Shown piece by piece: positions 1-36,062 of a stretch of 36,062 bases of DNA. Position 1 is the first letter of the stretch. Each line of letters opens with the position of its first letter. The notes beneath the pieces are model-generated. The model was not told the DNA's origin and did not search any database. It saw only the letters and a program-made list of their open reading frames with translations. The position numbers and the translations under genes were made by a program. The DNA comes from Ruminiclostridium sp. (GTDB lineage Bacteria; Bacillota; Clostridia; Oscillospirales; Ruminococcaceae), in assembly GCA_017635095.1 (NCBI GenBank), contig JAGBMA010000146.1, forward strand, positions 1-36,062. The letters are read 5' to 3'.

Positions 1-1
1 G

Positions 2-1363
2 GTATGGTACTTCAAATCCACAACACCCGCCGAGCGAAACGATACTGTACAATATAATAAAGGTGCAGGTGTCTGGTGGGATACTACTATGTGGGCCAAT
101 GTCAAGACCGATACTGATTGGATACTTGACCCCGACATACCGCCAAACTATATCCCCGTCTTAGGTTTAGAGGAGACATATATGGTCTTGAACGAGGACG
201 GAACTGTCAACCGCTATCGTAGGCGAGTAAAGGATGAAGCCGGAAACTGGGTATGGAGTGATATTATCGAGGACGATATGCCCGTTTCCTTCTGCCCGAG
301 TGCAGTAGATGACGATATTTACTCATATATAGGCAGCAGCGGGGAGGAAGAGCTGTACAGATATGTCCGTAACGGAGATGATTCATATGCTTTCGTGCCT
401 GTTAACGGAAACGGGGAAGATATAGGCTATGAGATACCACAGGGAGAGTATATTCCCGACAACTTTGTGCTTGTGGACGGGAACATATATGCCTCGCTTG
501 ATGACCACGGGGTAATAGTCAAGCTGTGGGAGCGAAATATTAACGAACTCGGTGCAATCTACTGGCAGGAGATACATCGTCAGTACCAGATAGCCGGGTC
601 AGGTATAACCGATCCCTTTCCAAACTGGGATAATAATCACCTCTCCCCCGTTACGACTCAAATAACGTCATCGGAATCAACTGAATCGACATCGGTAACA
701 CTTCCGAACGGGGTCTCTTTAAGCGAAGGACAGACCTGTTCAACCGAAACTTACACCGAAAGCAAGACGACCGGAGGATGGAAAGTCACTTATGAGACCA
801 TGTACACATATATCTATAACGCAGACGGCTCGCTGTTCGCCACCTACAAGGACAGTCCGAATGAGATAGGGCGTGTACAAGTAGTTGAACAGCACTCCGA
901 TTTGAGTGCTGATGCTGCTGCCATTGAGTCCAATATACAGGCAGAGGCGATAAGGGTGACCGCCGGACTCACATACAAAAGAGATATCGCCGTTTCTGTA
1001 CTTGCAGGTCTGAACGCTTACAGATCCGAAAACGGCTCAGTGCCACTTACTATGAACTATGACAGCGATGCCGGGCGTTTATCGGAGATATTTGCAGCTG
1101 ATATGGCTAAGTATAACTACGGTGACATCGAATCACCGCTTTACGGTACTATAGAAGACCTTGCCAAGCGCTATGGTATAAACAAGGCTGTATCTATCAA
1201 TGTCTGGAGATGCGCCGGGAAAACAGCCGATGACATAAATAAACAGCTGCAATCGGTTGAAAGCAGCCGCAGCGTCCGTTTGGATGGCAGTAAAACAGAG
1301 GTAGGCATCTCGATAGTTCCTAAAGACGGTTTCTTCTATATAGCCGAGGTGTTCACGGATTAA
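2..1363 (+). CDS. Surface/exported protein with degenerate CAP (SCP/YkwD-like) C-terminal domain, 5' partial
   Basis: The frame is open to the left edge, so the true start lies outside the window; 453 codons are visible. The first ~270 visible residues are rich in Trp, Tyr, Asp and Gly and match nothing I recognise. A Ser/Thr-rich stretch follows. The last ~115 residues have the layout of bacterial CAP domains: LNAYRSENG, then a helix ending FAADMAKYNY, SPLYG, KRYGI, an NVWR block, and a SVESSRSV block before LDGSKTEVGISI. In bacterial CAP proteins these blocks carry conserved His and Glu residues (SHTSP, GENI, SPGHR). Here they read DIESP, SINV and ESSRS, so the usual His/Glu set is missing. 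The domain may therefore bind without catalysis. A hairpin follows directly. Localisation cannot be judged without the N-terminus. Confidence 0.8.
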   Translation, partial: VWYFKSTTPAERNDTVQYNKGAGVWWDTTMWANVKTDTDWILDPDIPPNYIPVLGLEETYMVLNEDGTVNRYRRRVKDEAGNWVWSDIIEDDMPVSFCPSAVDDDIYSYIGSSGEEELYRYVRNGDDSYAFVPVNGNGEDIGYEIPQGEYIPDNFVLVDGNIYASLDDHGVIVKLWERNINELGAIYWQEIHRQYQIAGSGITDPFPNWDNNHLSPVTTQITSSESTESTSVTLPNGVSLSEGQTCSTETYTESKTTGGWKVTYETMYTYIYNADGSLFATYKDSPNEIGRVQVVEQHSDLSADAAAIESNIQAEAIRVTAGLTYKRDIAVSVLAGLNAYRSENGSVPLTMNYDSDAGRLSEIFAADMAKYNYGDIESPLYGTIEDLAKRYGINKAVSINVWRCAGKTADDINKQLQSVESSRSVRLDGSKTEVGISIVPKDGFFYIAEVFTD

Positions 1364-1367
1364 GTAA

Positions 1368-1400
1368 AAAGACCTTGACAGGTTTACTGTCAAGGTCTTT
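1368..1400 (+). terminator. Intrinsic terminator after the CAP-like gene
   Basis: A perfect 14-bp inverted repeat, AAAGACCTTGACAG and its complement around a GTTTA loop, starts 5 nt after the stop codon. Its A-rich left arm and T-rich right arm suit termination, although no long T run follows. Confidence 0.75.
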
Positions 1401-1503
1401 GCTATACTCTTCCCTACCGGTATGGTGTCATGACAAAAAGGATATCCTATCAGAATATGTAATTGATATATATGAGTCTATGAGATGTTTGGAATAAAAA
1501 TCG

Positions 1504-1529
1504 AGCGCACAGGTTTTGGCTTGTGCGCT
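1504..1529 (+). terminator. GCGCACA-type hairpin, probable terminator
   Basis: AGCGCACA and TGTGCGCT flank a GGTTTTGGCT-like loop, followed by TGTTTCTG. It belongs to a hairpin family seen again near 32342, 33764, 35671 and 35748. The surrounding gap (1401-1640) shows no gene I can support. Confidence 0.5.
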
Positions 1530-1643
1530 TGTTTCTGATTTTAATGGCATCGGTTCCGTTTACTGTTAGTGAAATGTATGCTATCATTAGCGCGGATATA
1601 GTGTGTTTCACGGTAACTCTATAATAATACATCTCACAAACGC

Positions 1644-1670
1644 TAAAGTTTCAGCCTTTTCTGTCGATAT
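1644..1670 (+). promoter_or_regulatory. Sigma-D (flagellar, sigma-28 class) promoter
   Basis: TAAA (1644-1647), exactly 15 nt, then GTCGATAT (1663-1670). This differs by one base from the Bacillus sigma-D pattern TAAA-N15-GCCGATAT. The bases after TAAA read GTTT, also matching the extended TAAAGTTT box. It lies 52 nt before the first gene of a four-gene unit. Confidence 0.75.
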
Positions 1671-1722
1671 AACTAATGGGTAAATATGCCTATCTGCGGA
1701 AACATTGCAAGGAGGTGTGGAT

Positions 1723-2358
1723 ATGACAGGTGTATCATTCAACATATCGCCGTATGTTCACAAGTACGAAGCTGTAAAGCTCCAAAAGGGACAGGAAGTC
1801 CTGCAGGACAAACAAAGCAATCTGATAAACGGCGATGACGGCGAGCAGTATATGCTGACCGATGCTGCAAAAGAGCAGATGATAAAGGACAAGAAAGCGT
1901 TCAACGATGCGTATATGATGCAGGCGCAAATGGCGACGACCAAAGCCAATTCCGAAGCGGAGAAGAAGCACGCCGAGGATCAGGCAAAGGCTATGACGGT
2001 GTATCGCAATATGGCAAAGGGCGATATCGTCCCGCCCGGTGATGAACGCCGGCTTATGGAATATGACAAGGATATGTACCAATTTGCCAAAACCGCACAG
2101 ATGATGGCGCAGAACGCCGAGCGAAAAAAGCATAAGTCCGAATGGGACGAGGAAGAAGAAAAGGAATATCAGGAAAAGCAGAAGCAGTTGAACGATGAAA
2201 GCAACGCATGGGTCGAAAACCTGAACCCCACTGCACAGGCTTTGTATGCCGCCCAGCGTGACGCGATTGTTGAGATAGAAGCTCCGGCAGCCGCGGAGGT
2301 GTCGCCTGCTGCAGTTTCAGGCGGTGATATGGGTGCGGTTCTCGATATAACAGGTTAG
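1723..2358 (+). CDS. Unknown acidic/charged helical protein, first gene of sigma-D operon
   Basis: Start chosen at the ATG with AAGGAGG seven nt upstream (1709-1715). A TTG 18 nt earlier would place that ribosome site inside the gene. The 211-residue product has no signal peptide or membrane helix. The first ~15 residues (MTGVSFNISPYVHKYE) are polar and probably flexible. Residues ~50-165 are rich in Ala, Met, Glu, Lys and Gln and look helical or coiled-coil, with a very acidic WDEEEEKEYQEK patch. The tail is Ala/Gly/Val-rich. I do not recognise the family. Its place behind a sigma-D promoter and its flexible N-terminus would suit a cytosolic flagellum-associated factor or a flagellar export substrate; that is inference. 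The next gene starts 29 nt downstream. Confidence 0.85.
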   Translation: MTGVSFNISPYVHKYEAVKLQKGQEVLQDKQSNLINGDDGEQYMLTDAAKEQMIKDKKAFNDAYMMQAQMATTKANSEAEKKHAEDQAKAMTVYRNMAKGDIVPPGDERRLMEYDKDMYQFAKTAQMMAQNAERKKHKSEWDEEEEKEYQEKQKQLNDESNAWVENLNPTAQALYAAQRDAIVEIEAPAAAEVSPAAVSGGDMGAVLDITG

Positions 2359-2387
2359 TATATCAAAATTTCAAGGAGGAATACATT

Positions 2388-3197
2388 ATGGCAGGAATAA
2401 ACGGACTTACCAACAGCAGCTACGGAAAGTACGCTGTCGGAAGCAAAAAGACCGACACACCGAAAAAGACTGATGCAGCCAAGAGCAGCACCGCTGCCGG
2501 AGTGCAGTCCAGTGAGTATAAGCTCTCAGATAAGGCGCAGAAGTATCTCGACAAGCTCCGCAAGGACTACGGTGACTATGATTTTGTTGTAGCAGATGCG
2601 GGTGACGATATGAAAGGTCTGATTAAGCAGGCTACAAAGGAGTTCTCGGTGGTCTTTTCGAGCGAGGAGCTTGAAAAAATGGCTGATGACGAGAAGTTCG
2701 CCGCAAAGCAGATGAAACACGTTGATACAGCTGTCAATATGTCAAAGCGTATCTGCGAGGAGTTCGGTCATGAGCGTATGTTCGGCAAGGAAGGAAACGG
2801 CGCGGCACTGAACAGCGTGAGCGTATCATTCGATGATAAGGGCATTACTTCGATGTTCGCGGAGCTTGAGAAATCCACTGCTGACCGGAACGACCAGATG
2901 CAGAAACAGCTTGAAAAAAAGCGTGCCGAGGAAAAGGCGGAGGCTCGTCCGCGCCAGACTGTTGCAGAATACAAGGCTAAAATGCAGAAGGTCATTGATG
3001 AACAGAAAAAGCGTCCCAACATCGGTGATACCGTGAGCACGAAAAATCTCGAAAAGATAGAGCCGACAATGGTTCAGCGGACCGGGATAAGTGCAAAGTC
3101 CATTGATGAGCTTTTCAGCAAAATTAAGAATGTTGACTGGAACAAAGTCCCCGCCGAGGCAGCACAAGTCGGCGATAAGATAGGATATTCGGCGTAA
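2388..3197 (+). CDS. Unknown protein, DUF6033-like, second gene of sigma-D operon
   Basis: An ideal AAGGAGG precedes the ATG. The 269-residue product starts MAGINGLTNSSYGKYAVGS, a Gly/Asn/Ser/Tyr-rich and probably disordered segment, then a Lys/Thr/Ala-rich linker. From residue ~45 comes LSDKAQKYLDKLRKDYGDYDFVVAD, which recalls clostridial proteins annotated DUF6033; this is memory of a pattern, not a search. Residues 155-210 are highly charged and likely coiled-coil. There is no signal peptide, membrane helix or cysteine cluster. The start resembles those of the next gene (MASITGVGSGYY) and of the first gene, hinting that the operon's proteins share a leader function such as flagellar type III export. 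Function unknown. Confidence 0.85.
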   Translation: MAGINGLTNSSYGKYAVGSKKTDTPKKTDAAKSSTAAGVQSSEYKLSDKAQKYLDKLRKDYGDYDFVVADAGDDMKGLIKQATKEFSVVFSSEELEKMADDEKFAAKQMKHVDTAVNMSKRICEEFGHERMFGKEGNGAALNSVSVSFDDKGITSMFAELEKSTADRNDQMQKQLEKKRAEEKAEARPRQTVAEYKAKMQKVIDEQKKRPNIGDTVSTKNLEKIEPTMVQRTGISAKSIDELFSKIKNVDWNKVPAEAAQVGDKIGYSA

Positions 3198-3210
3198 AGG
3201 CGGTGAGCGT

Positions 3211-4233
3211 ATGGCTTCAATAACCGGTGTTGGCAGCGGATACTACAATTATTATCACGTCAAGGGCAGATACGATGACGGCAAGGTCAGGACTCCGTGG
3301 TATGACCGCGACCTGTCAAAGGAAGAGATATGCAGCAGTAATGATGTTCCTGACAGAAATTATGCAGGTGCAGATCTTTGCCGCAAATTAGCGGATACAT
3401 ATCGCTCAGTCGCAGCTTCAAACCGTGCAAAGTATGCTACCGCTCAGGAAGCTACCGACGCAATTTACGCAAAATATAACCAAAAAGCATATTCGGGATA
3501 CAGCCTTGAGGAACGCTTCGCAATGGCGAGAAATGAAGTAAGTATGACATTGTACGGCACTATACAGCTCGGCAATGTATGGAACGATCCTCACCTTGAC
3601 GGCGAAGTATCGCTGAATACGAGGAGCGGCGCAAATGAGGCGGAAAACCGGGCTTACAACATAAAAACTCTCGGCGCTCAGTTTATGAACCTGTGGAGAA
3701 ACAACGGCATTGACGCTTCGCAGATGAGCGGCAGCAGCTTTATGTTCAGCGTGAACGGAATGGATATGTCTGCTGCAATAACACTGCTCGACGGCAAGAA
3801 GCACGATGACAGCTTCCTTGAAATGATGACGGCAGCGCTGAACTCCAAAAGCAATGCGAAGAACCTTTTCTATAACCTGCTTTACGATTCGGATAAAAGT
3901 ACGCTTCCAAAAGACAGTCTCGCAAAATTCAGACTGTACAGCGATTTCAAGAGTATCACAGGGCAGGACATAAGGGAATTTTCACAGACGGACGACGGCT
4001 TTTTCAACAGCGAGGGCAGGAACGCGACCGACATTTACGATGAAGCGCTCAATTCCACAGATAAAGTGTCTTTTCAGTTCCGCGGAATAGCGTCAAACTA
4101 TTTCAGGACACTTGTTGACGATGCTTTGAAGTATGATATGGATAGCACGCCAGATCTGACGCTTTCAATGGAGTATAGGGACGGAAATGTGTATCTGAAC
4201 GGTGATAAGCCGCATTTGGATTTTAGTGCGTAA
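3211..4233 (+). CDS. Unknown protein, third gene of sigma-D operon
   Basis: The ATG lies 13 nt after the previous stop and is preceded by AAAGGCGGTGAG. The 340-residue product starts MASITGVGSGYYNYYHVKG, the same Gly/Ser/Tyr style as its neighbour. The body is a mixed, soluble-looking sequence with many Asn, Asp, Ser and Tyr and no signal peptide or membrane helix. Residues ~95-125 (EERFAMARNEVSMTLYGTIQLGN) look helical. Residues ~165-200 contain an SGSSFMFSVNGMDMSAAI stretch. I cannot name a domain. Co-transcription with the other three genes is strongly implied by the tight spacing. Confidence 0.85.
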   Translation: MASITGVGSGYYNYYHVKGRYDDGKVRTPWYDRDLSKEEICSSNDVPDRNYAGADLCRKLADTYRSVAASNRAKYATAQEATDAIYAKYNQKAYSGYSLEERFAMARNEVSMTLYGTIQLGNVWNDPHLDGEVSLNTRSGANEAENRAYNIKTLGAQFMNLWRNNGIDASQMSGSSFMFSVNGMDMSAAITLLDGKKHDDSFLEMMTAALNSKSNAKNLFYNLLYDSDKSTLPKDSLAKFRLYSDFKSITGQDIREFSQTDDGFFNSEGRNATDIYDEALNSTDKVSFQFRGIASNYFRTLVDDALKYDMDSTPDLTLSMEYRDGNVYLNGDKPHLDFSA

Positions 4234-4248
4234 GGGTGATGATGTTGT

Positions 4249-4902
4249 ATGTCATTGATGATAAGAAACTCAAGCGACATTATAAATCAGATAATCGGAT
4301 CGCCGATAAACAGCAAAAAAGGCAAGCAAATGCTTAAAAGCGCCGGAATTGACACCAACAGCAAGCAATACAAGGCTGCTATGAATATGATGACAAACTC
4401 TATGAAGGGCGGCGCTGTCGGATACACCAATCCGCAGGCTATCAAGAACCTTATGTCATCATTCGATAAGGACGGTAATCTGCTCAATGCCTTTGGTGTC
4501 GCCGGAATGGACGCTACAGGAATACCAGAGTCCGAACGTCATCAGATCATAGATGTTTCCGAAAGCGCCCGTCAGAAGATGTTTGACGAAACAAAGCGTC
4601 ACTTTATGCAGGAGAACGGCGTTGCAAACGGAGATACTACAAGACGCTCCGAGGTGTTCAGGGATTATCAGCTTAGTGTTCCCATAAATGACAGACTGAA
4701 AGGCACCTGGACGCTCGGACAGTATGAACGGCAGTACAGACAGGCACTTTATGATGCCTGCAAAGAGGCTGATCCTTATTGGGAACTTGGAAAGAAGCTG
4801 CCATCCGGAGCACTCAACAATGTCACGCGGGAATCTGTTGACAGCACGCTGGTGAAAAGCGGCAATAAGCTCGTAAAGAAGAATTTAGATGTCAAAGGAT
4901 AA
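4249..4902 (+). CDS. Unknown protein, DUF3879-like, last gene of sigma-D operon
   Basis: AGGGTG sits about 10 nt before the ATG, which lies 15 nt after the previous stop. The 217-residue product starts MSLMIRNSSDIINQIIGSPI and is basic and Met/Asn/Lys-rich. It contains KGKQMLKSAGIDTNSKQY and VGYTNPQAIKNLMSSFDKDG. The latter recalls Firmicutes proteins filed under DUF3879, but I hold that loosely. There is no signal peptide or membrane span. An intrinsic terminator follows seven nt after the stop, closing the unit that begins at the sigma-D promoter. Function unknown. Confidence 0.85.
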   Translation: MSLMIRNSSDIINQIIGSPINSKKGKQMLKSAGIDTNSKQYKAAMNMMTNSMKGGAVGYTNPQAIKNLMSSFDKDGNLLNAFGVAGMDATGIPESERHQIIDVSESARQKMFDETKRHFMQENGVANGDTTRRSEVFRDYQLSVPINDRLKGTWTLGQYERQYRQALYDACKEADPYWELGKKLPSGALNNVTRESVDSTLVKSGNKLVKKNLDVKG

Positions 4903-4908
4903 AAAACA

Positions 4909-4942
4909 GCGCACCATTCGGTTGTTACGCCGAACGGTGCGC
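4909..4942 (+). terminator. Intrinsic terminator of the sigma-D operon
   Basis: GCGCACCATTCGG pairs with CCGAACGGTGCGC (one mismatch) around an eight-base loop, then ATCTTATTTG. Confidence 0.85.
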
Positions 4943-4962
4943 ATCTTATTTGATATAATATT

Positions 4963-4996
4963 CTCTGCTGCAACGAATCAAACCATTGCAACAGAG
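4963..4996 (-). terminator. Inverted repeat, possible terminator of the HEAT-like gene
   Basis: CTCTGCTGCAA and TTGCAACAGAG pair with one internal mismatch. Read on the minus strand it lies 45 nt past the stop of the HEAT-like gene and is followed by AATATTATATC. Confidence 0.45.
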
Positions 4997-5040
4997 ATAA
5001 AGCCCTTTATCAATTACGAGCGACTGAACATAAACATTTA

Positions 5041-5523
5041 CTATTCTATTAAACTCTGAGCCGTCATCAAAATATCTAGTCTATCTTTGCAATCTTCAAT
5101 ATATTCTTTTAATTCATCTTTAAAACGAGATTTATCCAATTCAGATATATTTAAATAACTGTTTTTAAAAATCTCAAAAACAAATTCTCTTGCCTCAAAG
5201 TTACCCAAATATATAAGCCTGAAAACACGATTTAAATAATCACTATGGTTAAAATTTGAAAGTGCATAGATTAAGGTCGCGTAATTATTCGGATATGCAT
5301 ATTTTTCGATAAGTTCTAGGAGAGTAGATATAGCTTTTTTACAATGAAGCTCAGACAATACTATTGCAATCGTATTTCTACGTTTTGTACTTTTAGTTTT
5401 TTTCATATAATTAATAAGCCAATCAATAGCACTATCCTTGTCTTCAAGCGATCTTATAAAAGTACACACTTCATCAATTTTATTATCCTTTATACACTTT
5501 TTTAAAATCTTCTCGTAAATCAA
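5041..5523 (-). CDS. Small HEAT-repeat-like helical protein, candidate orphan immunity protein
   Basis: The start is a TTG with AAAGGTGA at good spacing; the next Met is 40 residues in, so TTG is preferred. The 160-residue product is all-helical in appearance. It has repeating pairs such as AIDWLINYMKKTKSTKRRNTIAIVL, AISTLLELIEKY and YATLIYALSNF, like HEAT/ARM repeats. The DNA is visibly richer in A+T than the flanks, suggesting acquisition. It lies on the same strand and just downstream of an RHS/HINT toxin remnant, the usual position of an immunity gene, and small HEAT-like proteins occur as immunity proteins. That role is inference. It could also be a generic scaffold. Confidence 0.7.
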   Translation of the reverse strand: MIYEKILKKCIKDNKIDEVCTFIRSLEDKDSAIDWLINYMKKTKSTKRRNTIAIVLSELHCKKAISTLLELIEKYAYPNNYATLIYALSNFNHSDYLNRVFRLIYLGNFEAREFVFEIFKNSYLNISELDKSRFKDELKEYIEDCKDRLDILMTAQSLIE

Positions 5524-5540
5524 AAATTATCACCTTTCCC

Positions 5541-5648
5541 CTAAAAATCAAAAGCTACTAGATATTTTGATTTGCCAAGCGCTATATACTGCACTTGATA
5601 ATTATTACATATACAACTAAATTTTGTCCGACCAACAGCCAAAAATTG
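5541..5648 (-). pseudogene. 35-codon open remnant ending just before the HEAT-like gene
   Basis: Between stop codons this frame reads like the end of a protein, with AVGRTKFSC and ALGKSKYLVAFDF before TAG, 17 nt ahead of the HEAT-like start. No start codon or ribosome site is visible. It sits between the HINT remnant and the HEAT-like gene, where a toxin tip or another immunity tail would lie. Support is only the protein-like composition and the position. Confidence 0.25.
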
Positions 5649-5676
5649 CTAATTTAAGATAAAACATTTTTCGGTT

Positions 5677-6114
5677 CTAAAGGTCAGTATGGGTGCATGA
5701 GCGTGACAGAAAGTAATGATAATCTTCAACCTCAAGATTATAAACCAGTACGTACTCGTCGAGCTTTTGAATTTCAAAACCGAGAACAACAGATGTCGTA
5801 CCGTCAAGGTTATAGACTTCGTCGCCCTCAACAAGATCTCCTGCGGCAGTCCAACCCTGACCTATAACATAGAACGGGTGATTTGTAGTGGTATCAATAT
5901 CTCCCTCATCAGTATAAAGGTGAAGTATCTCGTCAACAGAATGAACAAAGACCTTTAATACGGTTTTAAGCTCTGTTTCTCCTGTTTCAACGACCTTCGT
6001 ACGCTCGTCTGCAGCACCGAGGGTATATACATATTGTACAACAACATTAGCGTCCTTGTCAAGTACTTTTTCAAGAACAAAGCGGTTTAAGTTATGTATT
6101 ATTCCCCGCTGCTG
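5677..6114 (-). pseudogene. RHS/HINT polymorphic-toxin remnant
   Basis: This minus-strand frame is open between a TAG at 6115-6117 and a TAG at 5677-5679 and has no ATG. Read in order it gives an RHS-repeat-like piece (VVVQYVYTLGAADERTKVVE). A HINT (intein-like, pretoxin) segment follows: KTVLKVFVHSVDEILHLY, TTTNHPFYVIGQGWTAAGDL, VEGDEVYNLDG, and the closing VYNLEVEDYHYF. The NHPF and YNLEVEDYH boxes are hallmarks of HINT domains. The N-terminal Cys block of HINT and the bulk of the RHS core are missing, and the frame stops nine residues after the closing box with no toxin domain. It is best read as an internally deleted relic of an RHS toxin. No intact parent gene lies in the window. Confidence 0.7.
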
Positions 6115-6193
6115 CTATGACATAAATTGTGCGCTGATTAATAGTTTTGCTTATCAGCTCTCAAAAGTTATCATATATTATGCAAAAGCAAAA

Positions 6194-6216
6194 CCGGCAT
6201 TCTTTATAAATGTCGG
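6194..6216 (-). terminator. Intrinsic terminator of the exonuclease-like unit
   Basis: On the minus strand CCGACATT pairs with AATGCCGG (one G-T pair) and is followed by TTTTGCTTTTGC, 20 nt after the stop codon. Confidence 0.8.
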
Positions 6217-6235
6217 CTTATCTTGCGATCCATAC

Positions 6236-6994
6236 TTATCCTTTAATTCCGGTTATCCATGCAGTTCTCTCGAACGGGCATACATAAGTTTCGTCCGGAG
6301 CCAGCGAATAACCGAGTGATTCTGCTATAGCCACAGCTTTCTCAGAGGCTTTCTGTCCTTCCGGCAGTTTCCGTATATACCCGTTTATATGCTTCACCGT
6401 GCTTTCGTATCCGTCTGTTCCTGCAATATTCCGTATATGCTTGCAATTCGTAGGAACCCGCAGCTTTCCGGGGATTGATGTGAATGTCACCTCGGCATAC
6501 GGGTCGATCATTACATTTCTGTATGATTCTGTTTTAGGAAGCATCTCATTCGTGGTAAATGCCGCATAAGCCCATAGAAACAGCCGTTCCATGCTCATAC
6601 CGAAGTGAAAGACATTCGTAGCGTTCATGTGAAACGGAGACGAAAATTTCCCTGTCCGGGTGTTATAGAACCCCGCGACCTCACCTTTTTCGAGTTCAAC
6701 TCTGAAGAGGCATATAACAGCGTCATCGTGATAGACTTGATTAAATATATCATCGCTTAACATCTCTTCAGGCTTTATATATACTGTAACCTTGTTGCTT
6801 TCCTTCAGGACAACCGGCTCAGATACCGAAGCAGGCTTACAGATATCAAACTTTACTGCCGAGAACTCGATGATCCTGCACTCATGCGGGTCAAGTCCTG
6901 TCGTTTCAAGATCATAGAACATTATGTGTTCACATTCCGAAAACGCCTTCCGTATAAAATCCGCAGTTATCTCCGTATGGATATAATCGTCCAT
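6236..6994 (-). CDS. DEDDh-exonuclease-like N-terminus on a protein of unknown function
   Basis: Start taken at the ATG with GGAAAGGAG seven nt before it; a TTG two codons upstream overlaps the previous stop. The 252-residue product has an Exo I motif of the DnaQ/ExoX type, FYDLETTGLDPHECRIIEFSAV, with acidic residues D28 and E30. A VYIKPEEMLSDDIFN segment follows, resembling the next strand of that fold. I cannot find clear Exo II (hNxxFD) or Exo III (HxAxxD) motifs. The protein may therefore be a divergent or inactive nuclease, or carry a grafted C-terminal half. It begins 2 nt after the upstream gene ends, so the two are one operon. The partner carries an ExoX-C-like tail, which supports a joint DNA-processing role. 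Confidence 0.75.
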   Translation of the reverse strand: MDDYIHTEITADFIRKAFSECEHIMFYDLETTGLDPHECRIIEFSAVKFDICKPASVSEPVVLKESNKVTVYIKPEEMLSDDIFNQVYHDDAVICLFRVELEKGEVAGFYNTRTGKFSSPFHMNATNVFHFGMSMERLFLWAYAAFTTNEMLPKTESYRNVMIDPYAEVTFTSIPGKLRVPTNCKHIRNIAGTDGYESTVKHINGYIRKLPEGQKASEKAVAIAESLGYSLAPDETYVCPFERTAWITGIKG

Positions 6995-6996
6995 AA

Positions 6997-7917
6997 TCAA
7001 GCTCCTTTCCTGTACTCAATAGTTCTGATCGCGGCTTCACGCTGCTGCTCAAACAGCTTACCCTTTATCCTGCTGTCAGCTATCCACTGCAGTGCGCTCT
7101 TATCTTCATCGTACAACTGGTTGACCGTGATCCCTTTCTTATTATAGGGGCCAACGGCAACGACCGTGTCGAGAAATGAAGGATAGCTTTCTTCGGCACT
7201 TTCGTACTCGGAATCAGTCTTAGGCGCAACCTTTATGTCTGTATCGACGATCGTCTCGTTTATTGAAGGCGAGGCAAAAAGATTACTTTCCGCAATTTCA
7301 AGTTCTTCCTCATACTCATCATCAGATGATACTACCTCAAAAGGGGTAGCATTTGCCGGTATCGCCATATTCTTTATCGGCTCAGCAATATGCCTTTCCG
7401 CCATCCCACCTATTACGGTCTCTGCTGTTTCTGACGTGTCTTCCGTAACTTTTGCCGGCTTTTCTTCCTCCACATCAGAAAAGTCAATGATCGGCGAATC
7501 AGGATACACACTTGTTTCACTTGCGACCTGAGCCGCCTTTTTAGATTTTGGACTCTGAACATCCTCACTATCGGAATATGTGTCCTTGAACCCGAATAAC
7601 CTTATCAGAGTCCTGTCAAAAGCTCTCTTTGAATCCATTGCGTTGGGATACATTCTTGCAATGTCATTGGTAAGGTTCTTGTTATTAGCTTCACCTATCG
7701 ACTGTGCAGTATGGGAAACACCCAACTTGTCTGTAAATGAAGCCGTACACATGAAAACGGCGTTCCAACCGTTATTGAACAAACAGTCGTAGTGATATCC
7801 GACGCAGTTATCATACGCGAGTTCCTGCAGCACCGAATGTGGTATTATCGTCTTCCCGTCAACAACCGTACCATCAAATTCGATCTCTTTGTCCAAATAC
7901 TTTGCTTTAGCTTTCAT
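6997..7917 (-). CDS. Recombination-like protein with ExoX-C-like tail
   Basis: Start at the ATG preceded by TTAGGAGGAAC; the longer form would swallow this site. The 306-residue product has three parts. Residues ~1-110 contain ASFTDKLGVSHTAQSIGEAN, then NLTNDIARMYPNAMDSKRAF and DRTLIRLFGF. This pattern is reminiscent of phage or plasmid single-strand-annealing (Erf/Rad52-like) proteins. Residues ~115-245 are an acidic, Ser/Glu/Thr-rich linker. Residues ~250-300 (VAVGPYNKKGITVNQLYDED, then ALQWIAD) resemble the small domain at the end of ExoX-type exonucleases (GKYKG..L..LYxxDxxYLxWI). The neighbouring gene has a DnaQ-type motif, so the pair may process DNA ends. Family assignment is tentative; the gene itself is clear. 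Confidence 0.7.
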   Translation of the reverse strand: MKAKAKYLDKEIEFDGTVVDGKTIIPHSVLQELAYDNCVGYHYDCLFNNGWNAVFMCTASFTDKLGVSHTAQSIGEANNKNLTNDIARMYPNAMDSKRAFDRTLIRLFGFKDTYSDSEDVQSPKSKKAAQVASETSVYPDSPIIDFSDVEEEKPAKVTEDTSETAETVIGGMAERHIAEPIKNMAIPANATPFEVVSSDDEYEEELEIAESNLFASPSINETIVDTDIKVAPKTDSEYESAEESYPSFLDTVVAVGPYNKKGITVNQLYDEDKSALQWIADSRIKGKLFEQQREAAIRTIEYRKGA

Positions 7918-8059
7918 AGTTCCTCCTAACTGCCTCTGTAACAAGGCATTTCATCAGTACCGATCTTCGCATCTCTATGATCACTCCGGTCATCACAAAG
8001 AAACTCATATGTATTATGATTACGAAAAGCGACAAATATTGAAAGCACTGAAATGGAGC

Positions 8060-8087
8060 AATATAATAAAGCTCTCCTGCTTGTCAA
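8060..8087 (-). promoter_or_regulatory. Sigma-A-type promoter for the recombination-like operon
   Basis: Minus strand TTGACA (8087-8082), 16 nt, TATATT (8065-8060). It lies right after a terminator and gives a leader of roughly 135 nt before the ATG at 7917. It contrasts with the ECF-type promoters elsewhere in the window. Confidence 0.6.
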
Positions 8088-8100
8088 GCGGCAAAAAGAA

Positions 8101-8137
8101 AGAGCCTTATCCCAGTATCACACAAGGATAAGACTCT
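8101..8137 (-). terminator. Intrinsic terminator
   Basis: On the minus strand AGAGTCTTATCC pairs with GGATAAGGCTCT around a 13-nt loop and is followed by TTCTTTTTGCC. It lies directly past the 16-codon reading frame at 8146-8196. Confidence 0.7.
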
Positions 8138-8145
8138 CTCAGTCA

Positions 8146-8196
8146 TCAATTATGCTCTTTAAAGACTGTTTTTGCTTCAAAATCAGCAACGGTCAT
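8146..8196 (-). CDS. Possible 16-residue peptide or gene remnant
   Basis: ATG with an AGGAGA site at usable spacing encodes MTVADFEAKTVFKEHN, then TGA and nine nt later a terminator. The frame is open a further ten codons upstream (KAVDAARRAN), so it may instead be the tail of a decayed gene. No homology is recognised. Confidence 0.25.
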   Translation of the reverse strand: MTVADFEAKTVFKEHN

Positions 8197-8262
8197 GTTA
8201 GCTCTCCTGGCGGCATCAACTGCTTTTCATAATGCCTACATTGTCCGCCGATAGGAGAAATA

Positions 8263-8311
8263 CCGCGTTTTCGTTTATTCCGACAGATAAGCGGGAGCCT
8301 CACGGCTTATC
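8263..8311. repeat. 49-nt intergenic repeat, copy A
   Basis: Aligns without gaps to 13917-13965, by eye 39 of 49 identical. Both copies begin CCGCGTTTT and share CGGGAGCCT. Copy A contains a perfect 10-bp inverted repeat, ACAGATAAGC/GCTTATCTGT (8283-8292 and 8305-8314), which may serve the minus-strand gene ending at 8377. The rest of the 7918-8376 gap holds only the promoter, terminator and short frame listed. Confidence 0.55.
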
Positions 8312-8376
8312 TGTGATAGCACTCCGTTGTCTATCGTATATCCGGTTACATAATCATCGGAGGTGGTTATTTAGAT

Positions 8377-11091
8377 CTAATCGACCCCGATCAGCGAATT
8401 TTCGCTATCGCTTATGGTGTAAGCCGTTGTTCCTGTGGGAATTCCCGAATTGGGTGCAAGTGCAGCCGCGTCGGCAGACCATGTAACATAGATCATATCG
8501 CCCTCGACCCTCACATCACCGATGTCTGCAACAAGCGGCTCAAGTCCGCCATCGCCGTTTCTCAGCGCTTTGAACGTTTCGCCGTCATAGCAGTACATCA
8601 GGACTATCCAGCCAGATTTGCCCGGTGCAGGCAGCCATACAGTCGCGAGCACGCGTCCGTCCGACAGTGCGTAATTGAACAGGCGGATATCTGTGCGTGT
8701 GTGGTGACCGTCAAGACCCGCTATCCATGCGCTGCTGACACTGTCGGTCTCCGCGGTGATGCCAGTCTTGCCGTATTCCATAGTGTCATTGATACGCAGC
8801 GAGCCGCTTTGGAAGATGATCTCGTCGCCGCGAAGCTGCACGTCGTTCAGTGTCAGCTCCGTGACGTACCGATCCGTTTGTGACGAACGGTATATCTGCG
8901 CCGGCAGGTCTGCGTAAACGTCGCTGAGCTGCCCGTAGCCGAACGTCCAGCCGTTCTCGTCCTTTCTGAACGTTACCGCGAAGTAGTGTTCGGTCGGCGG
9001 CTGCGGTTCGTCGTTGTCATCGAGAACCTCCACACCGTCATCGTCGGCGGGATATTCGTAGTTCAGGTAGCTCTCGTACTCGGTTTGCTCGTAGAAGCGT
9101 ATGCCGAGCGTGACGCTGTTCTCATCGCGTGTAACGAGATAATGCCGCGACTTTGCTGTCATCATATCGTCGCCGGGTACGTAATGTTTACCGTCGTCGG
9201 TATCGAAGCCCTGCTCTATGCTTTCACGGAAGAACTGTTCAAAGTCCGCACCGTAGATGTTTATCAGCTTATCCAGCCCGAGAACGCTTATCTCGCCGGG
9301 TCTGACCGTTTTGTCGATAAGCGTTTCCTCATATTCGTATCTTGAGACCCAGTCCTCCGAAAGATCGACCGCCGGACTACTATCAAAACCATTGTAGTAG
9401 ATGAGACCTGTGCAGTACATCACTTTCGGTTCGCTCTTTTCTATGACGAAAACCTCGCTCTCGCCGCTGTTGATGCACTCCATATACCATATATCGTCCG
9501 TCTCGCCGATCGCAAACGGTCGGTGAAATCCCTCGAAATCGAAGTCGAATCCCATAAGGGTTCGCTCCTCATAGTCGTAGTTGTATGTGAATGTCAGCGT
9601 GTCGTAGTCGCCGCCGGTCGCGGGAGTGCGCTTCCATGTGCCGTAAAAATTATCTTCGAGTATTTTTATCGCCTCATCGCTCGTTATTTGGAAATCAACG
9701 CTGTTATCTATGATATACCTGCGCTTCTCTTCGGGCTTCTTGTTTTCCTCGATAAATCCGGTCAGCTTGGCGCTGAATGCAGCCCATGCTTCATCAGTAA
9801 GCCCGAGTTTTTCATACAACGGCAGCATTATCTCGACTTGAGTAGCTGTAATTCCGGCTTTGGTATAATCGGCTTCGGCATGGTAGTACAGCCATCTCGG
9901 CGAGAAAACACACTCACCGACAACTATAGCGTATGGTGATTTGAATGTAGCAGCCATATCCGATTTATTCTCGGATCCGAAATACATTGTGTAGAGGTCA
10001 AACAGATGGTCTTCAAGATTTCTGCCCTCGGATATTTCTTTGCGGAGCCCTTCATCATGCTCTTTCAGTATATCTTCCATTTCTTCGCCGGACAAACCGA
10101 GTTCTTTCATAAATCGGTACACGTTCGGCGTATCGTCGATACTGTAGCGTGTCACGTTGCCCGCCTGAATATCCGCTATCTGTGCTTCCTGATACTGTGC
10201 GAGTAGATCTTCCGCACGTTCATTGTCTATAAGTTGTATCAGTTCGACATCTATCGAAGTAAACCGTTTCTGCCAGATGTCGTTGAATTCGTCGTGCCAC
10301 ATATCGGCGCTGTCGTAAACTAAAGGATCGGTCGGCGGCGCGAACGGCTCCGGCATAGACAGGTCTGTGATCACGGACAACGAGTCTGATATCTCCGGAA
10401 TGTCAAACTCGGCGTAAGCGATACCGAGGTCGAAGTCTCCGGCACCGCGGAAGTCGTCGAATGTCTTTGCGATACGGTATCTTCCGGGCTCAAGAAAATT
10501 TGTGAAGCTGCAGTACTCCTCGTTCTGACTGTCGGGGTAAAGTGTGCTTTCGAGGTAATCGCCGTACTGCGTATCGACCAGCTTCCACTCGCCGTCAGTG
10601 AGCTTTTGTATGCTGTGACCGTAGGAATATCTGATAACGCCCGACGGGCTTCCGCCGCTCTGCCGTATTATGATCTTCACGCCGCTGCTGTTTGCGGCGA
10701 CCGGTTCTATCGTAATGCCCCATTCGGCGGCATCGGTGTAGTTCGCGAACATATCGTCGATAATTGAGGAGACGTCGGGCGTACCTACCGTAACGACGGG
10801 AGCGGTGGTGGATTCGGCGGATGTCGGTTCGATAACGTTATCACGCAGATTGTTCCAGAGTACAACGCCGCCGGTTATTGCGACTGCCGCGGCAAACCCG
10901 CCGAGAATGGCGTTCCTGATACGCATACGCTTCACGTCCTTTTCCGGCAGTTTCGGCACTTCCCTGAACTCGACATGATGCACGTCTGTCTTCATTTGCG
11001 GGTCAGCATTTTCGTGTCCCACTGCGGCAAGCACGTTCCTGTCCTTTGTATCTCCTATAACATCAAGCAGCCGTTCTTCTTTCGTTCTCAT
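8377..11091 (-). CDS. Membrane-anchored putative anti-sigma/sensor with one Ig-like domain
   Basis: The ATG overlaps the sigma-factor stop as ATGA, with AAGGAGG inside the sigma gene's tail. The 904-residue protein has a ~60-residue cytosolic N-terminus, whose residues 8-24 loosely match the GGLDDxFIxxA motif of its counterparts. One membrane helix spans ~61-79, followed by a Ser/Thr linker. A clostridial Ig-like domain fills ~124-232 (WGITIEPV, RQSGGSPSG, EPGRYRIAKTF, AYAEFDI), the type found five times in the protein at 28835. Residues ~240-904 are a large extracellular region with no domain I recognise. Position, overlap and topology argue for control of the upstream ECF factor, but no zinc-finger or RsgI-type anti-sigma motif is visible, so that role is inferred. 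Confidence 0.85.
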   Translation of the reverse strand: MRTKEERLLDVIGDTKDRNVLAAVGHENADPQMKTDVHHVEFREVPKLPEKDVKRMRIRNAILGGFAAAVAITGGVVLWNNLRDNVIEPTSAESTTAPVVTVGTPDVSSIIDDMFANYTDAAEWGITIEPVAANSSGVKIIIRQSGGSPSGVIRYSYGHSIQKLTDGEWKLVDTQYGDYLESTLYPDSQNEEYCSFTNFLEPGRYRIAKTFDDFRGAGDFDLGIAYAEFDIPEISDSLSVITDLSMPEPFAPPTDPLVYDSADMWHDEFNDIWQKRFTSIDVELIQLIDNERAEDLLAQYQEAQIADIQAGNVTRYSIDDTPNVYRFMKELGLSGEEMEDILKEHDEGLRKEISEGRNLEDHLFDLYTMYFGSENKSDMAATFKSPYAIVVGECVFSPRWLYYHAEADYTKAGITATQVEIMLPLYEKLGLTDEAWAAFSAKLTGFIEENKKPEEKRRYIIDNSVDFQITSDEAIKILEDNFYGTWKRTPATGGDYDTLTFTYNYDYEERTLMGFDFDFEGFHRPFAIGETDDIWYMECINSGESEVFVIEKSEPKVMYCTGLIYYNGFDSSPAVDLSEDWVSRYEYEETLIDKTVRPGEISVLGLDKLINIYGADFEQFFRESIEQGFDTDDGKHYVPGDDMMTAKSRHYLVTRDENSVTLGIRFYEQTEYESYLNYEYPADDDGVEVLDDNDEPQPPTEHYFAVTFRKDENGWTFGYGQLSDVYADLPAQIYRSSQTDRYVTELTLNDVQLRGDEIIFQSGSLRINDTMEYGKTGITAETDSVSSAWIAGLDGHHTRTDIRLFNYALSDGRVLATVWLPAPGKSGWIVLMYCYDGETFKALRNGDGGLEPLVADIGDVRVEGDMIYVTWSADAAALAPNSGIPTGTTAYTISDSENSLIGVD

Positions 11092-11648
11092 ACTTCAACG
11101 CCCTCCTTCACAAGATACTCCCGCAGTTTTTCCCGTGTCCGCATAAGCGTCACCTTGACTTTGCTCTCGCTTATGCCGAGCCGTTTTGCAATATCGGCTA
11201 CCGTGCAGAAATTCCAGTACCGCATAAGAAACATCGTCCGTTTTTCGCGGCTCAGCGTATCGAGGAACCTGTCTATAAGCGCTGTCAGTTCCTTGTCCTC
11301 AACGCTTTTTGCAACATTTTCGCCTGAGGGTATGCAGTCGGATATTTCGCTGTAAACATCGGTGTAGTTTTCACCTGCACGACGCTTGCGGTGCAGCAGC
11401 TTCACGCGGTCAAGTGCGATATTGCGCACAATTCGGTAAATGAACGCGGCAAGCGGCGAAGGCTCAGCCGGCGGGATAGCGTTCCAGAGACGAAGATATG
11501 TATCGTTGGCACATTCCTCGCTGTCCTCACGGCTTTGCAGGATATTGTAAGCTGTGGCGCGGCAGCGAGCCCCGTATTTTTTGTCGGTCTCGGATATTGC
11601 GTCCTCCGAGCGCTCCTTGTACAGCAGGATTATCTTTTCGTCTTCCAT
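11088..11648 (-). CDS. ECF sigma factor (operon A)
   Basis: Start chosen at the ATG behind GGGAGGAAAT; the longer frame would run back through the site and the promoter. The 186 residues have a sigma-2 region with EDSEECANDTYLRLWNAIPP and RIVRNIALDRVKLLHRKRRA. After a linker comes a sigma-4 helix-turn-helix with LSREKRTMFLMRYWNF, then VADIAKRLGISESKVKVTLM. The ECxNDTY..WNxIPP signature recurs in three other sigma factors here. The tail KEGVEV encodes the ribosome site of the next gene. An ECF-type promoter lies ~35-70 nt upstream and is probably autoregulated. Confidence 0.95.
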   Translation of the reverse strand: MEDEKIILLYKERSEDAISETDKKYGARCRATAYNILQSREDSEECANDTYLRLWNAIPPAEPSPLAAFIYRIVRNIALDRVKLLHRKRRAGENYTDVYSEISDCIPSGENVAKSVEDKELTALIDRFLDTLSREKRTMFLMRYWNFCTVADIAKRLGISESKVKVTLMRTREKLREYLVKEGVEV

Positions 11649-11681
11649 ATTTCCTCCCGGCGATGTCATTTCAGAAGCTTC

Positions 11682-11717
11682 TATAAATATAAACGACAAA
11701 AACGGTGCAAAGGTTAC
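11682..11717 (-). promoter_or_regulatory. ECF-type promoter of operon A
   Basis: Minus strand GTAAC (11717-11713), 17 nt, CGTTTATATTTATAG. This matches the motif shared by the island. Confidence 0.75.
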
Positions 11718-11756
11718 ACTTTTTCTGAAAAATTTTTCTCTATCCCCTGCTGTGCT

Positions 11757-13220
11757 TCAGTGAGTATCCGGGTATCTTACAACACCTGTAAAAAGCGGCT
11801 GTCCTCTCTGTGTAAAAATAGTGAACAGGAACGGACGGTCAAGCTTCAATTCGGCATGATCGTCGGGCGGCGCAGCGCTGCCTGCACTGAATCCGATCTC
11901 TATATAAGAAACAGCCTTGCAGCCCTCCTCATCTATCATTACTCTTGACGCTGTGCTTATTTTAGATGCGGCTACGAGCGGAACATCGGTAAGCGGAGTA
12001 AAATCCGCTTTTTCCATATCGAACATATCCGTAACTCCGAGTTCTTTCAGTCCCTCTTTAAGATCGGCATTCTCGGCAATATCGAATTTCGGCACGGACA
12101 GGTCGATATACACAAACTTACTGCCGAAAGAGTCATCATCAGGCATTTTTTCCTCAATATCCGGAAATTTATCCGCGAGAAAACACATAGCTTCCGGATC
12201 ATTCAGCAGGTCATCTGTATCATATCCCTCGTCCGGAAGTATAAACCGGATCCCGGCACCGTTGTCCTTGAAGCTCATAACGCACCCGCTGAATTTCTGC
12301 CCCCAGAAGTATCGTCCCTGCATCTCTTTCTGGTGCATGAAATCACAGGATACATCGCCGTCGGGCGTGTGGAAGATATCACTGTATGTGTCCGCTCTGT
12401 CGAACTCATTATTCCATTTGCCATAGAAATTGACCGTTGAGGCGATCTCAAGCACCGGGATATCAAATCCCTCCGGCGGCTGCATCGTAACTTTATCGGC
12501 ATATTCTTTCAGCAGACCGTCCGTCTGTCCGTTGAGCCAGCCCTGGAGCGCCCTGTCATACTGTTCTGTTCCCATTTTGCCGCTGAATGTGGAAGCATAA
12601 TGTTCCCGGGCGAGTATATCAAGCGTGTCGGCGTTGTAGGTTATATCTTCATCGAGCCACAGCGAGTTTGCCGTTATCTGCTTGGCTTTGTAATTTGTAC
12701 GATAATCGGAAAGCCACAAGTCCCTTGTCTGTGACCGGAGAGTTTCGATATCACTCGCTCCGAGGAGCCGCATTATCTGCGCACGGGTGTTTCCGCCGGA
12801 TATTTCAGCGGCTATACTCAGCCCGTTGTAAACTCCCACCGGAGAAAATATACTGTTTTCTTCCGTGCCGGACAGGAAAGCCCTCATCGTACTTCGGTAA
12901 AATCCGTTCAGATCTGTACACGCTGTATCGGCGTTATCGAATATCTCTCTGCGCTGTTCGTAGTCCATTGTTTCAAAAACAGTCTTATCGGGTATCTGCG
13001 CCGCAGCTGCCAGAAGCAGATTTTCAGGTGCGAGCAGCCGTCCTATACCCACCACGGCAACTATTGCGGCAGCTGCCGCCGCTGTCGTGCGGACAGCGAA
13101 TCGTGTGAATTTTCGTCTGAATGAAAGCTTTTTATCAGTCTCGAACGCCTTTGTGATAAGTTCATCATTTATCTCCGTAATTCCCATGAACAGCTTCCTT
13201 TCGGCTGTATATCCGCTCAT
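11757..13220 (-). CDS. Membrane-anchored serpin in the anti-sigma position
   Basis: The first ATG overlaps the sigma stop (ATGA). A second ATG at 13187, behind AAAGGAAG, is an alternative start. Residues 13-26 (GITEINDELITKAF) match the N-terminal motif of the other membrane partners, and a helix spans ~44-64. Residues ~85-487 form a full serpin: NSIFSPVGVYNGLSIAAEIS, TVNFYGKWNNEF, VYIDLSVPKFDI, and the serpin signature LKLDRPFLFTI (458-468). The reactive loop runs ~431-457. The hinge reads EEGCKAVSYIEIG, where inhibitory serpins have small residues (EEGTEAAAAT), so fast loop insertion is uncertain. Counting from the hinge puts P1-P1' near Gly447-Ser448. Serpins trap serine or cysteine proteases outside the cell. 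Fused to a membrane segment behind a sigma gene, this one could inhibit proteases, sense them, or both. Confidence 0.9.
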   Translation of the reverse strand: MSGYTAERKLFMGITEINDELITKAFETDKKLSFRRKFTRFAVRTTAAAAAAIVAVVGIGRLLAPENLLLAAAAQIPDKTVFETMDYEQRREIFDNADTACTDLNGFYRSTMRAFLSGTEENSIFSPVGVYNGLSIAAEISGGNTRAQIMRLLGASDIETLRSQTRDLWLSDYRTNYKAKQITANSLWLDEDITYNADTLDILAREHYASTFSGKMGTEQYDRALQGWLNGQTDGLLKEYADKVTMQPPEGFDIPVLEIASTVNFYGKWNNEFDRADTYSDIFHTPDGDVSCDFMHQKEMQGRYFWGQKFSGCVMSFKDNGAGIRFILPDEGYDTDDLLNDPEAMCFLADKFPDIEEKMPDDDSFGSKFVYIDLSVPKFDIAENADLKEGLKELGVTDMFDMEKADFTPLTDVPLVAASKISTASRVMIDEEGCKAVSYIEIGFSAGSAAPPDDHAELKLDRPFLFTIFTQRGQPLFTGVVRYPDTH

Positions 13221-13774
13221 ATCCGCACCCCCTCTTCTTCGAGACAGATCTTTAAGCTCTGCCGCATCGTGTACATTTTCTGTGCAAGATTGTTTTCCTT
13301 GACACCGTGACGCTTAGCGATACTTTTCAGCGATTCGCCCTTCCAGTACCGCAGTATAAAGAACATTCTGTCACGCTCAGACTGCTTTTCCAGCCAGCGG
13401 CTTATTATCCGGCCGAGCTGCGCCGCATCAGCCTCGCTCTCATCATCAGCTGCCGCGGGAACGATCTCGGATATCTCATCAAATAATATCTCCGTCCCCG
13501 CAAAGCGCTTCTTGGCATGGAGCTTGTCCCATAGGTCAATGGAGATGTTCCGGACGACTTTTCCAAGCCACGGTCTGAAATGCTCCGGCTTCTGAGGCGG
13601 GATAGAGTTCCATGCAGTATTGTATGTATCGTTGACACATTCCTCCGCATCTTCCTTTGTATGCAGCACATTATACGCGAGAGTATAACAGAACTGCCCA
13701 TACCTCACATCGGTTTCCTTTATCGCGCGTTCATCTCTTGCCCAATAAAGGCTTATTATTTCATTATCGGTCAT
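13217..13774 (-). CDS. ECF sigma factor (operon B, serpin-linked)
   Basis: GGGGAGG precedes the ATG by nine nt. The 185 residues show sigma-2 (KEDAEECVNDTYNTAWNSIP, then VVRNISIDLWDKLHAKKRF) and sigma-4 (QSERDRMFFILRYWKGESLK, SIAKRHGVKENNL). Its last codons (EEEGVRI) contain a GAGGGGGTG ribosome site, and the stop overlaps the serpin ATG, so the two should be translationally coupled. The promoter 25-60 nt upstream resembles the shared ECF motif but with a weaker -35 (CTAAT). Confidence 0.95.
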   Translation of the reverse strand: MTDNEIISLYWARDERAIKETDVRYGQFCYTLAYNVLHTKEDAEECVNDTYNTAWNSIPPQKPEHFRPWLGKVVRNISIDLWDKLHAKKRFAGTEILFDEISEIVPAAADDESEADAAQLGRIISRWLEKQSERDRMFFILRYWKGESLKSIAKRHGVKENNLAQKMYTMRQSLKICLEEEGVRI

Positions 13775-13797
13775 TTTACCGGCCTCCCCGTATTATC

Positions 13798-13835
13798 TTC
13801 TATAATATAAGACGGATATCGGATAAAAATATTAG
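13798..13835 (-). promoter_or_regulatory. ECF-type promoter of operon B
   Basis: Minus strand CTAAT (13835-13831), 16 nt, CGTCTTATATTATAG. The -35 part deviates from GTAAC. Confidence 0.55.
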
Positions 13836-13888
13836 TGCGTTTTCAAAAAATTATAGCATATTATTTACGCTTACGCAACGGATATTAC

Positions 13889-13925
13889 AAAACGCGGTCA
13901 TTCCATGCCGGAAACACCGCGTTTT
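13889..13925 (-). terminator. Intrinsic terminator of the SUKH lipoprotein operon
   Basis: On the minus strand AAAACGCGGT pairs perfectly with ACCGCGTTTT around a 17-nt loop, then GTAATATCC. Confidence 0.7.
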
Positions 13926-13965
13926 TGTTTATCCTGACAGGTATTCGGGAGCCTTTTGGTTTATC
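13917..13965. repeat. 49-nt intergenic repeat, copy B
   Basis: Counterpart of 8263-8311. It overlaps the right arm of a terminator and reaches the last codons of the SUKH lipoprotein gene. Confidence 0.5.
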
Positions 13966-14833
13966 CCTTGTATTTGTAATCCTCTTCCTTTATTCTGCAT
14001 TCCTCAGATGTATCCTCAAACGGAATGAATACCTTGCCTTTTTCCGTAAGATAATCGTACATATCACCAAAATTTATTTCTCTTGTGATCTCCTTATACA
14101 AAAATTCCGTCAAGGTCATATCAAACTCAGAATACTCGCCATATCGCCCGTATGCAACTATAGTCCACCTGTCGCTTCCGGTCTTCCAGTACACCGTGTA
14201 CTGACCTTCGCACTGACAGCAGGCGAGAATACCGTTATCTGCGGGATAGTAACCGAATGGGCAGCCCTCATTGTCATACCAGCCGCCATATAAAGGATAC
14301 TTTCCGTTGACATCTCTGTGATTTAAGACATTAACCGCCATTCCGTCGGAATCATAATAGCCGTCCTCTATAGAAAGTCGTTTAAATTCTTCGTAGAAAT
14401 ACTGTTCTTCATTGGTGAGAAGGTTGTAATACTTGTTATCCGAAAACGGATTATAAACATTGAACACATAGCCGAAACAGCCATCGCCGTATGTATTGAT
14501 AAGCTCTATATAGTCGTCGGGGAGCTTCGCACCTAACCGCTTTTCGGCAGCCGCGCGCATTTCGGCTGTTCCCGTACACTTCGGATCATCGGGCGGCGGT
14601 ACGATCACCGTAAGCTTTTCAAGCCAGTCGGTTTCAATGTCCGTTCCTCCTTTTGTCGCTTCTGTAACAGCTGTATCTGTACTTACGGACGTTTCCCGCG
14701 AAGAAGTTTCCGTCATGTCGGCGGTCGTTATTATCTTCTCCCGTTCTGTCCCGGACGGCGAGTTCACGCTGGTACAGCCCGATATCAGCACAGACGCCAA
14801 AAGTGCTGCTGCAAGTATCTTATTCTTTTTCAT
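13961..14833 (-). CDS. Lipoprotein with SUKH (SMI1/KNR4-like) domain
   Basis: Three ATGs stand in a row behind GGAGGAA. The third (14833) has the best spacing and gives MKKNKILAAALLASVLISGC, a signal peptide with a lipobox at Cys20. The gene overlaps its upstream neighbour by 14 nt. The mature protein has a Thr/Ser-rich linker (~21-85), then a SUKH domain from ~92 (AAAEKRLGAKLPDDYIELIN, TYGDG). The C-terminal part is rich in Tyr, Gly and Cys. SUKH domains are best known as cytosolic immunity proteins against polymorphic toxins. Here the lipobox predicts an extracellular, membrane-tethered form. It is cotranscribed with a small membrane protein from an ECF-type promoter. Confidence 0.85.
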   Translation of the reverse strand: MKKNKILAAALLASVLISGCTSVNSPSGTEREKIITTADMTETSSRETSVSTDTAVTEATKGGTDIETDWLEKLTVIVPPPDDPKCTGTAEMRAAAEKRLGAKLPDDYIELINTYGDGCFGYVFNVYNPFSDNKYYNLLTNEEQYFYEEFKRLSIEDGYYDSDGMAVNVLNHRDVNGKYPLYGGWYDNEGCPFGYYPADNGILACCQCEGQYTVYWKTGSDRWTIVAYGRYGEYSEFDMTLTEFLYKEITREINFGDMYDYLTEKGKVFIPFEDTSEECRIKEEDYKYKG

Positions 14834-15356
14834 CATCATTTCCTCCGGTTTCATTATTATCTATCTCATTTATTTCTATCATCCACTTGCTGATATACGG
14901 CTTGTCCGAGAACAACCGAGGCTTAAAGTCAAAATAGTGATAAACCCTGTACGCTTGGCTGCCAATAATAAAGCAGTCCATACCTTCCGCCATTTTATAT
15001 CCGTATGTAGTTGATACAAACATATCTATGGCGGCTTTACTTATCTGATTGTTATTTTCGGCAGCTATTCTTCGATATATGTCAAATATCTGATCCTCTG
15101 TCTTTGCACTTTCAAATTCTTCCTCTGAAACTATTCGCCTGTACTTTGCCGCGAGCATATTATAGTCCACAATCTCTATAACACACATTTCATTATTTCC
15201 CGGTGCATTCATGTATGTGCTGTCAAACACGATTCTCCTAAAATCATTTGTATACTCTTGGGTGCTTCCTGTTTCATATACATAACAATACAGTCCCAGT
15301 ATTGCTGCCGCAATAACCGACACAACAATAATTATCCATTTTATAGCTTTTTTCAT
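14820..15356 (-). CDS. Small single-pass membrane protein, partner of the SUKH lipoprotein
   Basis: Start chosen at the ATG behind GAGGGCGAAGC; the longer frame would run upstream through the promoter. The 178 residues begin MKKAIKWIIIVVSVIAAAIL, a membrane anchor or uncleaved signal (helix ~5-24). A soluble domain follows that is rich in Tyr, Ile and acidic residues, with segments such as IVSEEEFESAKTEDQIFDIY and GSQAYRVYHYFDF. No family is recognised. The acidic tail (NNETGGNDDEKE) overlaps the start of the SUKH gene, and the GGAGGAA inside that tail is the SUKH ribosome site. The promoter begins ~27 nt upstream. Confidence 0.8.
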   Translation of the reverse strand: MKKAIKWIIIVVSVIAAAILGLYCYVYETGSTQEYTNDFRRIVFDSTYMNAPGNNEMCVIEIVDYNMLAAKYRRIVSEEEFESAKTEDQIFDIYRRIAAENNNQISKAAIDMFVSTTYGYKMAEGMDCFIIGSQAYRVYHYFDFKPRLFSDKPYISKWMIEINEIDNNETGGNDDEKE

Positions 15357-15382
15357 TGCTTCGCCCTCACGATAATAGTCTC

Positions 15383-15417
15383 TACTATATAAAACGAACG
15401 AACCCGTAAAATGTAAC
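15383..15417 (-). promoter_or_regulatory. ECF-type promoter of the membrane/SUKH pair
   Basis: Minus strand GTTAC followed by ATTTT (from 15417), 16 nt, CGTTTTATATAGTAGAG. The -10 and downstream bases match those of both large lipoprotein genes. Confidence 0.75.
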
Positions 15418-15451
15418 GCTTTTTTTGGAAGAATTTTCATTTTCGTATAGT

Positions 15452-15471
15452 TGCACAATTTCATTTGTGCA
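15452..15471. promoter_or_regulatory. TTGTGCA palindrome, possible operator
   Basis: TGCACAA-N6-TTGTGCA, a perfect 7-bp dyad, ~35 nt upstream of the -35 of the membrane/SUKH promoter. Related sites lie upstream of other ECF-type promoters (20564 and 23709). Confidence 0.45.
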
Positions 15472-15545
15472 GTTTACACAAGCCGCAAAAATATATCCAC
15501 AGTTATAATACCACAAAATAACGACTTTTTCAACACAAAAAGCAA

Positions 15546-15571
15546 CCCCGGCACTCGTCCGAATGCTGGGG
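15546..15571 (-). terminator. Intrinsic terminator of lipoprotein 1
   Basis: Minus strand CCCCAGCATTC pairs with GAGTGCCGGGG, followed by TTGCTTTTTG. Related hairpins follow the genes at 18125 and 25999. Confidence 0.8.
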
Positions 15572-15578
15572 TATGATC

Positions 15579-16110
15579 TTATTCTTCGCTACCGCCCCAC
15601 TCAACGAGCGTGAAGCCGTTTCTCTCATAGTGCGGCAGTTCCTGCTCCGGGATATCCACGGGCGTGTCGCTTGAATAGTAGGTCATGAACACGCGGATCT
15701 GCGTATCGGGCGCGGGCGATACCGTAAGCGGAACACTCCGCGCGTAATCGTCGGTGTGCAGTGTGATGATGTTGTACGGGTTATCCTGCATCTTCGGCAG
15801 CCAGTAGATGATGAACTCGTTGGCTTCGCGTGCGGTAAGTCCTATGTACATCAGCTTCTCACGCAGAAATTTTGCGGTATCGGCTCCGGCAACGCAGAAG
15901 CCTTTGCTCATATCGAAGTCCGCTGCTCCCTTGCCCTCCCAGTAGAGGCAGTAATACTCGTCGCCGTTCTTGTCATACAGCGTACCGTCGGGCATTGCGG
16001 TCACGTTCCAGCCGTCGCCGTAGTCGGGATATGTGCAGGTAAGTTCGCCGCCGAGCGGGAAGTTTACCTGTACCGAAACGTCGGTTTCTTCCTCGGGGTA
16101 GAGATAGATG
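15579..16110. repeat. Conserved 3' segment shared with lipoprotein 2
   Basis: Nearly identical at the DNA level to about 18125-18660. Long runs are unbroken in the part encoding the shared C-terminal domain. Boundaries are approximate. Confidence 0.75.
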
Positions 16111-17936
16111 ACGGGTTTTTCTTTTGCAACCTCAAAAGAAATGTTGTAGTATGCTTCGTAAACCTCGCTCTGCTTATTGGTGTAGTAAACGTCCAAAGCA
16201 TCTTCCGGGAAGCTTGCAGACGGAGTGTAAACGACCGTGAGCTTTCCGGTTTCCCATACGTCGTTAGTCCAGCAGTCGATCTTCGGTGATATGTCGTACT
16301 TCCTCAGCGTTTTGAACTCGTTGCCGAGGTTTTCATACAGCATATCATAGACCTTGTAGGTGCTGTCGGACATTACCGAATAACCGAGAGAATTACTGCT
16401 CGTCCATTTATAATATGTCTTTGTGTTCCCGATAAGCGGGTTGAAGTCGTCATACGGCTCTATAACTATCTTTTCTCCGAGGTAGTAATAATCGAAATTG
16501 TCATAGTAGCCGTACTCGTTCATTTCGCCAACGGGTTTGTGTTCTGTAAGACGCCTGATATCGAGCTTCCCGTTCTTTACGGTCATAAAGCAGTGATCCT
16601 TATAGTCGGTATAATGCCAGCCGTGCTCGCCTGTTGCTATATATATGACCTCTTTCAGCGGATTATTGTCACACGTTACGAAATCGCCGAGATATTGCAT
16701 TTTTTCACTGATATACGCGAATACCTTATGTCTGTCCGGTGAATACGGTCCGTCCATTTCCGTAACGTCGTCACAATATTGGGTAACGACCTCCGGTGTG
16801 CCGTCAAAATCAAGGTCAATAAGATCGACCGCGATAGTCGTATCGGTTATGATCTCATCCTTCGCAGCGAGCACTGCGGCATAAACATCGGGAGCATAGT
16901 CATCTGTCTTAAAGCTTCCGTTTATCACGCTGTCCGTATCATCGGTTATCGGCTCCAACAGCACAATATCGGCACTCACGAAAGCGCCGTCGATGTTGTT
17001 GTATTTGAAACTCGGCTTTTTCAGTACTATCTTCGCGTAGATGAAATCGTCATTCTGGAATTTAGATACGCTTACACCGTCGTCAAGATATGTGAGAGGT
17101 GCAGCGTACCCGCGCATTGTGTCTGCATAAAATTCCTTCCCGTTGACGCTGAACTTCATCTTTTCCGGGTCATATTCCGTCATCGGCAGCGAAAGATACC
17201 GCATATATGCGGGGTCTATGATAAATTCGTAATACTCCGGTTCGGGAATGATCCTATCGTTATGTATTTCCTTTGCGCGGCGTATAAAAGCATTCAACGT
17301 GAACATCTGATCGTAGCACTTTGTATCGAAGCCGTATTCTATCTTGCTCATATACACTGCGCCGTCAGCGTGATCTACCGTCATAACAGTAGTTTCTGCC
17401 GTAAACATGTCGTTTCGCCATTCATTTATGATTGCGTCCTGCGTTCCTGCAACAGCAGCTCTGAACGCGTTGTCACACTCCGCAGACATTGCGCCGCTCG
17501 ACCACCTTGCGCACGGATTGTAACGATAGTTTTCGGGTTTGAAGGAGAATGTTATTTCGTCCGTCCAGCTGTCCTTCACGGGAACATCTCCCGGCTCGAT
17601 CGTCCATTCGTCTGTCACGTTCATATTCAGCGATGACTGATTTTCGCAGTTTATCCGCTTGCCCAGGAGCTGATTGAGCGTATACTGCATTATATCAGTC
17701 GGTTTCTCATCCACGGACGGTTTTTTGTCATCCTCATCCGCAATGACCGATACTTCGGCAGTTGTTGTCGCTGACGATGCCGTTTCTTCGGTTGTCGTTG
17801 TCGCAGTCGTCGTTTCCGCCGCGCTCGTTGTCGTCTCACTCTCCGACACTGCCGGTGCGGGTGTGCCTGCGTTGCAGCCGGAAAGCAGCAAAGCAGCAGC
17901 TGCTGCAAAAGATATAAGCTTTGATGTTTTTTTCAT
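15579..17936 (-). CDS. Large lipoprotein 1, paralog of lipoprotein 2
   Basis: CGGAGG precedes the ATG. The 785 residues begin with a lipoprotein signal, lipobox LLLSGC at Cys21, then a Thr/Ser/Glu-rich linker (~22-70). The centre is not recognised, but AVDLIDLDFDGTPEVV is an Asp-rich, FG-GAP/VCBS-like calcium-loop pattern. Residues ~607-785 form a conserved C-terminal domain starting KPVIYLYPEEETDVSV. It contains CTYPDYGDGWNVTAMPDGTL, YYCLYWEGKG and EANEFIIYWLPKMQDNPYN, a block I associate with exported clostridial proteins of unknown function. The neighbour at 18125 is a tandem paralog, nearly identical at both ends and diverged in the middle. Expected on the outer face of the membrane; promoter of the ECF motif. 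Confidence 0.9.
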   Translation of the reverse strand: MKKTSKLISFAAAAALLLSGCNAGTPAPAVSESETTTSAAETTTATTTTEETASSATTTAEVSVIADEDDKKPSVDEKPTDIMQYTLNQLLGKRINCENQSSLNMNVTDEWTIEPGDVPVKDSWTDEITFSFKPENYRYNPCARWSSGAMSAECDNAFRAAVAGTQDAIINEWRNDMFTAETTVMTVDHADGAVYMSKIEYGFDTKCYDQMFTLNAFIRRAKEIHNDRIIPEPEYYEFIIDPAYMRYLSLPMTEYDPEKMKFSVNGKEFYADTMRGYAAPLTYLDDGVSVSKFQNDDFIYAKIVLKKPSFKYNNIDGAFVSADIVLLEPITDDTDSVINGSFKTDDYAPDVYAAVLAAKDEIITDTTIAVDLIDLDFDGTPEVVTQYCDDVTEMDGPYSPDRHKVFAYISEKMQYLGDFVTCDNNPLKEVIYIATGEHGWHYTDYKDHCFMTVKNGKLDIRRLTEHKPVGEMNEYGYYDNFDYYYLGEKIVIEPYDDFNPLIGNTKTYYKWTSSNSLGYSVMSDSTYKVYDMLYENLGNEFKTLRKYDISPKIDCWTNDVWETGKLTVVYTPSASFPEDALDVYYTNKQSEVYEAYYNISFEVAKEKPVIYLYPEEETDVSVQVNFPLGGELTCTYPDYGDGWNVTAMPDGTLYDKNGDEYYCLYWEGKGAADFDMSKGFCVAGADTAKFLREKLMYIGLTAREANEFIIYWLPKMQDNPYNIITLHTDDYARSVPLTVSPAPDTQIRVFMTYYSSDTPVDIPEQELPHYERNGFTLVEWGGSEE

Positions 17937-17968
17937 TTCAGACCTCCGATATGTAAAAAATTTCCTCT

Positions 17969-18003
17969 ACTATATAAAACGACTAAAAAGGGCAAAAAGT
18001 TAC
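17969..18003 (-). promoter_or_regulatory. ECF-type promoter of lipoprotein 1
   Basis: Minus strand GTAAC followed by TTTTTG (from 18003), 17 nt, CGTTTTATATAGTAGAGG. A TTGTGCA half-site lies at 18018-18024. Confidence 0.8.
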
Positions 18004-18091
18004 GCTGTTTTTCCGATTTGTGCATATTGATCCCGATCTTTGTTAATAATTACCAAAGCTATTATATCACATATCCAATTAAAGCACAATA

Positions 18092-18117
18092 CCCTGACAC
18101 TCACCAAAATGCCGGGG
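18092..18117 (-). terminator. Weakened CCCCGGCA-type terminator of lipoprotein 2
   Basis: Minus strand CCCCGGCA faces TGTCAGGG with one G-T pair and one mismatch, then TATTGTGCTTTAA. It is a decayed relative of the hairpins at 15546 and 25964. Confidence 0.5.
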
Positions 18118-18124
18118 TATGATC

Positions 18125-18660
18125 TTATTCTTCGCTTCCGCCCCACTCAACGAGCGTAAAGCCGGTTCTATCATAGTGCGGCAGTTCCTGCTCCTGAATG
18201 TCCACAGGCGTGTTGCTTGAATAGTAGGTCATGAACACGCGGATCTGCGTATCGGGCGCGGGCGATACCGTAAGCGGAACGCTCCGCGCGTAATCGTCCG
18301 TGTGCAGGGTTATAACGTTGTACGGGTTATCCTGCATCTTCGGCAGCCAGTAGATGATGAACTCGTTGGCTTCGCGTGCCGTCAGACCTATGTACATCAG
18401 CTTCTCACGCAGGAATTTTGCGGTATCGGCTCCGGCAACGCAGAAGCCTTTGCTCATATCGAAGTCCGCTGCTCCCTTGCCCTCCCAGTAGAGACAGTAA
18501 TACTCATCGCCGTTCGCGTCGTAAAGCGTACCGTCGGGCATAGCCGTCACATTCCAGCCGTCACCGTAGTTGGGATATGTGCAGGTGAATTCTCCGCCGT
18601 ATGCGAAGTTTACTTTCACCGAAACGTCGGTCTGCTCTTCGGGGTAGAGGTAGATGACGG
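18125..18660. repeat. Conserved 3' segment shared with lipoprotein 1
   Basis: Counterpart of 15579-16110. The 5' ends (about 17870-18003 and 20395-20528), including ribosome site and promoter, are also closely alike. Confidence 0.75.
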
Positions 18661-20461
18661 GCTTCGCCTTTGCGCCGTAATCGGACGAACTCATAAGTAT
18701 GTTGTCATACTCAGCGGCTCTCTGCTTCGCGTCGAACGCGGCTATCAGGTCGGCGGGATAACGCGGATCGTTTTCAATGACCCCGGATATGTTTCCGGTA
18801 GTGCCTATGCGTGCCGTGATATCAAGCTCGTTTCTGTCCGCGAATTCGGCAAGGACTCTACGCTCCAATTCGTCATATATCCGTACTTCGGAGTCGATCC
18901 GGTAACTCAGCTGACTGTCCTTATCCTCCGTCCAGCGGTAAAATGTTTCGGTCAGTCCGGTAAAAGGATTATATTTATCAACAGGCTCAAGCTCTATTTT
19001 TTTATCGTGATAATAAAAGTCCGTTTTCCAACCGTCTTCCGTTTCATGCGCATCATATTTCAGCAGATACTTTATAGCCAGAATGCCATTTTTAAGCGTC
19101 ATAAGCGCATGTCCATGATCGGTGATGATATGCCAGCCCTTTTCGCCGGTGGGAATATATGTTCCGCTCTCTATGTTCCGGGACATATCAAGGTCAAACT
19201 CTCCAAGGAGCTTTGCTTTCCCGTCATTGAAGCCGTATATCTTAGACGGAACGACACCGCCCGGTCCGTCGCTTACATAAAATCCGCCGTCATTCTCCAG
19301 AGCTTCGAGCACAATAATTTCGGGAAGCTCGTCAAAGTCTATATCTATAAGATCATACGCGACGCATTTTTCCGTGAATATCTCGTCCTTCGCAGCAAGC
19401 ATAGTCTTATATACCCCGGAATATTTTTCGTCCGCGGAAATGCTTTCGGTCAGATAAGTGCCGTCAAGAACGGCGTCCGTGTCCTCGGTGAGTATCTCCG
19501 CCGCGAGCATATCACATTCCACATACGCGCCCTGAATGTTATCATACATAAAATCGGCGTATTTCAGCGTCAGTCTCGCGTAAACATAATCATTGCCTAT
19601 CTTTTTATATTCCTCGGAAGGGTGATCAGGAAACCATAAAGCTCTGATCTCCCGGTCATAACCGGCTGTTCCGCTTACCGTATCGGCGCAGAATGTCCTG
19701 CCGTTGACCTCGAATCTGAGCCGTTCGGGGTCGCGTTCAAACATCGGCATACCTGCTGTGAAGGCGGGGTCTATTATAAAGTCGTAATATATCTTATTCG
19801 CGTTCCTGCCTTTACTGTCGGAGCATCTGCGGACAAACGCGTTCACGACAAACAGACCCATTTCCGCATTGTACCCGCACGATATACTATCCGCGTAAAC
19901 ATTATCGTTATCCGCGCCCGATATGGTTATGACAGTATCATCGTATTTTGTATTATCGGTCGGGAAATACGGATATGAACGTTCTTTTATCGCAGACCTG
20001 AACGCCTCGTCGCATTCCGCCGAAATGGCACCGCTCGAATAGCTTGCGCCGGGACGGAGTTTCCAGTTCGATGTATGCGCGGTCAGTTCACCATTATCGT
20101 TGATCCCGAACGTGACATCGGATTTTTTGAAGCCGTCGGACATAGACCATAGATGCAGTCTGTCAGAGTTTTCGCAGACTATGTTCTTTTTGTAAAGGAA
20201 CTCATAAGGGTCGGTATGATCTTCGATCTGTTTTTTGATATCCTCCACGGAGATATATCCGTTGTTATCTTCCGATCCGGCTGTTGTCGCTGACGCAGTT
20301 GTAGTCGCTGGTGTTATTGTTCCTTCCGTTGCCGTCGTTTCCGCTGCACTCGTTGTCGTCCCGCTATCCGACACCGCCGGAGCGAGTGTTCCGGTTCCGC
20401 ACCCCGAAAGGAGCAAAGCCGCCGCTGCTGCAAAAGATATAAGTTTTGATGTTTTTCTCAT
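18125..20461 (-). CDS. Large lipoprotein 2, paralog of lipoprotein 1
   Basis: Same leader and ribosome site (CGGAGG) as lipoprotein 1. The 778 residues begin with an almost identical signal and lipobox LLLSGC at Cys21, then a Thr/Ala-rich linker. The middle is clearly homologous but diverged, sharing ASYSSGAISAECDEAFRSA and an Asp-rich YDLIDIDFDELPEI motif whose Gly is replaced compared with lipoprotein 1. The last ~180 residues are nearly the same as in lipoprotein 1 (KPVIYLYPEEQTDVSVKV, YWLPKMQDNPYN). High identity at both ends with a diverged centre suggests tandem duplication with ongoing conversion at the ends. Ligand and function unknown; expected to be extracellular. Confidence 0.9.
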   Translation of the reverse strand: MRKTSKLISFAAAAALLLSGCGTGTLAPAVSDSGTTTSAAETTATEGTITPATTTASATTAGSEDNNGYISVEDIKKQIEDHTDPYEFLYKKNIVCENSDRLHLWSMSDGFKKSDVTFGINDNGELTAHTSNWKLRPGASYSSGAISAECDEAFRSAIKERSYPYFPTDNTKYDDTVITISGADNDNVYADSISCGYNAEMGLFVVNAFVRRCSDSKGRNANKIYYDFIIDPAFTAGMPMFERDPERLRFEVNGRTFCADTVSGTAGYDREIRALWFPDHPSEEYKKIGNDYVYARLTLKYADFMYDNIQGAYVECDMLAAEILTEDTDAVLDGTYLTESISADEKYSGVYKTMLAAKDEIFTEKCVAYDLIDIDFDELPEIIVLEALENDGGFYVSDGPGGVVPSKIYGFNDGKAKLLGEFDLDMSRNIESGTYIPTGEKGWHIITDHGHALMTLKNGILAIKYLLKYDAHETEDGWKTDFYYHDKKIELEPVDKYNPFTGLTETFYRWTEDKDSQLSYRIDSEVRIYDELERRVLAEFADRNELDITARIGTTGNISGVIENDPRYPADLIAAFDAKQRAAEYDNILMSSSDYGAKAKPVIYLYPEEQTDVSVKVNFAYGGEFTCTYPNYGDGWNVTAMPDGTLYDANGDEYYCLYWEGKGAADFDMSKGFCVAGADTAKFLREKLMYIGLTAREANEFIIYWLPKMQDNPYNVITLHTDDYARSVPLTVSPAPDTQIRVFMTYYSSNTPVDIQEQELPHYDRTGFTLVEWGGSEE

Positions 20462-20489
20462 TTCAGACCTCCGATATGTAAAAATTCCC

Positions 20490-20528
20490 TCTACTATATA
20501 TAAAACGAATAAAAAGCCAAAATGTTAC
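20490..20528 (-). promoter_or_regulatory. ECF-type promoter of lipoprotein 2
   Basis: Minus strand GTAAC followed by ATTTTGG (from 20528), 16 nt, CGTTTTATATATAGTAGAGG. Confidence 0.8.
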
Positions 20529-20563
20529 GCTATAATTGCAAAATATGTTCATTTTTGTATAGT

Positions 20564-20583
20564 TGCACAACTGGCTTTGTGAA
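20564..20583. promoter_or_regulatory. TTGTGCA-type imperfect palindrome, possible operator
   Basis: TGCACAA-N6-TTGTGAA, one mismatch from the dyad at 15452 and with the same spacing. It is followed on the minus strand by CTATACAAAAATGAA, almost the same as at the 15452 site. Confidence 0.45.
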
Positions 20584-20622
20584 CAATAACCAATCCCGAC
20601 TGCAAGATCACACTGATCTGTT

Positions 20623-23001
20623 TTATTGAGGATTCTCAAACTGCCATACAACGCTGTCGTTGCTCCCTGTTTCCAGAAATGTTTTTATATCGTCCCAGTT
20701 TTCTCTGTCTGCATAGATCTTAACTGTGTATTTGGCATCGTCGAGGTCAAGCCGCGGGTCTCCATATATGCACAGCTCCAAACGATATCTGCCTTCAAAA
20801 TAGCTTGTCAATGCCGCGCGGAGCAATGTCACTGCGCCCACAGCAGAGGAAAACCGGGGCTCATACAAATAAATATCATATCCGGCTATGTTCTGATGGA
20901 TCAGCACATCATTACCCAGCAGACCATATCCACCCATAATGCTTGGATCCAACGGTGTAAGATCAAAAAGCTCGGTTTCTGCTTTTGTTTTGACTCCGAT
21001 ATTATCAATACCTATCTCATCGCGCATAGCCTTTGCGGCATTTGTTTTGCCGAGTTCGTCAAGCTTATCTGCGACCTCATTCGTTGTTGAGAACCAGCCG
21101 TCCACTTTTAAAAACAAATCACCTCCGTATTTAAAAAACACCGGGAAATTACTGAGATCAACAGGCGTACCGTCATTATAGCAAAGAGCAATCGGCACCC
21201 ATTCACTTCTGAGCTGTTCGGGAGTGACGAACTCAACGCGCGCTTTATCCGGCAATCCGTTTTCTGCAAGAAGCTGCTTTATCTGAGCAAGCACATCTAT
21301 CTGCTCTCCGGGCATGGACAGGCTGTCATCTGCAACTATCATCAGCCCCTCATTTTCACCGCCTGCCGACTGCACGGAGAACACATTGAACGGATAGGAA
21401 CTGTCATGCTTATTCCACAGCAGTTCTATGATCCTTCTTATCTCGGTATATTCCTCGCTCCGGCGATAAAAACTGACATAATATTTGAAATTTCCCATAC
21501 TCTGTGATACGGAAACAAGATAATCATTGCTAACTCGATATGCTTTTGTACCATATTCTTCCAACAGATCGGTGTCGTCAAGCATAGTGTACGAAGAAAG
21601 TGCGGGCAGTTCACCGCCGAGATCGTATTTCAGGCTGCCGCCGTCCGAATATTCTTTCAGTATATCCATAAGGTCATCGGGAATGATCTCATAGGCTATG
21701 GAATCTCTGTCTGCAAAAAAGTTATCTGTCCCGTAGTCTGCAAAAAAGTTATCTGTCCTGTAGCTGTATGAGGTCGGTGCGCCTTGTGGTTTTATCGACT
21801 TGAAAGCTACACCGTCCGCAACTATCCCGTCGAACGGCAGACCTCCGCCTGCTGCCATACCGGGAAGATCGTCTGGGTTGTAGTATTCTATATCGAAGGT
21901 CTTCCTGACGTGAGCAGGATTTTCAGCAGCAGAGGTAATTGAATCGATCTTCTGTATCCACTCTCCGTTTTCATTTTTTTCTATACTGTATGTTACATTC
22001 CCGATTGCGTCATACATTTTACCTAAAGTCGTTTTGAGAACTATCCTGTCGTCCGTTTCGGAAATAAGATAAACGGGATAGGCATAGTACCGCGCGTCGT
22101 GGTTGATCGTTATGTTGTTGTACTCCGTTTCGATATCGGTGATAAGCCCGAGCGGGAAACCATGCTCCGCGGCAAGCTCGCGCTGCCGGATAACGCTGAG
22201 ATAGCCGTTCTCCGGCTCGTTTATCTCTTTGTCTGTTCTGGAAAATTCCGCTATATTGGGTATGCCGTCGTAAAGATAGATGCCGTTCGGCTCCTTTCCG
22301 GCAGAGCCGCCTGCCCAGTACATTGTGTCGGGTTCATTCATATCCAGCCACCATATACTGCTTTCTGCTGAACCACCCATGCAGAAGATGAGTGTGCTTT
22401 CGCCCGACCTGTAGATACCCTCGAGGAAGCAGTTACACGCGAGCTGCGCGAACTCCGACTTTTCTGAGTCGTCAAAAACTACTTCACGGTCTCCTTTACC
22501 CCATATTCCATAAAAGTATTCTTTGAAAATATCACAGTCCTGCAGCTCAGTCCATTCGGTATCGCTTATACGAAATGCTCCGTCGGTATCAAAGTAAGCT
22601 TTGCCGAGAAGATTGAAAGCAGGGTCATAATTTATGTTACCCGGTTCGGTCGTGATCAACTCTGTTATCGCACTATCACTTGTAACATAGGGCTCGATTA
22701 CAGTCGTAACCATTCCCGGTTTATCTGGGTTTTTTATAGCTATCTTATCCCAGTTCTGCGCCAAAAGAACAACTGCACCGACTATCAGCGCGACAACTGC
22801 TGCCATACCGAGCGCACGGGTTATCCAATATATCCGCAGTTCTTTCTTGCTGATCTCTGTACCGGTTTCCACAAGTGTTATCGGAGCTGCGGTAGCAGCA
22901 CTATCCGAAACTGCATACTTTCCGGTACGAGGCATAGCTTCTTCTATAAAACTGTCGTCAAGTCCGCCGATAATTTCCATAACAAGCTCCTCGCGTCTCA
23001 T
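20623..23001 (-). CDS. Membrane-anchored putative anti-sigma/sensor (operon C)
   Basis: ATGA overlap with the sigma stop; AAGGAGG lies inside the sigma tail. The 792 residues start MRREELVMEIIGGLDDSFIE. A single helix spans ~63-81 with GMAAVVALIVGA followed by QNWDKIA, both shared almost exactly with the protein at 25999. The ~700-residue ectodomain is acidic and unlike any family I know, and unlike its sister's. It carries a nine-residue tandem duplication (RTDNFFADY/GTDNFFADR region) from a 27-nt DNA repeat. An anti-sigma role is inferred from position, coupling and topology. The conserved N-terminus would contact the sigma factor and the variable ectodomain would receive the signal. Confidence 0.85.
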   Translation of the reverse strand: MRREELVMEIIGGLDDSFIEEAMPRTGKYAVSDSAATAAPITLVETGTEISKKELRIYWITRALGMAAVVALIVGAVVLLAQNWDKIAIKNPDKPGMVTTVIEPYVTSDSAITELITTEPGNINYDPAFNLLGKAYFDTDGAFRISDTEWTELQDCDIFKEYFYGIWGKGDREVVFDDSEKSEFAQLACNCFLEGIYRSGESTLIFCMGGSAESSIWWLDMNEPDTMYWAGGSAGKEPNGIYLYDGIPNIAEFSRTDKEINEPENGYLSVIRQRELAAEHGFPLGLITDIETEYNNITINHDARYYAYPVYLISETDDRIVLKTTLGKMYDAIGNVTYSIEKNENGEWIQKIDSITSAAENPAHVRKTFDIEYYNPDDLPGMAAGGGLPFDGIVADGVAFKSIKPQGAPTSYSYRTDNFFADYGTDNFFADRDSIAYEIIPDDLMDILKEYSDGGSLKYDLGGELPALSSYTMLDDTDLLEEYGTKAYRVSNDYLVSVSQSMGNFKYYVSFYRRSEEYTEIRRIIELLWNKHDSSYPFNVFSVQSAGGENEGLMIVADDSLSMPGEQIDVLAQIKQLLAENGLPDKARVEFVTPEQLRSEWVPIALCYNDGTPVDLSNFPVFFKYGGDLFLKVDGWFSTTNEVADKLDELGKTNAAKAMRDEIGIDNIGVKTKAETELFDLTPLDPSIMGGYGLLGNDVLIHQNIAGYDIYLYEPRFSSAVGAVTLLRAALTSYFEGRYRLELCIYGDPRLDLDDAKYTVKIYADRENWDDIKTFLETGSNDSVVWQFENPQ
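21709..21762. repeat. 27-nt perfect-register tandem repeat inside an ectodomain gene
   Basis: Two adjacent copies beginning GTCTGCAAAAAAGTTATCTG differ at one base. Each adds nine codons in frame. Confidence 0.9.
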
Positions 23002-23558
23002 ATCTCGATGCCCTCCTTTTCAAGAAATTTCCGCAGCTTCTCCCGTATTCGCCGCAGTGTCACTGTGACATTTCCTTTAGTTGTGTGCAGTTCCTTTGCT
23101 ATATCGCCGTATTTGCTGCAATAGAAATAGCGGCGGACGAACATGATACGCTTGTCCCTCGGGAGCGTTTGCAGAAAGCTCTCGACAGCTTTCAGTACCG
23201 CGTTTCTGTCAGCTATACTTTCCACATTCTCGGAAACCGGCAGGAACTCCGATATCTCATCGAAGCTTACCGTGTTGTAACCGTTCCTGTTTTTGACCGC
23301 ATTACGTTTCTTGTAAATATCTATCGCAAGATTACGGACAATGCGCATAACAAAAGACCCGAGCTTTGCCGGTCTTTGCGGCGGGATAACATTCCACACC
23401 TTCATATATGTATCGTTGACACATTCCTCGCTGTCCTCATGACTGCCGAGAATGCCGTATGCCGTGCTGCGGCAGGCACCGCCGTACTTTTTATCAGTCT
23501 CTGTTATCGCGTCCTCCGACCTTGTAAAGTACAGCTCTATTATCTTTTCGTCGTCCAT
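22998..23558 (-). CDS. ECF sigma factor (operon C)
   Basis: Start at the ATG with AGGGGG upstream; the 45-residue longer frame would cover the promoter. The 186 residues contain EDSEECVNDTYMKVWNVIPP, MRIVRNLAIDIYKKRNAVK and a sigma-4 region (LPRDKRIMFVRRYFYCSKYG, DIAKELHTTKGNVTV). It is a close paralog of the sigma factor at 28119, and the linked membrane proteins share their N-termini, so the two operons derive from one duplication. The tail KEGIEI encodes the downstream ribosome site. The promoter begins ~26 nt upstream. Confidence 0.95.
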   Translation of the reverse strand: MDDEKIIELYFTRSEDAITETDKKYGGACRSTAYGILGSHEDSEECVNDTYMKVWNVIPPQRPAKLGSFVMRIVRNLAIDIYKKRNAVKNRNGYNTVSFDEISEFLPVSENVESIADRNAVLKAVESFLQTLPRDKRIMFVRRYFYCSKYGDIAKELHTTKGNVTVTLRRIREKLRKFLEKEGIEI

Positions 23559-23583
23559 TTCCGTCCCCCTGTCACAAATACTA

Positions 23584-23621
23584 TCCATATTTAAAGACGA
23601 AAAAACACACCAAAATCTAAC
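23584..23621 (-). promoter_or_regulatory. ECF-type promoter of operon C
   Basis: Minus strand GTTAG followed by ATTTTGG (from 23621), 17 nt, CGTCTTTAAATATGG. Confidence 0.65.
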
Positions 23622-23676
23622 ACATTTTTTAAAATAATTATATATCTTTTTCAGAATAATTGCAACGACATTCTCT

Positions 23677-23715
23677 TTGTGCATACTGTACATATCTGCT
23701 TGCCTGATTTGTGCA
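23677..23715. promoter_or_regulatory. Two TTGTGCA half-sites between divergent promoters
   Basis: TTGTGCA at 23677-23683 and 23709-23715. The second continues GTTATACAAAATTG, like the sites at 15452 and 20564. They lie between the minus-strand operon C promoter and the plus-strand promoter at 23750. Confidence 0.4.
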
Positions 23716-23749
23716 GTTATACAAAATTGTAAAAAATCAGAAAAATGGT

Positions 23750-23784
23750 GTCACATTTTGTCCTGTTATACGTTATTATATATG
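23750..23784 (+). promoter_or_regulatory. ECF-type promoter of secreted repeat-module genes 1-2
   Basis: GTCAC followed by ATTTTG (23750), 16 nt, CGTTATTATATATG. The start codon is 47 nt further on. Confidence 0.7.
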
Positions 23785-23830
23785 TAAGGCGTTATAACGC
23801 TGTATAACAAGTTAAGAAAGGATAACAGAA

Positions 23831-25045
23831 ATGAAAAAGAAGTTAAAACTGATCGCAGCCGCTCTTGCGGCAATTACCGCGCTTTCGTGTACGTCGGTGA
23901 CAGCTTTCGCGGACAAGCTCAAAACCGTTGACGGAGTTACATACCGCTATTCCGACAGCGGAGAGCAGAAAGGTAAGTACACCGGCTGGGCAAAAAACAG
24001 CAAGGGAAATTATTACTATCAAAATGGCATTAAAGTTAAAAAGAACACAACAATAAACGGTGTCAGGTACAAGTTCGACAAAACGGGACTTTGCTTAGGT
24101 AAGTTCACGGGCTTTACTAAATCGTCCGGCTCACAGATGTACTATTACGACGATCAGATGAACCGACAAACCTACAAAATGCGTCGTTATTGGAAGAACG
24201 GTAAGCTCGTACAGAACAAATGGGTCAAGATAGGCGGTAAGTATCACTACTTCGGCATTGACGGCTATGAAATTGTTGATGGTGTTGACAGTAAATTCGT
24301 AAAGCAGGAGATCTCGCCGAACGAGAGGCTTGAAGCCGAGGCGGAATACATAAAGAATGTAGATCCCAATTCTCAGATGTTTGCTTATCTCGGGACATAC
24401 GGAGATAAGCAGGTGTTTGTTTTCACACGTGAGAACTGGGTATTCAGGTGGGGTGACGTTCAGAGCGGAAGGTGGCTCGATGAGCAGATCCCCCTCTGGT
24501 ATCCGGGCGGATATTACCTCGTGATACGCACAAAGGACGGCTTCCGCAATTTGGGAGATTACGACCTCGTAAAAGACGAAACGACCGGCGAAAACAGGTA
24601 TAAATACATGATAAGCGCCGATGAGCTCATTCAGATACGGTACTTCCTGAACTGCTTTATGTATGATTCGGGGATAACCTCTTTTGAAGCTCCCGCGTCG
24701 AACAACCCGACTCTTTCCGATGAAGCGCGGCTGCGGATATGCGAAGACTACCTGAATTTCAAGGCGGACAGCAGGGAGTGGAAGGGTATTACCGCGGAGG
24801 AACTCAAAGTCAGATATCTCGGTACATACAACGGCTGCGAGGTCGTTACCGTATATCCCGAGGAGTGGGAAATGACCGATGATATTCAGGAGATAGAGAT
24901 CGCGGGCTATACCATAACTCTCGGAAGCGGCAGTCTGACCCTTATGCTGCACAAGGACGGCACGTTCACGGAGATACGCGAGGCGTATGAGAAGGGGTAT
25001 CTGACAAAGAGCGATATAAAGAAGATCGCAAACTATAACAAGTGA
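23831..25045 (+). CDS. Secreted protein with wall-binding-like repeat module 1
   Basis: AAAGGAT precedes the ATG. The 404 residues have a signal peptide with a likely signal-peptidase I site after AFA (residues ~25-27). The Cys in the h-region lacks a proper lipobox. Next come Tyr/Gly/Trp-rich repeats resembling choline- or glucan-binding repeats: VDGVTYRYSDSGEQKGKYTG, WAKNSKGNYYYQNG, INGVRYKFDKTGLCLGKFTG, and IGGKYHYFGIDGYEIVDG. Residues ~165-404 are a unique C-terminal region, YLGTYGDKQVFVF and a partly similar YLGTYNGCEVVTVY, suggesting an internal duplication. The next gene begins 14 nt after the stop, so the two form an operon. Likely cell-surface or polysaccharide-binding; ligand unknown. 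Confidence 0.85.
   Translation: MKKKLKLIAAALAAITALSCTSVTAFADKLKTVDGVTYRYSDSGEQKGKYTGWAKNSKGNYYYQNGIKVKKNTTINGVRYKFDKTGLCLGKFTGFTKSSGSQMYYYDDQMNRQTYKMRRYWKNGKLVQNKWVKIGGKYHYFGIDGYEIVDGVDSKFVKQEISPNERLEAEAEYIKNVDPNSQMFAYLGTYGDKQVFVFTRENWVFRWGDVQSGRWLDEQIPLWYPGGYYLVIRTKDGFRNLGDYDLVKDETTGENRYKYMISADELIQIRYFLNCFMYDSGITSFEAPASNNPTLSDEARLRICEDYLNFKADSREWKGITAEELKVRYLGTYNGCEVVTVYPEEWEMTDDIQEIEIAGYTITLGSGSLTLMLHKDGTFTEIREAYEKGYLTKSDIKKIANYNK
23912..24014 (+). repeat. Repeat-module copy 1
   Basis: DNA encoding DKLKTVDGVTYRYSDSGEQK and the following GWAKNSKG. Near-identical copies lie at 25141 and 32624. Confidence 0.8.
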
Positions 25046-25059
25046 AAAGAGGAATCGAT

Positions 25060-25896
25060 ATGAGAAAGAGTATAAGATCACTTGCAGCGGCTCTTGCTGC
25101 TATAACCGCTATGTCCTGCGTGAACGTGACGGCGTTTGCGGACAAGCTCAAGGTCGTTGACGGAGTTACATATAAGTATTCTGACACCGGAGAGCAGAAA
25201 GGCAAGTACACCGGCTGGGCTAAGAACTCAAAAGGCAAGGTTTATTACAAAAACGGCGTAAAGTTAAAAAACTGCTGGCTCAAAGTAAACGGAAAGAGAG
25301 CGTATTATCTCAAAAGTAACGGCATAATGGCGGTCGGTGATGTAGAGTTCAAGGACGGAAGAACATATCATTTTGAAGCCGACGGAAAGCTTGGAAGAGC
25401 GCCGTTGATATTTGCCGCAGTCGAAACCAATAATGCGTGGGTTTTTTATCAGAAAGTGACCGTGGTGGACTCGGCAGGTAATATATACTGGTCGGGAGTA
25501 TATGAAGACAGATCCAAAGAAATAACATTTTGGGAAGACGACTGGTATGACAAATTGTTGAAAAACACTGCATCAGATGTAAAGAAAACCATAAGCGTGA
25601 AAACGCTTAAAAAGATAGGTTCATTCCTTAATGATGCCGAAAAATACAGTAGCTTCGACAACAAGGTTTATGAATACGATGACGGCGATGACGGCGGTAT
25701 TACGACAATATATGGCATCTATAAAGATACAGACGGGAAAACAAAATTTATTGAAATATGCAAATATGGTGATATATATGAGTGTATAGGTAATAATGAT
25801 GTCGAGGATTTCGTGAACTCGATGATAAATGAAGACGAGATGAGAGTTTTCTTCGGCGGCTGTGCCGGATATAATGATCTTGTTGACAATGACTGA
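25060..25896 (+). CDS. Secreted protein with wall-binding-like repeat module 2
   Basis: Start at the ATG behind AGAGGAA; an upstream GTG overlaps the previous stop and would bury that site. The 278 residues begin with a signal peptide (cleavage likely after AFA) and the same module as its neighbour, VDGVTYKYSDTGEQKGKYTG and WAKNSKGKVYYKNG. Shorter repeats follow: VNGKRAYYLKSNGIMAVGDV and FKDGRTYHFEADGKLG. The C-terminal ~160 residues are acidic and differ completely from the paralogs (FWEDDWYDKL, YEYDDGDDGGITTIYGIY). It shares a transcript with the 23831 gene and ends at a bidirectional terminator. Confidence 0.85.
   Translation: MRKSIRSLAAALAAITAMSCVNVTAFADKLKVVDGVTYKYSDTGEQKGKYTGWAKNSKGKVYYKNGVKLKNCWLKVNGKRAYYLKSNGIMAVGDVEFKDGRTYHFEADGKLGRAPLIFAAVETNNAWVFYQKVTVVDSAGNIYWSGVYEDRSKEITFWEDDWYDKLLKNTASDVKKTISVKTLKKIGSFLNDAEKYSSFDNKVYEYDDGDDGGITTIYGIYKDTDGKTKFIEICKYGDIYECIGNNDVEDFVNSMINEDEMRVFFGGCAGYNDLVDND
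25141..25243 (+). repeat. Repeat-module copy 2
   Basis: Second copy of the module at 23912. Confidence 0.8.
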
Positions 25897-25963
25897 TACT
25901 ATGTTGAAATTAGCGGAAACTGTTATTACACGGCTTACATTATTGCAGAATGAACGTACAAAA

Positions 25964-25993
25964 CCCCGGCACTCTCGTGTGAGAATGCCGGGG
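25964..25993. terminator. Bidirectional terminator between convergent genes
   Basis: CCCCGGCACTCTC and GAGAATGCCGGGG pair with one mismatch. It lies between the plus-strand gene ending at 25896 and the minus-strand gene ending at 25999. The minus side continues TTTTGTACG. Confidence 0.8.
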
Positions 25994-25998
25994 TCATG

Positions 25999-28122
25999 TT
26001 ATTCTGCGTTATTCCGGTGTATCGGTGCGCCCTGCTCCGCATTGTACAGATACACGACCGAGGGCTTGTGGAACACCTGCCATTCTATCGGGCAGCTGAC
26101 AGCATTTTCCGGACAGCAGTAGAGATTGCTGCCGAACCATGTGAACGATACCTTTTCGCCGCTCCTGTACAGTTCAGTCAGACCGTCAACCGCGTTATCG
26201 TAACCGCCTGTGTCGAAGCCCGATGCGTTTTCGGTGCTGTCGCTGTAAAAGCACCATATCTTACCTACTATCTCGTCTCCGTCAAATACGAATATGAAAA
26301 ACTGCTGTTCCGAGATCTTTACCGGGTCGCTCACCGCAAGTCTGTCAAGTGGTATGCTGTTTTCAAACGATTGTGCGGACTCGTATGCTTCTTTTATCAG
26401 CAGCCGCTTCTGCTCTTCTCCGAGTTTTATATCTTCCGCAGCGCCGTCCGGAAGCGGCAGATACGGTCTTACCCGGTATGCAAACTTCGCTTCGTAATTC
26501 GACACTGCACCTTCGTCTCCCGGAATCAACTCGATCTTGCGGTTGCTTTCCGTCACTGCGTAATAACCGCCGCCGGACTTCACGAACATCAGCTTTGCGC
26601 CGTCGAGATACAACCGGTCAAGTTCATCGGTTATATCGGTCTTCATGTCTGCACGGTACTGCCCCTCAAAGTCTCTTTTGATTATATACGCAGCAATAAT
26701 TTTCGCATTGTAGCTGCCCGATGCCCAGAACCCGATATACTCATCAGACCCGACTATCGGCAGCGGATTTGTGTGATAATACGTTGTTCCGGGGTTGCCG
26801 TCCATTTCCGAATTTCTGTCAGCTTCATACATAGCTTCAAAAAGATCATGACGCAGATCATCATTGACTTCGCTGTAATACCTGTCCGGCATAAGCTCAC
26901 ATCTTTTCTGTGTATCAACATAGTAAACTCCGTAAACATCGTCCCATACAATGCTGTCATACGGGACATTCAGCTTACCGCGCATATACTTGTCGATGTA
27001 CATGATCTGATTTTCATTCAAAGGCATAGTAACGTATTTATTCCGCATTGCAAGGGCTTCACCCTTGTCCGCGTTCTTATAGTCTGCGCTGTACACCCTT
27101 GTCAGATCGGGATCCGATCCGGAACGCGGTTCTTCGCCCGGCTGCTTCATAAAACCGAATGTAAATACAAAGTTTTCATCGGTAATATTTTCAAGCTCGC
27201 TTTTATAGCCTATCGCGTCATACTCCTCTTTCCATTCATCTATGAATATGGAGCTGCAAGTGCCGTCATCGTTGAATGTCACACAATCGAAAGGTGCGGT
27301 GTAGTCGATACGGTACAGCGTTTCTTCAAGCTCGAACCAGCTTCCTGAAGGTCTGTCGTAGGTGAAGGTGTCAGCTTCAACAGGCTCTATAAGCGCTTCC
27401 ACAGCAGATGTAAGATACGGGTTATTTGTTGTGGTTTCCGCAGTTACCGCAGGTATATTCGGACAGTTAAATCTGTACTTCTGAGTATCGTTTTCGAGGT
27501 TCCCGTTTCCCTTATATACTATGTTTACTGCGTAAGAATTACCCGGTTCGAGCTCAACAGGAACCGAGCATTGAATAAGATAATCATAGCTGTCCGCTTC
27601 CATAACGGGATTAATCGCGCAGCTGGGATCGCCATGCTCCGCACCCTCAACATTTATCCACACAGCAGGCGAGTAAAACTCATCATTACCTTTGTACAGC
27701 AGATAAAAATTCGTATTCAGCCTTGCTCCGTCATACGCGACCGATGAAAACCTTACAGAAGCGTCGCTGAATTCTATCGTCTTTCCGTATGCTTCGCTTA
27801 TATCGGGAAGTTCGTCAATATATTTCACAATTGTTCCCGGTCTCTCGCCTCCGCTCACCGCTATCTTATCCCAGTTCTGCACCAGAAAGACGGCTGCACC
27901 GACTATCAGCGCGACAACTGCCGCCATACCGAGAGTATGGGTCACCCAATATATCACGCGGTCTTTCATGCTAACCTCTCTTGCGACCTCTACTGGCTTT
28001 AGCGGAACAGTTTTGCGGGTATCGTCAGGAATATCATAACCGCAGGAGCGCGGCATTGCAAGAGAAACATACTTTTCGTCAAGCCCGCCGAGAATGTCGA
28101 TAAACAATTCTTCTCTTCTCAT
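25999..28122 (-). CDS. Membrane-anchored putative anti-sigma/sensor (operon D)
   Basis: ATGA overlap with the sigma stop and AAGGAGG in the sigma tail. The 707 residues start MRREELFIDILGGLDEKYVS. A single helix at ~63-81 contains GMAAVVALIVGA and is followed by QNWDKIA, near-identical to the protein at 20623. The ectodomain is different. Its first part (~100-225, with ARLNTNFYLLYKGND and PVELEPGNSYAVNIVYKGNG) looks like a beta-sandwich. The rest is acidic and Tyr-rich with no family I recognise. The pattern of a fixed inner half and an exchanged outer half fits a signal receptor controlling the linked ECF factor; that function is inferred. Confidence 0.85.
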   Translation of the reverse strand: MRREELFIDILGGLDEKYVSLAMPRSCGYDIPDDTRKTVPLKPVEVAREVSMKDRVIYWVTHTLGMAAVVALIVGAAVFLVQNWDKIAVSGGERPGTIVKYIDELPDISEAYGKTIEFSDASVRFSSVAYDGARLNTNFYLLYKGNDEFYSPAVWINVEGAEHGDPSCAINPVMEADSYDYLIQCSVPVELEPGNSYAVNIVYKGNGNLENDTQKYRFNCPNIPAVTAETTTNNPYLTSAVEALIEPVEADTFTYDRPSGSWFELEETLYRIDYTAPFDCVTFNDDGTCSSIFIDEWKEEYDAIGYKSELENITDENFVFTFGFMKQPGEEPRSGSDPDLTRVYSADYKNADKGEALAMRNKYVTMPLNENQIMYIDKYMRGKLNVPYDSIVWDDVYGVYYVDTQKRCELMPDRYYSEVNDDLRHDLFEAMYEADRNSEMDGNPGTTYYHTNPLPIVGSDEYIGFWASGSYNAKIIAAYIIKRDFEGQYRADMKTDITDELDRLYLDGAKLMFVKSGGGYYAVTESNRKIELIPGDEGAVSNYEAKFAYRVRPYLPLPDGAAEDIKLGEEQKRLLIKEAYESAQSFENSIPLDRLAVSDPVKISEQQFFIFVFDGDEIVGKIWCFYSDSTENASGFDTGGYDNAVDGLTELYRSGEKVSFTWFGSNLYCCPENAVSCPIEWQVFHKPSVVYLYNAEQGAPIHRNNAE

Positions 28123-28679
28123 ATTTCGATACCCTCCTTTTCAAGAAATTCACGCAGCTTTTCACGAGTGCGCGTCAGGCTTTTTCTTACCCGCTCCTCG
28201 GTAGAGTTCAGATCTGCGGCTATCTCGCCGTATGTGCTGAAGTAGAAGAATCGACGAACGAACATGATCTGCTTTTCCCGCGGCAGAGTGGACAAAAACT
28301 TTTCGACCGCGTTAAGCACAGCCTGCCGGTCAACCGCGATCTCTACGCTTTCCTTCGATGGCAAACAGCCCGCTATCTCGTCAAAACCGACTGACTTGAA
28401 CCCACCGCCGTTCTTGATTCGTTTCGCGGCTTTGTACATATCTATCGCTATGTTACGCGCAATAGTCACAACAAAAGCACCGAGCTTTTTCGGTTTCTGC
28501 GGCGGGATAACATTCCACACCTTCATATATGTATCATTCGTGCACTCTTCGCTGTCCTCGTGACTTCCGAGTATGTTGTATGCCACGCTTCTGCACGCGC
28601 CGCCATATTTTCTGTCGGTCTCGGTGATAGCGTCCTCGGAGCGTTCGAAGTACAGCTTTATTATAATGTCGTCGTTCAT
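28119..28679 (-). CDS. ECF sigma factor (operon D)
   Basis: The ATG has AGGAGG upstream. The 186 residues contain EDSEECTNDTYMKVWNVIPP and VTIARNIAIDMYKAAKRIK. Sigma-4 reads LPREKQIMFVRRFFYFSTYG, EIAADLNSTEERVRK. It is a close paralog of the sigma factor at 22998, especially in the first 65 residues. The C-terminal KEGIEI overlaps the ribosome site for the membrane partner. The promoter matches the shared motif in the -10 but has a divergent -35 (GTCCG). Confidence 0.95.
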   Translation of the reverse strand: MNDDIIIKLYFERSEDAITETDRKYGGACRSVAYNILGSHEDSEECTNDTYMKVWNVIPPQKPKKLGAFVVTIARNIAIDMYKAAKRIKNGGGFKSVGFDEIAGCLPSKESVEIAVDRQAVLNAVEKFLSTLPREKQIMFVRRFFYFSTYGEIAADLNSTEERVRKSLTRTREKLREFLEKEGIEI

Positions 28680-28700
28680 TTCGTCCTCCTGCTTTTCTGT

Positions 28701-28739
28701 TTCTATTTATTATGACGATTTTTTTCGCGCAAAGCGGAC
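28701..28739 (-). promoter_or_regulatory. ECF-type promoter of operon D
   Basis: Minus strand GTCCG followed by CTTTG (from 28739), 17 nt, CGTCATAATAAATAG. Confidence 0.5.
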
Positions 28740-28796
28740 ACTTTTTTGAAAATATTTTTCATAAATATTATAGCGCAGAACGTCAGAAAATGCAAG

Positions 28797-28830
28797 AAAA
28801 GCATCACCGATATATTCCGATGATGCTTTT
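28797..28830 (-). terminator. Intrinsic terminator of operon E
   Basis: Minus strand AAAAGCATCATCG pairs with CGGTGATGCTTTT (one G-T pair), then CTTGC, 5 nt after the stop codon. Confidence 0.85.
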
Positions 28831-28834
28831 TCTG

Positions 28835-31681
28835 TTATTCTGAGATTATTTCGGGAGTATCGGCGGTTATGTCGAACTCACAGTAGATCATTATCTCTTT
28901 GGTCTTTCCGTCGATCACTGCGCTGAACTTCTTCCCCAACCGATAGTGTCCGGCAGAAAGTGTACCAAACAATTCCTTCCACTCAATAGTTCCCATAATG
29001 CCGGACGAACCGCCGCCGGTAAATGCAGTCAGAGTGGGTGACGAAGACTTCCGCGAAACCGCGCCTTCCGCTGCGGAAAGTGTCTTCCATTCACCTTCGG
29101 CTGTCTGTTTTTGCAGCGAAAACTCTTTATCGCTTAACGTTCTTACGTTATAGTCTCCTCCGAGACTTTCAAACGCAAATCGTCCGCCCGTCCGCGAAAG
29201 CTCGATCGGTCGTATCTGCAAACCGAACTCGTTTGTCATATAATCCTCGACTGTGAATTCCGCGTATATCGTTTCGGAAACGCTGCCGCCGGTGAACGTA
29301 AGGCCTATGCGATATTCCCCGACAGGAAGACTGCCCGCTCTTTCCCGCCAGTCAACGGTAAATGTCACTACATCACCCGCGTTTATTTTTCGGGCAGTCT
29401 CCGGTGTGGGGATCCCCGGAACAGCGGTAGTATAATACTCTGTCCATTTGCCGTTTTTCTTCTGCTCAATTACATAGCGGTTCTCATTGAAACTCATGTG
29501 TTCGCTGACCGTATCGCCTATACTTGCGGCATCGAGCGTTATCCAGCGCGCGGTATTCCGTTTAGTGTTAAGTGTTATACCGAGCTTTGAATCTATCTCG
29601 GAAACATCGAATTCCATATAAAAGTCACATTGGTCGTAATCACCTGTTTTCCGGAAATCCATGAACTCCTTGACTAACCGATAATGTCCGGCGGGAAGAT
29701 ATCCGTAAATGTAAGTCCAGTTTATCTGATTTTCATTATGCGCGCCGGGCTCAAGGATATATCCGATATCCGTCCAAGCGACTTCATTGTTCAGATATTT
29801 TACAGGTTCCCACTTGTCGCCGTTCTTGCACTCTATACTGTATGGTTCACCGTATGTGAGTTCTCCCGTGGCATTACCGCCTTTCTGATCTATAAGGAGC
29901 GTCATTCCCGCAGGCGTTACGTCCTTCGCGGAAATCGTTATTCCCCAGTCGTGAGTTTTTTCACCTATAACGAACTCGCAGTAATATGTGCTGCTGTTTA
30001 AAATATCATCTTTCGTTTCGCCTGTTCCGACATAGTTCACGAACTGCTTTGAAATGCGATATGTTCCGTCCGGCAAAGAGCCGTATATATCCGAGAAGTC
30101 CTCCTTTATCTCGGTCACGCCGTTCTCGGTAAGCGGCTCGACATCGGGCCCCCATGTCACGGGATTGCCGTCCACCTTTTTCCATTCTCCGGACCCGGTT
30201 TTCCTTTCAAGTACGAACCGAGCTTTATATCCGAGGTTACGCTTTACGTGGAAGCTTACTCCGCTTTGCTGCACAGCAAGTATTACGCTTTCGGGACTAA
30301 CGTTCTTTGCAGTCATTGTAATGCCGAAAATATTCGGGGTGTGTTCGTCTATCGTAAATTCAGCGTATGCAGTAAGCTGTCCGAGATGTTCTCCCGTTAC
30401 CTCGCTTGTAACACCGGCAATTTTGGAGATACGGTAGTGTCCGTCAGGTATTTCGCTCTCATACATATCATTTCCGTAAAACAGTATGAGGTCGTCTTCT
30501 TCTTTTCCGTATTCCTCGCCGCCGATTCCAAGAAGGCTGTCAAACCACATCTGTTCATCATTCCAGCGCTTTAGATTATCAGGGTCGTATGTCTGCCAGG
30601 TACTGCCCGTCCAGACCTGTATCTCATAGCGATTACTTAAATTGTATGCTAACTTATCCGCATTTTCAACATTCATATCTCTCGTGTAATGTAGATTAAG
30701 GCTTCCCCTCGTAAGGTCACTGACCGTTATTTTCAGTCCGCACGCTTCTGCGCCCTGCTTGACAAGGGCTTTGAGCTCGTCATCGGTGGGAGAGACTTCT
30801 GTGGGTTCTGTTGTTTCCGATGAAACAGCAGCTGAAGATTCAGGCAGCGTTGTGTCCGCAAATGTGCTTGCGCTTATTTCAGCCGCAGTATCATACAGAA
30901 GCGCATTCGTTGTGATTTCCGCAGATGTTTCTGTGGTGCTTTCTGTTTCGGCATCACGCGAACGCTCTGCTTCAAGAAGTTCCTGTTCCAAAACGGAAAG
31001 CTCCTGCTTTAGTCTGTCTATATGATCTTCAAGAACGGATATTTGATCATCGTATGCCGCCTTGATTTCAGAATAATAATCAATATCCGCTTCTATTCCC
31101 TTTATTTCCTGCAATATTTCAGGCGTTTCATCAAGCGCCCTTAGGTTCACGAGCGTCTCTGCAAGAGCGTTTAGAATGTTGTTTGCATCCTCTGCTTTTT
31201 TTGAATAAGCGTTTTTTTCAGTTTCCGCATTCTCGATCCCAGCTTTCTTTTCTGCTATCTTTTTATTTATTTCGGTTATTTTATCACTAAGAGCAGTTGT
31301 CTTGCTTGTCGTGATCTCTTCGTCCTTTGTCACCTGTGCTGCGGTAACAGCCGGTTCATTTGTCCCGGTGACGGTCACACTTCCCCCGCCCTCTTTAAGC
31401 AATTCTATATTGTTGTCGCTCAGATATTTCAGTCCAAAGAATGCCCCGGCAAGCACTGCCGCGGCCGCAGCTATACCCGCCAATGCTTTAATAATTTTAT
31501 GCTCTCCGGTTCTTACGTTCGTTGCTGTGGCTGCATTTGCGCGTACAGCTGCACGTTCTGCACCCGGAGCTGTGTTTTCAGCCCTTTTCAGCACGTTTTC
31601 AAGCGCGTTTTCAATATCGGAAGGGGGATATTTGCTCTCGGCTTCGTACATTGCATTTTCTACGATCTCTTTGATATCCAT
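28835..31681 (-). CDS. Membrane-anchored putative anti-sigma/sensor with coiled coil and five Ig-like domains
   Basis: The ATG at 31681 sits eight nt after GGGAG and two nt past the sigma stop; a GTG at 31687 overlapping the stop is possible. The 948 residues comprise a cytosolic N-terminus (~1-62) and one helix (~65-84). A charged coiled coil (~130-242, LSDKITEINKKIAEKKAGIE) and a Thr/Ser/Glu linker (~243-300) follow. Five tandem Ig-like domains of the clostridial WGITxxAKDVTPxGxxL type begin near 310, 445, 565, 684 and 793. Each ends in a YR(I/L)xK or YRIGLTF strand and an AEF or CEF edge. The third is closest to the family pattern (WGITISAKDVTPAGMTL). The stalk plus domain array suggests reach through the cell wall. 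Control of the linked ECF factor is inferred. Confidence 0.88.
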   Translation of the reverse strand: MDIKEIVENAMYEAESKYPPSDIENALENVLKRAENTAPGAERAAVRANAATATNVRTGEHKIIKALAGIAAAAAVLAGAFFGLKYLSDNNIELLKEGGGSVTVTGTNEPAVTAAQVTKDEEITTSKTTALSDKITEINKKIAEKKAGIENAETEKNAYSKKAEDANNILNALAETLVNLRALDETPEILQEIKGIEADIDYYSEIKAAYDDQISVLEDHIDRLKQELSVLEQELLEAERSRDAETESTTETSAEITTNALLYDTAAEISASTFADTTLPESSAAVSSETTEPTEVSPTDDELKALVKQGAEACGLKITVSDLTRGSLNLHYTRDMNVENADKLAYNLSNRYEIQVWTGSTWQTYDPDNLKRWNDEQMWFDSLLGIGGEEYGKEEDDLILFYGNDMYESEIPDGHYRISKIAGVTSEVTGEHLGQLTAYAEFTIDEHTPNIFGITMTAKNVSPESVILAVQQSGVSFHVKRNLGYKARFVLERKTGSGEWKKVDGNPVTWGPDVEPLTENGVTEIKEDFSDIYGSLPDGTYRISKQFVNYVGTGETKDDILNSSTYYCEFVIGEKTHDWGITISAKDVTPAGMTLLIDQKGGNATGELTYGEPYSIECKNGDKWEPVKYLNNEVAWTDIGYILEPGAHNENQINWTYIYGYLPAGHYRLVKEFMDFRKTGDYDQCDFYMEFDVSEIDSKLGITLNTKRNTARWITLDAASIGDTVSEHMSFNENRYVIEQKKNGKWTEYYTTAVPGIPTPETARKINAGDVVTFTVDWRERAGSLPVGEYRIGLTFTGGSVSETIYAEFTVEDYMTNEFGLQIRPIELSRTGGRFAFESLGGDYNVRTLSDKEFSLQKQTAEGEWKTLSAAEGAVSRKSSSPTLTAFTGGGSSGIMGTIEWKELFGTLSAGHYRLGKKFSAVIDGKTKEIMIYCEFDITADTPEIISE

Positions 31682-31683
31682 TC

Positions 31684-32163
31684 TCACCGCTCCCTTCTCT
31701 CAATGAGTTTTTTCAGCTGTTCCCGCCCGCGTTTCAGCCGCGACAAAACCGCACTTTTGCTTACACCGGTGATCTCTGCGATCTCCTCGACGTGATAGCC
31801 CTCACAGTAGTGCATATACAATGCTGTACGGTTGTTTTCCGGCAATTGCAGGAAAAGCTCGAAAACCTGTCCCTGCTCTTTATCCTTGTCATCATAATAA
31901 ACTGCCGCCGATGTATCTGCCGGAATATCCTGCGTTCTGCTCCTTGCCCGGAGAATATCCGTACTGAGATTGACAGTACAGCGAAGCAGCCATGCCTTAA
32001 CATGGTCGTCGCCGTTAAATGTATTCCCGCAGGTGTAAAGTCTGAAAAACACCTCCTGCGCCGCGTCATCTGCGTCGTGCGGATCCTTGCAGCGGCACAG
32101 TGCGGTACGGTAAACGCTCTTGTAATACATGCGCATATATCGTTCAAGATCGTTGGCGGTCAT
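31684..32163 (-). CDS. ECF sigma factor (operon E)
   Basis: Start at the ATG with AGAGGGAA upstream rather than the GTG six codons earlier, which would bury it. The 159 residues contain DADDAAQEVFFRLY and VKAWLLRCTVNLSTDILRAR (sigma-2), then LPENNRTALYMHYCEGYHVE, EIAEITGVSKSAVLSRLKRG (sigma-4). It is of a different subgroup from the four ECxNDTY factors: it has the classic DDAAQEVF motif and lacks the KEG tail. The partner gene starts at the stop codon. Confidence 0.95.
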   Translation of the reverse strand: MTANDLERYMRMYYKSVYRTALCRCKDPHDADDAAQEVFFRLYTCGNTFNGDDHVKAWLLRCTVNLSTDILRARSRTQDIPADTSAAVYYDDKDKEQGQVFELFLQLPENNRTALYMHYCEGYHVEEIAEITGVSKSAVLSRLKRGREQLKKLIERRER

Positions 32164-32189
32164 TCCGTTCCCTCTTTTCACTTATGTCT

Positions 32190-32225
32190 TTTATAATAAC
32201 ACGATACAGAGCGCCGAAAAATTGC
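32190..32225 (-). promoter_or_regulatory. ECF-type promoter of operon E
   Basis: Minus strand GCAAT followed by TTTTCGG (from 32225), 17 nt, CGTGTTATTATAAAAG. The -35 is weaker than the consensus. Confidence 0.5.
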
Positions 32226-32286
32226 GCTCACCGCAAACTTTGTAACATCTTACAATATTATACATCATTTTTATTGCAAATGCAAC

Positions 32287-32315
32287 AAAGCTTATAGGTT
32301 GTTGCTATAAGCTTT
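32287..32315. terminator. Perfect hairpin in the gap between divergent operons
   Basis: AAAGCTTATAG and CTATAAGCTTT pair perfectly around a seven-base loop, then TATAATTTC. No gene ends nearby on the plus strand. Confidence 0.4.
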
Positions 32316-32341
32316 ATAATTTCTAATTAAATTAGCATAGA

Positions 32342-32367
32342 GCGCTCAGGCTTTCGGGCTTTTGCGC
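32342..32367 (+). terminator. GCGC-type hairpin in the divergent gap
   Basis: Decayed member of the GCGCACAGGC hairpin family (GCGCTCAGGCTTTCGGGCTT then TTGCGC), followed by CTGTTATTTATG. It lies ahead of the promoter at 32452 and may end an unannotated short transcript. Confidence 0.35.
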
Positions 32368-32451
32368 CTGTTATTTATGCGACGTTTTATACAAATGTCC
32401 AGCCGCCTTTTTGTAAGAAACTACAAATTGTTTCTCTTTCCGGTATATTCT

Positions 32452-32487
32452 GTCACAAATTGACGCTGATTTCCGTTTATATATATG
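32452..32487 (+). promoter_or_regulatory. ECF-type promoter of secreted repeat-module gene 3
   Basis: GTCAC followed by AAATTG (32452), 17 nt, CGTTTATATATATG. Confidence 0.7.
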
Positions 32488-32542
32488 AGAGGGACAAAAC
32501 CCACTTGAATAACACAATGGAAAGACAGAAAGGAAAATCATC

Positions 32543-33742
32543 ATGAAAAAAACATTAAGGATTCTTTCGGCAGCACTCGCAGCAATAACGGTAATGTCCT
32601 GCGCGTCGGTACCGGCGTTCGCAGATAAGCTCAAAACCGTTGACGGAGTTACATACCGCTATTCAGACAGCGGTCAGCAGGTAGGAAAATACACCGGCTG
32701 GGCGAAAACATCAAAAGGCAAACGCTATTACAAGAACGGCATTGTGTATAAGAACAAGTGGATAAAGACAAAGGCGGGAAAATACTACTACGCCGGCAGC
32801 GACGGCTATATGCGTACCGGCTGGGCAAAAGTGTCCGTCGGAAAAGGGAATTACAGCTATTTCGACAAAAACGGGATCTGGGACGGCAAGGTCTATTATA
32901 AAGGATATCAGCCGCAAAATCTTTATTCGTTCTTTCTTGACTTTGATCTGTTGTCCGCCGGCGATCTTGTCATAGGATACTCAAAGAGCGGGATCTCTTT
33001 GAAAAATGCCGACGACTTCACAGATACAAATATCTTGCAGCAGATACTCAAAAAAGACCTTTACACCGAGACAATAACCGATCTTATTTCCGACGATGAG
33101 ATAGAACTGTCCGATGAGCTGTTTCATGGCGGACGCTGCATAACGATCAAAAGCCGGTCCGATAATGGCGCATACCTTGAATTTACAAAGGATTCAGCCG
33201 GTGATTCTTATGTCTATAACGGGTACTTTGGCTTTGGTCTCAAGCTTAAGGATAAAGTGGCATTTGAAAAGCTGTCGCAGATAATAGACAAATATGACGA
33301 TGTAGAAGAAAGCCTTGAGGATGATGAGGAGGACGAAGAAGAGAACTCTGAAACGCTGCATATTGAGGATGTGATAAACACTGTCGAGAAGACAGTTCCC
33401 GCCGATATTTTCGGTGGAATATATGATATGAACGGTATTATAACGGTACTTTCGACAGACACGGATACCGCAGAAGAATTGATCGAAAACCTTTATCCCT
33501 ATGCGTCAAACATCACGGTAAAGAAGTGCAGTTTTACACTTAAGTACCTTACAAAAGTAAAAAACACAATATTAAAGAAACAGAATGAATTTGACATAGG
33601 CGTATCGACAGATGTTATAAATAACAAAGTGGTAATTGACGGAAAGACTATTCCGGACAAGCTCAAAAAGTTCATTGAAGACAGCGGCTTTTCGGATTGT
33701 GTAAGGTATGAGATCACAAACGGAGAAGATATAGACGATTAA
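32543..33742 (+). CDS. Secreted protein with wall-binding-like repeat module 3
   Basis: AAAGGAAAA precedes the ATG. The 399 residues have a signal peptide (likely cleavage after AFA) and then the shared module VDGVTYRYSDSGQQVGKYTG, WAKTSKGKRYYKNG. Further Tyr/Gly/Lys repeats follow: WIKTKAGKYYYAGSDGYMRT, GWAKVSVGKGNYSYFDKNG. From ~125 the protein is unlike the paralogs. It is rich in Asp, Ile and Leu, has an acidic run at ~255-272 (EESLEDDEEDEEENSE), and ends in a segment with VEKTVPADIFGGIYDMNGII. A surface-associated role is likely from the signal and repeats. A strong terminator follows. Confidence 0.85.
   Translation: MKKTLRILSAALAAITVMSCASVPAFADKLKTVDGVTYRYSDSGQQVGKYTGWAKTSKGKRYYKNGIVYKNKWIKTKAGKYYYAGSDGYMRTGWAKVSVGKGNYSYFDKNGIWDGKVYYKGYQPQNLYSFFLDFDLLSAGDLVIGYSKSGISLKNADDFTDTNILQQILKKDLYTETITDLISDDEIELSDELFHGGRCITIKSRSDNGAYLEFTKDSAGDSYVYNGYFGFGLKLKDKVAFEKLSQIIDKYDDVEESLEDDEEDEEENSETLHIEDVINTVEKTVPADIFGGIYDMNGIITVLSTDTDTAEELIENLYPYASNITVKKCSFTLKYLTKVKNTILKKQNEFDIGVSTDVINNKVVIDGKTIPDKLKKFIEDSGFSDCVRYEITNGEDIDD
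32624..32730 (+). repeat. Repeat-module copy 3
   Basis: Third copy of the module at 23912, lying ~8.7 kb away beyond two sigma operons. Confidence 0.8.
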
Positions 33743-33763
33743 GAGGTTCGCACCTATATTAAT

Positions 33764-33797
33764 AAAGCGCACAGGCTTCGGGCTTGTGCGCTTTTTC
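33764..33797 (+). terminator. Intrinsic terminator after repeat-module gene 3
   Basis: AAAGCGCACA pairs with TGTGCGCTTT around GGCTTCGGGCT, then TTCTTG. Best member of the GCGCACA hairpin family. Confidence 0.9.
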
Positions 33798-33833
33798 TTG
33801 AAAACTGAATGATTATCTGCTATACTTGGTTAT

Positions 33834-33870
33834 GTGCGAAAAATGATCGTTCCGGTCGTCTAATATATGT
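33834..33870 (+). promoter_or_regulatory. ECF-type promoter of operon F
   Basis: CGTCTAATATATG at 33857 with TGCGA 17 nt before it. The -10 fits the shared motif; the -35 is poor. Confidence 0.4.
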
Positions 33871-33904
33871 AAGAGCAAATTTGCGCTGAAAAGGAGGAAG
33901 CCGA

Positions 33905-34456
33905 ATGGATAACCACGCGGATAGCTACCGCCGTTACCTTGACGGTGATGACAAAGGACTTGTGGAGATAATCGTGCATTACAGATACGGTCTTACGCTT
34001 TACATAGGCGGCATTGTCGGGGATATCTGTCTCGCCGAGGATATAATGCAGGAAGTATTCGTGAAACTGGCGGTAAAGAAGCCGAAATTCGGCGGGAAAA
34101 GCAGCTTCAAAACGTGGCTGTATTCCGTCGCGCGCAACCGAGCGCTTGACAGGCTGCGGCAAAGAGCGAGACATAAAGAAACACCGCTTGACGAGTGCTT
34201 TGAAACGTCCGATGAAACGGATATCGAAAAGCAGTACATCAAAGAGGAGCAGAAGATCGAGCTGCACAAGGCGATGAAGCGGCTATCGTCTGATTACGCA
34301 CAAGTCCTGTATTTACGGTATTTTGAGGATTTTGACACGGACGAGATCGCAGGTATCATGCGCAAGTCGATACAGCAGGTCGGCGATCTGCTGTATCGTG
34401 CGAAAAAATCTCTGAAAACCGAACTTGAAAGGGCGGGATTTACCTATGAAGACTAA
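33905..34456 (+). CDS. ECF sigma factor (operon F)
   Basis: AAAGGAGGAAG precedes the ATG. The 183 residues contain a clear sigma-2 region (CLAEDIMQEVFVKLAVKKPK, then FKTWLYSVARNRALDRLRQR). The linker is acidic, and sigma-4 reads LSSDYAQVLYLRYFEDFDTD, EIAGIMRKSIQQVGDLLYRA. It has the classic AEDIMQEVF form rather than the ECxNDTY form of operons A-D. Its last 11 nt overlap the partner gene, so translation is probably coupled. It is the only sigma operon of the six on the plus strand. Confidence 0.95.
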   Translation: MDNHADSYRRYLDGDDKGLVEIIVHYRYGLTLYIGGIVGDICLAEDIMQEVFVKLAVKKPKFGGKSSFKTWLYSVARNRALDRLRQRARHKETPLDECFETSDETDIEKQYIKEEQKIELHKAMKRLSSDYAQVLYLRYFEDFDTDEIAGIMRKSIQQVGDLLYRAKKSLKTELERAGFTYED

Positions 34457-35543
34457 TGAACAGATAGCGGCTTATGTTTTCGCCGCACGAGATGAATATA
34501 TCAGAAAACAGGAAAAAAAACGGTCTGTTCTGAAAACAGCCCTGCCGCTTACTGCGGCGTCACTGACACTGGTGTCACTGACCGTATTCGGGGCGATAAT
34601 AAATATTAGCGGGACCGATCGCAGCTTCACATCAAATATGACCGTGCAGGAGACAGTTGCGGCAACGGCAATACCGGAAACAGGTCCGGCAATATACCTC
34701 GACACATACACAGGTATGCAGGTTGGCTGGGACGAAATGCCGGCTTATGACAAATTCCGCAGCTTCACTCGCGACGGGAAAGAGTACCGCGGATTCAGAC
34801 TTGCCGACGGCTCCGGCATCATTCCGGAAAACGCGGTCGATGAAAAGCTGTATGATGTCACTATGAGCACGATAGAGATGTTTTCGGAGAAGGAGTTCAC
34901 GATAAACGCGCAGGTTTACGCGATAACCGATATACAGCCCGAAGCAGCAGTCGCAGTGAGATTTGAGGGGACGGACGAATACTGCTCGTTCAGACGCGGG
35001 GACTACTGCCTTCCCGCAACTCTCGGAGAGCTTATCGACGAGCTTGACCTAATGGATTCTATGTCATTCGGGAATATATGGATCCCCGAAAGAGGAATGG
35101 GAAACGCTTATTACACCTACGATCCAATACCGGTCAGCGCGGATCACGCTAAGCTTCTGATGCAGCTTTTTGAGGAATGCCGGGATATAAAATGCAAGAG
35201 CGACGATGATATTATGTTCTCCCGTCAGGTGTTCTCCGTTACCGCAGATGTCGAAAAGGCGGGAATAGCGAACAGGTATATCGGGTTCATGGAGGACGGG
35301 TACATGATAACTAATATCATGGAATACGCGTTCTGCTTCAATATCGGTACCGAGCGCGTGCAGCGGCTTGCGGAAGCGTTTAAGATAAGTGAACAGACGC
35401 CGCATATCCAGACCTTCCCCGAACCGCCGCAGACTACCGCAGCCGATGATTACTACGGCGAGGAAACGAGCATCGGCACGGTCGTGATGTACACGCAGGA
35501 CACTACCATAAGTATGCCCGCGCCGCAGACTATTCCGGAGTGA
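34446..35543 (+). CDS. Membrane-anchored putative anti-sigma/sensor (operon F)
   Basis: Start at the ATG inside the sigma gene's end, behind AAGGGCGGGA; a TTG 21 nt earlier is less likely. The 365 residues begin MKTNEQIAAYVFAARDEYIR, a short helical, basic cytosolic segment. One membrane helix spans ~31-53, followed by an ectodomain of ~310 residues. Recognisable phrases are TYTGMQVGWDEMPAYDKFRS and a segment listing acidic and aromatic residues, but no family. The tail is Pro/Thr-rich. Topology matches the other five partners, although the N-terminal sequence is not obviously related to theirs. Anti-sigma function is inferred from position and overlap only. Confidence 0.8.
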   Translation: MKTNEQIAAYVFAARDEYIRKQEKKRSVLKTALPLTAASLTLVSLTVFGAIINISGTDRSFTSNMTVQETVAATAIPETGPAIYLDTYTGMQVGWDEMPAYDKFRSFTRDGKEYRGFRLADGSGIIPENAVDEKLYDVTMSTIEMFSEKEFTINAQVYAITDIQPEAAVAVRFEGTDEYCSFRRGDYCLPATLGELIDELDLMDSMSFGNIWIPERGMGNAYYTYDPIPVSADHAKLLMQLFEECRDIKCKSDDDIMFSRQVFSVTADVEKAGIANRYIGFMEDGYMITNIMEYAFCFNIGTERVQRLAEAFKISEQTPHIQTFPEPPQTTAADDYYGEETSIGTVVMYTQDTTISMPAPQTIPE

Positions 35544-35600
35544 TATATGGTTATAAATACCAAAGATTATTGTGATATGTAACAAATTTCCAAAAATGGC

Positions 35601-35637
35601 GTAACATTTTGGCATTCATGTTCGTTTATATTATTAG
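35601..35637 (+). promoter_or_regulatory. ECF-type promoter without a downstream gene
   Basis: GTAAC followed by ATTTTGG (35601), 17 nt, CGTTTATATTATTAG. It is one of the best matches to the shared motif, yet only hairpins follow before the next promoter. Confidence 0.65.
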
Positions 35638-35644
35638 CACAAGA

Positions 35645-35709
35645 TAATGTGCTGCTAAATACCCCTACAACCAATACGCGCACAGGCTTCGGGCTTGTGC
35701 GCGTATTGG
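35645..35709 (+). ncRNA. Candidate short RNA from the orphan ECF-type promoter
   Basis: The expected start lies a few bases past 35637. About 25-30 nt later a long hairpin begins and ends at 35709. No ribosome site or start codon of use lies between. The transcript is hypothetical; no conserved RNA family is recognised. Confidence 0.3.
35671..35709. terminator. Long GCGCACA-family hairpin
   Basis: CCAATACGCGCACA pairs with TGTGCGCGTATTGG around GGCTTCGGGCT. No T run follows on the plus strand. Confidence 0.5.
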
Positions 35710-35747
35710 AATCTAATGCATAATTCGATACAGCAAATAAACGACTC

Positions 35748-35777
35748 AAGCGCACGGGTCATCTGACCCGTGCGCTT
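35748..35777 (+). terminator. Near-perfect palindromic hairpin
   Basis: AAGCGCACGGGTCA and its exact complement flank TC; TATAGTTAAAG follows. Apart from these hairpins and three promoters I see nothing else in 35544-36007. Confidence 0.55.
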
Positions 35778-35853
35778 TATAGTTAAAGTAACCAATACAT
35801 TCTTTAAAAGCTTGTACACTTTTCACTAATTTCAAGAAATTGTCATTTTCAGC

Positions 35854-35890
35854 GTAACATTTTGGTATGTTCATACGTTATATATTATAG
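35854..35890 (+). promoter_or_regulatory. ECF-type promoter, distal of two before the last gene
   Basis: GTAAC followed by ATTTTGG (35854), 17 nt, CGTTATATATTATAG. Confidence 0.75.
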
Positions 35891-35917
35891 ACGAGCAGTG
35901 CGTGTTATTTTGCAAAC

Positions 35918-35944
35918 TAAAGTTTTTTTCTCTCCTGCCGATAT
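35918..35944 (+). promoter_or_regulatory. Sigma-D (flagellar) promoter, proximal of two before the last gene
   Basis: TAAA (35918-35921), exactly 15 nt, GCCGATAT (35937-35944), a perfect match to the Bacillus-type sigma-D pattern, with the TAAAGTTT extension. Confidence 0.85.
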
Positions 35945-36007
35945 AATAAATAAGATCAGTTATTCAGAACGCAATGACGCGTTTGTAAAAATGAAAGGAG
36001 CATCATC

Positions 36008-36062
36008 ATGAACGTAAAAGTGAACCTATCGACAGCCGCAAATCAATTCAACACCCACACAC
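36008..36062 (+). CDS. Start of an unknown gene, 3' partial, dual sigma-D/ECF promoters
   Basis: AAAGGAG precedes the ATG by eight nt. Only 18 codons are inside the window (MNVKVNLSTAANQFNTHT). The segment is polar and Asn/Ser/Thr-rich without a signal peptide, in the same style as the N-termini of the sigma-D operon at 1723-4902. The perfect sigma-D promoter 64 nt upstream makes a flagellum-linked product plausible. Too short to name. Confidence 0.6.
   Translation, partial: MNVKVNLSTAANQFNTHT

Follow-up and report, generated by a model that had tools for sequence, protein, structure and literature searches.

The window, i.e. the whole 36,062-nt stretch of Ruminiclostridium sp. DNA analysed here (contig JAGBMA010000146.1), harbors within positions 11757–13774 two genes, both on the minus strand: a gene for an ECF sigma factor (P0002) and, downstream of it, a gene for a membrane-anchored serpin (P0001). 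The host is a member of a gut and rumen bacterial group. Listed in the order of transcription, the features of the locus are:

13804..13833, minus strand: promoter-like block AATATT-N14-GTCTTATATT, shared with relatives and preceding the sigma gene
13217..13774, minus strand: ECF sigma factor P0002, 185 aa (Sigma70_r2, 3.6e-8; Sigma70_r4_2, 9.7e-6; TIGR02937, 2.5e-19)
11757..13220, minus strand: membrane-anchored serpin P0001, 487 aa, in the anti-sigma position, its start overlapping the sigma stop
13086..13220, minus strand: residues 1–45 of P0001, putative sigma-binding cytosolic segment with the core LFMGITEINDELITKA (profile scores, co-variation with sigma)
13029..13085, minus strand: residues 46–64, transmembrane helix (Kyte-Doolittle 1.98) with a positive flank on its N side
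12867..13028, minus strand: residues 65–118, short linker and N-terminal extension, holding the position of the family motif LAxAxYPEMPxYP, degenerate here (AAAAQIPDKTVF)
11769..12866, minus strand: residues 119–484, serpin domain (PF00079, E 1.3e-43)
11901..11930, minus strand: residues 431–440, reactive-loop hinge P17–P8, EEGCKAVSYI (tengpin alignment, conservation)
11856..11900, minus strand: residues 441–455, predicted exposed reactive loop with nominal P1 Gly447 (placed by counting from P15, uncertain by 1–2 residues)
11817..11849, minus strand: residues 458–468, C-terminal serpin signature LKLDRPFLFTI (R462, P463 and F464 invariant in A1)

P0002 consists of sigma regions 2 and 4 only and belongs to the ECF sigma factors, scoring 69.5 bits against the NCBIfam sigma70-ECF model TIGR02937 (cut-off 42.9), 33.5 bits against Sigma70_r2 (cut-off 24) and 25.6 bits, just below the cut-off of 25.7, against Sigma70_r4_2. 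An earlier note on this DNA had described an ATGA overlap of sigma stop and serpin start as well as a complete serpin ectodomain, and both descriptions proved correct: the overlap lies at 13217–13220, and P0001 is a full-length serpin (PF00079 profile positions 19–370 of 370; 150.1 bits, cut-off 27) in which LKLDRPFLFTI is present as written. The closest PDB relatives are tengpin entries and conserpin, a designed consensus serpin (E 6e-25 to 2e-24; about 7e-25 for tengpin). No second serpin was found in the genome of origin, an assembly of 236 contigs and 98% completeness. It has a single hydrophobic helix (residues 46–64; the next best segment reaches 0.98 on the Kyte-Doolittle scale), preceded by 15 residues with six positive and no negative charges. 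A sigma-adjacent gene encoding a cytosolic N-terminal segment, a helix and an extracellular part is the general layout of transmembrane anti-sigma factors, and P0001 has it. Chance or an annotation artefact was rejected as an explanation, as the near-copies at loci L110 and L113 (97–98%) keep the protein layout, and so do 31 further aligned relatives of 32–40% identity.

The pairing of sigma factor and serpin recurs in dozens of related bacteria. The placement of a serpin in the anti-sigma slot, on a chassis common to other sigma partners, had likewise been noted earlier and is conserved across many genomes. Among 94 non-identical related serpin ORFs, 53 have a sigma gene directly upstream; the serpin starts exactly at the ATGA in 44 of these, window included, and all 53 proteins possess a helix of at least 1.6 on the Kyte-Doolittle scale (10 of them, P0001 not included, have a second such segment near the C-terminus, within the serpin domain). 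No neighbour other than the sigma gene, present at 35 of 40 loci, was found to recur widely (next cluster, 6). The score of the cytosolic motif exceeded the shuffle maximum in 51 of the 53 sigma-linked serpins, with the window and its near-copy L113 as exceptions. Conversely, the motif was absent from 30 of 31 ORFs that had enough upstream sequence and no subfamily sigma upstream, ‘no sigma’ being defined as none by the P0002/P0004/P0006 profile at E 1e-6, a search that would miss other sigma classes. For the sole motif-bearing exception among these 31, L096, the sigma gene sits just downstream. The remaining 10 of the 94 ORFs, among them L094 with the motif at a contig end, were set aside because fewer than 600 nt lay upstream or the 5′ end was open. 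L190 encodes a motif-bearing serpin and has no sigma gene within the 1.5 kb upstream examined.

The earlier claim that P0001 shares a short cytosolic motif and a single helix with the other partners holds in that both are present, the motif copy of the window being divergent. When residues 1–45 were scored against 2000 composition-matched shuffles, a profile built from 30 non-serpin partners (leaving out 22 entries of other sigma classes, unsure starts, fragments and a duplicate, plus three serpin partners) yielded 7.4 bits, with one shuffle as good; a profile of 47 serpin-linked relatives yielded 5.8 bits (two shuffles as good) and one of five subfamily relatives, picked as the closest-looking, 23.6 bits (no shuffle as good). 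In a scan of longer stretches, the window scored 3.4 and thus fell within the shuffle range (maximum 4.9 of 1880), which marks its motif copy as divergent; it is significant only with closer relatives in the profile. Searches of the cytosolic segment (~45 aa) returned no Pfam domain and, against the PDB, no anti-sigma factor among the four matches up to E 10, all of them designed repeat proteins by name (best E 0.16). As to the other partners, 12 of the 13 scanned non-serpin partners of the subfamily lack a Pfam domain, and P0003 carries a bacterial Ig-like domain.

Co-variation links this segment to the sigma factor. Over 50 of the 53 sigma-linked systems, the N-terminal 32 aa correlated with the sigma at r 0.87 (partial correlation given the serpin, 0.78), and over 38 dereplicated systems at r 0.82 (partial 0.76), with 0 of 2000 permutations as high. 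Stretches of the ectodomain attained partial correlations with the sigma of at most 0.25 (mean 0.05). On the side of the sigma, the linker and region 4 track the N-terminus (partial 0.29–0.48), and region 2 reaches at most 0.12. The N-terminus showed a partial correlation of 0.24 with its own serpin (0.17 upon dereplication, 46 of 2000 permutations being as high). Part of the signal could reflect physical linkage, as the N-terminal codons adjoin the 3′ end of the sigma gene, and a recombination breakpoint past the N-terminus would yield the same pattern. As judged from sequence, an anti-sigma role of P0001 is well supported.

Tree comparisons suggest that the ectodomain is an exchangeable sensor on a shared chassis. 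All trees used (serpin, sigma and further-fusion) were ‘quick’ trees without bootstrap, the last of them on a hand-picked subset. The sigma tree, from which sigmas scoring under 150 were left out, had seven changes between 51 serpin-linked sigmas and 33 others, at least five of them forced by starred branches; the serpins belonging to the 51 sigmas formed one 100* clade. With serpin-linked sigmas in several places of the tree and their serpins in one clade, receptors appear to have been swapped on the chassis. In the serpin tree, P0001 has a long branch. A screen for further fusions, in which 14 loci (L189–L202) out of 108 matching genomes were examined for sigma and motif, revealed that L195 groups with another serpin clade (a single clade with the main set being rejected at AU p 1.2e-4) and that L199 and L200, near-identical to each other, combine a serpin with another ECF sigma (AU p 0.006), the groups submitted to the AU test having been named after the tree was seen. 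Different serpin lineages would have been recruited to a sigma-holding chassis at least twice, probably three times. Forcing all motif-bearing serpins into one clade gave an AU p of 1e-36, a value that says little about origins because six motif-less serpins lie inside the main clade.

No serpin/anti-sigma fusion was found in the open-licence literature searched, and several known systems share parts of the arrangement. RsiV, the lysozyme receptor and anti-sigma factor of sigma-V, likewise combines a membrane anti-sigma factor with an ECF sigma; its extracellular part itself receives an enzyme, and a conformational change is proposed to lead to site-1 and then site-2 cleavage (PMC4183432). In contrast, the ectodomain of P0001 is a serpin, its ligand would be a protease, the ~45-aa cytosolic segment has its own motif, and PF00079 is the only match in P0001 at E 0.1 or better. 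The RsgI/sigma-I systems, described in excerpts of two reports as polysaccharide sensors of cellulolytic clostridia, resemble the present one in having many paralogous sigma/anti-sigma pairs per genome with exchangeable extracellular sensors (PMC12484212, PMC3413522). Here, however, the sigma is an ECF sigma (regions 2 and 4) matching sigma70-ECF models, the sensor is a serpin instead of a carbohydrate-binding module, and P0001 contains no RsgI domain. An excerpt on anti-sigma domains depicts the class I domain (ASDI) as four helices of ~100 aa on average and sets aside domains of <50 aa as possible class II (PMC7406223). At ~45 aa and with no Pfam match, the cytosolic part of P0001 falls outside class I; a segment this short (<50 aa) before one helix recalls CnrY and class II, and sigma/anti-sigma co-variation is a further trait shared with the anti-sigma factors treated there (PMC7406223), but the segment differs from CnrY and ASDI in that its sequence matched none of the solved anti-sigma factors.

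On the serpin side, tengpin and the siropins share the serpin domain, hinge, breach Trp and C-terminal signature with P0001, and no sigma-linked cytosolic segment is described for these bacterial serpins (for siropins, in the excerpt PMC5127057). That the siropins are members of the anchored family, a comparison made by mass, is argued against by their calculated masses of 43.75 and 48.1 kDa, which lie below that of the anchored form (~1.5 kb fragments were amplified; excerpt, PMC5127057). PinA of Clostridium thermocellum, a surface-displayed, cellulosomal clostridial serpin, is described as protecting the cellulosome against subtilisin-like proteases, with no sigma pairing described in the excerpt concerned (PMC12484212).

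Our best reading, to which we give a little better than even credence, is that P0001 is an RsiV-like anti-sigma factor with a serpin receptor and positive autoregulation. Serpins are single-use protease traps. At rest, cytosolic residues 1–45 would hold the co-translated ECF sigma at the membrane, and the serpin would display its reactive loop outside. A serine (or cysteine) protease attacking the loop would be trapped, or would cleave the serpin, and the attacked serpin would pass from its stressed into its relaxed state. In doing so it might lay the flexible stretch next to the membrane open to a site-1 protease, whereupon an RseP-like intramembrane protease would complete the cleavage and free the sigma, which would transcribe its own operon and bring more serpin to the surface. 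Such a scheme of resting hold, protease-triggered release and operon autoactivation strikes us as modestly probable. Architecture, sigma pairing, co-variation of the N-terminus, the conserved promoter, the exchangeable ectodomain and the presence of an M50 protease all lend it support at the level of sequence; what we infer beyond these is physical binding and protease sensing by the ectodomain, in which a protease would be the ligand, insertion of the loop would be the trigger and a proteolytic cascade would follow. The M50 protease is encoded in the own genome (E 1.8e-57), and its presence says little, as M50 matches occur in all 14 control genomes. The linker to the serpin N-terminal motif spans 11–144 residues in 34 proteins (window, 11), so variable a length that the helix is unlikely to transmit the signal rigidly as a rule. 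For the broader proposal of a receptor class in which a protease-set stressed-to-relaxed serpin transition gates transcription, i.e. a ‘protease alarm’ in gut and rumen Clostridia whose chassis would be a new anti-sigma family, we consider the chances evenly balanced.

With regard to autoactivation, the promoter that the earlier note had proposed at 13798–13835 does contain a block, at 13804–13833, common to three distinct relatives at identical spacing. The pattern AATATT-N14-GTC[TA]TA occurs in the window, the near-copies L110 and L113 and the distinct relatives L078, L084 and L087, that is, in 6 of the 44 upstream regions used out of 53 (Markov-shuffle mean 0.00, maximum 1). Three such patterns combined account for promoter blocks ahead of the sigma gene in 33 of the 44 regions; since the two-block patterns were spotted by eye in earlier output, their significance is partly post hoc. 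A regex for classical TGAAAC-type promoters matched 5 of 43 regions (shuffle mean 1.9, maximum 6). In the own genome, a strict pattern search retrieved the exact block nowhere else than at the operon, and the regulon search one additional site with two mismatches (reversed control, 7); no regulon extending past the operon emerged. Searching five further genomes yielded four exact matches in three genomes, located by coordinates at the serpin operons of L084, L087, L096 and L113; the L092 genome has a single site with two mismatches, situated downstream of a serA-like gene, and the L078 genome no promoter-pattern site in the regulon search (reversed controls, 8 in all).

This confinement of the exact block to serpin operons, in the own genome as in the five further ones, makes the serpin the visible output and thereby favours an explanation in which the N-terminus is a true anti-sigma factor, but the serpin is effector and not sensor, i.e. 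a surface inhibitor set by the sigma in response to a signal such as membrane or envelope stress. The existence of related serpins without motif or sigma, some beside an anchored one (L048, L100, L107), points the same way. We nevertheless hold this explanation to be unlikely: sibling partners put other ectodomains on the same chassis, which is the usual receptor layout, and an effector needs no fusion to a sigma-holding segment, yet another serpin lineage was fused separately.

The hinge GCKAVSYIEI is present as reported earlier, and the argument then made from its bulk is weakened: the family hinge keeps small residues at P12, P10 and P8, the window lineage departing at P8, where it has Ile. 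In 52 anchored serpins, P12 is Ala in 51, P10 Ser or Ala in all and P8 Thr in 48; P9 is Tyr in 9 of them, as against 22 of the 34 motif-less related ORFs (counts that omit 8 of the 94 ORFs as regex misses or truncated, and in which the 34 include 5′-truncated ones). Aligned to the inhibitory P17–P9 consensus ExGTEAAAA, taken from an excerpt of PMC8233489, the EEGCKAVSY of the window fits at P17 (Glu), P16, P15 (Gly) and P12 (Ala) and differs at the rest. Entropy amounted to 0.95 for the hinge vs. 1.54 for the serpin domain and 2.04 for the loop, at the centre of which G447 is a conserved Gly (entropy 0.66). A host-driven arms race in the loop was considered; the Gly near the nominal P1 is conserved instead.

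Breach Trp194 and shutter residues S53, S56, N186 and H334, which are usual in inhibitory serpins, were mapped onto P0001 by tengpin alignment. S53 and W194 are kept, and S56 is replaced by Gly, N186 by Ser and H334 by Thr. All 54 anchored serpins have Ser or Thr at N186; at H334, 38 have Gln, 13 His and 3 Thr. With an altered shutter plus P8 Ile and S56 Gly in the window lineage, fast inhibition is not assured. Hormone-binding serpins are non-inhibitory ligand binders, and the serpin fold might here, too, be a non-inhibitory receptor for a peptide, glycan or other ligand, loop cleavage being irrelevant. Such a role would suit the replacements seen in the anchored family at N186 and, in most members, at H334, the P8 Ile of the window lineage and a conserved loop-centre Gly unlike a fast-evolving bait. 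It is, however, quite improbable in view of the strongly conserved hinge with its small inward residues, which a non-inhibitory serpin could dispense with, and of the 23 free serpins outside the clade, 9 of which likewise have Ser at N186 and 13 of which have Gln at H334. That P0001 is an ordinary tethered protease inhibitor sharing an operon with a sigma by chance would agree with a survey that names membrane-anchored prokaryotic serpins as a localisation class (PMC8233489), but is highly improbable, as the N-terminal motif is common to 30 partners bearing other ectodomains and both accompanies the sigma and co-varies with it, for which reason a mere signal-anchor was rejected.

If the serpin-receptor reading is true, the serpin fold would have taken on a new function, that of a receptor in transcriptional switching, and commensals would read protease load directly; serpins of a gut commensal target human proteases associated with inflammatory bowel disease, according to an excerpt of PMC5127057. 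It would also open a way into the function of this little-known group of sigma partners. On the broader proposal, the chassis, a ~30-residue sigma-docking motif without a Pfam model, would stand for a new family of anti-sigma factors whose sensors are for the most part uncharacterised.

A classical signal peptidase site is limited in its distance from the helix. Signal peptidase cleavage at LAxAxYP as an RsiV-like site 1 was set aside on account of this length rule, most linkers (20–144 aa) being too long. The YP motif is also kept by free serpin relatives. In the window, an Ala-x-Ala lies ~10 residues past the helix, where a signal peptidase site is plausible.

The serpin gene of the window lies directly downstream of an ECF sigma gene, and the region ahead of this pair carries a promoter-like block:

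13804-13833, minus strand: promoter-like block AATATT-N14-GTC[TA]TA upstream of the window sigma
13217-13774, minus strand: ECF sigma gene, 185 aa, ending ...CGG ATA TGA
11757-13220, minus strand: serpin partner of 487 residues, in which a short linker joins ~45 cytosolic residues and a helix to a serpin domain

The partner's start ATG overlaps the sigma stop TGA, a single hydrophobic helix spans residues 46-64, and the serpin domain (residues 119-484; Pfam Serpin, E 1.3e-43) has tengpin entries and conserpin as its closest PDB relatives. The ATGA overlap, the succession of cytosolic segment, helix and serpin, the Pfam match and the finding of no other serpin in this genome confirm the earlier note's observation of a serpin in the anti-sigma slot. 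Its remark that it knew of no described serpin-anti-sigma fusion also held: transmembrane anti-sigma factors are a known kind, and the accessible portion of the open-licence literature yielded no paper joining a serpin and an anti-sigma factor in this sense, nor a description of a serpin receptor on one. A superfamily survey lists membrane anchoring among the localisation classes of prokaryotic serpins, and sigma is not mentioned in its main text (PMC8233489).

Upstream of the operon, a SUKH/SMI1-like protein is encoded at 13961-14854 (minus strand; E 1.2e-5, narrowly short of the Pfam cut-off). A tandem pair of lipoprotein-like genes without a known family (15579-17936 and 18125-20461, minus strand) look nearly identical by eye over their C-terminal ~150 residues. 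Weak choline-binding-repeat matches below the cut-off occur at 23831-25045 (E 0.004; also a weak DUF4179 match) and 32543-33742 (E 3e-5), both on the plus strand.

The same genome encodes twelve sigma factors of the window subfamily (E below 1e-36). Across this genome and the family loci, the next gene starts at the ATGA/GTGA position after 29 of 36 subfamily sigmas; for the remaining seven, the chosen partner start lay elsewhere nearby or none was found. Partners share an N-terminus of the type LxxAIGxIDDxxIxEA followed by a hydrophobic helix, and the ectodomain varies from case to case. A Pfam scan of 13 non-serpin partners left 12 without a domain, the other (P0003) having a bacterial Ig-like domain; the serpin is therefore one of a small number of partners whose sensor can be read. 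Scored for the shared cytosolic motif, residues 1-45 of the window partner gave 7.4 bits against a profile of 30 non-serpin partners (1/2000 shuffles as good), 5.8 bits against 47 serpin-linked relatives (2/2000) and 23.6 bits against five closer relatives picked after being seen (0/2000), but when longer stretches were scanned this copy was not outstanding alone (3.4 vs. a shuffle maximum of 4.9). The case for the motif in the window partner rests on the relatives. Within 24 kb, the window holds five pairs of an ECF sigma gene and a large partner gene behind it (8377-13774, 20623-23693, 25999-28679 and 28835-32181, all minus strand). Four belong to one subfamily; the fifth (31684-32181, minus strand), whose partner at 28835-31687 (minus strand) contains five Big_14 stretches, was not among the subfamily matches.

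Within the family, serpins occur widely (108 of 396 genomes). When named genomes were scanned, 63 loci emerged; almost all bore the label Ruminococcus, Oscillospiraceae, Lachnospiraceae or other Clostridia, and the titles of many mention rumen or gut. Further loci came from searches of 396 + 392 same-family genomes and 391 genomes of the class. A sigma lay directly upstream in 53 of 94 non-identical serpin ORFs, ten of the 94 being unjudgeable for linkage (among them L094, with the motif at a contig end). The motif exceeded the shuffle maximum in 51 of these 53, the remaining two being the window serpin and its near-copy at L113, and was absent from 30 of the 31 ORFs whose upstream sequence reached 600 nt or more and held no subfamily sigma; in the exception, L096, the conserved promoter precedes the ORF and a sigma follows it closely. 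Among the starts inspected, motif-less serpins mostly had a signal-like or lipoprotein-like N-terminus, and two (the first serpins of L048 and L100) had a helix without the motif. The sigma was the only widely shared neighbour found (35 of 40 loci; next cluster, 6). At L048, L100 and L107, a motif-less serpin adjoins the sigma-serpin pair and may be a target of its regulation.

In distance matrices of 50 systems, the first 32 residues tracked the sigma at r 0.87, or 0.78 as a partial correlation controlling for the serpin, and followed the attached serpin only weakly (partial 0.24). After dereplication to 38 systems, the partial correlations were 0.76 with the sigma (0/2000 permutations as high) and 0.17 with the serpin (46/2000). 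No 32-residue window along the serpin rose above 0.25 against the sigma (mean 0.05). Within the sigma, co-variation came from its linker and region 4 (window partials 0.29-0.48), windows over region 2 giving no signal (at most 0.12). Judged from these sequence comparisons, the N-terminus belongs with the sigma. Recombination behind the N-terminal codons could leave a similar trace, as those codons adjoin the sigma's 3′ end; on that linkage reading, too, sigma and N-terminus form a single module to which the serpin is an exchangeable addition.

The main-set serpins fell into a single clade of 60 with strong support, six of whose members lack the motif. Serpin-paired sigmas were scattered in several places among sigmas with other ectodomains (51 vs. 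33 sigmas), with 7 partner-type changes on the sigma tree, at least 5 of them forced by well-supported branches. Fourteen loci outside the family were inspected. L189 showed the same sigma-serpin layout, and L190 had the motif, although the 1.5 kb read ahead of it contained no sigma. At L195 the same chassis carries a serpin from a different clade (a single clade with the main set is rejected at AU p 1.2e-4), and at the near-identical L199 and L200 (genomes G574 and G637) the frame of a different ECF sigma class overlaps a serpin gene with its own cytosolic N-terminus, membrane helix, long Pro/Thr-rich linker and serpin (AU p 0.006), both p-values being weakened because the groups were defined with the tree already in view. 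L199/L200 represent a convergent sigma-serpin pair. It follows that recruitment of serpins to this position took place at least twice, probably three times.

Three two-block promoter-like patterns marked non-overlapping sets of the 44 regions upstream of sigma: GTTAC-N15..18-[CT]GTCT in 21 (Markov-shuffle mean 0.03, max 2), AATATT-N14-GTC[TA]TA in six (window, its near-copies L110 and L113, L078, L084 and L087; mean 0.00, max 1) and TGTAA-N15..19-[CT]GT[CG][TA] in six (mean 0.30, max 3), counts that are partly post hoc since the patterns were noticed in an earlier scan of upstream regions. The serpins of L078, L084 and L087 are 39-40% identical to that of the window, and the equal spacing of their promoter blocks would not be expected by chance. 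In its own genome, the window block occurred exactly once, with one other site at 2 mismatches (reversed control, 7), and all four exact matches in five further genomes lay at serpin operons, which fits positive autoregulation. We lean towards the autoregulated serpin as the main output.

The window partner very probably functions as an anti-sigma factor. It probably works like the lysozyme receptor RsiV, in which enzyme binding opens the anti-sigma factor to signal peptidase and then site-2 protease (PMC4183432). For the window serpin, the enzyme bound would be a protease, with the serpin transition as the conformational change; we consider a protease signal somewhat more likely than not. The M50 protease of this genome is permissive only, as M50 matches occur in all 14 control genomes too. 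Linker length in 34 proteins varies between 11 and 144 residues, with a median of 28, a spread that disfavours rigid coupling via the helix and favours a putative cut in the linker.

The earlier note had read a bulky hinge as a hint against fast classical inhibition, in keeping with a sensor. Across 52 anchored (motif-bearing) serpins, the hinge is mostly G-C-[KR]-A-[AVS]-[SA]-x-T, small at what we take to be the sheet-entering positions, and conserved (mean entropy 0.95 bits, where the domain averages 1.54 and the loop proper 2.04). On this showing the argument is weak, even though the lineage of the window serpin has an Ile at P8. The shutter (positions S56, N186 and H334) is atypical: anchored serpins have Ser or Thr at N186 in 54/54 cases and mostly Gln at H334, and in the window serpin S56 is replaced by Gly and H334 by Thr. 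Such changes are no mark of a sensor role, as motif-less serpins share part of them. A conserved Gly lies near the nominal P1.

A tblastn search with the window partner also matched serpin-like proteins encoded by human-faecal phages, in two records that carry no annotation (MT835510.1:32665-33687 and MT835777.1:11157-12182; 21-23% identity, E 7e-13 and 5e-11).
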